Positions 1-64,000 of a stretch of DNA of 64,000 nt are shown here, in pieces. The notes under the pieces were generated by a model. That model saw nothing but the letters and a program-made list of their open reading frames with translations, had not been told where the DNA came from and did no database searches. This stretch comes from Sediminicola sp. YIK13 (GTDB lineage Bacteria > Bacteroidota > Bacteroidia > Flavobacteriales > Flavobacteriaceae), in NCBI RefSeq assembly GCF_001430825.1, contig NZ_CP010535.1, forward strand, positions 476,501-540,500, in the 5' to 3' direction. Positions within the stretch are counted from its first letter, which is position 1. Each line of letters opens with the position of its first letter. The translations under genes were made by a program, and so were the position numbers.

Positions 1-1475
1 GGGAGATAGAGGGAGAACCTTATACCCAAAAAAATGGAACAAAATTCGATTGGTTTCGATCCCAGATGCTGGGAGGGCGTACCAACCACTGGGGAAGAAT
101 TTCCTTGCGCTTTGGAGAACGGGATTTTAAACATAAAAGTTATGATGGATTAGGGGATGATTGGCCCATAGGATATGAGGATGTGAAACCTTATTACGAT
201 AAGGTAGATAAGTTGATAGGTGTTTTTGGTAGTAAGGAGAACATTCCTAACGAGCCTGATGGTTTTTTTCTGCCAGCTCCTAAACCCCGCCTGCACGAGT
301 TGTTTTATATCAATGGTGCAAAAAAATCAAACATTCCTGTGATTCCTTCTAGGATGTCCATGCTCACCAAAAAAATTAATAAGGATAGAGGGGTTTGTTT
401 CTATTGTGGACAATGCTCTAGGGGTTGTTCTGTATATGCCGATTTTTCCGCGGGGACCTGTTTGATTTTTCCTGCTCAAAAGAATGGAGGACAAATTGAC
501 TTGTTTGTAAATTGTATGGTCCGGGAAGTGACCACTAATGAGGAAGGAAAAGCGACGGGGGTTTCCTATATCAACAAAGAAGACAGAAAGGAATACAGGT
601 TAAAGGGAAAAATTGTGGTGTTGGCCGCTTCTGCCTGCAGTAGTGCAAGGGTTCTGCTAAATTCGAAGAGCAAGCAGCATCCCAATGGCTTGGGCAATAG
701 TGGGGATACCGTTGGTAGGTACCTTCACGATTCCACTGGCGCCAGTAGGTCTGCTTTTGTTCCGGGACTCATGAACCGCAAAAAATACAATGAGGATGGG
801 GTAGGAGGCATGCATGTATACACTCCTTGGTGGCTCGATAATAAAAAGCTCGACTTCCCCCGTGGGTACCATATAGAAGTATGGGGCGGTATGGGAATGC
901 CAAGCTATGGATTTGGGTTCAATCCAAATGACTTTAACAGGTTTTTTAATCAAAATGTAGGGGGCTATGGAAATAGTCTTCGAGCAGATGTTCAAAAGTA
1001 TTACGGGTCAGTAGTAGGCTTTGGAGGCCGAGGAGAATCCATACCTATGAAGGACAATTACTGCGAAATTGATCCCACTACAGTAGATGAGTTTGGGATA
1101 CCTGTACTAAGATTCCATTATAAATGGTCCGATTTTGAGCGAAAACAAGCCAAGCATATGAATGAGACCTTTGAAGAGTTGTTTCATAATATGGGTGCTG
1201 AGCCTCTACAGTCCAGACCATCAAAAGAACAAGACTATGGCTTGTTAACACCAGGAAGGATTATCCACGAAGTGGGAACTACCCGTATGGGGAATGATCC
1301 AAAATCATCTGTAGTGAACAAGTATCAACAATTGCATGACGCAGATAATGTATTCATAGTGGATGGAGGTCCCTTTGTTTCCCAGGCGGATAAAAACCCT
1401 ACCTGGACCATTTTAGCCTTATCATGGCGAACTTCGGACTTTATTGTAGAACAATTGAAAAAGCAAAATATCTAA
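1..1475 (+). CDS. GMC-family FAD-dependent oxidoreductase, 5' truncated by the window
   Basis: The reading frame is open from base 3, so the gene starts outside the window; the ATG at 66 is internal. The FAD-binding N-terminus is missing. The visible part opens with the GMC signature LGGRTNHWGR and ends with the GMC C-terminal motifs HEVGTTRMG and NPTWTILALSWR, which carry the usual active-site histidine/asparagine region. A cysteine-rich patch, CFYCGQCSRGC, lies near residue 110 of the visible part. It is followed 4 bp later by a gluconate-dehydrogenase subunit 3-like gene, the standard partner of membrane or periplasmic GMC sugar dehydrogenases. I infer that it oxidises a sugar or glycoside, possibly at C3; the exact substrate cannot be read. 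Confidence 0.93.
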   Translation, partial: EIEGEPYTQKNGTKFDWFRSQMLGGRTNHWGRISLRFGERDFKHKSYDGLGDDWPIGYEDVKPYYDKVDKLIGVFGSKENIPNEPDGFFLPAPKPRLHELFYINGAKKSNIPVIPSRMSMLTKKINKDRGVCFYCGQCSRGCSVYADFSAGTCLIFPAQKNGGQIDLFVNCMVREVTTNEEGKATGVSYINKEDRKEYRLKGKIVVLAASACSSARVLLNSKSKQHPNGLGNSGDTVGRYLHDSTGASRSAFVPGLMNRKKYNEDGVGGMHVYTPWWLDNKKLDFPRGYHIEVWGGMGMPSYGFGFNPNDFNRFFNQNVGGYGNSLRADVQKYYGSVVGFGGRGESIPMKDNYCEIDPTTVDEFGIPVLRFHYKWSDFERKQAKHMNETFEELFHNMGAEPLQSRPSKEQDYGLLTPGRIIHEVGTTRMGNDPKSSVVNKYQQLHDADNVFIVDGGPFVSQADKNPTWTILALSWRTSDFIVEQLKKQNI

Positions 1476-1479
1476 AGTT

Positions 1480-2196
1480 ATGGATAGGAGAAAAAGTATA
1501 AAATCAATCTTTCTTGGATCAGTGGCCGGTGGCTTGGCCTTTACTGGATGCCAACCAGGAACGGAGCGAGAATCAGAAGAGGCAATAGCTCAGTCCGCAG
1601 AGAAATATTTTGGACGAACACCCGAAGAAAAGGAACTCATTGACGAATTGAATGCAGAACAATTTTTTAATGAGCATGAAATGAACACCATTAAAGTGCT
1701 CTGTGCTGTGATATTACCTGCCAATGATAAATTTGGAAGTGCCACTGATGCGGGAGCCCCAGATTTTATTGAATTCATGTCCAAGGATTATCCTCCATTC
1801 CAAACCCCACTTAGAGGTGGGTTGATGTGGTTGGACCATAAATGCAATACAGAATTCAATACAGAATTTATCGCTTCTACTCCAGAACAACAAAAACAAA
1901 TTCTGGATACCATAGCATTCCCGGATATTACTATCCCAGATGCGGAACAGCCCTTAGAAATCCAGTTTTTCTCATTGATGCGTAATTTAAGCCTTACTGG
2001 CTATTATACTTCAAAAATGGGGATAGAGGATCTTGGCTACAAAGGTAATATGCCCAATGTTTGGGATGGGGTGCCGGCCGATGTTCTTGAACAACATGGG
2101 GTTGCCTATGATGAGGCTTGGTTGGCGAAATGCGTTGACCAAAGTAAAAGGGGAGATATAGCAGAATGGGATGAGAGTGGAAACTTGTTGACATAA
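1480..2196 (+). CDS. Gluconate 2-dehydrogenase subunit 3-like small subunit, Tat-type signal
   Basis: This 238-residue protein begins MDRRKSIKSIF followed by a short hydrophobic stretch ending in FTGC. That is both a twin-arginine-like motif (RRKS) and a lipobox. The body matches the small subunit that accompanies GMC dehydrogenases: a helical region around 'NTIKVLCAVILP' and an acidic tail near 'YDEAWLAKCVDQ'. It starts 4 bp after the oxidoreductase stop, so the two are cotranscribed. By analogy with other two-subunit sugar dehydrogenases, it would carry the folded FAD subunit through the Tat system and anchor it outside the inner membrane. Confidence 0.85.
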   Translation: MDRRKSIKSIFLGSVAGGLAFTGCQPGTERESEEAIAQSAEKYFGRTPEEKELIDELNAEQFFNEHEMNTIKVLCAVILPANDKFGSATDAGAPDFIEFMSKDYPPFQTPLRGGLMWLDHKCNTEFNTEFIASTPEQQKQILDTIAFPDITIPDAEQPLEIQFFSLMRNLSLTGYYTSKMGIEDLGYKGNMPNVWDGVPADVLEQHGVAYDEAWLAKCVDQSKRGDIAEWDESGNLLT

Positions 2197-2217
2197 AGAT
2201 TAACGGTCAATTTAATT

Positions 2218-3053
2218 ATGAAAAAGTGTATCGTCTCTAGTTCATGGCTTTTTTTCTTGTTTTTCGCATTGTTCAATTCTTCCCAATTAGCAGCCCAAGA
2301 GATCGGATTACAACTCTATAGTCTTAGAAAGCAATTTAAGAAAGATGTGCCCGGAACCTTGAAAATGATCAGCGATTGGGGCATAAGATCTGTGGAAGGG
2401 GGTGATTCTTATGGAATGCCCGTTGATGATTTTAAAGACCTATTGAAAAAAAACAATCTTAAGGTTGTCAGTATAGGGGCATCCTTCGAAGAACTTAGGG
2501 ATAACCCAAAAGTTGTTGTAGAACGTGCCAGAACCTATGGGGCAACCTATGTGATGTGTGCATGGATCCCTCATTCCGGCAATAAATTTGGGATAGAAGA
2601 AACCAAAAATGCGGTAACTGTATTCAATGCGGCCGGAAAGGTGCTGATGGGGATGGATTACAATTGGCCTATCACCCACATGGGTACGAATTTCGTCCCT
2701 ATAAAGCTGGAACTTTGTTTGATTATATGGCTAAAAATGCTGTTGATTTCAAATTCGAAATGGATGTCTATTGGGTGCAGCACGCTGGTGAAGACCCATT
2801 GCAGTTGCTAAGGAAGTATCCTCAGAAATTTGTGTTAATGCACTTAAAGGATATGGCAAAAGGTACACAAAATGCTAATACCGGATCTGCCAATGTTGAT
2901 ACAAATGTGGTATTGGGGACTGGGGAGGTAGCTATTGCGGCCCTTGTTGCTGAGGCCAAAAAGCTAGGCTTACCATATTTATTTATAGAAGACGAATCTT
3001 CCCGAGTAATAGATCAAATACCTAAAAGCTTAAAATACCTCAAAGGTCTTTAA
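2218..3053 (+). pseudogene. Secreted sugar phosphate isomerase/epimerase-like TIM barrel, frameshifted
   Basis: Two overlapping frames form one xylose-isomerase-like (AP endonuclease 2) TIM barrel. The first frame gives a signal peptide (to about residue 27, ending SQLAAQ) and the motif EIGLQLYSLRKQF. It runs as family sequence to about base 2648, then turns into nonsense and stops at 2811. The second frame picks up family sequence at 'LQLAYHPHGYEFRPY' and continues to the natural end with KFVLMHLKDMAKG. The switch needs one missing base near the GGGG run at 2649-2652; repaired, the protein would be about 278 residues. It is either a recent pseudogene or a base-calling error. Its place after a GMC dehydrogenase pair suggests it processes the oxidised sugar in the periplasm. 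Confidence 0.85.
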
Positions 3054-3070
3054 GGGGTAATATGAAATAA

Positions 3071-3094
3071 AAAGGGCTTCAATTGAAGCCCTTT
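3071..3094. terminator. Bidirectional terminator between convergent genes
   Basis: A perfect 24-base palindrome (10-bp arms AAAGGGCTTC/GAAGCCCTTT around AATT) has A-rich sequence before and T-rich sequence after. It therefore works as a Rho-independent terminator on both strands. It lies between the stops of the sugar-isomerase gene (3053, +) and the GH130 gene (3137, -). Confidence 0.9.
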
Positions 3095-3136
3095 TATATG
3101 TTTATTCAGATATAATAAGCGCCTTTGGCTACCAGG

Positions 3137-4240
3137 TTAATTCTCTTTTATGGCCAAACCAACCATGGAATCTGCTGTCCCATAATAGAGGAACCACTTT
3201 CCTTTAAAATAGACCAGTCCTTCAATAAAAGTAGTACCAGCTGCATATTGCCCAGAAGTCTCATGTGGTAGATCGGGACATATAAAAGGTGTTTCCAGAC
3301 GATCTAACATTTTGGTAGGGTCATTCTTGTCAAATAAAACCTGCCCGCCACAGTAGGTGCTAGGGGCTACTTTGGAACTAGCTCCCTCTCCTTGAAGGTT
3401 TTTGCCATTGTACAACAGTAAAATACCATTCTCTGTATATAAAGCTGGTGGGCCTGGTTCGGTAAGGTGGCTATCGAATTCTCCAAGGGTTGGTTCAAAG
3501 ACTTTTATAAGTTCCCCTTGGTCATCCACCATGGGCTCCCAGTCGACCAGGTTATCCGATTGTGCCAGATTGACAAAGAGTTCTCCCCAATACATCAGAT
3601 ATTTCCCATTCACCTTCTTGGCGATAATTCTACCATCTTTCAGTTCTGTGACAATAGATCCAGATTTGCTCCAAACGTTCAGAAATTTACCATTATGGGC
3701 ATCCTCAAAGGCAGGGCCGTGTTTGGTCCAGGTTTTTAAGTCTTTCGAGGTGGCACTGGAAAGTCTGGCTACATCCTTGTTCCAGCTGGTATAGAGGATT
3801 ACATAGGTGCCATCCTCCTTTTCTACTATTCGCGGGTCTTCGCATCCACCGGGAAATTCATATTTTAAATTGTCATCTTTGGAAGGATAAAGAACAGGTT
3901 CTGGATATTTCGTAAACGCTATACCGTCCGTACTATAAGCTAGACCAATTCTAGAAGTTCTGCCACCTAAAATAGCATCAGGATTGTCCTCTGCACGGAA
4001 AAGCACAAAAACAGTATCGTTTCTTACTATGGCTGCAGGATTAAAGACATCGGCTTTCTGCCATTGCACCAGTTTTTCCTCCATGGAACAATTGAAAACA
4101 AAACTGGAATCAGCTTGCATGATTGGATTTTGTGGAGGTTTTTCAAAGCCTAACATCCACTTGTCTTGGGCTTTGGTTTGACACTGAATGAACAAGGAAC
4201 TTACCAACAGGATAAGCGAGGTTGTTTTTATCATTTTCAT
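3137..4240 (-). CDS. GH130-family lipoprotein (mannosidase or mannoside phosphorylase fold)
   Basis: The 367-residue protein has a signal peptide with lipobox (SSLFIQC), so it is probably a lipoprotein. Family 130 features of the five-bladed propeller are visible: 'FNPAAIVRNDTVFVLFRAED', 'IGLAYSTDGIAF', the central 'EFPGGCEDPRIV' carrying the catalytic aspartate, 'HLTEPGPPAL' and a final 'KWFLYYGTADS'. Family members cleave or phosphorolyse beta-mannosides. A secreted lipoprotein is more likely a hydrolase of beta-mannosides than a cytoplasmic phosphorylase, but this is inference. No SusC/SusD pair is next to it. It stands alone on the minus strand. Confidence 0.87.
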   Translation of the reverse strand: MKMIKTTSLILLVSSLFIQCQTKAQDKWMLGFEKPPQNPIMQADSSFVFNCSMEEKLVQWQKADVFNPAAIVRNDTVFVLFRAEDNPDAILGGRTSRIGLAYSTDGIAFTKYPEPVLYPSKDDNLKYEFPGGCEDPRIVEKEDGTYVILYTSWNKDVARLSSATSKDLKTWTKHGPAFEDAHNGKFLNVWSKSGSIVTELKDGRIIAKKVNGKYLMYWGELFVNLAQSDNLVDWEPMVDDQGELIKVFEPTLGEFDSHLTEPGPPALYTENGILLLYNGKNLQGEGASSKVAPSTYCGGQVLFDKNDPTKMLDRLETPFICPDLPHETSGQYAAGTTFIEGLVYFKGKWFLYYGTADSMVGLAIKEN

Positions 4241-4318
4241 AATTCTATATCTTAGGGTAAATTTTTTAGTGATTCAAATGATTGGTGTATTTTGCCAATT
4301 GTTGTTTTATAATTGAAT

Positions 4319-5050
4319 ATGATAGGCAAGTTAAGGTATTATAGGATAGTCTGGGTGGTTGCTCCATTAATTTTAATGGCTTGTAAGGACGTCATCCCTA
4401 AAAAGGAGGAAACGATAAAGGCAAAGCAGGAAGTTGCGGTAAAGGATACGGTAGAGGCATCTGAACCGATCAAACAAACTACACCTTTGAAGTTGTTGGC
4501 GGATACCACCTTTGTTCGATTGGCCGATTACAGTGAGGATTTTTATTATGATTTGCGATATGCTACAACCAATAATTTTTTAAAGTCCCAGGTCTACGAT
4601 TGCCCAGAGTGCTATACTAGGGTGAAAACGGCAAAAGCTTTGCTCAAAGCGAATGACGAATTGATGGAAAAGGGCTATAAAATTAAATTCTTTGACTGTT
4701 ACAGACCAAATTCGGTACAATACAAAATGTGGGAAATAGTTCCCAACCCCCAATATGTAGCCAACCCGGTTAAGGGATCTATTCATAACAAGGGAGGTGC
4801 CGTGGACATCACTTTGGCCACATTGGAAGGGCGGGAATTGGATATGGGAACCGATTTTGATTTCTTTGGTAAAAGGGCCTATCATGACAATTATGATCTG
4901 CCACAAGAGATTTTGGAAAATAGAAAGCTTTTGAAAGAAACGATGGAAGCCCATGGCTTTTGGTCCATTCGTACAGAATGGTGGCATTACAACCTTTCTT
5001 CGGCCACCAACGATAAGATTGCCAATTTTAAATGGGAGTGCACTAATTAG
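4319..5050 (+). CDS. D-Ala-D-Ala dipeptidase (VanX/DdpX family) lipoprotein
   Basis: A zinc dipeptidase of the M15D group, 243 residues from the ATG at 4319; a TTG two codons earlier is less likely. The N-terminus is hydrophobic and ends in a lipobox (LILMAC), followed by a K/E-rich linker. Zinc-site motifs are HNKGGAVDITL (SxHxxGxAxD type) and the terminal EWWHYN (ExxWH type). 'FFDCYRP' is the conserved loop before them. It would hydrolyse D-Ala-D-Ala or related peptidoglycan dipeptides in the periplasm, for recycling rather than vancomycin resistance, since no vanHAS genes are nearby. Its last 8 bases overlap the convergent methyltransferase. Confidence 0.9.
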   Translation: MIGKLRYYRIVWVVAPLILMACKDVIPKKEETIKAKQEVAVKDTVEASEPIKQTTPLKLLADTTFVRLADYSEDFYYDLRYATTNNFLKSQVYDCPECYTRVKTAKALLKANDELMEKGYKIKFFDCYRPNSVQYKMWEIVPNPQYVANPVKGSIHNKGGAVDITLATLEGRELDMGTDFDFFGKRAYHDNYDLPQEILENRKLLKETMEAHGFWSIRTEWWHYNLSSATNDKIANFKWECTN

Positions 5051-6233
5051 TATCTTGGATTTTTGAACATTGCAGGACACAATAGTTACCATCATTGGTA
5101 GTGGTGAAGAACAAATAAACATCCCCTCCATCTTTTAATTTGTGCTTCTTGCGAATACTCGCAACACTTTCTGGAAAGTTCCTAGTGGTAACATTTGCCT
5201 TCCTGATTCCCAGTTGTTGGATGGCTTTTTTGTTGTAGGGAATCATTTTTTCGATCCTAAAGGACCTACCTGGGAATCCAATCAAGGTATCGGATGTATA
5301 TAAATGCGAATGCTCATGTAGTTTTTTGAGTCCGTATATATTCCCAACCGTTTTGAAGGCCCCAGATTTTAATACGGCCGCGTTGGGTTCGTATAGATAG
5401 GTTTGTGGAGGGCCGAAATGGGATATATTCCTTTTTTCATCTACCCAATCAAACTGGAATTTCTCATCCCTCTCGGTATTAAAATTGATGGTCTTAATGG
5501 TTATCTCTCCGTTGTAATCTTTTTCCAAAATCCAGAGTAATTCTTTGACCTCGTTTTTAACCGCGACCACATGAATTTCTTTTACAAAATCCAGTTCGTT
5601 TTTGCCAATGGTAAAATCTAAAAGGGGAGAGGTTTTGATTAAAATATTGGAGGCTTTATCAAATAAAAGGGATAGATTGTTTGGTACATCAGGAAGGCAA
5701 TCGGAAAGCATAAAAACTTTTCCCTTGGCGTCATTTCTTCGAGATGGGTCTATATAGATCCAATCAAATTTTTGAGTCGAAGCTTCTAAATAATGAAGTC
5801 CGTTTTCAGGTATGCATTGAATGTTTTTTATCCCAAATATTTTATAATTATAAACAGCAATTTCGGAAAGGTTTACATTGATTTCACAATGGACCACCTG
5901 TTCAAATTTTTTACTAAAAAAATAGTCGTCCACACCGTACCCACCAGTGAGGTCTATCATCGATTTTCCATTAACCAGATTAGCCTTATATTGGGCTGTG
6001 GTTTCGGACGATGTCTGTTCAATGTTCAACTTGTCAGGGTAGTAGATATTGTTGGTTTGAAACCAAGTGGGAAGCTTTGACTCACACTTTTTCTTGGCTT
6101 CTATCTGTTGCGCCAATTCTTTGGTGCCAACCCCTTCAAAAGTTACTTTTTTTAGCAATACTGACACGATGTCAGTATTGCTATTTTTATTTATAAATTC
6201 TTGTACACCAGTATGTAATATATTTTTATTCAA
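5043..6233 (-). CDS. Class I SAM-dependent methyltransferase with THUMP-like C-terminus
   Basis: The 396-residue protein has a SAM-binding core around residues 90-160: 'MIDLTGGYGVDDYFFS' as motif I, then 'FDWIYIDPSRR' as the acidic/DPxR segment. The C-terminal half ('EPNAAVLKSGAFKTVG', 'IRKANVTTRNFPESV') matches the THUMP-like/ferredoxin-like region of the flavobacterial family distantly related to RNA methyltransferases. The substrate is unknown, RNA being the best guess. The start is TTG, the only plausible one. It is the last gene of a minus-strand run (DUF4159, AI-2E transporter, this gene), 7 bp after the transporter. Confidence 0.85.
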   Translation of the reverse strand: MNKNILHTGVQEFINKNSNTDIVSVLLKKVTFEGVGTKELAQQIEAKKKCESKLPTWFQTNNIYYPDKLNIEQTSSETTAQYKANLVNGKSMIDLTGGYGVDDYFFSKKFEQVVHCEINVNLSEIAVYNYKIFGIKNIQCIPENGLHYLEASTQKFDWIYIDPSRRNDAKGKVFMLSDCLPDVPNNLSLLFDKASNILIKTSPLLDFTIGKNELDFVKEIHVVAVKNEVKELLWILEKDYNGEITIKTINFNTERDEKFQFDWVDEKRNISHFGPPQTYLYEPNAAVLKSGAFKTVGNIYGLKKLHEHSHLYTSDTLIGFPGRSFRIEKMIPYNKKAIQQLGIRKANVTTRNFPESVASIRKKHKLKDGGDVYLFFTTTNDGNYCVLQCSKIQDTN

Positions 6234-6240
6234 AGTAAAA

Positions 6241-7341
6241 CTATAAGTTTTTAGTGATGGACATCACAATCTTGTTATCAGCCAAAAACTCCTTTAAAAT
6301 TACCTTTATTGCAGTATAGCCAGGGACTGCAATGATCATCCCGACAACTCCAAAAAGGAGTCCGGCAATTATTATGATCAAGAATATTTCTAGGGGGTGC
6401 GACTTCACACTACTGGAAAATATGAAAGGCTGCGAAAAGAAATTATCTACCAGTTGACCGATGACAAGACCTAAAAATACCCACCCAGTTTTTGGTAGAA
6501 TTACTGCGCTAAAATCAGCTCCCAAATTACTGGTCATGGTCAAAATAATCATGATGCTGCCGCCTATGATCGGACCCAAATAAGGGATGATATTGAACAG
6601 CGCACAGAGGAAGGCTATGACGACTGCATTTTCGATTCCAACTATAAGTAATACCACCGTGTAAATCACGAAGAGGATAAATATTTGTAACAAGAGTCCG
6701 ACAAAATATCTGGACAGTAAGTTTTTGATTTTGTCCATAGAATTGACCATGCCTCCTTCTTTATCCTTGGGCATAAAAATTAGAATTCCTTTTTGGAATA
6801 ATTTGCTGTCCTTTAAAAAGAAGAACGAGATAAATAGAACGGAAAAAAGACCTATACTAACAGTGCTCAAAACATCTACAAATGAGTTGAGGAAATTGGG
6901 AATAAATCCCATATTAAAATCTTTTAAAATGGTCCTTTCAATATCGGCGTCCTCTATCATTTCATTGACCACCTTCGGTGATGCCCCAAAGTACTCAGTA
7001 GCTTCCCAGTATAGGGAATCGAGACTTTTTTGTAAGTTGTCAATATCCAAAAGGGACAAGTTTCTACTCTGTTCTGTAATTAACGGAACAAAAAGAGCAA
7101 CTATCCCAGCAAAGATGGATACCATCATTAACATAGTCATTATAACGGCCACGATATTAGGTAGTTTTAATCTTTTTCTAAGAAAGATAACAATGGGCCT
7201 CCCGATCAGGGCTACCACCGCTGCAATCGCGAGATACGCTATGACAGATTGGATAGTGTAAAGAAAATAAAGCAATAATAGGACTCCTGTAATGATGGCA
7301 ACTGCCCTTATAATACCGTAGGCGATTGTATTTGATGTCAT
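6241..7341 (-). CDS. AI-2E family (PerM-like) membrane transporter
   Basis: The 366-residue protein has about eight hydrophobic segments. Paired N-terminal helices are followed by a soluble middle ('LDIDNLQKSLDSLYWEATEY') and the family block 'FNIIPYLGPIIGG', then 'VSMT'-like C-terminal helices ending 'GMIIAVPGYTAIKVIL'. This is the UPF0118/PerM architecture. Members export small molecules such as autoinducer-2 or act as ion-coupled antiporters; the cargo here is not known. It lies 4 bp after DUF4159 and 7 bp before the methyltransferase. Confidence 0.9.
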   Translation of the reverse strand: MTSNTIAYGIIRAVAIITGVLLLLYFLYTIQSVIAYLAIAAVVALIGRPIVIFLRKRLKLPNIVAVIMTMLMMVSIFAGIVALFVPLITEQSRNLSLLDIDNLQKSLDSLYWEATEYFGASPKVVNEMIEDADIERTILKDFNMGFIPNFLNSFVDVLSTVSIGLFSVLFISFFFLKDSKLFQKGILIFMPKDKEGGMVNSMDKIKNLLSRYFVGLLLQIFILFVIYTVVLLIVGIENAVVIAFLCALFNIIPYLGPIIGGSIMIILTMTSNLGADFSAVILPKTGWVFLGLVIGQLVDNFFSQPFIFSSSVKSHPLEIFLIIIIAGLLFGVVGMIIAVPGYTAIKVILKEFLADNKIVMSITKNL

Positions 7342-7345
7342 AGCT

Positions 7346-7996
7346 TTAACTTTTAAATACGTAAGAAATAATATTGGCGCCCATCTGTAGTGCTTTAAGC
7401 CTCACCTCTGAAGGGTCATTGTGAACGGCTTCATCCTCCCAGCCATCACTGAGGTCGCTTTCATAAGTAAATAACAGTACCAGGCGACCTTCATGGAATA
7501 TTCCAAGGGCTTGAGGTCGTTTGCCATCATGTTCGTGGATTTTAGGCAGGCCATCCGGGAATTTATAGTGTACCTGGAAAATAGGGTGGTCCTTTCCCAA
7601 TTCCTCCAATTCCTTGTCTGGAAATACTTTAGAAAGCTCTTTTTTTAAATAAGGCTCCATCCCATAATTATCATCAATATGTAAAAACCCGCCAGCAAGT
7701 AAATAGGTTCTGAGGTTTTCTGCCTCTTCTTGGGAAAAGTATACATTCCCATGTCCGGTCATATGTAAAAAGGGATATTGAAATAAATTGATATCGCCCA
7801 CCTCCACGGTTTGTGCTTTGGAGTTTATCTGAGTCCCTATTTTGTCGTTGCAAAATCTTATGAGATTTGGTAATGCTGTAGGATTGGCATACCAGTCTCC
7901 GCCACCGTTGTATTTTAAAACTGCAATTTCCTGAGCATCAATGTTAAAACTCAAAAAAAAGGTTAAAATTATAGCAGAATAAGCAAGTTTTTTCAT
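7346..7996 (-). CDS. DUF4159 secreted protein
   Basis: I place the start at the ATG at 7996, which gives a clean signal peptide (MKKLAYSAIILTFFLSFNIDAQ). A longer frame to 8065 would bury it. The mature part begins 'EIAVLKYNGGGDWYANPTALPNLI' and contains 'GHGNVYFSQEEAENLRTYL', 'GGFLHIDDNYG' and 'HPIF'. These are DUF4159 hallmarks, a glutamine-amidotransferase-like fold often found beside MoxR/DUF58 genes. No function is established. It is first in an operon with the AI-2E transporter and methyltransferase. Confidence 0.85.
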   Translation of the reverse strand: MKKLAYSAIILTFFLSFNIDAQEIAVLKYNGGGDWYANPTALPNLIRFCNDKIGTQINSKAQTVEVGDINLFQYPFLHMTGHGNVYFSQEEAENLRTYLLAGGFLHIDDNYGMEPYLKKELSKVFPDKELEELGKDHPIFQVHYKFPDGLPKIHEHDGKRPQALGIFHEGRLVLLFTYESDLSDGWEDEAVHNDPSEVRLKALQMGANIISYVFKS

Positions 7997-8020
7997 TGAG
8001 TTGTGTATCTTTAGGTACTT

Positions 8021-8046
8021 CAAATTTACTAATAAAAGAGGCTCAA
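8021..8046 (-). promoter_or_regulatory. Candidate Bacteroidetes promoter for the DUF4159 operon
   Basis: Read on the minus strand there is TTG (8046-8044), a 15-base spacer, then TAAATTTG (8028-8021). The second element matches the TAnnTTTG -7 consensus; the spacer is shorter than usual. It lies about 25 bp before the ATG at 7996. Confidence 0.4.
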
Positions 8047-8254
8047 AAAAATCATTATGCCCCAATACTTTTTAAGTGGGCTGTGATTCACTAATTTGAG
8101 GGGACAAAAGCATTTGGTAGTAGTATTCTACATTTGGTAATAAGCGATTATCAATAGAGGCAATGAAAGTATTCTGCTGGTCAATTATGGCCTGTGTATA
8201 AAGAGATTATTCGGTGTTCATCTTACTGGATAAGTTAGTAAGTGTTTATTGTGG

Positions 8255-8299
8255 TTCCGCATTTCCCATTATATATAGTTGGAAGTGCGGAATTTTTTT
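8255..8299 (+). terminator. Rho-independent terminator-like hairpin, plus strand
   Basis: TTCCGCATTTCC pairs with GGAAGTGCGGAA (12 positions, one G-T wobble) around a loop of about 14 bases, followed by T7. The T-run is on the plus strand, but both neighbouring genes run on the minus strand. On the minus strand no T-run follows the stem. Confidence 0.6.
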
Positions 8300-8300
8300 A

Positions 8301-9002
8301 CTAGTTTATTAAGGCTACTGTGGTACAGGCAAAAATGGCTGCGGTTTCGGTGCGTAACCTGGTTTGTCCAAGGGCAACGGGGAGGAATCCCTTTTCTAGG
8401 GCCAATGCTATTTCATTGGTGGAAAAATCCCCTTCAGGACCTATGAGAATAGTGGTGTGTGATTTTGGTCTCATCCGTTCTTTTAACTCAATTTTCATAT
8501 CTTCTTCACAATGGGCTATAAAAAGATCTCCTTGTATGGAGGATGCCAAAAATTCTTTAAAGGTCATAGCCTCATTTAACGTTGGTAAGTACGTCTGAAG
8601 TGACTGTTTCATGGCTGATTGGATCACCTTATCCATCCGGTCCTTTTTGATTACCTTTCTTTCTGAATGTTCACAAATCAGAGGGGTAATTTCATCAACA
8701 CCTATTTCCGTGGCCTTTTCTAAAAACCACTCAAAACGGTCATTGAGTTTTGTTGGGGCCACTACCATATGCAATTTGTTGTCTTTGGGCTCGTAATGTT
8801 TCTTTTCAATAATCTTGGCCGAACATTTTTTGTGATCTGGAAACAGAATTTCTGCTTGGAACAAATCTCCATGGCCATTGGTAATCTGAAGGATGTCGCC
8901 TGTTTTTTTGCGTAATACCTTAACAATATGCTTGCTTTCGTCTGTTGGGAAAGTAAACTGTTCGGTTTCTAAATTCAGGTTTGGATTATAGAAAAGTTGC
9001 AT
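8301..9002 (-). CDS. rsmE: 16S rRNA m3U1498 methyltransferase
   Basis: The 233-residue protein has a typical RsmE layout. An N-terminal PUA-like part ('QLFYNPNL', 'DESKHIVKVLRKKTGD') is followed by a SPOUT methyltransferase domain with 'LIGPEGDFSTNEI' and the knot-forming tail 'LGQTRLRTETAAI'. It methylates N3 of U1498 in 16S rRNA using SAM. Length and motifs are normal. It lies 13 bp after the TfoX-N gene and probably belongs to the tsaD operon. Confidence 0.96.
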   Translation of the reverse strand: MQLFYNPNLNLETEQFTFPTDESKHIVKVLRKKTGDILQITNGHGDLFQAEILFPDHKKCSAKIIEKKHYEPKDNKLHMVVAPTKLNDRFEWFLEKATEIGVDEITPLICEHSERKVIKKDRMDKVIQSAMKQSLQTYLPTLNEAMTFKEFLASSIQGDLFIAHCEEDMKIELKERMRPKSHTTILIGPEGDFSTNEIALALEKGFLPVALGQTRLRTETAAIFACTTVALIN

Positions 9003-9015
9003 AGGTTGCTGCTTT

Positions 9016-9354
9016 TTATTTTAAGTTATTGATTTTGTTTTTAGCGTGCTCCAATCCCAATTCTACCCAGGAAAGAAGCTCTTCTTCAGTTTGAAAAGCC
9101 TCCTCCATGACAAATACAAATTCTTTCATGGGCCGGTTAGTGAAATCCATGGGTCGGGCATGTGGATTTTCTAAAATCATATTCATTTTATCACTTATAA
9201 CCCTGACCATTAGTTCGTCTTTTATAACACCAACGGTCATTTTTCCCTGATATAGAAAGGAAAGGCCGCCGAACATTTTCTTTTCGGTGAACTCTTCTGG
9301 AAACAATTTTAAGGTTTCCCTTATTCTATTTGCCAAGTCCTCGTTGAAAGCCAT
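9016..9354 (-). CDS. TfoX/Sxy N-terminal domain protein
   Basis: This 112-residue protein has the TfoX-N pattern: 'KKMFGGLSFLYQGKMTVGVIKDELMVRV' in pieces (MFGGLSF, then DELMVRV) and 'RPMDFTNRPMKEFV'. Only the N-terminal TfoX domain is present, without the C-terminal helix-hairpin part of the competence regulator. A role in competence is therefore not supported, and such stand-alone proteins have no fixed function. It sits between tsaD and rsmE with 10-13 bp spacing. Confidence 0.85.
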   Translation of the reverse strand: MAFNEDLANRIRETLKLFPEEFTEKKMFGGLSFLYQGKMTVGVIKDELMVRVISDKMNMILENPHARPMDFTNRPMKEFVFVMEEAFQTEEELLSWVELGLEHAKNKINNLK

Positions 9355-9364
9355 ACCGAAGTGT

Positions 9365-10387
9365 TTATATTACGTACCGTGCCTTAGCGGTAATGCTTTG
9401 GTCGCTAAAGTTGCCTTCCAAATATTTTAAGTATCCCACAATCCCTATCATCGCTGCATTGTCCGTGCAATATTCAAATTTGGGAACATAGGTAGTCCAG
9501 CCATACCTGGTTTCCGCATCTTTAAGTGCTTCCCGAATTCCTGAATTTGCCGATACCCCACCACCAATTGCGATTTGTTTAATTCCAGTTTGCTTGGCAG
9601 CCTTTTTAAGTTTGCTCATCAGAATGTCTATGATTGTATATTGTATGGACGAACAGATATCATGAAGGTTTTCTTCAATAAAATTTGGGTTTTCCTTCAC
9701 CTGATTTTGTATAAAGTAAAGGATACTGGTTTTTAACCCACTGAAACTAAAATTGAGATCCTTGACTTTTGGTTTTGGGAAAGGAAAGGCTTTAGGATTG
9801 CCCATTTGGGCATATTTGTCCACCAATGGTCCTCCAGGATATGGCAATCCTAAAATTTTGGCACTCTTATCAAAGGCTTCTCCAACAGCATCGTCCAAGG
9901 TTTCCCCCAGGATTTCGAGATCAAAATAATCCTTGACCAACACTATTTGGGTGTGTCCACCACTGATAGTGAGTGCTAAAAAAGGGAACTGTGGTTTTGG
10001 GTTATTTTCTTCATCTATGAAGTGCGCCAATATATGGGCCTGCATATGATTAACTTCTATTAACGGGATGTCCAAACCCAATGCGAGCGACTTGGCAAAT
10101 GAGGTGCCAACCAATAAAGATCCCATAAGTCCAGGACCACGTGTAAAAGCTATGGCTGATAACTGTTTTTTATCGATATTTGCCTTGGCCAACGCTTGGT
10201 GGACCACGGGAAGAATATTTTGTTGGTGGGCCCTGGAGGCAAGTTCGGGAACAACACCCCCATATTCCTCATGAATACGCTGCGTTGCAACAACATTGCT
10301 CAGTTTCTTGTTGTTGTGTAAAACGGCCGCTGAAGTATCGTCACAGGAAGATTCTATAGCAAGAATAAATATATTTTGATGTTCCAC
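9365..10387 (-). CDS. tsaD: tRNA N6-adenosine threonylcarbamoyltransferase
   Basis: The 340-residue protein carries the Kae1/TsaD marks: 'ILAIESSCDDTSAAV' at the N-terminus, the metal-binding 'HMQAHILAHF' near residue 115, 'SGGHTQIVLV', 'DDAVGEAFDKSAK' and 'GGVSANSGIR'. It transfers the threonylcarbamoyl group to A37 of ANN-decoding tRNAs, with TsaB and TsaE encoded elsewhere. The start is GTG at 10387, since no ATG precedes the conserved ILAIESSCDD. It is divergent from tamB, an arrangement common in Bacteroidetes. Confidence 0.97.
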   Translation of the reverse strand: MEHQNIFILAIESSCDDTSAAVLHNNKKLSNVVATQRIHEEYGGVVPELASRAHQQNILPVVHQALAKANIDKKQLSAIAFTRGPGLMGSLLVGTSFAKSLALGLDIPLIEVNHMQAHILAHFIDEENNPKPQFPFLALTISGGHTQIVLVKDYFDLEILGETLDDAVGEAFDKSAKILGLPYPGGPLVDKYAQMGNPKAFPFPKPKVKDLNFSFSGLKTSILYFIQNQVKENPNFIEENLHDICSSIQYTIIDILMSKLKKAAKQTGIKQIAIGGGVSANSGIREALKDAETRYGWTTYVPKFEYCTDNAAMIGIVGYLKYLEGNFSDQSITAKARYVI

Positions 10388-10408
10388 TTAGTTTTGGAAT
10401 AAAATTTG
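10376..10408 (+). promoter_or_regulatory. Candidate promoter for tamB
   Basis: TTG at 10376-10378, a 21-base spacer, then TA-N3-TTTG at 10400-10408. This is one base longer than the TAnnTTTG consensus. It would place a transcript start roughly 25 bases before the tamB reading frame. It overlaps the 5' end of tsaD. Confidence 0.3.
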
Positions 10409-10438
10409 AAAACAACAAAGATAAAACAATAAAGCCCT

Positions 10439-13400
10439 ATCAAAAAATTAAGAAAAATACTCCTTAGGATATTATTGGTGATCTTGCTGATATCAGTTCT
10501 AGGTACGGCTATCTTGTCTTTGCCCATAGTTCAAACGAGATTGGCAAAATTTGCCACGAATACCATCAACACAGAATTTGGGACAAATATTAATATAGAC
10601 CGATTAAAATTTTCTCTCATATCCTGGGATACATCCTTAAGGGGTGTTTTTGTGCAGGACTATCAAAAGGATACCCTTTTTTACATCGATAGGCTTTCTA
10701 CTTCCATTCTTAATATTAGAAACCTGGTGAATGGAAAATTAGAGTTTGGGGATATAAATGTCGAAAAGCTCAATTTTAAATTGAAGACTTATAAAGGGGA
10801 GCGTAATAGTAACCTAGAGGTTTTTATTGACAAATTGGATGATAAAAAACCCAGGAATCCAGGAACGCCCCCATTTTATTTTTCATCTTCGGATGTAAAA
10901 ATATCCAATAGTAAATTCAGGCTTATTGATGAGAACAGGGAAACCTATGAGGTCCTTGATTTTAAAGATCTAAACATAAATGCCAACAATTTCCTGATAT
11001 TGGGTCCAGAGGTGACCTCTGAGATCAAGAAATTAACATTTTCCAGTAAAAAAGGGCTAAAAGTGGAAAATATGGGGACTTCCTTCAAATATTCCAAACA
11101 ACAGATGAGGTTTGATTCCCTTCAGATAAAAACATCAAAATCCAACATCAAAGGTAATTTGGTCTTCAACTATAACAGGGAAGATTTTGCCGACTTTCTG
11201 AACAAGGTAAATATTACCGCAAATTTTGAAGAGTCTACAGTGTCCTTTGATGAGGTGAACTTATTGTACAGCGAATTTGGTAGCGGTAAGGAAGCTTATT
11301 TTAGTGCTACCGTAAATGGCGTATTGAACGATTTAAATACGACCGATCTTTTTTTGCAATCGGATAATACAGGGGTAAGGGGCGATTTTCATTTTAAAAA
11401 TCTATTTACCAAATCGGAGCCCTTTGTGATCAACGCGCAAATGAGGAATGTGTCCACAAGCTATTACGAACTTAGATCTTTGATGCCCAAAATCCTTGGA
11501 GATAACATCCCTTCTGTTTTTGAAAAATTGGGCCAATTTACCATAAGGGGAACGGCAGGGATCACCCAAAAGGTCATAGAGGCAAAAGTGAACATTAATA
11601 CCCTTGTTGGCAGTAGTTATGCAGATCTAACCCTAACGGATATAGATGACATAGACAATGCTTCCTACCAGGGATTTGTTTCCTTGATCGATTTTGATCT
11701 TGGTGAGATAGTCAATAATGAGAAATTGGGTAAAACTAATTTGGATGTTAATGTAGAAGGAAAGGGATTTGTTCAGGAAACATTGAATACTAAGGTCACA
11801 GGGGAGGTATACAATTTGGAATTTAATGATTACAACTATCAAAATATAAATGTTTCAGGGGTACTTAAAGACCAGTTGTTTGACGGGTCTTTGGTATCTG
11901 CAGATGAGAATTTCAAATTTGAGTTCAAGGGGTTGGCAGATTTAAAGGAGAGGCGCAATAACTTTAACTTCGTGGCCTCAGTGGATTATGCCGATTTTAA
12001 GAAGCTGAACTTTATAAAGGACAGCGTTTCTATTTTTAAAGGTAATATTGCCATGGACGTTTCCGGTAATAGTGTGGATAATTTTATAGGGGACATCAAT
12101 TTTACCAAGACCAGCTATCAAAATAAGAATGAGATCTATTATTTCGATGATTTTAAAATTTCCTCAACGTTCGAAAAAGATACCGTAAGGGTCATAGATA
12201 TTAATTCCCCAGATATTATTACCGGATACTTAAGAGGGAACTTTAAAGTAAATGAACTGGGCAAACTGGTTCAAAATGCCATAGGAAGTATTTATACCAA
12301 TTATAAACCCTATCAAATTTCAGACGGGCAACGCTTGACCTTTAATTTTAAAATTTACAATAAAATTGTAGAGGTGTTTTTTCCCGAAGTGGAATTTGGT
12401 CCAAATACTTTTATCAAGGGAAGCGTTATTGCTGATGAGGGCGACTTCAAACTAACCTTTAAATCACCGAGCATTACAGCTTTTGGGAATTTGCTTGATA
12501 ATATTGATGTGAAGGTGGATAACAAAAATCCCCTTTTCAATACCTTCGTTTCTGTGGCCGATGTCTCAACAAAATACTACGATGTAAAAGATTTTAACCT
12601 GATCAATACCACTATTAATGATACCCTGTTCTTTAGAACAGAATTTAAAGGGGGTAGTGAATACAATGATAGTTATAACCTAAACTTTTATCACACCTTC
12701 AATAATCAAAAGAAGTCCGTGATTGGACTAAAAAGGTCCGATCTTAGTTTTAAGGGCAATACTTGGGTGCTAAATAATGAGGGCAATAACAAGAACAAGG
12801 TCATCTTAAACAGTAAGTTGGATAGTATTACGATTGAGGAGATCGTAATGAACAATGAGGAGAATGAACAGATCAGGCTCAAGGGACAATTGGCAGATTC
12901 TACCTATAAGGATCTGGAACTACAGTTTAAGATTGTTTCCTTGGATAAAATAACACCCAATATAGATAGCTTAAACCTAAAAGGAGAGGTAAATGGGGTA
13001 TTAAATGTCCGCCAAAAAGACGGGATCTACCTGCCATCTTCCAACTTGGATATCCGCGACTTTGCTGTAAATGACATCCGACAAGGGGATCTTTCCATCG
13101 GTATTGTCGGGAATCAAGACTTGACAGATTTTGTGGTCAATGCCCAATTATCCGATCGAGGTGTGGATAGGATGAGTGTGTTTGGTAAAATATCCAATAG
13201 GACAGAAATTCCGCAGGCAGATCTTTTGGCAAATTTTAATGACTTTAGTTTGGAACCCTTCAGTCCACTGGGTGAAGGTGTAATTGATCATATACGGGGA
13301 GATATTTCCGGAAATGCCAGAATTACGGGGGATCTAAATAATTTAGATATCAATGGACAGCTTTCATTGAACAATGCGGGTATTGCTATCCCGTACTTAA

Positions 13401-14902
13401 ATGTGGATTATGCCTTTGACCAAAATTCCCAAGTGCGCCTCTACGACCAGACCTTTTATTTTGAGAACATAGGATTAACAGATGTATCACAAAATACCCA
13501 GGCCAATATAGATGGTAGGATTACCCATCAAGCCTTTAAGGAATGGAATCTGGATTTAAAAGTGGATACTAAAAATGATCGGTTCATGATCATGGATAAG
13601 CCATACAGTGAGGACGAATTATACTATGGGACTGGATTTCTGAACGGGACAGGGGAAATATATGGATCTACCAAGGCTTTGACGATAAAAGTAAATGGGA
13701 GCACTGCTAGAGGTACCTCTTTGAAGATTCCATTGAGTGATGTGGCCAGTGTGGGCGATTTTTCTTTCATAACGTTCATAGAAAAAAATAGTAAAAAAAC
13801 GATTGAGGCCCAACGCACCATTAAAACAACAGAAGGTTTGGAGCTGGAGTTCGATCTCTTGGTGACTCCAGAGGCCGAAGTGGAGATTGTGGTGGACCAA
13901 AAAACAGGGAGCTCTCTTAAAGGAACGGGGGAAGGGATTTTATTGATCGAGATCAATACTTTAGGTAAGTTCAATATGTACGGAGATTTTGTAGTAGTTA
14001 CAGGGGAATATAACCATAAATTTGGGGGTGTCATCGATAAAAGATTTAAGGTGAGGCCCGGAGGTAGTGTGGTTTGGGAAAGGGATCCTTTGGCGGCAAC
14101 TCTAAATTTAGAGGCTGTTTATTCCTTGAATGCCAATCCTGCACCTCTCCTAGACGACCCAGGATATACCCGAAGAATCCCTACGGATGTTGTAGTAAGA
14201 TTAAATGGTAGGTTGGAGAGTCCGGAAATCAATTTTGATATTGAATTCCCCGGAACAAATTCTGTAGTAAAATCGGAATTGCAATACCGTCTACAAGATC
14301 CAACAGTGATGGAGCGAAATGCCTTTTTCTTGATGGCACAGGGCACCTTTGTAAATGAGGTCTCAGGAATTAACCAACAGGCAGTAACAGGAAACCTCAT
14401 ACAGACCGCCTCCGGTTTGTTGAACCAAGTATTTGACGGGAATAGTGACAAGTTCGATTTTGGACTCTCCTATGAGCAAGGACAGCTTGCCAAGAGTGCG
14501 GATATACAAACAGAGAATAGGATTGGGGTTACGGTTTCCACACAGATTAGTGATAAGGTATTGATTAATGGTAGGTTGGGAGTCCCGGTTGGTGGGGTTA
14601 GTGAAACCGTCGTTGCCGGTGATGTTGAGGTGCAGGTATTGTTGAATGAAGAAGGGACCCTGAGTCTTAAGATATTCAATAGGGAGAACGAAATTCAGCA
14701 GTTTTTATCTAATAATCAGGGATATACGCAAGGAGTGGGCTTGTCTTACGAGGTAGATTTTAATACCTTTGAACAATTGTTAGGTAGATTATTCGGCAAA
14801 GACAAGAAGAAAAAAAAGCAAAAGGCGTTACAACCAAATTCTACAGCTATAATTGAAAAGGATAGTATTATCCGATTTACAGAAAAAAACGGGGATAACT
14901 AA
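10439..14902 (+). CDS. tamB: Translocation and assembly module protein TamB (DUF490), unusual start
   Basis: About 1487 residues. One N-terminal membrane anchor is followed by long repetitive beta-rich sequence with many 'GxxxxxG' and 'xLxVxGxV' strands. The TamB C-terminal domain covers roughly the last 350 residues ('LKGTGEGILLIEINTLGKFNMYG' in pieces, 'VRPGGSVVWERDPLAATLNLEAVY'). TamB spans the periplasm and helps lipid transport to, and assembly of, the outer membrane. The frame opens after TAA at 10430 and contains no ATG there. The family-like N-terminus KKLRKILLRILLV is preceded by ATC at 10439. The only ordinary alternative, TTG at 10475, removes the basic residues before the anchor. 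I use 10439, so the start is uncertain. Confidence 0.9.
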   Translation: MKKLRKILLRILLVILLISVLGTAILSLPIVQTRLAKFATNTINTEFGTNINIDRLKFSLISWDTSLRGVFVQDYQKDTLFYIDRLSTSILNIRNLVNGKLEFGDINVEKLNFKLKTYKGERNSNLEVFIDKLDDKKPRNPGTPPFYFSSSDVKISNSKFRLIDENRETYEVLDFKDLNINANNFLILGPEVTSEIKKLTFSSKKGLKVENMGTSFKYSKQQMRFDSLQIKTSKSNIKGNLVFNYNREDFADFLNKVNITANFEESTVSFDEVNLLYSEFGSGKEAYFSATVNGVLNDLNTTDLFLQSDNTGVRGDFHFKNLFTKSEPFVINAQMRNVSTSYYELRSLMPKILGDNIPSVFEKLGQFTIRGTAGITQKVIEAKVNINTLVGSSYADLTLTDIDDIDNASYQGFVSLIDFDLGEIVNNEKLGKTNLDVNVEGKGFVQETLNTKVTGEVYNLEFNDYNYQNINVSGVLKDQLFDGSLVSADENFKFEFKGLADLKERRNNFNFVASVDYADFKKLNFIKDSVSIFKGNIAMDVSGNSVDNFIGDINFTKTSYQNKNEIYYFDDFKISSTFEKDTVRVIDINSPDIITGYLRGNFKVNELGKLVQNAIGSIYTNYKPYQISDGQRLTFNFKIYNKIVEVFFPEVEFGPNTFIKGSVIADEGDFKLTFKSPSITAFGNLLDNIDVKVDNKNPLFNTFVSVADVSTKYYDVKDFNLINTTINDTLFFRTEFKGGSEYNDSYNLNFYHTFNNQKKSVIGLKRSDLSFKGNTWVLNNEGNNKNKVILNSKLDSITIEEIVMNNEENEQIRLKGQLADSTYKDLELQFKIVSLDKITPNIDSLNLKGEVNGVLNVRQKDGIYLPSSNLDIRDFAVNDIRQGDLSIGIVGNQDLTDFVVNAQLSDRGVDRMSVFGKISNRTEIPQADLLANFNDFSLEPFSPLGEGVIDHIRGDISGNARITGDLNNLDINGQLSLNNAGIAIPYLNVDYAFDQNSQVRLYDQTFYFENIGLTDVSQNTQANIDGRITHQAFKEWNLDLKVDTKNDRFMIMDKPYSEDELYYGTGFLNGTGEIYGSTKALTIKVNGSTARGTSLKIPLSDVASVGDFSFITFIEKNSKKTIEAQRTIKTTEGLELEFDLLVTPEAEVEIVVDQKTGSSLKGTGEGILLIEINTLGKFNMYGDFVVVTGEYNHKFGGVIDKRFKVRPGGSVVWERDPLAATLNLEAVYSLNANPAPLLDDPGYTRRIPTDVVVRLNGRLESPEINFDIEFPGTNSVVKSELQYRLQDPTVMERNAFFLMAQGTFVNEVSGINQQAVTGNLIQTASGLLNQVFDGNSDKFDFGLSYEQGQLAKSADIQTENRIGVTVSTQISDKVLINGRLGVPVGGVSETVVAGDVEVQVLLNEEGTLSLKIFNRENEIQQFLSNNQGYTQGVGLSYEVDFNTFEQLLGRLFGKDKKKKKQKALQPNSTAIIEKDSIIRFTEKNGDN

Positions 14903-14969
14903 ATCCTTAAAATTCTAGATTTTCTGTTGCTTAATTACCCAAACGGCTAAAAATTGTTAACGAAAACGT

Positions 14970-15002
14970 TTGAGGTTTAGTCAGTTCGTAAAATAACCTT
15001 TG
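14970..15002 (+). promoter_or_regulatory. Candidate promoter for pfkA-gapA
   Basis: TTG at 14970-14972, a 21-base spacer, then TA-N3-TTTG at 14994-15002. It is one base off the TAnnTTTG consensus and has the same geometry as the tamB candidate. It lies 54 bp before the pfkA ATG. Confidence 0.3.
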
Positions 15003-15056
15003 CTTCAATTAGTTTATTGGAATAAGTTTCCTAGTTTTACTTTTTTAAAGATTTTA

Positions 15057-16043
15057 ATGGGTTCAAACATAAAGAAAATAGGGGTTTTTACCTCAGGTGG
15101 TGACTCTCCGGGGATGAACGCCGCCATTCGATCCGTTGTGCGTACTTGTGCGTATATGAAAATTGAATGCATGGGTATTTACAGGGGGTATGAGGGGATG
15201 ATAGAAGGCGATTTTAAAGCCATGGATGCCCGTAGTGTAAACAACATTATAAATAAAGGAGGTACTATCCTAAAGTCGGCTCGTTCTTTGGCATTTAGAA
15301 CCAAAGAAGGACGTCAGCAAGCATATGATAAGTTAAAGGAAGCAGGTATTGATGCTCTAGTAGTTATTGGAGGTGATGGTAGTTTTACCGGAGCTTTGAT
15401 CTTCAACCAAGAGTTTAACTTTCCAATAATAGGAATTCCAGGTACTATAGATAATGATATTTTTGGTACTACCTATACATTGGGATATGATACGGCTTTA
15501 AATACGGTAGTAGAGGTAATCGATAAAATCAGGGATACGGCCAGTTCCCACAACAGATTGTTCTTTGTTGAGGTAATGGGTAGGGATGTTGGCCATATCG
15601 CATTGAATGCAGGTGTGGGCGCAGGTGCAGAGGAAATATTGATCCCTGAGGAAAACTTGGGATTGGAACGTTTATTGGAATCCCTTAAGAGAAGTAAGGC
15701 ATCAGGCAAATCATCAAGTATAGTAGTGGTTGCTGAAGGTGATAAGACAGGAAAAAATGTTTTTGAGCTGAAGGAATATGTAGAAACCCACCTTCCTATC
15801 TACGATGTTAGGGTTTCTGTACTGGGTCACATGCAAAGAGGGGGTTCGCCTTCTTGTTTCGATAGGGTACTGGCCAGTAGAATGGGAGTAAGGGCAGTAG
15901 AGGCCCTATTGGAGGGAAAGACCAATCTAATGGTAGGTATCCAAGACAATAAAATTACAATGACCCCAATAAGTAAGGCCATTAAAGGGCATACTAAGAT
16001 AGATTTGGAGCTCATGAGAGTATCCGAAATAATGACAACATAA
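15057..16043 (+). CDS. pfkA: ATP-dependent 6-phosphofructokinase
   Basis: From the ATG at 15057 the product is 328 residues, the usual bacterial PfkA length; a frame opening at 15000 adds 19 non-conserved residues. Motifs in order: 'GVFTSGGDSPGMNAAIRSVV' (ATP site), 'GGDGSFTGA', 'GTIDNDI' (catalytic aspartate), 'VEVMGRDVGHIAL' and 'LGHMQRGGSPS'. The GGDGS motif points to ATP rather than pyrophosphate as donor. It phosphorylates fructose 6-phosphate in glycolysis. gapA follows 18 bp later, so the two form a glycolytic operon. Confidence 0.97.
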   Translation: MGSNIKKIGVFTSGGDSPGMNAAIRSVVRTCAYMKIECMGIYRGYEGMIEGDFKAMDARSVNNIINKGGTILKSARSLAFRTKEGRQQAYDKLKEAGIDALVVIGGDGSFTGALIFNQEFNFPIIGIPGTIDNDIFGTTYTLGYDTALNTVVEVIDKIRDTASSHNRLFFVEVMGRDVGHIALNAGVGAGAEEILIPEENLGLERLLESLKRSKASGKSSSIVVVAEGDKTGKNVFELKEYVETHLPIYDVRVSVLGHMQRGGSPSCFDRVLASRMGVRAVEALLEGKTNLMVGIQDNKITMTPISKAIKGHTKIDLELMRVSEIMTT

Positions 16044-17063
<1,020 letters not shown>

Positions 17064-17087
17064 GAATAATTTTTAATTCAAAGAATT

Positions 17088-17126
17088 CCTGAAGGTGGAC
17101 ATTAGTCCGTTTTCAGGTTTCTTTTT
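17088..17126 (+). terminator. Rho-independent terminator after gapA
   Basis: CCTGAA pairs with TTCAGG, with an inner GGAC/GTCC pairing, followed by TTTCTTTTT. It lies 25 bp after the gapA stop and just before the BadF-type kinase, so it ends the pfkA-gapA transcript. Confidence 0.8.
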
Positions 17127-17138
17127 AAATATGGGCCT

Positions 17139-17990
17139 ATGATATTAATTGTTGATAGTGGAGCTACAAAATCTGATTGGATTGCCCTAAATGATAAGGG
17201 GGAACAGTTGTTTACAACCCAAACACTCGGCCTGAGTCCAGAAGTATTGACCAGGCAGGTGATTGAGGACCGTATGGCCAATAACTTTGAAATTTCAAAG
17301 AATAAGGATAGCGTAACTGGACTTTACTTTTACGGTGCTGGATGTGGCACAGAGCGAATGAAAATATTTTTAAGGGATATTTTCAAAGATTTCTTTCCCA
17401 ATGCCAAAATTCAGGTAAAGGAAGACACCTATGCGGCCATTTATGCGACTACCAAAATAGGGCACCAAGGAATCGTTTGTATTTTGGGAACCGGATCTAA
17501 CTGTAGTTATTATGACGGTCACCAATTGATACAAAAAGTAACTTCTTTAGGGTATATCCTAATGGATGACGGTAGTGGAAATTTCTTTGGAAGAAAGCTC
17601 CTAAGAGATTACTACTTCCATAAAATGCCACAAGATTTGGGGATAAAATTCGCCAAAGAATACGATTTGGATGCAGATGTGATTAAGGATAACTTATACA
17701 AACAGCCTAATCCAAATACCTATCTGGCTAAGTTCGCCCGCTTTATTATAGAGAATAAGGAACATCCATATTGTCGTGGGGTTATAGACAAGGGCTTGCA
17801 ACAATTTGTGAACAACTACATTATGCAGTTTGAATTGGCCACAAAGGTTCCTGTCAACTTCGTGGGGAGTATAGCCTACTACCTCAGGGAAGAGCTGGCA
17901 ACAGTTTTAGATCGAAATGATCTAATCCTAGGGGTTATACGCCAAAGACCTATTGAGGGTCTCATGGAGTTCCATAAGGAAACTATTTAA
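17139..17990 (+). CDS. BadF/BadG-type ATPase, N-acetylglucosamine kinase-like
   Basis: The 283-residue protein has an actin-fold nucleotide site: 'ILIVDSGATKSDW' (phosphate 1 loop), 'GIVCILGTGSNCSYYDG' (phosphate 2) and 'VNFVGSIAYYLREEL' (adenosine region). 'MDDGSGNFFGRKLLRDYY' is characteristic of the GlcNAc-kinase branch of the BadF family in Bacteroidetes. It probably phosphorylates an amino sugar from cell-wall turnover. The gene overlaps the convergent ridA by 8 bases. Confidence 0.85.
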   Translation: MILIVDSGATKSDWIALNDKGEQLFTTQTLGLSPEVLTRQVIEDRMANNFEISKNKDSVTGLYFYGAGCGTERMKIFLRDIFKDFFPNAKIQVKEDTYAAIYATTKIGHQGIVCILGTGSNCSYYDGHQLIQKVTSLGYILMDDGSGNFFGRKLLRDYYFHKMPQDLGIKFAKEYDLDADVIKDNLYKQPNPNTYLAKFARFIIENKEHPYCRGVIDKGLQQFVNNYIMQFELATKVPVNFVGSIAYYLREELATVLDRNDLILGVIRQRPIEGLMEFHKETI

Positions 17991-18363
17991 TGGCGATCAT
18001 GGAGATTTCCACATTTACGAACTTAGGTAAATTGGAAACTTCCACTGTTTCACGGGCAGGTGCGGTTTCTGAACTGAAATAAGCCCCGTAAACCTCGTTG
18101 ATTGCTGCAAATTGATGCATATCTTTTACAAAGATGGAAGATTTCACAACATTTTCAAAGGTCATTCCTGCTTCGGTAAGAATGGCCTTTAAATTTTCCA
18201 TGGATTGTGCCGTTTCTTTTTTAATATCCCCTTCTATTAATTTTCCCGTGGCCGGATCCATAGGTATTTGTCCAGAAATATAAAGCGTATTGCCGGTTAG
18301 TATCGCTTGGTTGTAGGGCCCAATGGGTGCCGGGGCATTAGTAGTGGTAATTACTTTTTTCAT
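17983..18363 (-). CDS. ridA: RidA family enamine/imine deaminase
   Basis: The 126-residue protein has the full RidA/YjgF pattern: 'APAPIGPYNQAILTGNTLYISGQIPMDP' in segments, 'ENLKAILTEAGMTFENVVK' and a terminal 'APARETVEVSNLPKFVNVEI'. That includes the conserved arginine that binds the substrate carboxylate. It hydrolyses reactive 2-aminoacrylate formed by PLP enzymes in the cytoplasm. It is 34 bp after lptD on the same strand and may be read from the same transcript. Confidence 0.96.
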   Translation of the reverse strand: MKKVITTTNAPAPIGPYNQAILTGNTLYISGQIPMDPATGKLIEGDIKKETAQSMENLKAILTEAGMTFENVVKSSIFVKDMHQFAAINEVYGAYFSSETAPARETVEVSNLPKFVNVEISMIAIK

Positions 18364-18397
18364 CTTTAATTTTGTTAGCTGTTAATACTAGATTGCC

Positions 18398-21118
18398 CTA
18401 TCGTCTCTGACTTCTGTTTTCCCATTTAAGATCCTTAAGCAGGGAGCTCTTTATTCCAATAAAAAAGTACCATCGCTCAAAGGTTCCAAATGGGGTCCAG
18501 TCAAAATTCAATCTAAAACTCTTTAGGTCGCGCTCAAATCTCAACTGGGTAATGGTAAAGCCTTTGTTCTTAAAATCGTATCCTGAGGAAACACCAACCG
18601 TCCACATGGGGGTAAGGTCTATATTCCCGGAGAACATTAAAGAGCTATTGGAGATTTCATTTTGCCTATTGGAGTTGTTGTAATTTACTGTATAGGCCAA
18701 CCGCAGGTCCCAGGGAAGCTTATTCCCGTAACTAGTGGTTTCCTCAGGTTCTTTATTGTCATCGCCCCTTAGGCTTCCTCTCTGTCCAAAGCTGTCGGAT
18801 CTACCAAAAAGGTCATCTGTCCGTCCTCCACTGGCGGCAACATAATCATCCGTTGGTTTTTCCTCTTCCTCCTTTTTGTTTTTGCCAAAACTAGTACTGC
18901 TGATAGAATAGCTCACATTGGCGTTTGCCCTGGTCAATCTAAAAAGGCTACCTCCGTTATCCTTGTTCCAAGTGTCTATACGTACCCCATTGTTGTCTAT
19001 GGCATAGGGGTCCAAGCTAGAAGAAAAGTTGATGGACATTTTGTTGTTGAGGATGGTGGTTCCTCCTGTGATGTTCAAGGGGCTTAGTTTTAAGGAATCC
19101 GCTTCAAAATTATAGGCCGTGGAAAGGTTAAAACTGTTGAGCAGGGCAACTTTTTTGGGTTCCAAAGCTGTTGTATCCTTGTCCCGCACCTTAGCTTCCA
19201 ACGTGTTGGCCAAATTAAAGCTCATGGCGCTGGATTTGTTTAGTCCTGGGGCGCCGTTCAGAGTCTGTTCAAATCTACTGTACCGTTGGACTTCACCATT
19301 GGCATTAAGAATTTGGTCCCCAGTTTCATCAAGGTAATCCTGGTAATATTGATCGAAGGCAGGGGTATATCCATAACTCATAGAGGGTCTCATAGTGTGC
19401 CTAATGGCTTGTATTTTTTTGTCCTCCCCAAAGTTAAAAGTTCCATATAGCGTAGTTCCTAAACTAGCACTTAAATTGTATTCCCCATATCTGTCAAAAC
19501 CGGAGATGGTGTCTACTACAATGCCCCTTCTTGCGGCTTCGTCATATGTTCTTTCAAAGGTTTGTAGGGTCCATACATCATTGTAATTTGCCCCAACTGT
19601 TACGCTAAAGTGTTTGGCAATTTTGAAGTTGGTGCTTATGGGTATGGTATGTTGGGCACCTATCTTTGCACCTTCGAACATTTTGGAGGTAAAAAAAAGC
19701 GAGTCGGTAGTTGCAATTCTGTTTTCTGCCCTAAGGTTGTACTGAAAGTTGATGTTCTGTATAATTCCTTTCTTTATCCCGTCCCTTTTGGCAAATGGAA
19801 AAATACGCTCCACGCTGGTGGTCAATGTTGGTAAGGTTAGGTTTACAGATTCTGTATTGGTGTTTTGGTTATGGGTGGCTGTTAAGCTCATATTTACCGA
19901 AGGGTATTCGGGAAACGTTTTGGAATAGGATATGGAGGACGAAAGGTTGTTGTTCTGGGTGTTGGGAACATTGAACTGGTTCAGTGAGTTTCTAAAATAC
20001 TGGCTACTACCAAAGTTTACCGACGCTGAGAACCTGGAATTGGGACTTGCCTTGGTGTCCTGGGCATGTGACCATTGAATGTTGTAATTAGTGGATCTGG
20101 AGTAATCATCAAATCCTTTTTGGCTGTTAATGATGTTCTCGAACCTAATATTTACATTTCCCCTAAACTTGTAACGTTTTAAATATTGGGATTCCCCCCT
20201 AAGACCATAACTACCATTGGTATATACGTCTCCCGTGACACTCAGATCCACATAATCATTAATAGGGAGGTAGTACCCTCCATTCTGTAAAAAATAGCCC
20301 CTGGTAGGGTCGTTACCGATCGCTGGAAATAAAAGTCCGGCAACTCGACCTGTTGTTAGTGGAAAATAGGCAAAAGGCAATGCAATGGGGGTAGGTACAT
20401 CGGCAATATACATGTTACTGTATCCGGCAATAATTTTCTTTTTGGGAACGAACTTTGCTTTTCTCACCCTAATGTAATAATCCGGATCTACGGTGTCCTT
20501 GGAGGTGGTAAGTTTTCCTTCATACAGGAAATAAACAGAATCGTTCTCTTTTTTCGTGATCTGGGCATATACTTTCATTGCATCACTGCCCAAGGTCCCC
20601 AATCCGGCCTGTTGTTCCGATCGGGAATTGTAGATCAGTGCTTTTTGGCTATCAAAATTGAAGCGGATGGAATCGGGCCTTACCTCATTGGTCCCTTGCT
20701 TAAAATACGGGATCTGGGAATACGCACCTGTGGAGTCTTTGATTCTTCCTGCGTATACTTCATTTTTTTCGTAATCCATGATGATGACACCAGCTTTTAG
20801 CTCGGTATCCTGATAATAGATTTCGGCCTCGTTGTAAAGGTATATTTTATTGTCTTTCTGACTGAGTTTTGCGTAATCTTTGGCCTTGTATTTAATTTTA
20901 TCCAACAAAAGGGGTTCTTTTCTTGGTAAAGAATCTTTTTGAACAGAATCTACCGCAACGGTATCCTGTCTAATAATTTTGGGAATAGGAGATGCTACAA
21001 GGGTGTCTTGCTCAGCTTTAATGGGCACTGGTGGGACTGGGATATCTTGTGCAAACAAAGAAGTTGCCGTCAGTAACAACAGGAAATATAAAAGTAAATG
21101 ATGTTTGTTTGATTGCAA
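18398..21118 (-). CDS. lptD: LPS-assembly outer-membrane protein LptD
   Basis: The 906-residue protein has a signal peptide ending LFAQ, a proline/threonine-rich spacer, then an OstA-like N-terminal beta-jellyroll (about 75-230: 'IYLYNEAEIYYQDTELKAG'). The long C-terminal beta-barrel has alternating aromatic strands such as 'LRLAYTVNYNNSNRQ' and a terminal 'FRLNFDWTPFGTFERWYFFIG'. 'YFPLTTGRVAGLLFPAIGND' is the conserved start of the LptD barrel in flavobacteria. It inserts lipopolysaccharide into the outer leaflet. The start is TTG at 21118, giving MQSNKHHLLLYF, as no ATG fits. Confidence 0.9.
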   Translation of the reverse strand: MQSNKHHLLLYFLLLLTATSLFAQDIPVPPVPIKAEQDTLVASPIPKIIRQDTVAVDSVQKDSLPRKEPLLLDKIKYKAKDYAKLSQKDNKIYLYNEAEIYYQDTELKAGVIIMDYEKNEVYAGRIKDSTGAYSQIPYFKQGTNEVRPDSIRFNFDSQKALIYNSRSEQQAGLGTLGSDAMKVYAQITKKENDSVYFLYEGKLTTSKDTVDPDYYIRVRKAKFVPKKKIIAGYSNMYIADVPTPIALPFAYFPLTTGRVAGLLFPAIGNDPTRGYFLQNGGYYLPINDYVDLSVTGDVYTNGSYGLRGESQYLKRYKFRGNVNIRFENIINSQKGFDDYSRSTNYNIQWSHAQDTKASPNSRFSASVNFGSSQYFRNSLNQFNVPNTQNNNLSSSISYSKTFPEYPSVNMSLTATHNQNTNTESVNLTLPTLTTSVERIFPFAKRDGIKKGIIQNINFQYNLRAENRIATTDSLFFTSKMFEGAKIGAQHTIPISTNFKIAKHFSVTVGANYNDVWTLQTFERTYDEAARRGIVVDTISGFDRYGEYNLSASLGTTLYGTFNFGEDKKIQAIRHTMRPSMSYGYTPAFDQYYQDYLDETGDQILNANGEVQRYSRFEQTLNGAPGLNKSSAMSFNLANTLEAKVRDKDTTALEPKKVALLNSFNLSTAYNFEADSLKLSPLNITGGTTILNNKMSINFSSSLDPYAIDNNGVRIDTWNKDNGGSLFRLTRANANVSYSISSTSFGKNKKEEEEKPTDDYVAASGGRTDDLFGRSDSFGQRGSLRGDDNKEPEETTSYGNKLPWDLRLAYTVNYNNSNRQNEISNSSLMFSGNIDLTPMWTVGVSSGYDFKNKGFTITQLRFERDLKSFRLNFDWTPFGTFERWYFFIGIKSSLLKDLKWENRSQRR

Positions 21119-21338
21119 GACTATAAATCCTATTTTTGTAATAGTTTGGCTTAATTTTTGGAATCCAAACTTACATATATTTTTTGTTCCCCCTGTACCT
21201 GATTGAAATAAATTTAACCATATTAAATGCGCATGTGCAATAAAGGTTAAAGGAATCAGGAATGGCCAAAAATACCACCTAATTCTGGAGGAATTGAAAA
21301 AATAATGTATAAAAATTCAAAACAAGTATAACAGCATT

Positions 21339-22667
21339 ATGGTTAAATATATTGGATACAAGCTTTTTTATGCAATCACTTTTTTGGGGCTCGCTTTATT
21401 ATTGTCGGCTTTCAGTGATCCAGGAGATAAGACGCCCAAGGAGAAAACGTTTGTAGTGGTTTTGGATGCTGGCCATGGCGGTCATGATCCAGGTAACCTG
21501 GGTAATGGATATCTTGAAAAAAACATAGCCCTCAACATCGTTTTGAATGTGGGTAAATGGTTGGAGAAGAATCCCAATGTTAAAGTGATATATACAAGAA
21601 AGGACGACACCTTTGTTGATCTTTATGTTAGGGGACAAATCGCCAATAAGGCCGATGCTGATCTTTTTGTTTCCGTTCATTGTGATTCCCACAACTCTGA
21701 TGCCCATGGAGCTGGAACCTTTGTTCTTGGACTTCATGCCAACAAGCAGAATTTTGAAATAGCAAAAAAGGAAAACTCGGCTATCTATTTGGAGGACGAT
21801 TATGAGACCAGATATGCCGGATATGATATAAATTCCCCTGAATCTGTTATAGGGTTCACCATAATGCAAGAAGAATTTCTCGATCAGAGTATTGCCTTGG
21901 CCAAATTGATCCAGGATAACTTTACCAATAAATTAAGACGGGTAGATAGAAAAGTGAAGCAGGCCGGCTTTATTGTTCTCCATCAGACTTTTATGCCAAG
22001 CGTTTTGGTGGAAACAGGATTCCTGACCAACAAGACGGAAGGAGCCTATTTAAATTCCAATAAGGGCCAGACCGAAATGGGGAGCGCCATTGCTGCTGCC
22101 ATATTGGATTATAAGAATACCCTTAATGGGAATACGGCAATGGAGTATGTTAAAAAGGAAACGGCCAATGTTGCCGTTGCTTCCAAGGAAGAGGTAAAGA
22201 AGCCAATAGAAGTGCCTAAAAAAGATTTGCCCAAAGAAGAGATGGTAAGGGTGAAACAAGTGGTTAATACACCTGAAAAGTCCAAAGAGTTACCTAAGGA
22301 AACGGTGATGAGAAGCAAGGAAACTAAAAATGTACCACAAGAAGTGGCTTTGGTAGATTCAAAAGAGGAAGGCACAGATCCTATAGAGTTTAAAAAGAAA
22401 AGCAACCTGATATACAAGGTGCAACTTTTTGCCAGCTCTAGAGAAATACTGTTAAATTCGGAAAATTTCAAGGGGTTGAACAAACTAACGAAAGAGCCTG
22501 TAGGAAAACTTTATAGATATATGTATGGCAATGCAGAGTCTTATTTTGATGCCAAACTATTGAAGTCCAATGCAGATGCTAAAGGGTATACCACGTCTTA
22601 TGTGGTGGCATATAAGGATGGAAAGCGGATATCATTGGACGAAGCTTTGAAATACGTCTCTGAATAA
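21339..22667 (+). CDS. N-acetylmuramoyl-L-alanine amidase with C-terminal SPOR-like domain
   Basis: The 442-residue protein has an N-terminal hydrophobic signal, then an Amidase_3 domain (about 35-255) with 'VVLDAGHGGHDPGN' (zinc histidine), 'YLEKNIAL' (zinc glutamate), 'FVSVHCDSHN' and 'SVLVETGFLTN' (catalytic glutamate). A long K/E/V-rich linker (about 265-350) leads to a C-terminal domain 'IYKVQLFASSREI ... YVVAYKDGKRISLDEAL', which has the size and pattern of a SPOR domain that binds denuded septal glycan. It would split peptidoglycan at division. The C-terminal domain recurs in the gene at 31269. Confidence 0.93.
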   Translation: MVKYIGYKLFYAITFLGLALLLSAFSDPGDKTPKEKTFVVVLDAGHGGHDPGNLGNGYLEKNIALNIVLNVGKWLEKNPNVKVIYTRKDDTFVDLYVRGQIANKADADLFVSVHCDSHNSDAHGAGTFVLGLHANKQNFEIAKKENSAIYLEDDYETRYAGYDINSPESVIGFTIMQEEFLDQSIALAKLIQDNFTNKLRRVDRKVKQAGFIVLHQTFMPSVLVETGFLTNKTEGAYLNSNKGQTEMGSAIAAAILDYKNTLNGNTAMEYVKKETANVAVASKEEVKKPIEVPKKDLPKEEMVRVKQVVNTPEKSKELPKETVMRSKETKNVPQEVALVDSKEEGTDPIEFKKKSNLIYKVQLFASSREILLNSENFKGLNKLTKEPVGKLYRYMYGNAESYFDAKLLKSNADAKGYTTSYVVAYKDGKRISLDEALKYVSE

Positions 22668-22723
22668 TAGTACCTCTTCTAAAAATTATTTCTAATTTTG
22701 TTAAGAACAGTAAATCGATCTCT

Positions 22724-23689
22724 TTGAAAATATCTAGGGAAATTAAGACAGGAATTATCGTTTTAGGCGGTATCCTGTTGTTTGTTTTGGGTTTTAGTTA
22801 TTTAAAATCTTCACCAATCTTTGACAATAGCAAAACATTTTACGCGGTATATAAACATGTGGGCGGACTCCAACCTGGCACTCAGGTATCCATCAATGGT
22901 TTTGCGGTAGGAAAAGTCAATGACATCAGGTTTAAAGATGAATCTGGCATGTTGCTGGTCACTTTTTCCGTAGAGAATAAATTCCAATTTTCTAAAAATA
23001 GCAAGGCCGAACTTTATGATACAGGAATCATAGGAGGTAAAGGGATACAAATAAAACCTGTTTTTGATAATGCCCCAATGGCAAAATCGGGAGATACATT
23101 ACAAACAGAGACCAAACCGGGACTCACAGAATTGGTGCAACAAAGATTAACTCCTTTACAATTAAAGGTAGAGGATGCAGTTTCCAATGCAGACTCCTTA
23201 TTGATAAATTTCAATGAGATCCTAGATGACAAGACCAAAAAGGATCTACGGGAAAGCATCAGTGGATTGAATACCTTGGTCAACAGTTTTCAAGGTAGTG
23301 CAAATACTATGAATGAATTACTGGTGGGCAATAAAGATAAATTGAACGGATCTATTGAGGATCTGAGCAACATAACAGGCAATTTTTCAAAATTATCGGA
23401 CTCCATTGCCAACTCAGGTATTGTGGAAACCATGGAAAGTCTTCAGTCCACCCTTAATAATTTGGATGGTCTAATGGCCAAAATGGAAAAGGGGGAAGGT
23501 ACTTTGGGTAAATTGATGAAAGACGAAGCCCTTTATTCCAATTTGTCCAATGCTTCTAAGGAGCTAGATCTATTATTACAAGATTTCAGATTAAATCCTA
23601 AACGATATGTGAACGTATCCGTTTTTGGTAAAAAGCAAAAAGAATATACATTACCGGAAAACGATCCGGCAGAAAAAAGCAACGATTAG
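22724..23689 (+). CDS. MCE-family (MlaD-like) lipid transport protein
   Basis: The 321-residue protein has one N-terminal transmembrane anchor (residues 8-28) and an MCE domain (about 38-115: 'GGLQPGTQVSINGFAVGKVNDI'). A long helical coiled region follows with 'LVNSFQGSANTMNELL' and 'MEKGEGTLGKLMKDEALYSNL', ending 'LNPKRYVNVSVFGKK'. This matches the flavobacterial MlaD group that moves phospholipids across the periplasm. The start is TTG at 22724; it opens MKISREIKTG, the conserved beginning of this group, so TTG is probably real. It follows the amidase by 56 bp. Confidence 0.9.
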   Translation: MKISREIKTGIIVLGGILLFVLGFSYLKSSPIFDNSKTFYAVYKHVGGLQPGTQVSINGFAVGKVNDIRFKDESGMLLVTFSVENKFQFSKNSKAELYDTGIIGGKGIQIKPVFDNAPMAKSGDTLQTETKPGLTELVQQRLTPLQLKVEDAVSNADSLLINFNEILDDKTKKDLRESISGLNTLVNSFQGSANTMNELLVGNKDKLNGSIEDLSNITGNFSKLSDSIANSGIVETMESLQSTLNNLDGLMAKMEKGEGTLGKLMKDEALYSNLSNASKELDLLLQDFRLNPKRYVNVSVFGKKQKEYTLPENDPAEKSND

Positions 23690-23692
23690 GAT

Positions 23693-25018
23693 ATGGAATA
23701 CCTTCCCAATATTTTATTTGCAATACTACTAGTAGGTGCACTAACATTTTTCACCAAAAATGTAAAAAGGTTGTCCCGTAACATTAAATTGGGGAAAGAC
23801 GTGGATGTTAGTGATAACAAACCACAACGATGGAAGAACATGGCCAAAATTGCCTTGGGACAGACAAAAATGGTAGTAAGGCCCATAGCGGGAATAATGC
23901 ACGTAATTGTTTATGTTGGTTTTATAATCATTAACATAGAGGTCCTCGAAATTATTATAGATGGACTCTTGGGGACACACCGTATTTTTGCGCCTTTGGG
24001 AGCAGTCTATGATTTTTTGATCGCTTCCTTTGAAATCTTGGCCTTCTTGGTTATCGTAGCAGTTGTAGTTTTCTGGTTGAGAAGAAATGTGGTCCGTATA
24101 AAAAGATTTTTTAATCCAGAAATGGAGGGCTGGCCTAAGAATGATGCAAATCTGATTCTTTATATAGAATTAGTTTTAATGTTCCTGTTCCTAACGATGA
24201 ACGGCGCCGATTACCAATTACAACAATTGGGAGCGGAGCACTATACCCAAGCGGGTTCTTTTCCTATAAGTCAGCTTTTGGCACCTATTTTTGATGGTAT
24301 GAGCATACCGTCCTTGGTTCTGGTAGAAAGGAGTGCCTGGTGGCTTCATATTGTAGGAATCTTGTTCTTCCTTAATTACCTGTACTATTCGAAACACTTA
24401 CATATCCTCTTGGCATTCCCGAATACTTATTTTGGAAAATTAAGGCCAAAAGGGCAGTTCGATAATTTGGAAGCTGTTACGAAAGAGGTGAAATTGATGA
24501 TGGATCCCTCAGCCGATCCATTTGCGGCACCGGTAGAGGGGGCGGAGCCTCCAGCAAAATTTGGGGCTTCAGACGTCATGGATCTCAATTGGGTGCAATT
24601 ATTGAATGCTTATACCTGTACGGAATGCGGAAGGTGCACAAGCGAGTGCCCTGCAAACCAGACAGGAAAGAAGCTTTCTCCCAGAAAGATCATGATGGAC
24701 ACTAGGGACCGTTTGGAAGAAGTAGGGAAAAACATAGAAGCCAATAAGGGGGAGTTTAAAATGGACGGCAAAGAGTTATTGGGTGATTATATTACCCATG
24801 AAGAACTATGGGCATGTACCACCTGCAATGCCTGCGTGGAAGCATGTCCGGTAAGTATAGATCCATTATCTATCATTATGGATATGAGACAATATCTCGT
24901 CATGGAGCAATCTGCGGCACCATCGGATTTGAATAATATGATGGGGAATATTGAAAACAATGGAGCACCCTGGCCATTCAATCAAATGGATAGGCTTAAC
25001 TGGGAAAAAGAATCATAA
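23693..25018 (+). CDS. Membrane 4Fe-4S protein, HdrC/heterodisulfide reductase-like
   Basis: The 441-residue protein has about five to six hydrophobic helices in its N-terminal 270 residues, resembling the NarI-like haem b domain. A soluble domain follows with two [4Fe-4S] motifs: CTECGRCTSECP near residue 308 and CTTCNACVEACPVSIDP near residue 373. It probably passes electrons between the quinone pool and the CCG-domain partner encoded next (25036). The natural electron donor is unknown. It starts 4 bp after mlaD and precedes the HdrB-like gene by 17 bp. Confidence 0.88.
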   Translation: MEYLPNILFAILLVGALTFFTKNVKRLSRNIKLGKDVDVSDNKPQRWKNMAKIALGQTKMVVRPIAGIMHVIVYVGFIIINIEVLEIIIDGLLGTHRIFAPLGAVYDFLIASFEILAFLVIVAVVVFWLRRNVVRIKRFFNPEMEGWPKNDANLILYIELVLMFLFLTMNGADYQLQQLGAEHYTQAGSFPISQLLAPIFDGMSIPSLVLVERSAWWLHIVGILFFLNYLYYSKHLHILLAFPNTYFGKLRPKGQFDNLEAVTKEVKLMMDPSADPFAAPVEGAEPPAKFGASDVMDLNWVQLLNAYTCTECGRCTSECPANQTGKKLSPRKIMMDTRDRLEEVGKNIEANKGEFKMDGKELLGDYITHEELWACTTCNACVEACPVSIDPLSIIMDMRQYLVMEQSAAPSDLNNMMGNIENNGAPWPFNQMDRLNWEKES

Positions 25019-25035
25019 AAAAACAGCTTGAAGAT

Positions 25036-25827
25036 ATGAGTAATGAACTAAAAGTGCCAACCATGGCCGAACTGTTTGCAGCTGGTCAACAACCGGAAGT
25101 ATTGTTTTGGGTGGGATGCGCAGGAAGTTTTGATGATAGGGCAAAAAAGATCACAAAAGCATTCGTAAAAATTCTGAACAAGGCAAAAGTGAGTTTTGCT
25201 GTTTTGGGTACCGAGGAAAGCTGTACTGGTGACCCGGCCAAAAGGGCGGGAAACGAATTTTTGTTCCAAATGCAGGCTGTGACCAATATTGAAGTATTGA
25301 ACGGTTATGGTATTAAGAAGGTCGTAACTGCATGTCCCCATTGTTTCAATACAATAAAGAATGAATATCCAGGATTGGGTGGTGATTACGAAGTTGTGCA
25401 CCATACCCAATTTTTGAAGCAGTTATTGGACGAGGGAAGAATCACCATGGAAGGCGGTCAGTTCAAAGGAAAGCGCATTACATTTCATGACCCTTGCTAT
25501 TTGGGAAGGGCGAACAATGTTTATGAGGCTCCAAGGGATCTGATCAAAAAGCTCGATGCTGAACTCGTAGAAATGAAGAACTGCAAGAAAAAAGGTTTGT
25601 GTTGCGGTGCTGGAGGAGCTCAGATGTTCAAGGAACCGGAAAAAGGAGATAAGGATGTCAACATTGAAAGAACTGAACAGGCTCTGGAAACTAAACCTGA
25701 AATTATTGCGGCCGGATGCCCGTTTTGCAATACAATGATGACCGATGGGGTAAAGAATAAAGAACAAGAAGGAACTGTGGCGGTAATGGATATTGCAGAA
25801 TTGATTGCCACTGCCGAGGATTTATAA
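25036..25827 (+). CDS. CCG-domain Fe-S protein, HdrB-like
   Basis: The 263-residue protein has two cysteine-rich CCG domains. The first has 'WVGCAGSFDDR' with 'ACPHCFNTIKNEYP'; the second has 'FHDPCYLGR', 'GLCCGAGGAQMF' and 'GCPFCNTMMTDG'. In heterodisulfide reductase subunit B these bind noncubane [4Fe-4S] clusters. It is the predicted catalytic partner of the membrane Fe-S protein upstream. No methanogen-type cofactor genes are present, so the substrate is unknown; a quinone-linked thiol/disulfide or hydroxyacid reaction is a guess. Confidence 0.9.
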   Translation: MSNELKVPTMAELFAAGQQPEVLFWVGCAGSFDDRAKKITKAFVKILNKAKVSFAVLGTEESCTGDPAKRAGNEFLFQMQAVTNIEVLNGYGIKKVVTACPHCFNTIKNEYPGLGGDYEVVHHTQFLKQLLDEGRITMEGGQFKGKRITFHDPCYLGRANNVYEAPRDLIKKLDAELVEMKNCKKKGLCCGAGGAQMFKEPEKGDKDVNIERTEQALETKPEIIAAGCPFCNTMMTDGVKNKEQEGTVAVMDIAELIATAEDL

Positions 25828-25837
25828 AAAAGAACAA

Positions 25838-26320
25838 ATGTTAGTAGAATTCAATTCATTATCAGAGACTTCAAGGGTATGGATCTATCAAGCCAGTAGA
25901 AGCTTCAATGCAGAGGAATTGGAAGAAGTGAAAGCCGGATTGGACCAATTTATCAAAGAATGGACGGCCCATGGAAGCGAACTGCAAGCTGGCTATGAGA
26001 TACGCTATAACCGGTTTATCGTAATAGCCTTGGATCAGACCAATACAACGGCCTCTGGTTGTTCCATTGATGCATCCGTGAGGTTTATACAGGCTTTGGA
26101 AAAGAAATACGATATCGATCTATTGGACAAAATGAACGTTTCCTATAAGCAAGGGGAGTTTGTTGCCTATAAAACCCTTATCGATTTTAAAAAAATGGCC
26201 AAAAATAAATCGGTCTCAAAAAACACCATCGTGTTCAATAATTTAGTGACCAATAAGTTGGAATACGAAAATCATTGGGAGGTGCCTGCCGAAGAAAGCT
26301 GGCATGGTCGCTTTATGTAA
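25838..26320 (+). CDS. Conserved flavobacterial protein of unknown function
   Basis: 160 residues from the ATG at 25838; a longer frame from 25805 overlaps the upstream gene and reads poorly. There are no signal peptide, membrane segments or Walker motifs. Database entries for such proteins often read 'ABC transporter ATPase', but nothing here supports that. Visible features are 'WIYQASRSFNAEELEEVKAGLDQFI', here in part, and 'GCSIDASVRFIQALEKKYDIDLLD', typical of a small alpha/beta protein. It starts 10 bp after the HdrB-like gene, so a link to that redox pair is possible. Confidence 0.75.
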   Translation: MLVEFNSLSETSRVWIYQASRSFNAEELEEVKAGLDQFIKEWTAHGSELQAGYEIRYNRFIVIALDQTNTTASGCSIDASVRFIQALEKKYDIDLLDKMNVSYKQGEFVAYKTLIDFKKMAKNKSVSKNTIVFNNLVTNKLEYENHWEVPAEESWHGRFM

Positions 26321-26425
26321 TCCTTGTCGCTAAATTGAAGTCATAAATGTCTCTTAAGTTTATGACCCCCAGCGTGTTTATTGTTATCTTTTTACTTATG
26401 TTAGTACCTTAGAATACATGTTTTT

Positions 26426-29365
26426 ATGAGGTTAAAATTCGTATTCCACATTCTCTTTTTATCATTTTTCATTGGAAGTTCAGTCCAAGGTCAACAGGAC
26501 CCTCTGGTTTCCAAGGATAGTCTGGATCAGGCCCAATGGGTCAATGATGTGTACCAGTCCATGACCTTGGATGAAAAAATGGGACAACTTTTTATGATGA
26601 GCGTTGCTTCAGACCAAGCTAAATCTGGCACCGATCAAATTAAAAAAATGATTGAGGAGCATAAGATAGGAGGGGTTATATTTTCCACGGGCGGTCCTGT
26701 TCGGCAGGCAAAATTGACCAATGAATATCAGGCGGCCTCAAAAATCCCCTTACTTATTGGAATGGATGCCGAATGGGGGTTGGCAATGCGGTTGGACTCT
26801 ACTTACGCCTTTCCATGGAACATGACTTTGGGAGCTATTAAAGATACCTCGGTTGTGGCCAAGGTAGGACGGCAGATAGGGCTGCACGCCAAACGAATGG
26901 GGGTGCATATCAATTTTGCCCCGGATATAGACATCAATATCAATCCCAATAATCCCATTATAGGAAATAGATCTTTTGGGGAGGATAGGGACAATGTTGC
27001 CCTAAAGGGGATTGCCTTTATGAAAGGCATGGAAAGTGCTGGGGTTTTGGCTAGTGGGAAACATTTCCCTGGGCATGGAGATACCGCCACAGATTCACAC
27101 AAGGCACTGCCTATCTTAGAGTTCACCGCAGATCGATTGGACAGTATTGAGTTGTATCCTTTTAAAAAATTGATCAATAACGGTCTCAGCAGTGTGATGG
27201 TGGCCCATTTAAGTATTCCAAGCTTAGAGAAAAGAAAGGAATATCCTTCATCCCTCTCCAGCCGAATCATCACCAATTTACTGAAGGATGAATTGCAGTT
27301 CAAAGGCTTGATTTTGACAGATGCCCTTAACATGAAAGGAGTTGCGGATATCAAGGGACGTTCCAATTTCAAAGAGGCAGGGGATGTGGAGCTCACAGCC
27401 TTTTTGGCGGGCAATGATATTTTATTGATGCCCAAAGAAGTTGAACCGGCCAAAAAGAAGCTGATTGAGGCCTATGAATACGGTGTTATTTCAGAAAAAC
27501 GATTGGCTACCTCTGTAAAAAAGATCCTTAAGGCAAAATATAGGGTTGGACTTAATAACTACCAGCCTATAAAAATGAATGGCCTTTATCAAGATTTAAA
27601 TTCTTTGGAAAACGATTTGGTCTATGAGGAAGCCATTGAAAATGCACTTACGGTGGTTAAAAACGATTTTGACCTAGTGCCGTTCAAATACTTGGAGAAC
27701 AAAAAAATCGCCTACGTCAAATTCGGAGACGCCGATGGAAGTGTTTTTCTGACTGAGCTGAAAAAATACGCCAGTGTTACTGAGGTTGGTGGTAATGACA
27801 TCAAGATCTTAAAAAGAAAGTTAGAGGAATATAATTTGGTCATTGTTGGGTTTCACAAAAGCGATGAGAGTCCATGGAAATCCTATAAGTTTTCAGCTAA
27901 GGAATTATCATGGCTCCAAGAAATTGGGGAAATGAGAAGTTCCAATCTAATTCTGGCTTCCTTTGCCAAGCCTTATTCCTTGTTAGATGTACCCTCCATT
28001 GATGCCATTGATGCCATTCTGGTGGCTTATCAAAATAGTGTTTTGGCACAGGAAAGAGCAGCACAGCTGCTATTTGGTGCCATACCTGCCAAAGGAATTC
28101 TACCAGTTTCTGCACATTCCAAACTCCCTGTTGGCTCTGGTATCATTGTAAAGGCCATTTCCAGATTGGGGTATAGCTTTCCCGAGCGGGTGGGGATGAG
28201 TAGCACAAAATTGGGGCGGGTAGATGAATTGGTGCAAAATGGAATAGACTCTTTAATGTACCCTGGGGCACAGGTATTGGTGGCCCGCAGAGGAAAGGTA
28301 GTTTACAACAAGGGGTTTGGAAAGCCTACCTATGATTCCGATCAGTGGATCACAACAGATTATCTATACGATCTGGCTTCCATCACCAAAATCCTGGCTA
28401 CCCTTCCCATTCTTATGAAAATGGAGGAGGATGGCAATTTAGATCTGGTGGACACCTTTGACAAGCTGGTCCCTGCTTATTTTGATTCCGATCTAAAGGA
28501 TGTAACGGTACTGAAGGCACTTTCGCATTATGGAAGGTTACCGGCGTGGATTGCCTTTTACTTGGATACTCTGGATAAGGAGCGAAAACCTTCCCCCGAA
28601 TTCTATAGGAATACGTCCATGCCTGGATTCCGTACAAAGGTCTCGGATGATTTGTTTCTTTCGGATAAGTACCAAGATTCCATTTATAATAGGATAGGGC
28701 GTCAGAGCTTAAAATCCAACCGTTACCGTTATAGCGATCTTTCGTATTACGTTTTCAAGAAATTTATAGAATCGGTCTATAAAAAAGGCCTGGATAGGAT
28801 ATCCAACGATTTTTTATATCAACCGCTAGGAGCAGATCATACCGGTTACAATCCTCTGGGATGGTTTCCAAAGCAGGCTATAGTTCCCTCGGAGGAAGAT
28901 GATTATTACCGATATGGCACAGTTCAAGGCTACGTTCATGATATGGGTGCCGCAATGCAGGGAGGGGTAGGTGGCCATGCCGGGTTGTTCAGCAATTCCA
29001 ATGATGTGGCCAAAATAATGCAGATGTACTTACAGGGCGGCTATTATGGAGGCGAACGTTTTATGGAGGCTAGAACAGTTAAAAAATTCAACACCTGTTA
29101 TTTTTGTGATCAAAATGTGCGCAGGGGGGTGGGATTTGATAAGCCCGAACAAAAAAACGGAGGCCCCACTTTTGATGGAATTTCACGAAAAAGTTTTGGT
29201 CATAGTGGTTTTACGGGAACCTTTACCTGGGCAGATCCAGATGAAGAATTGGTATATGTGTTTTTATCCAATCGGACCTTTCCATCGGCCACCAATACGT
29301 TACTCATTAAATCTAGTCTGCGTACCAGGATACAAAAGGCGATTTACGATGCCATACTAAATTAA
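26426..29365 (+). CDS. GH3 (NagZ-type) hydrolase fused to a class C beta-lactamase-like serine hydrolase
   Basis: The 979-residue secreted protein has a signal peptide ending VQGQ. Residues about 35-370 form a GH3 barrel with 'KHFPGHGDTATDSHKALP', the NagZ loop carrying the catalytic histidine/aspartate dyad, and 'LILTDALNMKGV' with the aspartate nucleophile. A linker/GH3-C-like part follows, and from about residue 590 a beta-lactamase/transpeptidase domain with 'LASITKILATLP' (SxxK), 'RYSDLSYYVFKK' (Y-S-D/N motif) and 'KSFGHSGFTGT' (HSGFTG). It probably cleaves GlcNAc-containing muropeptides outside the inner membrane, coupling sugar and peptide or ester cleavage. Confidence 0.92.
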   Translation: MRLKFVFHILFLSFFIGSSVQGQQDPLVSKDSLDQAQWVNDVYQSMTLDEKMGQLFMMSVASDQAKSGTDQIKKMIEEHKIGGVIFSTGGPVRQAKLTNEYQAASKIPLLIGMDAEWGLAMRLDSTYAFPWNMTLGAIKDTSVVAKVGRQIGLHAKRMGVHINFAPDIDININPNNPIIGNRSFGEDRDNVALKGIAFMKGMESAGVLASGKHFPGHGDTATDSHKALPILEFTADRLDSIELYPFKKLINNGLSSVMVAHLSIPSLEKRKEYPSSLSSRIITNLLKDELQFKGLILTDALNMKGVADIKGRSNFKEAGDVELTAFLAGNDILLMPKEVEPAKKKLIEAYEYGVISEKRLATSVKKILKAKYRVGLNNYQPIKMNGLYQDLNSLENDLVYEEAIENALTVVKNDFDLVPFKYLENKKIAYVKFGDADGSVFLTELKKYASVTEVGGNDIKILKRKLEEYNLVIVGFHKSDESPWKSYKFSAKELSWLQEIGEMRSSNLILASFAKPYSLLDVPSIDAIDAILVAYQNSVLAQERAAQLLFGAIPAKGILPVSAHSKLPVGSGIIVKAISRLGYSFPERVGMSSTKLGRVDELVQNGIDSLMYPGAQVLVARRGKVVYNKGFGKPTYDSDQWITTDYLYDLASITKILATLPILMKMEEDGNLDLVDTFDKLVPAYFDSDLKDVTVLKALSHYGRLPAWIAFYLDTLDKERKPSPEFYRNTSMPGFRTKVSDDLFLSDKYQDSIYNRIGRQSLKSNRYRYSDLSYYVFKKFIESVYKKGLDRISNDFLYQPLGADHTGYNPLGWFPKQAIVPSEEDDYYRYGTVQGYVHDMGAAMQGGVGGHAGLFSNSNDVAKIMQMYLQGGYYGGERFMEARTVKKFNTCYFCDQNVRRGVGFDKPEQKNGGPTFDGISRKSFGHSGFTGTFTWADPDEELVYVFLSNRTFPSATNTLLIKSSLRTRIQKAIYDAILN

Positions 29366-29389
29366 ATGGTAGTTTTTGTAGCGGATATA

Positions 29390-29419
29390 TTGACAGGATA
29401 TCAGCTCATTATAAATTTG
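29390..29419 (+). promoter_or_regulatory. Bacteroidetes-type promoter for bshA
   Basis: TTG at 29390-29392, a 19-base spacer, then TAAATTTG at 29412-29419, an exact TAnnTTTG match. Predicted transcription start is near 29426, giving a leader of about 135 bases before the bshA ATG. I see no obvious riboswitch fold in the leader. Confidence 0.55.
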
Positions 29420-29563
29420 GTTCCATTTTTTTACTGTAAAAGGTAATAAATTGAATACTTAATTGAAATGTAATGGATATTATGTCGACTTAATAAGGAG
29501 ATAATGTGAGGAAATGATTCTTTTTAAGGAGGAATCAATTTCGTTAAAAGCCAAGATAATAGA

Positions 29564-30706
29564 ATGAAGATAGCGATTGTTTGTTACCCAACGTTTGGAG
29601 GTAGTGGTGTTGTGGCCACAGAATTGGGTATTGCCCTTGCCAATAGAGGGCACGAAATTCATTTTGTTACCTATAAGCAACCGGTTCGTTTGGAATTGTT
29701 GAACAATAGGATACATTTTCATGAAGTACATGTTCCGGAGTACGCATTGTTCCATTATCAGCCTTATGAATTGGCGCTTTCCAGTAAATTGGTAGATACC
29801 GTTAAATTATACGGGATAGAACTTTTACACGTTCATTATGCCATACCCCATGCCTATGCAGGATATATGGCCAAAAAGATGTTGGAGGAAGATGGGATAT
29901 ACCTGCCCATGATCACTACCCTTCACGGAACCGATATTACCCTGGTTGGGAAACATCCCTTTTACAAGCCCGCGGTAACGTTCAGCATCAATAAGTCCGA
30001 TGTGGTGACCTCTGTATCAGCCAGTTTAAAGAAAAATACCTTGGATTTGTTTGATATCAAGCAGGATATTGAGGTAATTCCCAATTTTATAGATAAAAGA
30101 AAATACAGCACCAAGTTTACCGACTGTCAGCGTTCCTTAATGGCTAATGATGATGAGCGTATCATAACCCATATCAGTAATTTTAGAAAAGTAAAAAGAA
30201 TCCCCGATATCATCCACATTTTTGATAAGATCCAAAAGGAAATTCCCGCTAAGTTGATTATGGTGGGGGAAGGGCCAGAAAAGGAAGGTGCGGAGTTATT
30301 GGTAGAAAAATTAGGTCTTACGGATAGAGTAGTATTCTTGGGGAACAGCAACCAAATTGATAAAATCCTTTGTTTCTCAGATTTATTTCTTCTGCCATCT
30401 GAATCTGAAAGTTTTGGATTGGCCGCTTTGGAAGCTATGATCAATAAGGTACCGGTCATTTCCAGTAATGCAGGAGGGATTGCAGAAGTGAACCAACACG
30501 GTATCACAGGATTCCTTAGCGATATTGGTGATATTGATGAAATGGCAGCCAATGCTCTGAGAATACTTAGGGATGATAATGAATTGGAGAAATTTAAGGC
30601 CAATGCAGTGAGGGTTGCCGAAACCTTTGATATTGCCAATGTCTTGCCTTTATATGAAGCGGTCTATGAAAAAGCATATAAGGCCCGTTTTAACACTTCC
30701 TATTGA
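29564..30706 (+). CDS. bshA: N-acetyl-alpha-D-glucosaminyl L-malate synthase (bacillithiol pathway)
   Basis: The 380-residue GT4 enzyme starts 'KIAIVCYPTFGGSGVVATELG', the BshA signature, followed by 'HEIHFVTYKQPVRL', 'LLHVHYAIPHAYAGYMAKKM' and 'TTLHGTDITLVG'. The C-terminal GT4 domain has 'SESESFGLAALEAMINKVPVI', with the EX7E motif. It joins GlcNAc from UDP-GlcNAc to L-malate, the first step of bacillithiol synthesis, the low-molecular-weight thiol of many Bacteroidetes. BshB and BshC are not in the window. The ATG is in clear context and the length is normal. Confidence 0.95.
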   Translation: MKIAIVCYPTFGGSGVVATELGIALANRGHEIHFVTYKQPVRLELLNNRIHFHEVHVPEYALFHYQPYELALSSKLVDTVKLYGIELLHVHYAIPHAYAGYMAKKMLEEDGIYLPMITTLHGTDITLVGKHPFYKPAVTFSINKSDVVTSVSASLKKNTLDLFDIKQDIEVIPNFIDKRKYSTKFTDCQRSLMANDDERIITHISNFRKVKRIPDIIHIFDKIQKEIPAKLIMVGEGPEKEGAELLVEKLGLTDRVVFLGNSNQIDKILCFSDLFLLPSESESFGLAALEAMINKVPVISSNAGGIAEVNQHGITGFLSDIGDIDEMAANALRILRDDNELEKFKANAVRVAETFDIANVLPLYEAVYEKAYKARFNTSY

Positions 30707-30707
30707 T

Positions 30708-31160
30708 ATGAGAATATTCCTTGTTAGTTTGTTATTGGTTTGTTTATCCTGTAAAAGTCAAAAGAAGGGCAATCAAAATAATGAAGAAAAGGTTCAAATG
30801 GAAAAACCCATTTTGGTAATGGAGGATAGCTACTCCAATATAGATAGTTCACAGATAAGCATTATAACAGATCAAAAGGCGCTACAAAAGTTTTTTGTGC
30901 AGGTAAACAAAACAAGAAAGCCTGGATTGCCGGTTCCTGAGGTAGATTTTTCCAAGGAAATGTTGATTTTGATCTGTGCTGGGGAACAACAGGGTACATA
31001 CGAACCGAACGTTACCATTTTGGAGTCGGATGATGAGAATTTAACAATTAATGTAGAGCGTAAACTGCCTTCAGATTCTTTAGAAACGGCCATTTCCACT
31101 CCTTTTTTCCTATATAAAATGCCCATTTCGGAAAAGAAAGTTACAATTAGAAAACAGTAA
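30708..31160 (+). CDS. Small lipoprotein with PrcB_C-like domain
   Basis: 150 residues from the ATG at 30708, 1 bp after the bshA stop; longer frames reading into bshA are not convincing. The N-terminus MRIFLVSLLLVCLSC is a lipoprotein signal. The remainder ('VDFSKEMLILICAGEQQGTYEPNVTILE', in part, and the tail 'STPFFLYKMP') resembles the PrcB C-terminal fold: a beta-rich domain with a conserved VDFxK and G-rich turn. The assignment is by pattern only. It is translationally coupled to bshA, which may be positional rather than functional. Confidence 0.72.
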   Translation: MRIFLVSLLLVCLSCKSQKKGNQNNEEKVQMEKPILVMEDSYSNIDSSQISIITDQKALQKFFVQVNKTRKPGLPVPEVDFSKEMLILICAGEQQGTYEPNVTILESDDENLTINVERKLPSDSLETAISTPFFLYKMPISEKKVTIRKQ

Positions 31161-31268
31161 TCCAGTGCCTTTCATTTAACCAGTTTCTTTTTTCTCGAGG
31201 ATAACTCAGTTTAGACTAAAATGTTAAAATCTACGTTATAGGGAGGTAAAACCCCTATATATTCTGAT

Positions 31269-32342
31269 TTGAATTTTCATAAATCCTCCCTTCTTCTGCT
31301 ACTATTGGTTGCTTTTTTTGCCAATCAAAACCTCTTTGGACAGAATACCCCAACAAAATCAAAGGACGATATTATTTACAGTTATTGGCTCGTGGGCTTA
31401 GGGTTAAATGTGGTTGATGATTCCAATAATGGTCTAAGTGATTTTCTGTCTGTTAAAGATACCTGGAACAGTGTTCCCTACCCTTCAAGAATTAGTATTG
31501 GGCAATATTATGAAAATGGCTTAGGGATAGAGGCTATAATCAGTATAAATACCTATAAGGTAGGTAAAATAATAAATGATACCATCAACACAGAAGAATC
31601 TTCATACTTTGGTCTGGATGGGCGTATAAGCTACGATCTAAATAAACTACTCAAGAAAAATGGATGGTTCAATCCCTATGTAGGTGTAGGTGGAGGCATA
31701 ACCAGTGCCGATAACTTCCCAAGAGGCACATATAATGCTTCCATTGGCATCAGAACATGGTTTACCAATAATTTGGCGTTAGATATAAATACTACGGTGA
31801 AATGGCCCATACAAGGATATGATGTAAACTCTCATCTACAACATGCTGCTAGCTTGGTTTATAAATTTGGAAAACAAAGAAAGCCACCTACTAGGAATTT
31901 GCCAAGCAGAGAAGAATTAATGGTAGAAATTAAAAAGGAGAAAGATACTATTGTTAAGGAGGAAGTACAAACTTCATTAATTTCGGACGAAATTAAGTCT
32001 ACAGATTTAGCTGTAGAAAAGAATAAACTGCCTAAAAAAGACGAATTTGATGCTTCCAATGAAAATAAATCAAAACCTGGACTAACATTTAAAGTGCAGG
32101 TAATGGCTCTTTCGAGAAATGTAGCGTTGGATTCTGATATCTTTAAAGGGTTGGAAAATCTCTCCGTAGAAACAAATGGATCCCTTTTTAGATACGTTCA
32201 TGGGGAGTTTAGTACCTATGCTGAAGCATATACTTACAGAAATTTTGCGATTGATAAGGGGTATCCAACCTCTTTTGTGGTTCCCTATAAAAACGGGGAG
32301 CGTATTTCAATACTAGAGGCTATAGAATATTTAGAAAATTAA
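31269..32342 (+). CDS. Outer-membrane barrel protein with C-terminal SPOR-like domain
   Basis: 357 residues from a TTG start (MNFHKSSLLLLLL, signal peptide ending LFGQ). Residues about 30-205 look like an eight-strand OMP barrel ('YWLVGLGLNVVDDS', 'NGWFNPYVGVGGG', 'HAASLVYKFGK'). A K/E-rich spacer of about 60 residues is followed by 'TFKVQVMALSRNVALDSDIFKG ... FVVPYKNGERISILEAIEYL' in outline, clearly homologous to the C-terminal domain of the amidase at 21339. The barrel half is a sister of the OmpA protein at 32777. I infer an outer-membrane protein that touches peptidoglycan through its SPOR-like tail. Confidence 0.82.
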   Translation: MNFHKSSLLLLLLVAFFANQNLFGQNTPTKSKDDIIYSYWLVGLGLNVVDDSNNGLSDFLSVKDTWNSVPYPSRISIGQYYENGLGIEAIISINTYKVGKIINDTINTEESSYFGLDGRISYDLNKLLKKNGWFNPYVGVGGGITSADNFPRGTYNASIGIRTWFTNNLALDINTTVKWPIQGYDVNSHLQHAASLVYKFGKQRKPPTRNLPSREELMVEIKKEKDTIVKEEVQTSLISDEIKSTDLAVEKNKLPKKDEFDASNENKSKPGLTFKVQVMALSRNVALDSDIFKGLENLSVETNGSLFRYVHGEFSTYAEAYTYRNFAIDKGYPTSFVVPYKNGERISILEAIEYLEN

Positions 32343-32776
32343 AACTTACCTAGTATCACCTATTTAGGTTCAGTACTGTTTAAAGTCCTAGATATGTTTT
32401 GCGAATAAATAACTCAAAATATAATTCGGAGGATTTATATGATTTTTCAAATGAACAAGGATTTAATCTACGTAAAGCAACAACGAAATAATTATAGGCG
32501 ATAGGTTGCAATATTAAGGGGAAGTCATATGAATTTTATCAATAAGAGCAGACAAATTAAGTTTTGATGCCCTGAAAATAAGCAATGAAACTTCATTTTA
32601 TCCACATAAAGTACTTAAAGCTAAAGTGAAAATAAGCCTTAAGAAAAGAGATGATTAATTGAAAGAAAATTCTTAAAAAGTCCTACACCGAGTATTATTA
32701 CATTTCATAGTATTTTATTTGAACCACATCCAATAGGCAGTAATTTCACCTATTAATTATCCCAAATTTTACGGTA
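32343..32776. other. 434-bp gene-free stretch between the two barrel genes
   Basis: No convincing gene. A 21-codon frame, ATG 32439 to TAG 32504, is preceded by GGAGG and encodes MNKDLIYVKQQRNNYRR at its core. It is too short to support and may be chance. No terminator with a T-run was found after the 32342 stop. Confidence 0.5.
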
Positions 32777-33946
32777 ATGAAAAATTTTCACTTTAATTTA
32801 TTTGTCGCGTTTTCCCTTGTTGTAACCCTAGTTTCCGCTCAGGAAAGTATGGAATTGACCGCTAAGGACAGTATAGTTAAAAGTTCATGGGTTGTAGGGC
32901 TAGGTATTAATATAGTAGACGATACATCTTCGCCATATGGTGGCAATTTATTGGATATAAAAGATAGCTGGAACACAGTGCCTTACCCTTCTTCTGTAAG
33001 TATAGCAAGAAATTTCAGTAACGGATTAGGCCTAAAAGCTGTTGGTTCCTACAATAAATATAAGGTTGGAAAACTGATTGATGGTGCAATCAATATGGCC
33101 GAAAGGGATTACTATGCCATTGATGGGATGGTAAGCTATGATCTAAATAAATTATTTGGTGAAACAGGCTGGTTTGATCCATTTCTTCAAGCTGGTGCAG
33201 GTTATAGTTCTATAGGGGATATAGGCAGAACAACTGGTAATGCTGGTTTTGGGTTTAATACCTGGTTCAGTGATACTTGGGGACTTAATTTTAATACCAT
33301 GGGAAAATGGGGTTTAGAAGAAGGGTCTACAAAACAAGTACAACATTCCGCTGGGGTAGTATATCGCTTTGGGGTTGAAAAAGCATTGTCCAAAAAAGGA
33401 ATGGAGCATTTGGCTTCAATTGAGGCAATGAAAAAAGAACAACAACGAGTTCAAGATTCAACGGATGCGGCTGACAGGGCTAAGGAATTGGCCAAACGTA
33501 TGGCAGAGGAACAGGAGGCTGCCAGACTTGCCGCAGCAGAAAAGACTAGGATAGAGGCTGAAAACAAAAGAAGGGCACAAATAGAAAATGATATTAAAAA
33601 TCTAGGTAAGATTTACTTTGCTTTCAATTCAAGTACATTAAACACCGAATCTAAGGCAACATTGACCCAATTGGCGACATTAATGGATGCCACGCCATCA
33701 ATAACTTTGGAAGTGGCCTCATATACGGATAGCAGGGGGCCTGCCAATTACAACCTTGGGCTATCGGAAAGAAGGGTGAAGTCGACCATAGATTATTTGT
33801 TGGGTCAGGGTCTTTCGTCTGAAAGACTGATTCCAAAAGCCTATGGAGAGACCAATTTGGTCAACGAATGTGATGATAATACGCCTTGTTCTGCTGCCAA
33901 ACACAGATTGAATAGAAGGTCTGAATTTTTGGTAATTCGATTTTAA
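32777..33946 (+). CDS. OmpA-family outer-membrane protein with barrel and peptidoglycan-binding domain
   Basis: The 389-residue protein has a signal peptide ending LVSA, then a barrel domain (about 25-205) opening 'SSWVVGLGINIVDDTSS' and containing 'DSWNTVPYPSSVSIA' and 'SYDLNKLFGETGWFDPF'. These segments align with the neighbouring protein at 31269. An A/E/R-rich helical stretch (about 215-275) leads to an OmpA C-terminal domain: 'IYFAFNSSTLN', 'ITLEVASYTDSRGPANYN', 'LSERRVKSTIDYL' and 'RLNRRSEFLVI', with the aspartate and arginine that hold diaminopimelate. It links the outer membrane to the wall. Confidence 0.93.
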   Translation: MKNFHFNLFVAFSLVVTLVSAQESMELTAKDSIVKSSWVVGLGINIVDDTSSPYGGNLLDIKDSWNTVPYPSSVSIARNFSNGLGLKAVGSYNKYKVGKLIDGAINMAERDYYAIDGMVSYDLNKLFGETGWFDPFLQAGAGYSSIGDIGRTTGNAGFGFNTWFSDTWGLNFNTMGKWGLEEGSTKQVQHSAGVVYRFGVEKALSKKGMEHLASIEAMKKEQQRVQDSTDAADRAKELAKRMAEEQEAARLAAAEKTRIEAENKRRAQIENDIKNLGKIYFAFNSSTLNTESKATLTQLATLMDATPSITLEVASYTDSRGPANYNLGLSERRVKSTIDYLLGQGLSSERLIPKAYGETNLVNECDDNTPCSAAKHRLNRRSEFLVIRF

Positions 33947-34028
33947 TTTGAACTAAATTCCCATTAAAATTAATTAAATTCACCTTTTGAAATAAAAAGG
34001 TATCAACCCACGATTTTGATTTGAATAT

Positions 34029-35714
34029 ATGATAATACTTGGCCTTAACTACTATTTCCACGATTCTACAGCGTGTATTGTCAAAGATGGAAAACTTGTA
34101 GCTGCTATTGAAGAAGAACGTTTAAATAGGGATAAGCATACACAGGCGTTTCCTGAGCTTGCTGTTAAAAGATGTTTAAAGTTAGCAGGATTAACTTTCA
34201 ATGATATTGATCATATAGCAGTGTCTATAAAGCCAACCACACATTGGTTTAAGAAGTTAATTTACGTTTTAATACATCTAAAGAGTTTTGTGCCCTTTAT
34301 GGGGCATCATGTAGTCAATTCATATGCCAAACAAAGGCGTTTCTGGATATGGTATAATAGGAATTGGAACAAAGACAAGGGACCTAAAGTCCACTTTATT
34401 GAACACCATCTTACACATGTTGCAGGTACTTTTTTTGTTTCTCCTTATAAGGAAGCAGCTCTTCTGGGTATAGATGGTTCTGGAGAATGGGCCACTACTT
34501 GGATAGGCTATGGTAAAGAAAATACCATTGAAAAATATGGTGAAAGCTTTTTCCCACATTCTTTTGGATCCTTTTATGAGGCCGTTACCGAGTTTTGTGG
34601 TTTCAAACCCAATTACGATGAGGGTAAAACTATGGGGCTTGCCCCGATGGGGAATCCGGAAACCTTCATTAAGCAAGTAAGGGATATTGTTAAGGTAACT
34701 CCAGAGGGGCAGGTAAGAATTGATTTGAGCTATTTTAACTATCAACATATCGTAGGAAAGAAATGTTCAAATAAATTCTATAAAACGTTTGGGCAACCAA
34801 GATTGTCGGATGGTCCATTTTTGCAATATCATATGGATGTTGCAGCTGCATTCCAAAGGGTGTTGGAAGAACGAGTATTGGAAATCTGTACTATTCTCCA
34901 TTCAAAAACAAAAGCTGACTATTTGGTGATTTCTGGGGGCGTTTCTTTAAACAGCGTTATGAACGGAAGGATTGTTAGAGAAAGTCCTTTCAAAGATGTC
35001 TATGTAATGCCAGCGGCCGGCGACAATGGGACGGCAATTGGTGCAGCGTATTATTTGTACAATGGCATATTTAAGAAAACTAGGAACTATGTACACGATA
35101 ATCCATATCTAAGTACCAGTTATACCAATGAGGAAATAAAGGCGGCCATTGATAGAGCCAAATTGAAGGCAGAATATGTAGAGGATATTGGGGAGCGAGC
35201 AGCACTATTGTTAGAACAAGGGAAAATAATAGGATGGTTCCAAGGGACCATGGAAATTGGACCAAGAGCATTGGGCAGTAGGAGTATTTTGGCGAACCCA
35301 GCCTTTCCACAGATGAAGGACAAGATAAATGCACAGGTAAAATTTAGGGAAGCGTATAGGCCTTTTGCTCCATCCGCCACATTGGAATCCTACAAGGAAT
35401 ATTTTGATCTTCAAGTAGAGGATCCTTTTATGCTCAAGGTATGTAATGTACTAAAAGAGAAGCAACATATTTTGCCAGCGATTACCCATGTGGATGGTAG
35501 TGCACGCTTGCAAACCGTTGATAAAAATATTCATCCTTTATATCATGATGTCATTACCAAGTTAGGTTTAAAGACAGGTGTACCGGTAGTATTGAACACT
35601 AGTTTTAATGTACAGGGGGAACCCGTGGTGGAATCTCCTTTTGATGCTTTGAGATGCTTTTATTCCAATGGACTAGATGCATTATGCATTGGGAACTATG
35701 TAATTGAGAAGTAA
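34029..35714 (+). CDS. Carbamoyltransferase, NodU/CmcH family
   Basis: The 561-residue protein has the N-terminal Kae1-like domain with 'ILGLNYYFHDSTACIVKDGK', 'IEHHLTHVAGTFFVSPY' (metal-binding histidines) and 'ALLGIDGSGEWATTW', then the C-terminal domain with 'EIGPRALGSRSILANP' and 'NTSFNVQGEPVVESP'. It transfers a carbamoyl group from carbamoyl phosphate, through carbamoyl-adenylate, to a hydroxyl. Position at the edge of the polysaccharide locus suggests the target is a sugar of the surface polymer or its precursor. A shared transcript with the membrane-protein gene 79 bp downstream is plausible. Confidence 0.92.
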   Translation: MIILGLNYYFHDSTACIVKDGKLVAAIEEERLNRDKHTQAFPELAVKRCLKLAGLTFNDIDHIAVSIKPTTHWFKKLIYVLIHLKSFVPFMGHHVVNSYAKQRRFWIWYNRNWNKDKGPKVHFIEHHLTHVAGTFFVSPYKEAALLGIDGSGEWATTWIGYGKENTIEKYGESFFPHSFGSFYEAVTEFCGFKPNYDEGKTMGLAPMGNPETFIKQVRDIVKVTPEGQVRIDLSYFNYQHIVGKKCSNKFYKTFGQPRLSDGPFLQYHMDVAAAFQRVLEERVLEICTILHSKTKADYLVISGGVSLNSVMNGRIVRESPFKDVYVMPAAGDNGTAIGAAYYLYNGIFKKTRNYVHDNPYLSTSYTNEEIKAAIDRAKLKAEYVEDIGERAALLLEQGKIIGWFQGTMEIGPRALGSRSILANPAFPQMKDKINAQVKFREAYRPFAPSATLESYKEYFDLQVEDPFMLKVCNVLKEKQHILPAITHVDGSARLQTVDKNIHPLYHDVITKLGLKTGVPVVLNTSFNVQGEPVVESPFDALRCFYSNGLDALCIGNYVIEK

Positions 35715-35793
35715 AGATCGGAATTAAAATGCATTGTGGTTTCATTTTCAATGAATTCATATATTTTTGACCATACATGTTAAAATAGTAAAT

Positions 35794-36549
35794 ATGGATT
35801 TAATTTTTCTGCAATTCAAGTCCCCGGGGCTAATAAAATTTTACATAATTGCTCTTCTTTCAATCTTTGGGGTTGGTTTTTTTTTATTTGTTTTCCATAG
35901 TAAATTCAGACAGTTTATAATTAATTATGTTAAGAACCATAAATTTTTTGTGGTTCTGTTTATTGCCTTTTACCTTACCTATCTTATAACAAGATTATTT
36001 TTTGTAGAGCGTGTATTTCCCTTTTTATTTAATGAAGATGGATTTTTTGAATATATGACAACCCTATTTTTTTTAATAGCATCGGTGTTTTTTATTTTGG
36101 CGCTTAGAAAAAGATATGACAGTATAACGCATTCTACGAGACTTTTTATTTTTGGGTTAGGATTGTTTTGTTTCGTGGTTGGGATGGAAGAAATTAGTTG
36201 GGGACAGCGTATTTTTGGTATTGAAACACCTCAGCCCTACAAAGAAATTAACTTTCAGGGCGAGACCACAGTTCACAATTTGGTGTCCCCGGACTATCAT
36301 CCTATACTTTATGCAGTTGTATCTTTTATTCTCTTGATATTTTTTGCTTTTTCTAACTCAAAATATAATTTTTTATTCGGAATACATAGACGATATTTTC
36401 CTTCCAAGAAATTTTTAGTTCTTGCTTTATTGTTACCGGTAATTTCCCTCTATAATATGGAACATTTTGAGGTTATTCTTTCTTTTATGTTTTGTGTATA
36501 TGGCTACCAATTGTTGGTGGGTGATATAGTTGGGGTGAAAATAGTATAG
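35794..36549 (+). CDS. Polytopic membrane protein of unknown function
   Basis: 251 residues from the ATG at 35794. A TTG nine codons earlier adds a poor N-terminus. At least six hydrophobic segments are visible. Between the fourth and fifth is the charged block 'GMEEISWGQRIFGIETPQPY', then 'NLVSPDYHPILYAVV'. The EEISWGQRI pattern occurs in uncharacterised membrane proteins near polysaccharide genes, but I cannot name a function. It lies between the carbamoyltransferase and the ATP-grasp gene on the same strand. Confidence 0.78.
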   Translation: MDLIFLQFKSPGLIKFYIIALLSIFGVGFFLFVFHSKFRQFIINYVKNHKFFVVLFIAFYLTYLITRLFFVERVFPFLFNEDGFFEYMTTLFFLIASVFFILALRKRYDSITHSTRLFIFGLGLFCFVVGMEEISWGQRIFGIETPQPYKEINFQGETTVHNLVSPDYHPILYAVVSFILLIFFAFSNSKYNFLFGIHRRYFPSKKFLVLALLLPVISLYNMEHFEVILSFMFCVYGYQLLVGDIVGVKIV

Positions 36550-36633
36550 CTAAAACTCCAATTTGAAATACCATTTCATGATTTATAATATAGGGAATCA
36601 TTTTCATCTGAGTGCAAAATATATTTACTACTA

Positions 36634-37776
36634 ATGAAAAAGGGAATGTCTGAAAATAAAAATAGTTTATCTATCCTTATACCAGATGGTGAATGGGTTG
36701 GTTTAGCAAGACAAGTAAAAGACTGTTTATCTATGGTCCCAGATATTAAAATATATCTAATGTCCAATGAAAAAAAAAATTCAATCCGATATTCGAGATT
36801 CGTCACCCGCTTCATTTTTTACCCAAAAACTAATAATGAAATAGAATGGATTTCAAATATTAACAATGAATTACTAGTCCATAAAATTGATTTAATTATA
36901 CCATTATGGGAAGATGGGATTAGGAGTTTAATAAAATATAAAGAATTACTTACAGATAGTTCGAAGTTGGTTATTTTACCGACTTTAGATATGTTTGATA
37001 TAGCTAATAATAAGGCATTACTAGTAAATCACTTGATATCTTATCGAATACCAGGACCTAGATCCGTATATCTTAAATTAAAGGAATTTAAGGAACATGA
37101 TGAATTTACTTACCCATTTTTGATGAAACCAATTGGAGGTGAAGGAGGAGGGAAAGGTATTGTTGAATTTAGGAGTAGGAACGATTTTAATAGTTATTTT
37201 CAAGAAAATTCTACGAGCACCCAGAATTACCTTTTTCAGGAATTTATAAAAGGATATGATATTGATTGTAGTGTACTTTGTAAAAACGGGATAATACTGG
37301 CTTATACTATACAGAAAGGTATGCTCTATAATAATAAAAAATATGCTCCACCAATAGGTCTGGAATTCATTCATAATAATCAATTATACGCCGTAGTGGA
37401 AAAACTCATGAAATCTCTGAATTGGTCTGGAATAGCACATATAGACCTTAGGTATGATGAAATAGTTGGTGATTTTAAGGTGATTGAGATTAATACAAGG
37501 TTTTGGGGTTCAACAAATGCATCATTGATAGCGGGAATAAATTTTCCTGAACTATTATGTCTAACTTCCTTAAATCTAGATTTTGAGGTTCCACATTATA
37601 GGCATATTAAATTTTTGAGTATCGATGGCCTTAAATGGATAATTAAAAGTAAAAATAGTAATATTCTAAATTTAAAATTTATTTACAATAATACCCCTTT
37701 AAAATACATGGCCAGGGATCCACTGCCGACTATAATGGGATGGTTATATAAAATTGAAAGTATAATTCATCTTTAA
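36634..37776 (+). CDS. ATP-grasp ligase
   Basis: The 380-residue protein has an N-terminal pre-ATP-grasp part ('IDLIIPLWEDGIRSL'). The ATP-grasp domain begins near 125: 'YPFLMKPIGGEGGGKGIVEF' holds the ATP lysine and glycine loop, 'LFQEFIKGYDIDCSVLCKNG' the hinge, and 'FKVIEINTRFWGSTNASLIA' the magnesium-binding E-x-N-x-R. Such enzymes join a carboxylate to an amine through an acyl phosphate. Here the likely acceptor is a uronic acid or a precursor of the polymer, but the substrate is inferred from context only. Base use is more AT-rich than in upstream genes. Confidence 0.88.
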   Translation: MKKGMSENKNSLSILIPDGEWVGLARQVKDCLSMVPDIKIYLMSNEKKNSIRYSRFVTRFIFYPKTNNEIEWISNINNELLVHKIDLIIPLWEDGIRSLIKYKELLTDSSKLVILPTLDMFDIANNKALLVNHLISYRIPGPRSVYLKLKEFKEHDEFTYPFLMKPIGGEGGGKGIVEFRSRNDFNSYFQENSTSTQNYLFQEFIKGYDIDCSVLCKNGIILAYTIQKGMLYNNKKYAPPIGLEFIHNNQLYAVVEKLMKSLNWSGIAHIDLRYDEIVGDFKVIEINTRFWGSTNASLIAGINFPELLCLTSLNLDFEVPHYRHIKFLSIDGLKWIIKSKNSNILNLKFIYNNTPLKYMARDPLPTIMGWLYKIESIIHL

Positions 37777-37861
37777 ATAATCTAAAATCATTAATGTTTG
37801 GTTTGAACCTTTATTTTACAATCTGTATTGATATTGTCCTGTTTAATAGGTGCTGTACAGC

Positions 37862-39037
37862 CTAATTTTTCTGAAAAACAACCTTTTGAGTATCCTTCTG
37901 GCTTTTTATTAGATAAGATTCATTTTTCTTGATTTCATATACCTTTACCTTTGATATATGCTCCTTTTGGGTGTATAAAAAGTCATAAACAGATTTTTTT
38001 AGAAAGGCAAAAGAAGAGTCATTTATAAAATCAATAGGTGGTGTTTCTAAGCTAAATTCTAAACTATCCGTGGCTGGAATCATCTCATATTCAAAATCAA
38101 CAGTTACACTTGTCTTGCTAAAAAGGGATTTTATTTTATGATATTGTTTATTTAAACCTATGGCCAGAAGATAATTAATGAGCCATGTTCTAAATGAAAT
38201 AAAATGTAACGCTAAGAGTGCGAGCAAGGATTTCTTTTTGTAAAATACGTGATGTTCAAAATCATAGGTATGGTTGCACCATTTTAATTTATAGTCGAAG
38301 GCCCCAAATCCCATATCTAGTATTTCATAATCATTGGAGATACACCATTCCAATAGTTTGTGCACGGCTATGTTCCCAAGGCCAAATTTGGCATAATCAA
38401 TGTTGTAAGAAGGAATTGCCAGGCATATAATTTTTTCGAAATGGTAACTTAAGGATATTTGTATAGGATTTTTTCCGTCATATATAACATATAAAGAAGC
38501 CTTCTTTTGGTTAATCAATGAGAAAACACTCTTATAATAATGATCCCAATGGTGTAGAGCCATAGTTTGATCATTACGCTGGTTGAACCTTCTTTTGAGC
38601 ATGGTGTGCAAGGCGTTCATTAAGAATTCATATTCTTCACCTGTAATTTGCCCATAGAAGAGTTTATAACGTACATCAAAGGAGGTTTCCAATCCTTTTA
38701 TTCTTCTTCTTAAAGATGTTCTCAAATTAGGCTTAAAATTTGCTTGTATATAGCTATCTATATCCTTTAAGTTATCGGTGTTTATGCAGAAACCTTTTAC
38801 TCTAAATAATTTTTTTATCTCAATACCATCTTTAATGTTGAATTTTGGGATAAAATAGGAAGGGAATAATTCTAACAATAAGACTTCAGTGGTATTCTCA
38901 GGCCCATCAGGGCTTAAGACAGACAGGTCTACCACTTCATGGTTTAAGTACCAAATTTCTTTATAAACATTTGAAATTTTGTTTTTTTCGAAAAATGTAA
39001 AATAAAAATTCTTTTTACTTATAATTTTGGATACCAT
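37862..39037 (-). CDS. Acyltransferase-like protein (GNAT/BioF2-like), tandem paralog 1
   Basis: The 391-residue protein carries a BioF2/FemAB-like GNAT core at about 120-270: 'ASLYVIYDGKNPIQISLSYH', 'PSYNIDYAKFGLGNIAVHKL', 'LEWCISNDYEILDMGFG' and 'KWCNHTYDFEHHVFY'. The C-terminal ~60 residues ('FAFLKKSVYDFLYTQKEH') are shared with the next two genes. Family members transfer acyl or aminoacyl groups in exopolysaccharide or cell-wall synthesis. The donor is not known. It is the last of three paralogs on the minus strand and converges with the ATP-grasp gene across 85 bp. Confidence 0.82.
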   Translation of the reverse strand: MVSKIISKKNFYFTFFEKNKISNVYKEIWYLNHEVVDLSVLSPDGPENTTEVLLLELFPSYFIPKFNIKDGIEIKKLFRVKGFCINTDNLKDIDSYIQANFKPNLRTSLRRRIKGLETSFDVRYKLFYGQITGEEYEFLMNALHTMLKRRFNQRNDQTMALHHWDHYYKSVFSLINQKKASLYVIYDGKNPIQISLSYHFEKIICLAIPSYNIDYAKFGLGNIAVHKLLEWCISNDYEILDMGFGAFDYKLKWCNHTYDFEHHVFYKKKSLLALLALHFISFRTWLINYLLAIGLNKQYHKIKSLFSKTSVTVDFEYEMIPATDSLEFSLETPPIDFINDSSFAFLKKSVYDFLYTQKEHISKVKVYEIKKNESYLIKSQKDTQKVVFQKN

Positions 39038-39129
39038 CGTGTTTAAATTCAGTGATCACTAAAAGTATTTACATTCTCTAATTGATAATATATAGGATTT
39101 TCTGAAGTAATATTTTGAATAAAAAAATA

Positions 39130-40317
39130 TCAGTTTTTAATTAGAATTTGTTGCATGCTGTTCTTTCCTTTTATTAAATATGAATTGGGGTTTTGTGTAA
39201 TCTTGAATATGGAGGTATTACTCTTGTGCTCTACAGTAGCATATAAAAAATCGTACAGTACTCCTTTAAGGAACCGGTAGGTCACGTTTTCTAAATCTAC
39301 CTTTTCAACATCTCCTAAGCTTTCCATGTTGGTAATTGGAGTTTTTTCATAGATTAAATCATTTCTATTATTGGTTTCTTTTAGCCTGGAAATAGAAATA
39401 CTGTCCTTAACACGTTTAATAAGTACATTAACTTTTTTAGCTTTTAAATATTCCTTTAGAGTTAATTTGTACACATGGAATGTCGCTATTATGGGTGTGA
39501 ACAAGACATTTTTATTGTAGATGACTTGATATTTAAATTGATAAATATGGTTACACCATCTTCGTTTAAATTCCAAATCACCGTATCCCAATTCTAGAAA
39601 CTCAAATTGGTCTAGTAGGCACCATTCTACCAATTTGATCATTTCTACGTGTCCAACCCCAAATTTATAATAGTCGATATCATAGGAGGATATGGCACTA
39701 AAAACTATCTTATCCATATGATAATTTAAAGAGATATCAATAGGCTTCTTATCATCATAAATTATAAATAATGATGCTTCTTTACGGTTAATTTGATCAA
39801 AGGTATTATCAAGAATAATGTTCCATTCTCTCAATTTCTTATGCTCATCATTGCGCTGGGCAAACCTTCTAACCAGGAATTCCTTTAAGGTGGACATTAA
39901 AAAATTATATTCCTCCTTGGAGATTCTGCCAAAAAATGTTTTATAATTGATGTTGAAACAAGATTCCAGTCGGGTAAGACTCCGCTTAACAATCTTATGG
40001 TTGGATTTAAATTGGGATTTTAGATAACTGTCTATATTGATCACATCCTTCATACGGATGGCATATCCAAGATTGTTCTGATAATATGTTTTTTGGATAT
40101 ACTGATTTTCCTTTTTTAGGAAAGTATTCAAATATTCAGGGATTAAAGCCACTATATATAGTTGGTGCTTTTCTTGTCCATGCTTTACTTCGGCATCAGC
40201 CTCATAAAGGGTTTTGCCATTATCTGCGTATGCTATTTTTTGATAGATATCGGGTATTTCTCTTTTTTCAAAGAGGGTCATAAAAAAATCAGTTTTAAAT
40301 TTTTCTTTTAAATCCAT
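39130..40317 (-). CDS. Acyltransferase-like protein (GNAT/BioF2-like), tandem paralog 2
   Basis: 395 residues from the ATG at 40317; a GTG one codon upstream is possible. The core reads 'ASLFIIYDDKKPIDISLNYH', 'SSYDIDYYKFGVGHVEMIKL', 'VEWCLLDQFEFLELGYGD' and 'RWCNHIYQFKYQVIY', with the terminal block 'YRFLKGVLYDFLYATVEH'. By eye it is the closest relative of paralog 1, sharing the spacing of the whole core and the 'QRNDxxxxLxxW' segment before it. It lies 92 bp upstream of paralog 1 in the direction of transcription. Confidence 0.82.
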   Translation of the reverse strand: MDLKEKFKTDFFMTLFEKREIPDIYQKIAYADNGKTLYEADAEVKHGQEKHQLYIVALIPEYLNTFLKKENQYIQKTYYQNNLGYAIRMKDVINIDSYLKSQFKSNHKIVKRSLTRLESCFNINYKTFFGRISKEEYNFLMSTLKEFLVRRFAQRNDEHKKLREWNIILDNTFDQINRKEASLFIIYDDKKPIDISLNYHMDKIVFSAISSYDIDYYKFGVGHVEMIKLVEWCLLDQFEFLELGYGDLEFKRRWCNHIYQFKYQVIYNKNVLFTPIIATFHVYKLTLKEYLKAKKVNVLIKRVKDSISISRLKETNNRNDLIYEKTPITNMESLGDVEKVDLENVTYRFLKGVLYDFLYATVEHKSNTSIFKITQNPNSYLIKGKNSMQQILIKN

Positions 40318-40438
40318 CACAAAAATTTATTAGAATAATTTGATTTTAGATTTCTATTTTTACCTTATTTATTTGCATTTCTATAGCTTGAGGAAGATTC
40401 TTGCTTTTTCTCCAACAAGTATACTTAATAAAGCCAGT

Positions 40439-41704
40439 TTATTTTGAACGTGTTATGGAAGTGATTGTTGCTTTTCGATTGACTGTTTTACCTTTAATGA
40501 TATATTGTAAATAGTCATTTTTAACCTGTTGTACTTTAATGTGTTTCAGTTGTTCATTCGTAAGGTACAAAAAATCAAAGACTAATGTGGTTAAAAAGGT
40601 ATATGGGGGCTTCTTGAAATCAATATCAACTAATTCCAGCTGGTTCAACTCCTGTTGTATCTCGGAGAACTGATAAGTTGGTTTTGTGGGAACTTCAGCC
40701 TTATTCTTTTCTAATAGGAACCTTAGCTTATGAAGTTTTTCGTTTACATTTTTATCGCGCAGCTTTTGCTTTAAGGAGAAAAACGCAAATATGCACCAAG
40801 AAATAATCTTCGCCTTAAGTAAATTAGAATCGTGATAAACGTGATATTCGAAATGGTATTCTTCATTGGCCCATCTTTTCTTGTAATCGAAATAGCCCTT
40901 GGAGAAATCAAAGACTTTTATGTTATGCTCCAAACTCCACTCTATTAGTTTCATTATGGTTACAGAGCCCAGATGAAATTTCTCGTAATCAATATCAAAT
41001 ACGGTAATGGCATCAAAAAGAATAGTTTCAGAGAAATAACAAAGGGTAACTCCAATAGGAGTAATTCCTTCATAGATAACAAAAAGGCTCGCTTTCTTTT
41101 CAAGGATCAAAGGATAGGCTACCTCATGATAGAAATTCCATTCTTTCGTATCCAGGTTGTTATTGGTAATCCCTTTGTCTAAAAATCGTTTTTCCAATAA
41201 AATTTTAAAATGATCAAAAACACTGTCATACTTCTCTTTTGAAATATCCCCAAGGAACATTTTATAAGAGATTTCAAATGACTCTTCCAGTCTTTTTTTG
41301 TATTTGTTGAGTTTATATCTGGAACTCTTACTAAAACTCGAAGACATATAATGCCCAAGGTCGGTATACTTGTCCAAATGAATCAAAAAACCCGGATATT
41401 GCTTAATTTTTCGTAATTGTAACGAACCATTTAATGTAGTAAAGTCTAAGTCAAAAAAAGTAGGAACATCATAAATCAACAACACTTTATTCTTTAAATC
41501 CACCTGTTCATTTTGATGGATAGAATATGAAACTCCTTTGGTATGTGTCTGTCCTGTGTTAACAAATACTAATGGAAACCAGCTTTTTACAAACGAAATT
41601 CCTTCTATGCTTTTAAATACAATAGGCGAACTGTTCTTGCCAAAATGCCTAAGCCATATATTTGAAAAGGTCTTCGAAGTAAAAGGATTGGAAGTAATGC
41701 GCAC
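40439..41704 (-). CDS. Acyltransferase-like protein (GNAT/BioF2-like), tandem paralog 3
   Basis: The 421-residue protein starts at GTG 41704 (MRITSNPFTSKTF). The core reads 'ASLFVIYEGITPIGVTLCYF', 'TVFDIDYEKFHLGSVTIMKL', 'IEWSLEHNIKVFDFSKGY' and 'RWANEEYHFEYHVYH'. The WC of the other two paralogs becomes WS, and WCN becomes WAN. The terminal 'YTFLTTLVFDFLYLTNEQ' is retained. It is the most diverged of the three and has an N-terminal extension. It follows the FemAB-like gene by 6 bp, so it is probably cotranscribed with it. Confidence 0.82.
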   Translation of the reverse strand: MRITSNPFTSKTFSNIWLRHFGKNSSPIVFKSIEGISFVKSWFPLVFVNTGQTHTKGVSYSIHQNEQVDLKNKVLLIYDVPTFFDLDFTTLNGSLQLRKIKQYPGFLIHLDKYTDLGHYMSSSFSKSSRYKLNKYKKRLEESFEISYKMFLGDISKEKYDSVFDHFKILLEKRFLDKGITNNNLDTKEWNFYHEVAYPLILEKKASLFVIYEGITPIGVTLCYFSETILFDAITVFDIDYEKFHLGSVTIMKLIEWSLEHNIKVFDFSKGYFDYKKRWANEEYHFEYHVYHDSNLLKAKIISWCIFAFFSLKQKLRDKNVNEKLHKLRFLLEKNKAEVPTKPTYQFSEIQQELNQLELVDIDFKKPPYTFLTTLVFDFLYLTNEQLKHIKVQQVKNDYLQYIIKGKTVNRKATITSITRSK

Positions 41705-41710
41705 AACAGT

Positions 41711-42775
41711 TTAATTTAGATCTATAGATCGGTATAATGGAAAATAATTGGTTTCAGAATCGATGTTTTTTTCCAAAGACAATTGATCATAAACTTCTTG
41801 ATTTACGATGACCTTCCAAAGGTTAAAATCCTTAAAATCCTTAGAAAATCCCGATTTAAAATGAAATAATGAATCTTCTTTGTTGCCTACGCCACCTCCA
41901 AGGTTAAAAAAGGTGCTATTTTCTTGGGATGCAATAATCCGCATCTCATCTATCAAAAGTTTAACGGGATAGTGATCTAACTTATCTTCATCCGTACCAG
42001 ACAAATGGTATTGTACAATCTGGTTGGTGGTTATAAACATGGCACCCGCTATAATGGTATTGGATTCTCTATCTGTAGCCAGTAATAATCGGGTATTGAA
42101 ATCACTTGAATTTAAAAGATCAAAAAAATATTTTTCTTCAAAGAAGTAATACTTTTTGGCATTCACCCTTTCCATATTCTTATAATACAAATCTATGTAG
42201 GCAAGGACTTCTTCCTTGGTTTCTGCCAATTTAATATTGCATAGTCTTCTTGCTTTATTTATATGGGTTCTTAGTCTTTTGTGATAGGCCTTTAGTTGTT
42301 CATCAAGCTGTAGGGTTAGATCTATATTGACAACCTTGCTAAGAGTGGAAATCTGTCCTAAATGTTGAATACAATGATGTTGGTTAAAAATAAATGGGTT
42401 TAATCTAGAAAATATGGAAATAATATTCTGAGCGGATAAATATCTTTTAAATTCTGTAATAAAATTTGAATTATTAAAATGTATATCAATGTTTTTAGAT
42501 ATAGGACCAGGGTAGCCATATACAGAAGTTAAATCATAGTAGTAACTATCATCAATTCGACGCAATAAAAATGGAATTGCAATAATTTTATTATTTTCGG
42601 AATACTTTATTAAAATAGCTTCATCTTCTTCATTTTTTGTTATATGATGATAATCATAAGTGTGGTATAAATCATAAGAATCCAAACTATCAAGAAGTGA
42701 ATTCCAATCCTCCTTATTATTTATTATTTCAATCATTGAGTGTCTTTTAGACTGATATAATTTAGTATTTATCAT
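41711..42775 (-). CDS. FemAB/GNAT-like protein
   Basis: The 354-residue protein has tandem GNAT-like halves: 'YDLTSVYGYPGPISKN' in the first, then 'RLRTHINKARRLCNIKLAE', 'ESNTIIAGAMFITTNQIVQYHLSGT' (in part) and 'FFNLGGGVGNKEDSLFHFKSGF'. This last pattern is the usual end of FemAB-related proteins in exopolysaccharide clusters, where an acyl or aminoacyl group is added. It lacks the C-terminal DFLY block of the neighbouring three genes. Substrate unknown. It sits between the PglD-like acetyltransferase and paralog 3. Confidence 0.83.
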   Translation of the reverse strand: MINTKLYQSKRHSMIEIINNKEDWNSLLDSLDSYDLYHTYDYHHITKNEEDEAILIKYSENNKIIAIPFLLRRIDDSYYYDLTSVYGYPGPISKNIDIHFNNSNFITEFKRYLSAQNIISIFSRLNPFIFNQHHCIQHLGQISTLSKVVNIDLTLQLDEQLKAYHKRLRTHINKARRLCNIKLAETKEEVLAYIDLYYKNMERVNAKKYYFFEEKYFFDLLNSSDFNTRLLLATDRESNTIIAGAMFITTNQIVQYHLSGTDEDKLDHYPVKLLIDEMRIIASQENSTFFNLGGGVGNKEDSLFHFKSGFSKDFKDFNLWKVIVNQEVYDQLSLEKNIDSETNYFPLYRSIDLN

Positions 42776-42889
42776 TTAAGTTCTTTGCCTTTCCATTAAC
42801 AAATAGAAAATAGTCAAAAAGTTTGATATAATTAAAACTTTAAATCATTTAAATTATTACAAAACAGAAATTTATTTTAATATATTTTT

Positions 42890-43540
42890 TTATTTCTTTA
42901 AGGTTTTCGATCTGCGTTTAATTATACGTCCAGGGTTACCAACAACAGTACAATAATCAGGAACATCTCTTATTATCACAGTGCCTGCACCAATAACACA
43001 CCACTTGCCAACTTTAACGTTAGGTATTACAACAGCCGCAGATCCGATCTGAGTGCCTTCCATGATTTCAACGTTTCCACATAAAGTGACATTTGGAGAA
43101 ATATGTACAAAGTCGCCAATAATGTTATCGTGATCAACACTAGCACATGTGTTTATAATTACATGTTTCCCAATTTTAGTATTTGGTTGAATTACGGCTC
43201 CGGCAAAAACCACGGTTCCTTCATCTATAATAGCATTACTAGCAATAATAGCTGAACTATGAAATGCTTGCCCAAACTCACTACTTAACATTTGTGCAAT
43301 TTCTGATCTAATTAGGTTATTTCCTATGGCTATAATGATAGGGGGCCCATTATGAGGAAATTGATCCATATTTTGTCTTGCTCCATGTGTGATTTCAGAA
43401 TTGTATCTATCATTGGTTTCAATATTATCATCGAAAATTTTAGAAATTTCAAAACCATTTAGAAGCAAAACTTCCTTTACAACTTTAGAATGTCCACCTG
43501 CTCCATAAATCCTGATATGTTTAGATGTTTTCTTATTCAT
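42890..43540 (-). CDS. Sugar O/N-acetyltransferase, PglD/NeuD-like
   Basis: The 216-residue protein has a Rossmann-like N-terminal domain ('IRIYGAGGHSKVVKEVLLLNG') that binds the UDP-sugar in PglD. The C-terminal left-handed beta-helix has hexapeptide repeats (about 95-200: 'VVFAGAVIQPNTKIGKHVII', 'NTCASVDHDNIIGDFVHIS', 'IGAGTVIIRDVPDYC'). The histidine in 'SVDHDN' matches the catalytic base of this family. Beside a PglC-like transferase, it probably acetylates the 4-amino group of a UDP-amino sugar to give a diacetamido sugar. Confidence 0.9.
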   Translation of the reverse strand: MNKKTSKHIRIYGAGGHSKVVKEVLLLNGFEISKIFDDNIETNDRYNSEITHGARQNMDQFPHNGPPIIIAIGNNLIRSEIAQMLSSEFGQAFHSSAIIASNAIIDEGTVVFAGAVIQPNTKIGKHVIINTCASVDHDNIIGDFVHISPNVTLCGNVEIMEGTQIGSAAVVIPNVKVGKWCVIGAGTVIIRDVPDYCTVVGNPGRIIKRRSKTLKK

Positions 43541-43620
43541 TTATTAGATTATAAAATTTCTTAAAAAAATAATTACTAAGCCCCTAATAATTTACAATTA
43601 AAATTTTAAATCAACTAATC

Positions 43621-44226
43621 TTAATTGTTACCTATAAACTCAGCCATGTTAAGATTGTCTGAACTGTTAACACCTTCCTTAATTAGAACTTTTTTAATGG
43701 TTAGTAGGAGTATTTTAAGGTCTAAAAAAAAGCTAATATGAGTAACATAATAAATATCTAAGTTAAATTTTTGTTCCCATGATATAGCATTTCTACCATT
43801 TACTTGTGCCCAACCAGTTATTCCAGGTTTTAAATCGTGTCTCCGAAGTTGATATTCGTTATAGAGCGGTAAATACTTAGTTAATAATGGCCTTGGACCA
43901 ATTAAACTCATATCTCCTTTTAAAACGTTTATTAGTTGAGGTAACTCATCTAAGGAATACTTTCTAATAATAATCCCCAATTTTGTAATTCTCTTTTCAT
44001 ATGGCAATAAATTACCATCACTATCCATGTTGTCATTCATGGTTTTAAACTTAATAATCTTAAACAATTTACCATTTTTACCGGGCCTCTGCTGTAAAAA
44101 AAATGGTTTTCCATTGTTATAGAATAATAAATACAATGTGATAATAGCTGTTATTGGGAATGTTAGAACAAGTCCTGTTACTGAGGATACAAGATCGAAA
44201 AATCGTTTAATATATTTATAATTCAT
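43621..44226 (-). CDS. Initiating sugar-1-phosphate transferase, PglC-like
   Basis: The 201-residue protein is a monotopic phosphoglycosyl transferase. It has one re-entrant N-terminal helix (residues 8-32), then 'FFLQQRPGKNGKLFKIIKFK', 'KYSLDELPQLINVLKGDMSL', 'IGPRPLLTKYLPLY' and 'RRHDLKPGITGWAQVNGR'. The short form, without extra N-terminal membrane helices, matches PglC rather than WcaJ/WbaP. It places the first sugar phosphate on undecaprenyl phosphate at the cytoplasmic face. Together with the PglD, PglE and PglF homologues in this window the likely first sugar is a bacillosamine-type residue. Confidence 0.92.
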   Translation of the reverse strand: MNYKYIKRFFDLVSSVTGLVLTFPITAIITLYLLFYNNGKPFFLQQRPGKNGKLFKIIKFKTMNDNMDSDGNLLPYEKRITKLGIIIRKYSLDELPQLINVLKGDMSLIGPRPLLTKYLPLYNEYQLRRHDLKPGITGWAQVNGRNAISWEQKFNLDIYYVTHISFFLDLKILLLTIKKVLIKEGVNSSDNLNMAEFIGNN

Positions 44227-44461
44227 GTCTCAAAGTTACCAGTATCTAATATAGAAATAAATAATAATGGTTGAAAGGCAATTTTCAAGGATAAAAAATG
44301 ATACTGTATACAGTATTACAAAATTAAAGGAGGATAACCTTTAAATGCTATATTTTTAGGGTGATTTAGTTTTTATAGAAGCTTTTATTTATATCAAGTA
44401 ATGCTACTATTTTTTTTACCTTTTAAAAATTAAACATTTACAACACATAGGATAATAAAAT

Positions 44462-45643
44462 TTATAATGTACTAGCAATTAATTTTGCATACTGATCACA
44501 TAATATGGATTTATCGAAAGTATTTTCTGCTAATTTTCTAGAATTTACACCCATTATATCACACAATTCAGGATTATTTTTCAAATTAATAATTTGATTG
44601 GATAATTCAATAGGAATCTCAGGGTTAACATAAACTCCGCAATTGTATTTTTCTACCATATCCTTTGTCCATCCAGGGGAGTTGACAATTATTGGCTTCC
44701 CTGCTGATAATGAATCAAATAGTTTGTTAGGTGAATTAGTTGCTAGAATAGGTAAATTAGAAAATGTCACTAAGGAAATATCGCAAAAATTGACAATTTC
44801 TGACAATCGTTCCATTGGTTCACCTTTAAAAAATCTAATATTTGAAATTTCTTCATCTACACATCTTTTTTCAAGAATAGGTTTCATAGATCCAAATCCG
44901 AAAAATAAAAACTCAATATCTTTTCGATTTGACAATAATTTTGCTGCATCTAAAATATAATTCATCCCATTGGCAATACCCATTGCACCAAAATATATCA
45001 CCTTAAAGGTGTTTGGATCTAATTTGAACTCCTCAATAAGTTGCTCATTTTTTTTATGTGGCCAAAATTTATCAATTTTGGACATATTAGGAATCATTGA
45101 TACTTTTTCATCACCTACGCCAGTTGAAATTACTCCTTCATACATTCCAGGTGATAGTGCAACAATATGGTAAGCATTCCGATATATGGATCTTTCAAAC
45201 CATTTGGTTAACTTAATGATAATTTTATTTTTGAATGCCCCCATTTGTATGGGAACCTCTGGCCATAAATCCCTTACCTCAAAAAAGTACGGTATTTTTT
45301 TTATTTTTTTACCTACAAGTGCAGGAAAGCCAACTGTTAATGGTGTTGAAGTGGCTAGTATTAAATCAAATTTATTGCTTTTTAGAACAAATAAAGTGGT
45401 GGCAAGCATGAATTTAATGAAAGCCAAAAGGCGATGTAATATGCCCATATGACTACTATATGGAATTTTCAGATAAACAACATGTATACCATCAATATTT
45501 ACTTTTTTACTCTTCTTATTTGTTGTAGTTAACATGGTTACATCATGCCCATGTTTGATTAACTCTTTGCTAATCCAATAGGATCGAGTCCCCCCAGGTT
45601 GTTCAGGAGTTGTAAAATATTGATGAATATATAAGATTTTCAT
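44462..45643 (-). CDS. Glycosyltransferase family 4 (WbuB-like)
   Basis: The 393-residue GT4 enzyme has N-terminal 'YIHQYFTTPEQPGGTRSYW', typical of the WbuB branch, and 'YFFEVRDLWPEVPIQMGAFK'. The C-terminal nucleotide-sugar domain has 'VIYFGAMGIANGMNYILDAA' and 'NSPNKLFDSLSAGKPIIVNS', with the EX7E-like region altered to D. WbuB-type enzymes often add the second sugar, an amino sugar. It is separated from the PglC-like gene by a 235-bp AT-rich gap in which I see no clear signal. Confidence 0.88.
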   Translation of the reverse strand: MKILYIHQYFTTPEQPGGTRSYWISKELIKHGHDVTMLTTTNKKSKKVNIDGIHVVYLKIPYSSHMGILHRLLAFIKFMLATTLFVLKSNKFDLILATSTPLTVGFPALVGKKIKKIPYFFEVRDLWPEVPIQMGAFKNKIIIKLTKWFERSIYRNAYHIVALSPGMYEGVISTGVGDEKVSMIPNMSKIDKFWPHKKNEQLIEEFKLDPNTFKVIYFGAMGIANGMNYILDAAKLLSNRKDIEFLFFGFGSMKPILEKRCVDEEISNIRFFKGEPMERLSEIVNFCDISLVTFSNLPILATNSPNKLFDSLSAGKPIIVNSPGWTKDMVEKYNCGVYVNPEIPIELSNQIINLKNNPELCDIMGVNSRKLAENTFDKSILCDQYAKLIASTL

Positions 45644-45699
45644 GGGATAAATGACTAAATGGGCTTTTTGTAAATAATTTTAAACGTGTAATTTGGCTC

Positions 45700-46830
45700 T
45701 TATTCTTGAACTATTGATTTGTAAATTGTATAATATTTTTTAGTAGTATTATTCCAATCAAATATAGAAAAATCAACTTTCTCTAAATGATATTCATTGT
45801 AATTATTAATAATTTTTAATAATCCAATTCCTATACTGTTAATGGAGTGGGGATCAACCGCTTCTCCAACTTTTGCTTTAAATAAGCCATCTATCCCTTG
45901 ACCTTTTGAATATATTACTGGTAGTCCTTGTGAAAGTGCTTCTATGTAAACCAAACCAAAAGTTTCGCTATAAGAGGGCATTGCAAAAATATGGTTGGTC
46001 CAAAATATTTCCTTAAGTTCAGTTTTATCATATATGGGACCAATGAAATTTACAATGTGTGGATATTTATAAGAAAGAGTTTTAATTTCATTTTCTTCCT
46101 CCCCTTTTTTTCCTACAAGTGTAATTTGCAAGTCAGGTAGCTTCTTTTGTAACTCTATAACACTATAAACTAATTTTAAGACATTTTTATTCTTATCAAA
46201 CCTCCCAATATAAAGTATTTTGCTAGGATTGATAGACTTCTTTTTTTTAAGGTTTTCAATCCAAATTGAATCCAATCCATTGTATATAACTTCACATTTT
46301 GACCAGATATGTTTTTTTAAGTTTTTAATATAATAATGTTTCTTAAAATTTATTTCCAAAGAATCACTAATGAAAATAATCTTTTTAGCACTGTATAAGA
46401 TCTCCTTAGCTAAGGAGAAGAGATCTAATCGGTATTTTAGATAGCCGTTTAAATCGGTGCCTCTAACTGCTATTATATATGGAATATTGAATTCCTTATA
46501 AATTTTTAATGCCAGCGCACCATCAACAAATAGTGTGGTTGCGCAAATAAGATCGAAATTAGCAAGTTCAGTTTTTAATTTAAGGTCCTTATATAAGTGA
46601 GAAATTTTATCCCGGAATAAATACTTATGATATTTTTTTATGGGCTTTGATCCAATTATTTTGATGCTTGAATCTGGAAGCGAATATATATATTCATTTG
46701 AACCAAGTAATCTTATTGGGTAATATACCGTCTGTTGTATTTTTAATCCCTCTAAAGAACGATACAAGTTTCGGTGGACTTTACTTCCCAAAAAATCATT
46801 ACAAATATGAAGACAATTTAATTTATTCAT
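45700..46830 (-). CDS. Glycosyltransferase family 4
   Basis: The 376-residue GT-B enzyme has 'IAVRGTDLNGYLKYR' near residue 145, 'KILYIGRFDKNKNVLKLVYS' at the start of the C-terminal domain, and 'PSYSETFGLVYIEALSQGLP' with the EX7E motif. It would transfer one sugar of the repeat unit from a nucleotide sugar with retention. Donor and acceptor cannot be read. It lies 57 bp upstream of the WbuB-like gene and 77 bp after the third GT in the same direction. Confidence 0.9.
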   Translation of the reverse strand: MNKLNCLHICNDFLGSKVHRNLYRSLEGLKIQQTVYYPIRLLGSNEYIYSLPDSSIKIIGSKPIKKYHKYLFRDKISHLYKDLKLKTELANFDLICATTLFVDGALALKIYKEFNIPYIIAVRGTDLNGYLKYRLDLFSLAKEILYSAKKIIFISDSLEINFKKHYYIKNLKKHIWSKCEVIYNGLDSIWIENLKKKKSINPSKILYIGRFDKNKNVLKLVYSVIELQKKLPDLQITLVGKKGEEENEIKTLSYKYPHIVNFIGPIYDKTELKEIFWTNHIFAMPSYSETFGLVYIEALSQGLPVIYSKGQGIDGLFKAKVGEAVDPHSINSIGIGLLKIINNYNEYHLEKVDFSIFDWNNTTKKYYTIYKSIVQE

Positions 46831-46906
46831 TGGTAATTAGTACTATTAAATATTACTTTTAATTTATCAAATTAAAATGAGGTTATAAACGTAAAATTGT
46901 GTTTAT

Positions 46907-48004
46907 TTAATTTTTTAGGGAATTAAACAAGTTAATCCATTTTGTTGTTATTGAATGAATATTAAAATCATTAATAAACTCTTTGTTATTATTTGAAAAT
47001 GAGATTCGTTTATCTTCATTGATAATTAATTCATCTATTTTGTTAGCCATTTCTATAATACGAAATGGTCTGATTAAAAATCCATTAATATTGTTTCTGA
47101 TAATTTCACTCGGACCAGTAGGGATATCAAAACTTATTAATGGTAAATTGTTAGCAAGTCCTTCAATTAAGCTCATTGGAAATCCTTCATATTTAGATGT
47201 CATTACCATAAAAGAATATTGATTATAAATAGAATACAAATCATTTGATTGTCCTTTAAGAACTAACTTATCAATTAATCCATTTTGTTCAATTTTTTTT
47301 TGAATTTTATGTTCATTTTCGCCTGAACCATAAATATGCCATACATAATCTTTATGCTTTTCTAGAACAATTTTGGCCACATCAACTAGCAATTCAAAAT
47401 TTTTTTGATCTGTCAAGCGACCTACACTTATAATTTTTTTTGCATTTAACTTATAGGGTAAATGTGAGTTTACTGCTCTTGGGTCAATTGGATTGTATAT
47501 CTGCTTTATATTACTAGCGAAGGTCCCATGTTTGTAATTTTTTAAATCTGTTTTGGTTAAGCTTACTATTGCATTGGCAAAGATCGCTGTAAATTGTTCA
47601 TTTACCTCCTTAAATTTATTGCCAGTTTTAGCTTTAAAACTTGAATGAGACCAATATACATGTTTAGTTTTTTTAAATAAGGTGCTAATTACTCCTAAAG
47701 GACCAACAAGCTGCCCGCAGCTGATCAATATTTCAATATTATTTTTGTTAATGATTTTTCTAAGGCCAAAAGCAGCCTTAGGTAGTCCTTTTTTCATTGG
47801 AATACTTTCATCTAATAGGTCATGATATATTATCTTATTATTCCATTTATAACCATATTCTTCTTTTTTTATGTAGCTAATAATGTGTATATTATATAAT
47901 TCGGTTTTTTGTAGCACATTGGTTATAATTGAAACTACCCTGGAGATTCCTCCTCTTTCAGAAATTCTGGTCAATAAAAAGGCTATATTTTTTTTATTAT
48001 TCAT
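46907..48004 (-). CDS. Glycosyltransferase family 4
   Basis: The 365-residue GT4 enzyme is of the type that carries 'TRISERGGISRVVSIITNVL' at the N-terminus and 'TSKYEGFPMSLIEGLANNLP' followed by 'DIPTGPSEII' at the C-terminus, matching capsular and PglJ/PglH-like transferases. The EX7E motif lies in EGFPMSLIE. It starts 5 bp after the flippase stop. It probably adds one sugar of the repeat unit at the cytoplasmic face. Confidence 0.9.
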   Translation of the reverse strand: MNNKKNIAFLLTRISERGGISRVVSIITNVLQKTELYNIHIISYIKKEEYGYKWNNKIIYHDLLDESIPMKKGLPKAAFGLRKIINKNNIEILISCGQLVGPLGVISTLFKKTKHVYWSHSSFKAKTGNKFKEVNEQFTAIFANAIVSLTKTDLKNYKHGTFASNIKQIYNPIDPRAVNSHLPYKLNAKKIISVGRLTDQKNFELLVDVAKIVLEKHKDYVWHIYGSGENEHKIQKKIEQNGLIDKLVLKGQSNDLYSIYNQYSFMVMTSKYEGFPMSLIEGLANNLPLISFDIPTGPSEIIRNNINGFLIRPFRIIEMANKIDELIINEDKRISFSNNNKEFINDFNIHSITTKWINLFNSLKN

Positions 48005-48008
48005 TTTT

Positions 48009-49457
48009 TTATTTGAATAGTGATTTTTTAATAATATTAGAGATTACTTTTTTTATTTCGATATACTCATTTACATTCATTATTTCATTTGTGATTATAA
48101 AAATAAATGATCCTACTGCTAATTGAATTAATAACATAAAAAAATTATTCAAATCAAATAGGGTTACAATAAACATAGATGAAGCAGTTAATAATGAAAT
48201 AATTAAAAAGGGAAAAATATCCTTCATTTGATCCTTGATTGAATAGTCAAGAAACTTTTTAGTATAGAAACTGTTTATAAAATATTCGATGAGAGAAAAG
48301 ACGACTAAACCAAACAACATTGCTTTGATACTTATTAATACTGTAATATAAATAAGGGGTATTAAAATTATTTTTTTAGCAATTTCGAGCTTAAGATTTA
48401 AATTAGAATATCCTTTAATCAATAATAGATTTAAATGTAAGATTTGCAAGGGATATAACATACCAGGGATGCACAATAATTGTAAATAAATTATTGATGA
48501 AGACCATTTCTCTCCAATTAATAATAATACCATTGGTTGGGCGATTGCTGCTATACCTAGCATAATTGTAAAATTTAAAAATATACTAAATCTTAAAAAT
48601 CTCGTAAATGTTGTTTTTAATTTAATATTATCATTTTGTAAAGAAGAAAGAATGGGAAAACTGATTCTTCTTAGTGCTGCTGTAATATTTCCAGAGACAG
48701 GAGATTGAAATTGTTCTGCACGAGTATAATACCCTAATGAAATTGGGGAGAAAAACTTTCCAATGAGAACATAATAAATATTCTTATAAATGGTATTGAT
48801 TAAATTTGCCATTAAAAGCTTATACCCATAATTAAACAGTTCCTTAAAGCTATTTTTCGAAAATTCTAGCGATGGGCGCCAATTATTATTGAGCCATAAT
48901 AATGTTGAATTTAAAAAGGGCCTTAAAATAGAAAGTATAACTAGACTCCATATCCCATATCCCCTATATGCCATAAATATTGCAATCAGACCAGAACTAA
49001 TAGAAGCTGTTATTGAAATAATTGCTTGAGTTTTAAAGTTGAGATTTCTGGATAATATACTTGTTTGAACTAAAGTAGTGGCATTAATTATTAATATAAT
49101 TCCAGAATATTTAAGAATTTCAGCCAATATAGGTGTCTCGAAAAATTTGGATAATACTTCAGCTGAAAAGAATAGGATTAAATATAAAGTTGTAGAAACA
49201 AGTAAATTCGTAAAGAAAACCGTATTATAATCAGTATTGGTTACATTTATTTTTCGTATTAACGCACTACTGAATCCACCTTCGATAATAGAATTGGTTA
49301 CGGCTATAAAGGCAGTTATTAATCCAATAATTCCAAAATCTTGAGGACTTAAAATACGCGCCAATATGATTCCTACTAAAAATATAGAACCTTGATTGAA
49401 TATCATTTCAAATAGAGTCCAACTAAAACTGTTAATTGCTTTTAATTTCAGTGACAT
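48009..49457 (-). CDS. wzx: Wzx-type oligosaccharide flippase (MOP superfamily)
   Basis: The 482-residue protein has about 12-14 hydrophobic segments. The N-terminal block 'SWTLFEMIFNQGSIFLVGII' followed by 'LSPQDFGIIGLITAFIAVTN' is the usual opening of polysaccharide transporters. 'EGGFSSALIRKINVTNTDYN' and 'GYYTRAEQFQSPVSGNI' are typical of the WzxC/lipopolysaccharide branch. It would flip the undecaprenyl-linked repeat unit across the inner membrane. It follows the polymerase gene by 28 bp. Confidence 0.92.
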   Translation of the reverse strand: MSLKLKAINSFSWTLFEMIFNQGSIFLVGIILARILSPQDFGIIGLITAFIAVTNSIIEGGFSSALIRKINVTNTDYNTVFFTNLLVSTTLYLILFFSAEVLSKFFETPILAEILKYSGIILIINATTLVQTSILSRNLNFKTQAIISITASISSGLIAIFMAYRGYGIWSLVILSILRPFLNSTLLWLNNNWRPSLEFSKNSFKELFNYGYKLLMANLINTIYKNIYYVLIGKFFSPISLGYYTRAEQFQSPVSGNITAALRRISFPILSSLQNDNIKLKTTFTRFLRFSIFLNFTIMLGIAAIAQPMVLLLIGEKWSSSIIYLQLLCIPGMLYPLQILHLNLLLIKGYSNLNLKLEIAKKIILIPLIYITVLISIKAMLFGLVVFSLIEYFINSFYTKKFLDYSIKDQMKDIFPFLIISLLTASSMFIVTLFDLNNFFMLLIQLAVGSFIFIITNEIMNVNEYIEIKKVISNIIKKSLFK

Positions 49458-49485
49458 ATTGAATTATCGAATATTTTAATTGGGA

Positions 49486-50676
49486 TTATTTACTTTTATG
49501 AATTTCCAATTTATTTTGGATACTAATGATCATAAAAAAATACATCATAGAAAAAGTAAACTTATAAAAGGGGTAGATATTGTTGAACAAGTAAAAACAG
49601 ATGAAAAATAATAGATTTATTTTTAAAACCTTGTCGTTAGGATTTAGCATTATCAAGCGCCAACATTTTATCAAAGGAATACCAAAAAGAAATAACAGTA
49701 GTATTCCTCCAAAGATACCTTGTTCGGCCAAAATTTCAACATATGAATTGTGTGAAAACTGGCCAATACCATTATGATAAATCAATTGTCCTAGCCCAAC
49801 TCCAAGAAAGGGATTATTTCCAAATACTTTCAAACTTTCATAAATCAAAACCTCTCTAGAATCAACCTTAGTTCCTGTGACTTCTATTCTATTTTTGATT
49901 CTTGAATTTTCATAAATTTTGATAAACTGAATGCCAATAAAAATGAATATTGAGAAAATTAAAATCCCCCTGAATATTTTTTTTAATTTGTTGCTGGGAT
50001 TTATTTTATTTATAAAAAACCAATAGCATAAATTTATAATTATTATTATAAAAATACCAGATCGAGATTGAGTTGCAAAAGAAATAATTATAAAAAGTAA
50101 TGGAAGTGATATTAATAAAATCATCCATAATGTAGATTTATATTTCTGATATAAATATATTAATGAGAAGTTGGCAAAAAAACTAAAGTATGAATATGCA
50201 TTGGCATTCAACAAAAAGCGATCTCGGTAATCTACTTTAGATGCAAAATTAGAAAAATTAAAATTCCCTTCATAGTACATAATTGCTATCAATAATAGTA
50301 TAGATATTACATAACCAATGTGAAAATATTTGCTATAGTCTCCGTTTTTATTTAATGCTACTGGAATATATGCAGCTAATACAGCACCAAGCATACCATT
50401 AAATCCATTTATTAATGCTTCATAATTCACATAGTAGAATACGGAAAATAGGCTTGAAATAAATATTAGCAACAAAAGTATAAATTCAGTGTTGTTCTTA
50501 TAAAAAGTCTTTATATCATAAAAGAACGCAAGTAGTGTAAGTGATGGGATGAGTATGGAAGTAACTAAATTTTGTCTTTTTAAATACGGGCCTAATGCAA
50601 TTAGAAAAATAATTGTGCCAATTACATATAAACCAACAAAAAGGTTATTATCCTTCGATTTAAAATTTGATTGCAT
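49486..50676 (-). CDS. wzy: Wzy-type polysaccharide polymerase / O-antigen ligase family
   Basis: The 396-residue protein has about ten membrane segments. Conserved elements are 'SFATQSRSGIFIIIIINLCY' (the loop arginine region), 'DSREVLIYESLKVFGNNPFL' and 'GVGLGQLIYHNG' with 'FSHNSYVEILAEQGIFGGIL'. Together these are the Wzy_C/O-antigen ligase pattern, with the histidine before NSY. It lies directly before wzx and in a locus with PglC-like, Wza and Wzc genes, so a polymerase role is more likely than ligase. It is the first gene of this minus-strand segment, after a terminator. Confidence 0.87.
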   Translation of the reverse strand: MQSNFKSKDNNLFVGLYVIGTIIFLIALGPYLKRQNLVTSILIPSLTLLAFFYDIKTFYKNNTEFILLLLIFISSLFSVFYYVNYEALINGFNGMLGAVLAAYIPVALNKNGDYSKYFHIGYVISILLLIAIMYYEGNFNFSNFASKVDYRDRFLLNANAYSYFSFFANFSLIYLYQKYKSTLWMILLISLPLLFIIISFATQSRSGIFIIIIINLCYWFFINKINPSNKLKKIFRGILIFSIFIFIGIQFIKIYENSRIKNRIEVTGTKVDSREVLIYESLKVFGNNPFLGVGLGQLIYHNGIGQFSHNSYVEILAEQGIFGGILLLFLFGIPLIKCWRLIMLNPNDKVLKINLLFFICFYLFNNIYPFYKFTFSMMYFFMIISIQNKLEIHKSK

Positions 50677-50794
50677 TTTCTTCCTTTTAACGTTTAAAGT
50701 TCATGCTGTCTTTCAAACGGAACTATTTACATTGTAAATATAGCATTTAAGGAAAGAAATAAAGATGTATAAAGAAATAGAGGTCTATCTAATT

Positions 50795-50845
50795 TTAGTT
50801 TATAAAAAAAAGGGGTCATATGACCCCCTTTTTTTTATAAACTAA
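50795..50845. terminator. Long palindromic bidirectional terminator
   Basis: The two arms, TTAGTTTAT-A8-GGGG and CCCCC-T8-ATAAACTAA, surround TCATATGA. They are complementary over their whole length apart from one extra C. Strong T-runs occur on both strands. It lies 10 bp past the lipoprotein stop and ends that minus-strand gene before wzy. Confidence 0.92.
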
Positions 50846-50855
50846 TTTGATATAA

Positions 50856-52628
50856 TTAATTTTCTGGATAAACAGCAGATCCATCTGTAAGAAATTTTGA
50901 ATTTAAGGATGCTATTCCCAAAGTTTGAGAACCATAAAATTTCAAATTACTACCTATATATTTATCCTTTATTTTATTTTGGATTTTAACGCTATACCTC
51001 CCAAGTGGAAGCCATTCATTAAGCCTTCCAGAATAGTCATATGAGCCAGATCCGTCTATTATTTTATAGAAGTTGACACCATCTGAATCTTTCCAAACAA
51101 CCTGATCCAAAGTTGAAATTAGAGCGTCTATATCATTTTTGTTCCAGTACATGTTGTTTTCATATGCAGTTACCCAAAAGCTTATTATAGCCCCAGCATG
51201 TGAGGTGTCTTGTGTCCCAGAGTCATAATTTTTACCCCATTCTGAACTCCAAATATAAGCCGTTGGTACATTAGGGTTGTAATGAATTTGGTTTCTGAGA
51301 TTAGATGATCTGTTAGGCATCGTGCCGAAAGAAATATTTTCAAAAACTTCATTATATTTTTGATTCCCGGTTATGATATACAATTCCATACCAATTCTAG
51401 CCCAATGTGACGCCATGTGTGTTCTACTCCTGTAAATTCCTCCATCATAATCGGCCCATTTTTCGAAAATATGCTTTTCAGTAAAATTTAAAATTGCGTC
51501 ATATCTTGATTGATAACCAGATGATCTTAAATTAGGGGATTCATACATTATTCGTAAAAGTGTTGCAACATGACGGAACATAAATGCTTCCCAAAGACTC
51601 GTACCTTCTTGATAGCGTGTTGATCCATACTTGGATAAATCCGAAGGCCAACCTAAATACCCAGTATTAGTTCCACTCATAGGTTTAGCATCCTGCATGG
51701 TATTTTCAATTAATTGCAAAGCCTCATTTAAATAAGTATTATCACCAGTTGCCCTCCATATTGAGGTAAGGCCGTCTATATAATAACCTAAATAATAATA
51801 TTCTTGAAAATGATTGCCACTTTTTGATTTCGTGAGGGCATCAATTTTATCAGTGGTCCATTTTGCATCAAACTTATCTTTCCAGTAAGCAACATCCGAG
51901 TTAAGGTTCAACTTCTCCTCATCTAATGGGTTTTCTTGTGGTTCTTCAGGTAGTGTCTCCTCTGCATAAGTGACCTCAATATCTTTAGAACCCAAAGGAG
52001 CCATATAGGTTACAACTAGCTTAGGTCCTTTTTTAGAGCTATTCTCTTTGGAGGCTATTGCAAAATCATTTCCCTGCCGATGGGTCAGAACTAATGAAGT
52101 TTTTTCAGATTTAACTTCTTTGTTATTTAATTTTATTATCTCAGTAGTTTCCAATTCAAAGGATTTTGATACTGAAGCCAAAAGGACATCATATTTCGGA
52201 GCAACTTCTTGGTTAAGATCTTCTTCTTTCCATGAAGTTCCAATTCCTTTGTAAATATCAATTGTTCCATTTCCCTGATCACTATGAATGGTAAATTGAA
52301 GATCTACATCTATTATTTCACCATTAACTTCATTAATTGGGGAGAGGTCGAACATTAAAAAACTAACTCTGTTATTTTCTTCCAATCTCATAATAGATTC
52401 GTTGATGCCTTTAGAACCTTGTAAATAAGCGTCTTCAACCGTTTGAAAGGTAAAAGACTTAGTTTCAAAGTTTGGATCATTCTCAGAGGATGAATCTTCT
52501 GTTGTAATTGGATCTTCCAATATAGCTTCTAGTAATAAATCGGAGTCTTTTTCACAGGATATATGAAAAAAAACGACAAAAATAAGTAGGATCAAAGATT
52601 TGATTTTTGTGGGGTAATGCATCATCAT
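50856..52628 (-). CDS. Secreted lipoprotein with CBM96-like domain and alpha/alpha-toroid, possible polysaccharide-degrading enzyme
   Basis: The 590-residue protein has a signal with lipobox (FFHISC), so it is surface or periplasmic. Residues about 55-215 match the DNRLRE/CBM96 type: 'VEDAYLQGSKGINESIMRLE', 'RVSFLMFDLSPI', 'GTIDIYKGIGTSWKEEDL' and 'SLVLTHRQGNDFAIASKE'. Residues about 240-570 are helical with 'YYLGYYIDGLTSIWRATGDN', 'EGTSLWEAFMFRHVATLLRI' and 'SRTHMASHWARIGMELY', an (alpha/alpha) toroid pattern seen in polysaccharide lyases and hydrolases. Catalytic residues are not assignable. It lies between two terminator-bounded operons, as its own unit, inside the polysaccharide locus. 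I infer trimming or release of the polymer. Confidence 0.78.
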   Translation of the reverse strand: MMMHYPTKIKSLILLIFVVFFHISCEKDSDLLLEAILEDPITTEDSSSENDPNFETKSFTFQTVEDAYLQGSKGINESIMRLEENNRVSFLMFDLSPINEVNGEIIDVDLQFTIHSDQGNGTIDIYKGIGTSWKEEDLNQEVAPKYDVLLASVSKSFELETTEIIKLNNKEVKSEKTSLVLTHRQGNDFAIASKENSSKKGPKLVVTYMAPLGSKDIEVTYAEETLPEEPQENPLDEEKLNLNSDVAYWKDKFDAKWTTDKIDALTKSKSGNHFQEYYYLGYYIDGLTSIWRATGDNTYLNEALQLIENTMQDAKPMSGTNTGYLGWPSDLSKYGSTRYQEGTSLWEAFMFRHVATLLRIMYESPNLRSSGYQSRYDAILNFTEKHIFEKWADYDGGIYRSRTHMASHWARIGMELYIITGNQKYNEVFENISFGTMPNRSSNLRNQIHYNPNVPTAYIWSSEWGKNYDSGTQDTSHAGAIISFWVTAYENNMYWNKNDIDALISTLDQVVWKDSDGVNFYKIIDGSGSYDYSGRLNEWLPLGRYSVKIQNKIKDKYIGSNLKFYGSQTLGIASLNSKFLTDGSAVYPEN

Positions 52629-53430
52629 AAACTAGATTAAGGGGTTAACAGTAAAACTATTTGGGTGTAACAATATTACTTTATATTTTAAAATTTTCGT
52701 TAAAAGGATAGTTATTTTCGATGAAATACATTTCTTTTTAACAGAATTAAAATTTTTGTAAATACTTATCACTCTTTAGGTTATAGTTTTACCTTTTTCA
52801 TTTAAGGTATTTTTTTAATTGATAGGGCAACTTTTGCCCGACAGAGTGTTTTACGATTTGAAAAACGTATTGGATCATGTTAAGGCGGCTTTTAACTTTT
52901 CGTTAACTATAAATTCGATGAAATGCACAAATACTTGTTGTTCTTCAGGTAATAATGCAATCTAATATATTTTTAAGAACGTATATCCTAAGGTGATTTA
53001 GAAAAAGAAAATGGGGAAGAGATATTGGTAGCAATTGAAGAAGTTAAATCAAATGCATCATGTTAAAAGAGTAGAATACCCTCAAATTCATTATCGATTT
53101 GGTTTTCTGCAAATTAATATGGGATATATTCTGAGTAATAGATTATTCATGAAAATAATTAAATCACAGACTACGCTAATTGCAATCACGGAAATTAACT
53201 ATGAATTTTTTTGCTTAAAACAGTACCAGAAAGCCTGTATACATCAAACAAAGAATTGAAAAAGATGATAGAATATATCAATTAAAATTATAAATGGATT
53301 ATATTAAAAACAACTACTATGTTTTTGGTAAAATTTTTATGGGTTTCATAGAAAAAGACTAGCACATTACATGTGCTAGTCTTCATTTAAAACATTAGTA
53401 ATTAATAAAGTTTTTTTTTCTTAGAAAGAT
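52629..53430. other. 802-bp gene-free stretch inside the polysaccharide locus
   Basis: A 74-codon frame at 53035-53259 opens with TTG and has unlikely composition, so I reject it. A small hairpin GGGCAA/TTGCCC lies at 52825-52839 without a T-run. The right edge holds the terminator at 53355-53383. Otherwise it is AT-rich, with no recognisable gene or RNA. It may hold the upstream control of the lipoprotein gene. Confidence 0.55.
53355..53383 (-). terminator. Rho-independent terminator of the precursor operon
   Basis: AAGACTAGCACAT pairs with ATGTGCTAGTCTT (13 bp, 3-base loop). On the minus strand it is followed by TTTC, after a stem ending in TT. It lies about 50 bp past the stop of the last gene (53431) of the ugd operon. 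Confidence 0.85.
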
Positions 53431-54711
53431 TTAAAGACTTCTATCTGCTATTCCCTTTAATATTCCTTTTACATCATATATAACCCCTTCTTCTTTCAAC
53501 AGTGACCTAAGATCTAAATCTAAAAATTCTTTGTGGGCAACAGTTAAAACTATGGCATCGTATTTTTCGGAGGGAAGTTTTTGTAATGTAGGCAAGGAAT
53601 ATTCCTGTTCTACTTCAATTGGTGAAGCCCAAGGGTCGAAAATTGTAACTTCAGCACCATAGCTCTTTAAATTATTTATAACATCTACGGCTTTTGTATT
53701 TCTTACATCTGGGCAATTTTCTTTAAATGTAATTCCCAACGTCAATATTTTAGAACCTTTCACTTTAATATCTCTTTGAACCATTAGTTTTACAACTTCT
53801 GAAGCGACATATTTTCCCATCCCATCATTCATCCTTCTACCGGCAAGAATAATTTCAGGATGATAACCAAATTCTTGAGCTTTTTGAGCCAAATAATAAG
53901 GGTCCACTCCAATACAGTGACCTCCTACTAAGCCTGGTGAAAATGGAAGAAAGTTCCATTTTGTACTTGCGGCTTTTAAAACTTCATGGGTGTTAATATC
54001 CATTAAGTTGAAAATCTTTGCCAATTCATTTACAAAAGCTATATTAATATCTCGCTGTGAATTTTCAATTACTTTTGCGGCTTCAGCCACTTTTATGGAA
54101 GAGGCCAAATAGGTTCCTGCAGTGATAACTGAGGAATATAGTGTATCTACTAGCTTACCAATTTCCGGAGTTGATCCCGAAGTTACTTTTAATATTTTTT
54201 CAACGGTGTGCTCCTTATCACCAGGATTGATTCGTTCTGGTGAATAACCCACAAAAAAATCGGTATTGAATCCAAGTCCACTGATTTTCTCCAATACAGG
54301 AACACATTCATCTTCTGTTACCCCAGGATATACGGTAGATTCATATATTACTATATCACCTTTTTTTAGCACTTTACCAACAGTCTCACTTGATTTATAA
54401 AGTGGTGTCAAAATTGGTCTATTGGTGTTGTCTACGGGTGTGGGTACTGTAACAATATAATAATTACAATCGTTTATAGCATCTAAATTATTAGTGCAAT
54501 ACAGCCCAATGGTATTGTCGGGAACAGTTTTTTTTACCTTTTGTAGTTCATCATCAGAGACCTCCAAGGTACTATCAAGTCCATTTTGTAGTTCGCCAAT
54601 TCTTTTTTCGTTAATATCGAATCCAATTACAGAATATTTAGTGGCAAATAAACGGGCCAATGGTAATCCCACATACCCTAATCCAATTATGGCTATTTTA
54701 ATATTGTTCAT
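53431..54711 (-). CDS. UDP-N-acetyl-hexosamine 6-dehydrogenase (TviB/WbpO type)
   Basis: The 426-residue protein has NAD-binding '[20 protein letters not shown]', '[11 protein letters not shown]' and '[20 protein letters not shown]'. The active site is '[19 protein letters not shown]', with the catalytic cysteine near residue 268, and the C-terminal domain has '[19 protein letters not shown]'. This is the branch that oxidises UDP-GlcNAc or UDP-GalNAc to the uronate, as TviB does. The gene before it encodes a 4-epimerase of the TviC/WbpP type, so the pair should make UDP-GalNAcA. It is the last gene of a minus-strand operon. Confidence 0.92.
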
Positions 54712-54789
54712 TTAAGTGTTTTTATTTTTCGTGATATTTTATAAGTATATAGATAACTCTTGAGCCCATATATACTTATTGAATAATAA

Positions 54790-55791
54790 TTATTGTTTTA
54801 GATTTTGCCAGTACCATGTTGTGGCTTCTTTTAAACCTTTTTTTATGTCGTACTCAGGGTGATACTCTAATAATGTTTTTGCTTTTTCAATTGAGGCTAA
54901 GGAATGGGGAACATCTCCTTGTCTTGTTGGACCGTACTTTATTTGTACTTCAGATATTTTGGAATCAAATACACTTAAATATTCTTTTAATAGTGCAACT
55001 AATTCATTTAAATCTGTTCGTTCACCATAAGCAACGTTATACACCGTGTTTGTGGCTTTTTTATCTGTAGCAGCAATTGCCCTTATATTCATCTGAACAA
55101 CATTCTCAATGTAAGTGAAATCTCTAGAATAAGTACCATCACCATTTATTATTGGGGATTCGTGGTTCATTAATTGCATTACAAATTTCGGGATCACTGC
55201 TGCGTAAGCGCCGTTAGGGTCTTGGTGCCTACCAAAAACGTTGAAATATCTAAGGCCAATTGTTTCTAAACCATATGTTGTACTAAAGATATTGGCATAT
55301 AGTTCATTTACATATTTTGTTATGGCATAAGGTGATAAAGGTTTGCCAATAACATCCTCTATTTTGGGCATGTTTTCAGAGTCGCCATAGGTTGATGAGC
55401 TGGCGGCATAAATGAAACGCTTTACCGAACAATCTCTTGCGGCAACGAGCATATTAAGAAAACCTGATACATTTACATCATTACTAGTGATTGGATCTTT
55501 TATAGACCTTGGCACAGACCCTAATGCTGCCTGATGTAAAACATAATCCACTTCCTTACAAGCACTTTTACATACCTCTATATCTCTGATATCACCTTCA
55601 ATAAGCGTAAAATTAGGATTTGATAATAATGCATTAATATTATCCAGTTTTCCAGTTGCAAAATTATCAAGACACCGTACCTTATTACCATTATTAAGAA
55701 GTGTTATGCACAGGTTTGAGCCAATAAAACCTGCCCCTCCAGTAACTAAAATGCAGTATTTAGGATCTAAGTGTAATTTCTTGTTAGTCAT
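54790..55791 (-). CDS. UDP-N-acetylglucosamine 4-epimerase (TviC/WbpP type)
   Basis: 333 residues from the ATG at 55791; a TTG three codons earlier is possible. Extended SDR with 'CILVTGGAGFIGSNLCITLL', 'LHQAALGSVPRSIKDPITSN', 'YAASSSTYGDSENMPKIED' (catalytic serine) and 'SPYAITKYVNELYA' (YxxxK). 'NVFGRHQDPNGAYAAVIPKF' is typical of WbpP, which prefers N-acetylated substrates. It interconverts UDP-GlcNAc and UDP-GalNAc, or their uronates. It sits 78 bp before the dehydrogenase gene in the operon. Confidence 0.92.
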   Translation of the reverse strand: MTNKKLHLDPKYCILVTGGAGFIGSNLCITLLNNGNKVRCLDNFATGKLDNINALLSNPNFTLIEGDIRDIEVCKSACKEVDYVLHQAALGSVPRSIKDPITSNDVNVSGFLNMLVAARDCSVKRFIYAASSSTYGDSENMPKIEDVIGKPLSPYAITKYVNELYANIFSTTYGLETIGLRYFNVFGRHQDPNGAYAAVIPKFVMQLMNHESPIINGDGTYSRDFTYIENVVQMNIRAIAATDKKATNTVYNVAYGERTDLNELVALLKEYLSVFDSKISEVQIKYGPTRQGDVPHSLASIEKAKTLLEYHPEYDIKKGLKEATTWYWQNLKQ

Positions 55792-55853
55792 ATTTTTCAA
55801 TATTGTTTAAATTCCTTTATTTTTAATAGCAGAACTTTGTTCTAAAGAAGATT

Positions 55854-57023
55854 TTAAGTAAAACTCAAAATTTTCTTAGCAACAGTAATCCATGAATTAT
55901 TAATTGCTAATTCGTTTATGTTTGAATGGATCAACTTCATATCTCTTTCAGGTAATTCAACGTATTTTTTTAATATATCATTTAAAGTATGACTATCATT
56001 TACAACCCATCCTATGTTTTTTTCAACAACATAATCTGTTAAATCTGGTGGTCCGGAGACAACTACAGGTTTGTTATATGCCCTTGCCAATTGGGCAGTT
56101 CCACTTTCGTGCCTTATATACGGTTTATATAGATTAATGATCAAATCCGCAGCGGTAAAGTATAATTTTTGCTCTTTATTCTCAATAAATTTATGATGTA
56201 TAATGATTCTGTTTTCTAGATTATACTTTTTAGCCAATATATTTATTTGGTTATAAGTGTAATCTCCTTCAGGACCAGCAATCAGCCATTCCCAACTGGA
56301 ATTCTTTTCTAAAGCTTCCATTATTGGTATAAACTCCTTGTCAGACCTTAAAGTGCCAAATGATAGCAAATAATTTTTATTCATATTTAACCCCAATTGA
56401 GATTTTGATTTAATCATATCATCTTTTTCCAATTTAAAGGGTAGTGGGGCGCCATAAGGAATATCAATTATTTTATCCTTATAATTTTCTCCCATTTGCT
56501 CAATAAAATTAAGCTTCATTTCATGGCCGTGAACAAATGATTTCTTAGAATGTTTTACAATTTTCTTTGATGAAACTCGCGCTAAACGTTTGTAAGATCC
56601 AGCTAATAAGGAAGTTTGTTTGAAATTGAAATTTGTATCATGAAAAATACAAAAATAGTTATCCGAGAATTTTTTGATTATTTGAGACAAACTAAAATAT
56701 TCGAATGTCTCAAATATGATTAATGGTTTTTCCTCAAAAGAGAAATAGAAATTCATGAATTTTTTTAAAAAATCGTATGAATCCTTAAGCCTATGAAGTC
56801 CCCATTTTATTTTTTGAAATAATGTGACCTTCTCGATTGGTTTGTTTGATTTAGATATTTTAATTTCATTAATAGGATCATTAAATTTTAATGGCCCTTC
56901 AATCCCAAAAACAAACACTTCATATCCAAGTTCAATAAACGATTCGGAAAGACCCTTGGTGTAGTCGTAAGAATGACCATATAGTTGATATGCACCTGGG
57001 CTGTATATTAATATCTTATTCAT
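55854..57023 (-). CDS. Glycosyltransferase family 4-like protein
   Basis: The 389-residue GT-B protein has 'ILIYSPGAYQLYGHSYDYTK' at the N-terminus, 'YLLSFGTLRSDKEFIPIMEA' at the start of the nucleotide domain, and 'ADLIINLYKPYIRHESGTAQ' and 'NKPVVVSGPPDLTDYVVEKN' near the end. The EX7E motif is not obvious, since the segment reads H-E-S-G-T-A-Q. It would add one residue of the polymer. It lies in the operon that makes uronic-acid donors, so a uronic acid donor is a reasonable guess. Confidence 0.82.
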   Translation of the reverse strand: MNKILIYSPGAYQLYGHSYDYTKGLSESFIELGYEVFVFGIEGPLKFNDPINEIKISKSNKPIEKVTLFQKIKWGLHRLKDSYDFLKKFMNFYFSFEEKPLIIFETFEYFSLSQIIKKFSDNYFCIFHDTNFNFKQTSLLAGSYKRLARVSSKKIVKHSKKSFVHGHEMKLNFIEQMGENYKDKIIDIPYGAPLPFKLEKDDMIKSKSQLGLNMNKNYLLSFGTLRSDKEFIPIMEALEKNSSWEWLIAGPEGDYTYNQINILAKKYNLENRIIIHHKFIENKEQKLYFTAADLIINLYKPYIRHESGTAQLARAYNKPVVVSGPPDLTDYVVEKNIGWVVNDSHTLNDILKKYVELPERDMKLIHSNINELAINNSWITVAKKILSFT

Positions 57024-57181
57024 TTATATATGATATGGTTAATTATGATAACATTTTATGGGTAAGTATTTGAATTTAAAAATATTGCTTTATTAATACC
57101 CAAGTTTAAATACTTACAATTATTTCATATAAAAAATAATTATCTCCTTGCAATTACTTTTTTATTCTGTGTGAGAACGCC

Positions 57182-58210
57182 TTATAATTTGTAATACTCT
57201 TTGAACCATAATACAAAATTTTTAACCCCAATTTTCACAGATGTTTTAGGGTAATAATTATAATCTTTAATTAAATCATCAATGTTTGCCCATGTATTCT
57301 CTACATCTCCGGATTGCATGGGGAGCATCTCTTTTATGGCTGTTTTTTTAAGATTAGATTCTATTTCTTTTATGAAATCTAACAATTTAACAGCTTTATT
57401 ATTTCCGATATTGTATAATTTATATAAATTTTCTGTGGTAATTCTTTCATTTAAATCACCTTCAATAACCCGGATAACTCCTTCAACTATATCCTCTATA
57501 TAAGTAAAATCCCTTGCCATTTGTCCATTGTTAAACACCTTTATTGGCTTGTTTTTAGCAATAGCATCTGTAAACAAAAAAAGAGCCATGTCAGGTCTTC
57601 CCCATGGCCCATATACAGTAAAGAATCGAAGCCCTGTTGTTGGTATTCCAAATAGATTACTGTAGGAATGTGCCATTAGTTCATTGCTCTTTTTGGTAGC
57701 TGCGTAAAGGCTTATAGGTTTGTCAACAGAATCCTCTATTTTAAAGGGGATGTTTTTATTTAGTCCATAAACACTCGAACTACTGGCATAAACTAAGTGT
57801 TTAATTTTAAAGTGTCTGCAACATTCTAAAATGTTTAGAAAACCAACCACATTACTATCTACATATACTTCAGGGTTTTCTAAGCTATAACGCACCCCTG
57901 CCTGCGCAGCTAGATTACAGACAATATCAAATTTTTCTTTTCTAAATAATTTTGGTAGTTTTTCCCGATTTTCAATATCCATTCTAACAAAACGAAAATT
58001 ACCTCCATGCAATTGACTTGAACAAACAATGTTAAATGGCGTTGCATCAATTTGAGAAATACCTAGAAGATTTAATCTAGCAAATTTTAATTTGGTGTCG
58101 TAATACCCATTTATATTGTCTAGGCCTAACACCTCATGTCCTTTTTGCACTAAGTTTAATGCAACATGAAAACCAATAAATCCTGCAGCTCCGGTAACTA
58201 ATATTTTCAC
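57182..58210 (-). CDS. UDP-glucuronate 4-epimerase (CapI-type)
   Basis: The 342-residue extended SDR starts at GTG, sharing GTGA with the ugd stop. Motifs are '[20 protein letters not shown]', '[17 protein letters not shown]', '[20 protein letters not shown]', '[16 protein letters not shown]', '[20 protein letters not shown]' and '[18 protein letters not shown]'. The block GYYDxxLKxARL and [10 protein letters not shown] mark UDP-GlcA 4-epimerases. It converts UDP-GlcA from Ugd to UDP-GalA, in direct sequence with the gene it overlaps. Confidence 0.93.
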
Positions 58211-59604
58211 GATTCCCCTATTTTGTAATATTCAAAACCTTTGGCTGTCATTGTTTCTGAGTCCAAAAGTCTTCTTCCGTCAAAAACAAAAGCAGGTTTC
58301 AACATATTGTTATAAATCTTGTCCCAGTCGTACGTTTTAAATTCATCCCATTCAGTTAATATAGCGATGGCATGGGCTTCTTCAGTAGCCTTGATAGGAT
58401 CCTTTACTACCTTTAATAGCCTTCTGTTCTCTTCAGGAGATCTGGTGTTAAGGTAATCCAAATCCGCGTAAATAGTTTTTTCTGAAACCTTTGGATCATA
58501 TACAATAATCTCTGCTCTTTCTTCCAATAAGGCATCTGCTACATATATAGCTGCTGATTCTCTGGTATCGTTGGTATCCTTTTTAAATGCCCAACCATAG
58601 AACACTATTTTTTTACCGGAAACTGTATTGTACAGGGTAGATATGATATTTTCGGCAAAGCGTCTTTTTTGATAATCGTTCATAATTATGACCTGTTCCC
58701 AATAATCTGCAACCTCTTGGAGGCCAAAACTTCTGGCAATATATACAAGGTTCAAAATATCCTTTTGGAAACAAGAACCCCCAAAGCCTACAGAAGAATT
58801 AAGGAATTTAGACCCAATTCTGCTATCATAACCTATGGCCCTTGAAACCTCTGCTACATTGGCATCGGTTCGTTCACATAATGCTGAAATAGAATTGATG
58901 GAAGATACCCTTTGCGCCAAAAATGCATTTGCAACTAGTTTGGAAAGCTCTGAAGACCATACATTGGTCTGAAGTATACGATCCTTTGGGAGCCAGTGTT
59001 CGTAAATAGCACTTAAGGTGTTTTTGGCTTTTTGGCCAGAGGGGGTGTCATCTCCACCTATCAATACCCTATCTGCATTTAATAAATCGTCTACAGCAGT
59101 ACCTTCGGCTAGAAACTCAGGATTGGAAAGGATTTCAAAATTCACACCATTTCCGGTATTTTCCAAAATACTCTTAATAGCACCTGCAGTTCTTACCGGA
59201 AGGGTAGATTTTTCTACCACTATCTTATCAGTTTTGGCAACCTTGGCTATATTTCTAGCACAAAGCTCGATATATTTTAAATCGGCCGCTTGTCCTTTTC
59301 CTTTCCCGTAGGTTTTGGTAGGTGTGTTTACTGATATAAAAATAATATCGGCTTCTTCAATGGCCTTATCCACTTCAGTGGAGAAGAAAAGGTTCTTATT
59401 TCGGGTAGAGGCAATGATCTCTTTTAGGCCTGGTTCATATACCGGCAGCTTATCCAAATCTTCATCATTCCATTGGTTAATTCTATCCTGATTGATATCT
59501 ACCACGGTAACCTGTATTTCTGGACATTGGTTTGCAATCACGGACATGGTAGGGCCACCAACATATCCGGCTCCTATACAACATATTTTTGTAGTCTTTT
59601 TCAT
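58207..59604 (-). CDS. ugd: UDP-glucose 6-dehydrogenase, eukaryote-like type
   Basis: The 465-residue protein starts '[20 protein letters not shown]' with '[11 protein letters not shown]', '[20 protein letters not shown]', '[17 protein letters not shown]', '[20 protein letters not shown]' (active cysteine) and '[20 protein letters not shown]'. Length and the [16 protein letters not shown] run match the animal/plant-like UGDH group rather than short bacterial Ugd. It oxidises UDP-glucose to UDP-glucuronate. It is the first gene of the precursor operon, and the next gene overlaps it by 4 bp. Confidence 0.95.
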
Positions 59605-59640
59605 TTGGCTTTGTACTTTTCTAAAAAGGGTTCAAAGATG

Positions 59641-59649
59641 GCAAATATA
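59641..59649 (-). promoter_or_regulatory. Candidate -7 element for the ugd operon
   Basis: On the minus strand this reads TATATTTGC, an exact TAnnTTTG match, 37 bp before the ugd ATG. A TTG at the usual distance upstream is not evident, so the support is partial. Confidence 0.4.
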
Positions 59650-59871
59650 ATTCTTTAGTAATGCATATTGTCGTTAAAGGGCGTATTTATAGGTTTTTGG
59701 TAATTGTCCCAAGGGTGTAGGTATTTTATCGGTTAAGGTATTTTGGCTTAATCGTTCGTTGACCGATTATTTTTATGCTTGAACGAATTATGGAAGCATT
59801 TTGGTCCATTCCTGATGCCAATGGTTATTTTTGAAGAACCAAATATTACTAAATTATATTTAAGGACTTTG

Positions 59872-60999
59872 ATGACCCAGACAAAAATATGGCTTTCTTC
59901 CCCTCACATGGGAACTAATGAACAACGCTATGTACAAGAAGCGTTCGATACCAATTGGGTAGCACCTTTGGGTCCTAATGTGGATCGATTTGAAGAAGCT
60001 ATTCAAAATTTTGTAGGTAATAATATACAGGTTGCGGCCTTAAGTTCAGGTACTGCTGCCATTCATTTGGCATTGGAAATACTTGGTGTTTCTCATGGAG
60101 ACGAGGTGATTTGCCAGAGTTTTACTTTTTCAGCATCTGCCAACCCCATAAAATATTTGGGTGCCAATCCTGTTTTTGTGGATAGTGAAAGGGATACCTG
60201 GAATATGTCACCGATATTGCTGGAAGAGGCCATAAAGTCTCGATTAAAAAATGGTGTAAAACCAAAGGCTATTGTCGCTGTACATTTATATGGCATGCCT
60301 TATAAGGTGGAGGAAATTAGAAAAGTTGCAGACTCCTACGGTATCCCTATTGTAGAGGATAGTGCTGAGGCATTGGGAAGTATGTATAAAGGAGGAAATT
60401 GTAGTTCATTTGGGGATATTGGTATACTCTCATTTAATGGCAATAAAATCATCACGACTTCTGGAGGTGGCGCAATGACCACTAAAAGTCTGAAAATCAA
60501 GAAAAAAGCAGTATTTTTGGCGACTCAAGCCAGGGATGATGCTCCCCATTATCAGCATTCCAATGTGGGCTATAACTATAGGATGAGTAATATACTTGCC
60601 GGAATTGGTCGTGGACAAATGGAAGTGTTGCCTAATAGGGTAGCGGCTAGAAGAGCAAATCATGAATTTTATAAATCCCGTTTGGGAGATATGAGCGAAA
60701 TTGAATTTTTAGACGAACCGAACGGTTTTTATTCCAATCGTTGGCTGACCTGTATTTTAACACCTTCTTTTGAAATAAGGGAAATGATACGTTTGGCATT
60801 GTTGGAAGAGGATATAGAATCTAGGCCATTATGGAAGCCCATGCATTTGCAGCCCGTTTTTAAAAATGCGCTACATTTTAGTGATGGAACTTCTGAAGAT
60901 TTGTTTGAAAGAGGATTGTGCTTGCCAAGTGGATCCAACTTGGAAACTTCCGATTTAGAGCGTATAGTTCATTTGATAATACAAAAACTAGCCAAATGA
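59872..60999 (+). CDS. PLP-dependent sugar aminotransferase (DegT/PglE-like)
   Basis: 375 residues from the ATG at 59872; the longer frame from 59779 adds an unconserved tail. Features: 'IWLSSPHMGTNEQRYVQEAF', 'AALSSGTAAIHLALEILGV', 'VEDSAEALGSMYKGGNCSSF' (PLP aspartate), 'GILSFNGNKIITTSGGGAMT' with the Schiff-base lysine near residue 190, and 'NYRMSNILAGIGRGQMEVL'. Family members aminate the C4 keto group of UDP-4-keto-6-deoxy-GlcNAc. It overlaps the PglF-like gene by 4 bases (ATGA), so the two are coupled and make UDP-4-amino-4,6-dideoxy-GlcNAc. Confidence 0.94.
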   Translation: MTQTKIWLSSPHMGTNEQRYVQEAFDTNWVAPLGPNVDRFEEAIQNFVGNNIQVAALSSGTAAIHLALEILGVSHGDEVICQSFTFSASANPIKYLGANPVFVDSERDTWNMSPILLEEAIKSRLKNGVKPKAIVAVHLYGMPYKVEEIRKVADSYGIPIVEDSAEALGSMYKGGNCSSFGDIGILSFNGNKIITTSGGGAMTTKSLKIKKKAVFLATQARDDAPHYQHSNVGYNYRMSNILAGIGRGQMEVLPNRVAARRANHEFYKSRLGDMSEIEFLDEPNGFYSNRWLTCILTPSFEIREMIRLALLEEDIESRPLWKPMHLQPVFKNALHFSDGTSEDLFERGLCLPSGSNLETSDLERIVHLIIQKLAK

Positions 61000-62930
61000 T
61001 AAAAAATTACCTGGTCAATAACGCACATAGATACGCATCCAAATGGTTGGTACTTGCTATTGATGTTTTTTTAATATCAGTAGCTTTTATTATGTCTTAT
61101 TTTATTCGATTTAATTTGACCTTCGAGTTTGATATCGAAAAGTTGGCTATGCAATTTCCGGTAGTTACACTAATTGCCATAATTTCATTTTTGATGATAG
61201 GTTCTTATAAAGGTGTTGTGAGACATACAGGGGTTAGGGATGTTTACAACATTTTTAATGCCATTTGTCTCTCAAGTATCTTCACCATATTTATGGTGAT
61301 TTTAAACAGGCAATTCAGTATTTTGGAGGATTTTACCATTCCCTTGTCCATAATCATTATCCATAGTCTTATTGGTTTTATTTTGTTGGTTGCATCGCGA
61401 TATGTCTTTAAAACCAGTTATGACAATTTGGTAAAAAAGTTTAAGATAACTAAAAATGTATTGATTTTTGGAGCTGGTGAATCAGGCATTCTCACCTATA
61501 ATGCACTTACTACATCCACGAACAGTAAGGCTAGAGTAGTTGGTTATGTGGATGAAGATGTAAAGAAAATTGGAAAAAGTATCAATGGGGTTACCGTTTA
61601 TGGGCCAGAAGATCTGACTGAGTTTTTTATAGGTAAAAGGGATATTTCTGAAATCATTTTTTCGATACATAATATTTCCAATAACAAATTAAGGGAGCTT
61701 GTCCAGAGTTTGGTCGAATTATCGGTACAGGTAAAAATTGTACCTCCTGTGGAGGATTGGATCAACGGGGAATTGAATGTCTCCCAGATCAAACAAGTAC
61801 AAATTGAAGATTTATTAAATAGGGTGCCAATTGATATTAAAAAGTCGAAAGTTTCCAATGAGTTAAAAGGGCAAGTTATCTTGGTCACGGGTGGGGCCGG
61901 ATCCATTGGAAGTGAAATAGCCAGACAAATAGCTCATTATGAGTACAAATCACTTATTATTATAGATCAGGCAGAATCAGCGCTTTACGATCTTCAGCAA
62001 GAATTAAAGCAGAACGGATTTCATAATTTCGTTCCTATTGTTGGCGATATACGGGATAAAAATAGAATGAACGAATACTTCCAGCAATTCAAGCCGACAA
62101 TGGTGTTTCATGCCGCGGCCTATAAACACGTACCATTAATGGAATATAATTCTTATGAGGCCATTAAAATAAATGTTGCAGGCACGAAGAATATTGTGGA
62201 TCTATCTATGAACCACAATGTGGATAAATTTGTTTTTGTATCAACTGATAAGGCAGTTAACCCGACCAATGTAATGGGAGCTACCAAGCGTATTGCCGAA
62301 ATGTACATCAGTTGCATGCAACAGGAAAATAAGACCAAATTTATTACAACCAGATTTGGAAATGTTCTTGGCTCTAATGGCTCGGTCATTCCGTTGTTCA
62401 AAAAGCAGATCGAAAAGGGTGGACCATTAACGGTGACCCATAAGGATGTGACACGGTTTTTTATGACCATTCCGGAAGCTTCTCAATTGGTATTAGAGGC
62501 TGCTGCCATGGGTAGTGGTGGAGAGATTTTCATTTTTGATATGGGAGATTCGGTAAAAATATTTGATCTGGCAAAGAATATGATTAAGTTGTCCGGTTTA
62601 AAATACCCTGAAGACATCGATATCAAAATAACAGGATTGAGACCGGGTGAAAAGTTATATGAAGAATTATTGGCCAATGGTGAAAACACCCTCCCAACCT
62701 ATCACAAAAAAATTATGATAGGTAAAGTAAGGGAGCTGGATTATACCAAAATTAGATCTAAAATTGAAGAGTTATGTGTCACCAATATGTTCTTTAATGC
62801 CAATACTGTGCCGCTGATGAAGGAAATTGTTCCTGAATTTGTGTCCAACAATTCTGAACTTTGTAAGTTGGACCAAAAAAAAGATGCTAAAAAAGGAGAT
62901 GAAGGAACCAAGAAAATTTTGCAGTCCTAA
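60996..62930 (+). CDS. UDP-GlcNAc 4,6-dehydratase, membrane type (PglF/WbpM-like)
   Basis: 644 residues from ATG 60996, which shares ATGA with the preceding stop; a longer frame from 60918 is rejected. Four N-terminal membrane segments (about 18-160) precede a CoA-binding-like domain ('KNVLIFGAGESGILTYNAL'). The catalytic SDR domain starts near 290 with 'QVILVTGGAGSIGSEIARQI', then 'FHAAAYKHVPLMEYNSYEAI' and 'FVSTDKAVNPTNVMGATKRI', where Met-Gly-Ala-Thr-Lys replaces the SDR tyrosine. 'TGLRPGEKLYEELLA' closes it. It makes the 4-keto-6-deoxy intermediate used by the aminotransferase upstream. Confidence 0.94.
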   Translation: MIKNYLVNNAHRYASKWLVLAIDVFLISVAFIMSYFIRFNLTFEFDIEKLAMQFPVVTLIAIISFLMIGSYKGVVRHTGVRDVYNIFNAICLSSIFTIFMVILNRQFSILEDFTIPLSIIIIHSLIGFILLVASRYVFKTSYDNLVKKFKITKNVLIFGAGESGILTYNALTTSTNSKARVVGYVDEDVKKIGKSINGVTVYGPEDLTEFFIGKRDISEIIFSIHNISNNKLRELVQSLVELSVQVKIVPPVEDWINGELNVSQIKQVQIEDLLNRVPIDIKKSKVSNELKGQVILVTGGAGSIGSEIARQIAHYEYKSLIIIDQAESALYDLQQELKQNGFHNFVPIVGDIRDKNRMNEYFQQFKPTMVFHAAAYKHVPLMEYNSYEAIKINVAGTKNIVDLSMNHNVDKFVFVSTDKAVNPTNVMGATKRIAEMYISCMQQENKTKFITTRFGNVLGSNGSVIPLFKKQIEKGGPLTVTHKDVTRFFMTIPEASQLVLEAAAMGSGGEIFIFDMGDSVKIFDLAKNMIKLSGLKYPEDIDIKITGLRPGEKLYEELLANGENTLPTYHKKIMIGKVRELDYTKIRSKIEELCVTNMFFNANTVPLMKEIVPEFVSNNSELCKLDQKKDAKKGDEGTKKILQS

Positions 62931-62970
62931 TTTTTCAATATATTTTTATTGCTTAATCACCACTATATCC

Positions 62971-63741
62971 ATGAAAAACCATTCTAGATTTTCAATTATT
63001 TTATTAGTACTTCTTGTTTTTATAATTTCATCGTGTGCCTCCAAAAAGGAAGTGGTGTATTTCCAAAATGCCAGTGGTTTTGAAACTTTGGTCAACAAAA
63101 ACGACTTTAGTCCAAAATTTAAAGTGGATGATTTGGTTAGTATTTATATATCAACATTGGATAATGAGGCCAGTGTTCCGTTTAATTTGTTTAGAGGAGC
63201 CTCGGAAGGTGGAATTAGGGCAGAGCAGGTTGATTATTTAGTGGATCAAAATGGGGAGATTGATTTTCCAGTAATCGGGAAACTAAAAATTGCTGGACTC
63301 TCCCCAGAGGAGGTGAGGGTTTTTTTAAGAAGTAAATTGTCTGATTATCTGAAAGATCCTATCATAAATATTCGTCTACGAAATTTCACAGTAACAATAC
63401 TTGGGGAGGTAAATAGACCAGGTACTTATTCTGTTAATGGGGAGCGAATTACCATTTTAGAAGCATTGGGGTTGGCTTCTGATTTAACTATTAAAGGTAT
63501 GCGAAAAAATGTGATGGTCATCCGTGATTTTGATGGCACAAAGGTATACACTAGAATAGACCTGACAAAAAAAGAGGCCATGAGCTCCCCAGTGTATTAT
63601 TTGACACAAAATGATGTAGTCTACGTAGAACCCAACCGATCTGCAGTTACTGCATCTTCCTTGGATAATAGGGCCTCTATAGCAATCTCTATTGCTTCTG
63701 TATTGATAACTTCTACAGTTTTTTTACTTACAAGAAATTAA
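62971..63741 (+). CDS. wza: Polysaccharide export outer-membrane lipoprotein (Wza-like)
   Basis: 256 residues from the ATG at 62971; a frame opening at 62827 lies inside the dehydratase gene. The signal has a lipobox (VFIISSC). A Poly_export domain follows ('KFKVDDLVSIYISTLDN', 'EIDFPVIGKLKIAGLSPEEV') and then an SLBB domain ('VTILGEVNRPGTYSVNGERI'). A C-terminal helix 'SIAISIASVLITSTVFLLT' could cross the outer membrane as in Wza. It forms the export channel for the polymer. It follows the dehydratase by 40 bp and precedes the Wzc-like gene by 36 bp. Confidence 0.93.
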   Translation: MKNHSRFSIILLVLLVFIISSCASKKEVVYFQNASGFETLVNKNDFSPKFKVDDLVSIYISTLDNEASVPFNLFRGASEGGIRAEQVDYLVDQNGEIDFPVIGKLKIAGLSPEEVRVFLRSKLSDYLKDPIINIRLRNFTVTILGEVNRPGTYSVNGERITILEALGLASDLTIKGMRKNVMVIRDFDGTKVYTRIDLTKKEAMSSPVYYLTQNDVVYVEPNRSAVTASSLDNRASIAISIASVLITSTVFLLTRN

Positions 63742-63777
63742 GTTAATAAAAATTTCTATTTCAAATTAAATTATAAT

Positions 63778-64000
63778 ATGTCATTAAAATCTAGGGAATT
63801 TTTAAATTCATCAAATGATTTAAAAGATTATTTCATCACATATACCAAACATTGGAAGTGGTTTGTATTGTCAGTATCTTTTGCAATTGTATTAGCATTT
63901 ATTTTTATTAGGTATTCCACACCGGAATATGCGGTTGAAGGTAAAATTAGGATATTGGATAGTAAAAGTGCTTCACCGGAATTAGCAGTTTTTGATGATT
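63778..64000 (+). CDS. wzc: Wzc-like polysaccharide co-polymerase / tyrosine autokinase, 3' truncated by the window
   Basis: ATG at 63778 opens a frame that runs off the window after 74 codons. It begins MSLKSREFLNSSNDLKDYF, then a membrane segment 'WFVLSVSFAIVLAFIFI' and 'YSTPEYAVEGKIRILD', the Wzz-type start found in flavobacterial Wzc tyrosine kinases. The kinase domain, if present, is outside. With Wza upstream it would couple chain length, polymerisation and export of the surface polymer. Confidence 0.87.
   Translation, partial: MSLKSREFLNSSNDLKDYFITYTKHWKWFVLSVSFAIVLAFIFIRYSTPEYAVEGKIRILDSKSASPELAVFDD

Follow-up and report, generated by a model that had tools for sequence, protein, structure and literature searches.

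A conserved-order array of predicted FemX-like double-GNAT paralogs in a flavobacterial surface-glycan locus suggests a stepwise decoration line

Three tandem genes (F1, F2 and F3) in the window, the 64,000-nucleotide stretch of the Sediminicola sp. YIK13 genome analysed here, encode old paralogs of a Flavobacteriaceae subfamily whose core is predicted to adopt the double-GNAT fold of FemX-like transferases. Relatives stand in rows of up to seven genes whose order is largely kept, a hint that a surface polymer may be decorated step by step. The array and the genes around it are as follows.

36634–37776, plus strand: ATP-grasp ligase, convergent with the array
37862–39037, minus strand: F3, third array gene, 391 aa; PF13480, 46.4 bits
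37865–38107, minus strand: C-terminal domain of F3
38096–38233, minus strand: basic segment, F3 residues 269–314; charge basic across the family
38288–38290, minus strand: Lys250 codon of F3, an invariant residue
39130–40320, minus strand: F2, second array gene, 396 aa; PF13480, 27.9 bits
39133–39378, minus strand: C-terminal domain of F2
40439–41704, minus strand: F1, first array gene, 421 aa, GTG start; PF13480, 42.5 bits
40442–40693, minus strand: C-terminal domain of F1
41711–42775, minus strand: FemAB-family gene directly upstream of the array; PF02388, 37.7 bits against a cut-off of 24
42890–43540, minus strand: NeuD/PglD-type sugar acyltransferase
43621–44226, minus strand: bacterial sugar transferase (PF02397), which presumably starts the lipid-linked glycan
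44462–48004, minus strand: three glycosyltransferases (PF00534)
48009–49457, minus strand: Wzx-type flippase (PF13440)
49486–50676, minus strand: Wzy_C polymerase/ligase (PF04932)

The original prediction had described three related acyltransferase-like genes in a polymer cassette. All three reading frames were found, each on the minus strand and above the curated cut-off of 22 bits for PF13480 (Acetyltransf_6), and the sugar transferase, glycosyltransferase, Wzx-type and Wzy_C genes share the locus with them. Because the genes lie on the minus strand, the one at 40439–41704, previously counted as the third, is the first transcribed; it is separated from the FemAB stop by 6 bases. The two other array genes are 37% and 31% identical to F3, compared with 17% for the FemAB gene, and sequence comparison confirmed that the C-terminal block is common to F1, F2 and F3 and absent from the FemAB neighbour. 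The WC to WS and WCN to WAN changes are present as described, but the special weight placed on the loss of cysteine is unsupported: column 232 of the family holds cysteine in 162 of 228 members, and column 254 holds cysteine in 80 and serine in 88, so that a functional switch at these positions was rejected. Overall the observation itself was confirmed, and the interpretation held for the diverging GNAT-fold paralogs, the C-terminal domain and the locus but not for the cysteines or for a fresh triplication.

The GNAT-like core was examined with a model of F3 (pLDDT 93.8), which is predicted to be a double GNAT closest to FemX and its relatives. In the structural comparison the first 16 rows were all FemX/FemA, Sba18/Sbb17 or MprF-type synthases. 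Model residues 10–278 aligned with Staphylococcus aureus FemX (6snr; Z 17.0, rmsd 4.0, 228 aligned), placing the predicted core within the FemABX double-GNAT fold, and the model likewise matched Weissella viridescens FemX (7z5y; Z 16.3, rmsd 3.6, 213 aligned) and Sba18 (9wqy; Z 16.3, rmsd 3.7, 208 aligned). Foldseek likewise pointed to FemX. Ordinary GNATs reach Z 13.5, with ATE1 (Z 12.6) and L/F-transferase (Z 12.2) ranking among them, so the donor cannot be read from the fold by itself. Three residues (G221, G245 and K250) are invariant in 228/228 members. We propose K250 of F3 as the putative counterpart of FemX Lys305; this lysine and Lys329 of DhpH-C are described as catalytic in the available excerpt of PMC12945691, which also reports that a basic helix of FemX has been proposed as a tRNA binder. 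By analogy with this proposed helix, the array family has a basic segment behind its GNAT core. Among the aligned members, Pfam ATE_C was matched by 29 of 109 at E≤0.01 (best 1.2e-5; marginal for window genes, E 0.012 and 0.04) and FemAB_like PF04339 by 12 of 109 (E≤0.01). Against a FemX-like reading, PF02388 FemAB was absent from the families matched by these 109 members at E≤0.01, and the cores did not align in a profile comparison of the family with neighbouring FemABs. The modelled fold favours aminoacyl transfer of the FemX type over canonical GNAT chemistry with CoA.

Members of the family were collected from relatives' loci, namely the best 80 of 175 retrieved by a single pattern that came from an alignment in which first-position genes were abundant, with flanks of 10 kb at most and mechanically called reading frames. 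This gave 245 family ORFs from 94 sources, some counted twice since L042 and L037/L038 share genomes with L068 and L108; trees used 228 members, with fragments and the L042 and L038 rows excluded. Copy number varied from 1 to 8 per locus across 81 loci. The C-terminal block occurred in 204/245 family ORFs and in none of the 1,400 remaining ORFs in the loci retrieved. Its profile (105 rows, F1, F2 and F3 themselves included) had exactly three matches across the 3.57 Mb genome with E no higher than 2e-20, followed by one at E 0.32. At E≤0.001 it matched 64 of the 299 genomes sampled from Flavobacteriaceae, the window's own genome included; the block is thus more than a chance resemblance. In taxon searches, whose genome draws overlap, all matches listed fell within Flavobacteriaceae, the number of genomes drawn from outside it not being given. 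A phage origin was dismissed, as none of 167 candidate stretches in viral contigs encoded a relative and PHROGs returned nothing for F1, F2 or F3. Titles and abstract beginnings among the papers listed yielded no account of such arrays; Iyer and colleagues reportedly predicted, in 2009, that exopolysaccharide clusters contain amide ligases of acetyltransferase-fold and ATP-grasp type.

The phylogeny of the paralogs did not bear out a recent triplication. The best match lay in another locus for 224/228 members, a figure somewhat flattered by single-copy loci that cannot match themselves but with which the tree agrees; two local pairs, in L112 and L039, are the exceptions. Each window paralog grouped with genes of other genera. 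F1 sits in a first-position clade in which 78 of 79 members carry an SKG motif, while F2 and F3 group with the position-3 and position-4 genes, respectively, of Croceivirga and Robiginitalea (SH-aLRT 99 for both), such that the window array corresponds to theirs minus one position. Gene order was then compared in 31 loci, each genus or record label contributing one; 20 of them had at least three genes, and L036, L039 and L040 might share a genus with another locus. Clade pairs were concordant in 158 cases and discordant in 2, a discordance as low as this arising in 0/2,000 shuffles; clade cut-offs are arbitrary, and at none of the five tried did any of 2,000 shuffles reach the observed value. 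One of the discordant pairs at the quoted cut lies inside L040. The likelihood tree placed 3 of 20 first genes beyond the first-gene clade, with 5 changes required for the label; the contig of L040 begins within its array, so the gene counted first there is not really the leading one.

Common descent can explain this conserved order, and we consider it slightly more likely than not that the order simply reflects how the cassette was inherited: whole arrays would have spread by recombination as well as descent, and the sequence of genes would be functionally meaningless. Order is kept mainly inside a few array types (for instance clade numbers 0-3-1-1-1-8, 0-4-7-7-12-9 and 0-2-14-4), and between types some clade pairs swap (for instance 2 and 4, 2 and 5, 0 and 9). 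On the other side, array types mix members yet relative rank is mostly retained, and shuffling confined to the genes after the first never reached the observed discordance, although descent is still compatible with both observations. Inheritance of this kind would accommodate either enzymatic reading of the array. Repeats near the array genes that might mediate inversion or recombination were rejected, being just short, imperfect pairs judged to be chance in AT-rich DNA.

The C-terminal domain of F3, modelled alone, is predicted to form a small beta-alpha-beta-beta-beta fold (pLDDT 85.5). It had been put forward as unrecognised, and the searches agreed. Pfam gave no family in more than 1/50 members for residues 336–391 and relatives (best E 0.0099), PDB sequences gave a single match to the block at E 1, the best Foldseek hit among PDB structures had E 1.4, and the best VIA-align hit had Z 4.0 (rmsd 4.1, 67 aligned), which holds for the families in the VIA-align lists. 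No convincing match to a known domain thus came from Pfam, PDB sequences, Foldseek or the VIA-align lists. Preceding it, the basic segment has a mean net charge of +8.4, with +5 or more in 215/228 members. We infer that domain and segment may serve in docking or membrane positioning. That they mediate membrane attachment or ligand binding, rather than tRNA binding or docking between paralogs, is a serious possibility that we rate somewhat below even. By eye, the alignment shows hydrophobic stretches in the basic segment, and a precedent is offered by HfsK of the Caulobacter holdfast, a GNAT-fold, FemX-like protein of a polysaccharide pathway whose 25-residue C-terminal extension is needed for activity and membrane localisation (excerpt of PMC5362036). 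That extension is short compared with the folded domain of about 75 residues found here, and the same excerpt mentions no array. Against the membrane or ligand role, 33/228 members lack the C-terminal domain and keep the basic segment wholly or partly; they end within or just past it (model positions 293–319), so the two elements are separable.

Alternatively, the paralogs could work in parallel, N- or O-acylating different sugars or positions from acyl-CoA or acyl-ACP and building no chain, by analogy with a set of serotype-modifying acyltransferases. PF13480, a family whose donors are mostly unknown, was matched by all 109 aligned members (E≤0.01), its model spanning just part of the core and being silent on the C-terminal domain and the arrays. 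Parallel acylation is also favoured by MBOAT genes in 49/81 loci, AlgX-like genes in 44/81 and the NeuD gene of the window, as well as by AMP-binding genes in 13/81 loci and carrier-protein genes in 8/81; the last two make acyl-ACP a possible donor and so count against the aminoacyl reading. Another point against that reading is the lack of dedicated tRNA genes: the window has no tRNA, and 2 tRNAs (L051 and L052) were detected across the 40 of 80 loci scanned. Canonical CoA-dependent GNATs bind pyrophosphate through the motif [QR]xxGx[GA], from which some CoA-using GNATs also deviate. In the array family this motif was missing from the expected region in 226/228 members, the 2 exceptions coming from one genome. 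This, together with the FemX/FemA, Sba18/Sbb17 and MprF-type enzymes that fill the top 16 structural matches, makes parallel acylation rather unlikely; it would also leave the conserved order without a reason, though descent could supply one.

Comparison with known systems places the family nearest to FemABX. FemX entries were its best structural matches (Z 15.8–17.0), an invariant lysine lies near the end of the core as Lys305 may in FemX, and a FemAB gene is immediately upstream of the array in 59/81 loci. In S. aureus, several FemABX paralogs work in one pathway. The differences are nevertheless substantial: identity in structural alignments is 5–10%, Pfam FemAB is unmatched by the array family, the setting is a glycan locus rather than peptidoglycan, and the extra domain and long rows are added. 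The tRNA-dependent GNAT-fold enzymes of natural-product pathways (DhpH-C, VlmA, PacB, Orf11 and Sbb17/Sba18) include top structural matches in Sbb17/Sba18, and the excerpt of PMC12945691 describes a double GNAT fold for DhpH-C and others and an essential lysine in DhpH-C. Unlike the array family, these enzymes act on natural-product acceptors and belong to other loci, and the excerpt mentions no comparable C-terminal domain.

These results are consistent with a model, in our view the most likely one and held at about even odds, in which each FemX-like transferase adds an aminoacyl (or similar acyl) residue to a lipid-linked glycan, one enzyme per step. The sugar transferase and glycosyltransferases would build a lipid-linked repeat unit; the FemAB protein and F1–F3 would add their residues to it, probably from aminoacyl-tRNA, with a glycan intermediate as the likely acceptor and the paralogs presumably acting sequentially; and the decorated unit would then be exported via Wzx/Wzy. 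The ATP-grasp ligase is a possible partner in amide-bond chemistry. Against this model, one O-polysaccharide of Cellulophaga is described without an aminoacyl residue in the available excerpt of the review PMC3210612, from a strain that may or may not carry an array. An extended version seems improbable to us: a template-free assembly line in which FemAB and then F1 to Fn each add one tRNA-borne aminoacyl residue in gene order, copy number and order spelling out how long a surface-glycan peptide is and in what sequence its residues follow, and the C-terminal domain docking consecutive enzymes or the glycan-assembly complex.

Even on a modest reading, roughly a fifth of the genomes sampled from Flavobacteriaceae carry this uncharacterised subfamily. 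If the stepwise model is true, flavobacteria make variable, peptide-like decorations of surface polymers via dedicated rows of FemX-like enzymes with an undescribed accessory domain, and the paralogs would form a set from which donor and acceptor choice by FemX-like enzymes could be learned. The resulting surface diversity would be genetically readable and might be of consequence for phages, grazers and algal hosts.

The array in the window comprises three genes of a family of putative FemX-like double-GNAT transferases (F1 to F3, in transcription order), and a FemAB-family gene lies next upstream of them.

40439-41704, (-) strand: F1, passes the PF13480 cut-off, 31% identical to F3
39130-40320, (-) strand: F2, passes the PF13480 cut-off, 37% identical to F3
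37862-39037, (-) strand: F3, passes the PF13480 cut-off
41711-42775: FemAB-family gene, next upstream of the array

The genes of the array are separated by 118 (F1 to F2) and 92 bases (F2 to F3). The original prediction pointed to cysteine replacements in a "third" gene; that gene (40439-41704) is the first in transcription order, and we give the replacements no weight. Around the array lie genes for a sugar transferase, three glycosyltransferases, a Wzx-type flippase and a Wzy_C protein, with a NeuD-type acyltransferase also nearby and an ATP-grasp ligase convergent with the array, and we infer that this is a Wzx/Wzy-type surface-glycan locus. Within it, 50856-52628 encodes a 590-aa protein that matches no Pfam family at E<=0.001. 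Two adjoining related genes at 31269-33946 (357 and 389 aa, one cluster, OmpA-like as judged by eye only) have relatives in 26 of 81 loci, and a carbamoyltransferase beside the locus (34029-35714; PF02543 and PF16861) has relatives in seven.

The structural model of F3 is a double GNAT (pLDDT 93.8, pTM 0.92). Its closest structural matches were two FemX proteins and a pair of streptothricin-type enzymes: S. aureus FemX (Z 17.0, rmsd 4.0 over 228 residues), W. viridescens FemX (best Z 16.3, rmsd 3.6 over 213 residues), and Sba18 and Sbb17 (best Z 16.3, rmsd 3.7 over 208 residues). MprF-type synthases and FemA came next (Z 12.2-14.8), and ordinary GNATs appeared from Z 13.5, ATE1 (12.6) and L/F-transferase (12.2) among them. 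ATE_C, an arginyl-tRNA-protein transferase family, was matched by 29 of 109 members, the window genes reaching it only marginally. Two results count against FemABX membership: PF02388 was unmatched among the 109 members, and a profile comparison did not align the family's core with that of the neighbouring FemABs.

The CoA motif is absent from 226 of 228 members. Three residues (G221, G245 and K250, F3 numbering) are invariant in all 228, and 223 retain R150. Lys305 of FemX and Lys329 of DhpH-C are described as catalytic for that enzyme class (PMC12945691), and K250 is a proposed counterpart of them. Residues 269-314 form a strongly basic stretch (mean net charge +8.4, with +5 or more in 215 of 228 members) that could bind tRNA or acidic membrane; per length, residues 91-120 are nearly as basic. 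The highest net charge in any 46 residues averaged 10.5 across the family versus 8.9 after shuffling, compared with 7.5 versus 7.0 for FemABs of the same loci and 7.4 versus 7.7, 8.6 versus 8.4 and 7.2 versus 7.4 for three glycosyltransferase clusters.

The private C-terminal block originally proposed for the three paralogs holds: it is present in F1, F2 and F3 and absent from the neighbouring FemAB gene. On the host genome its profile found the three array genes only, with no further match below E 0.32. Among the 1,645 ORFs called in the window and the fetched loci, 204 of the 245 belonging to the family matched at E<1e-3, a count that includes nearly all of the 105 rows from which the profile was built, and none of the 1,400 non-family ORFs did so at E<=10. 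Of genomes sampled from the Flavobacteriaceae, 64 of 299 had a match, as did 9 of 296 sampled from the order and 5 of 395 from the phylum; the matches listed for the two wider samples all fell within the Flavobacteriaceae. No Pfam family was matched by more than one of 50 members, and PDB sequences gave nothing better than E 1. The block is thus private within what was searched. Modelled alone, the domain adopts a beta-alpha-beta-beta-beta arrangement (pLDDT 85.5), with the same elements in the whole-protein model; fold comparison gave no convincing match (Foldseek best E 1.4; best structural alignment Z 4.0, rmsd 4.1, 67 aligned). The domain is missing from 33 of 228 members, requiring at least eight changes on a fast tree, and is probably an accessory part. 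In arrays of at least three genes, one per genus, first genes lacked it in 3 of 20 cases, second genes in 7 of 20, inner genes in 4 of 38 and last genes in 1 of 20.

Related loci were the best 80 of 175 relatives from a scan of named genomes; 79 are labelled Flavobacteriaceae, and the remaining one, a Muricauda record, carries no family label. Including the window and excluding fragments, the family is single-copy in 25 of 81 loci; 29 loci carry two copies, 11 carry three and 16 between four and eight, with a longest unbroken run of seven. The median gap between successive same-strand family genes is 17.5 bases (n = 132, with 21 gaps exceeding 1 kb). Within 10 kb flanks, which make absences soft, 73 of 81 loci have a FemAB (59 of them directly upstream of the array), 54 a sugar transferase, 49 an MBOAT, 44 an AlgX-like protein (only one of three cluster members scanned passes a Pfam cut-off) and 28 a PylC-like ATP-grasp. 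Further genes at other loci encode AMP-binding, carrier, formyl- and methyltransferase and Cupin_8 proteins.

An MBOAT gene and an AlgX-like gene frequently come as a pair after the array; in one fetched locus (L042:9666-12098) the pair lies between two family genes. This suggests that the same polymer is O-acylated as well; neither the MBOAT nor the AlgX-like cluster includes a window gene. At another locus (L035:9320-12172), genes for a carrier protein (PF00550), an AMP-binding enzyme and a protein of 364 aa that matches no Pfam family are grouped together; of the 81 loci, 8 have related carrier genes and 13 have AMP-binding genes. In three relatives, a FAD/NAD(P)-binding domain (PF13454) precedes a FemAB-like domain in one protein of 887-1236 aa (L035:3617-7327, L037:9192-11855, L039:8370-11039), adjoining family genes in the latter two and some 11 kb away in L035. 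A 584-aa PglD/NeuD acyltransferase-FemAB fusion (L041:772-2526) corresponds to neighbouring separate genes in the window, and clustering placed proteins of 576-588 aa from L075, L088, L112 and L126 with the FemABs.

The paralogs are old, and for 224 of 228 members the best hit lies in another locus. On the fast tree (228 rows), one clade (support 0.94) gathers 55 of the 59 first-position genes along with 23 of the 30 single-copy genes and a lone non-first gene; on a likelihood tree (98 rows, 20 loci), 17 of 20 first genes lie within one 20-row clade (SH-aLRT 99). F2 clusters with the position-3 genes of Croceivirga and Robiginitalea and F3 with their position-4 genes (SH-aLRT 99 each), so the window resembles their four-gene array minus position 2. 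Gene order was compared across 35 clades in 20 loci with at least three genes, one per genus or label. Ordered clade pairs agreed in 158 cases and disagreed in 2, a value never reached in 2,000 within-locus shuffles (mean 48 disagreements), nor with the first gene fixed (mean 32); coarser clade cuts raised the disagreements to 5 to 8, still never reached by shuffles. Array gene order is therefore far from random, but the arrays belong to a small number of types, and inheritance of entire cassettes can account for the conserved order.

The predicted fold, the missing CoA motif, the invariant lysine and the gene context lead us to favour a model in which these proteins would transfer aminoacyl or related residues, FemX-like, onto a lipid-linked glycan, with one step per paralog; we infer the donor, the acceptor and the order of the steps. 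The nearest characterised parallel found within a polysaccharide pathway is HfsK of Caulobacter (PMC5362036). A Cellulophaga polymer without aminoacyl groups, described in a review on marine polysaccharides (PMC3210612), neither supports nor excludes this mechanism. The observation is no artefact and is not entirely ordinary either: the genes belong to an uncharacterised subfamily that carries an unmatched domain and forms ordered arrays.
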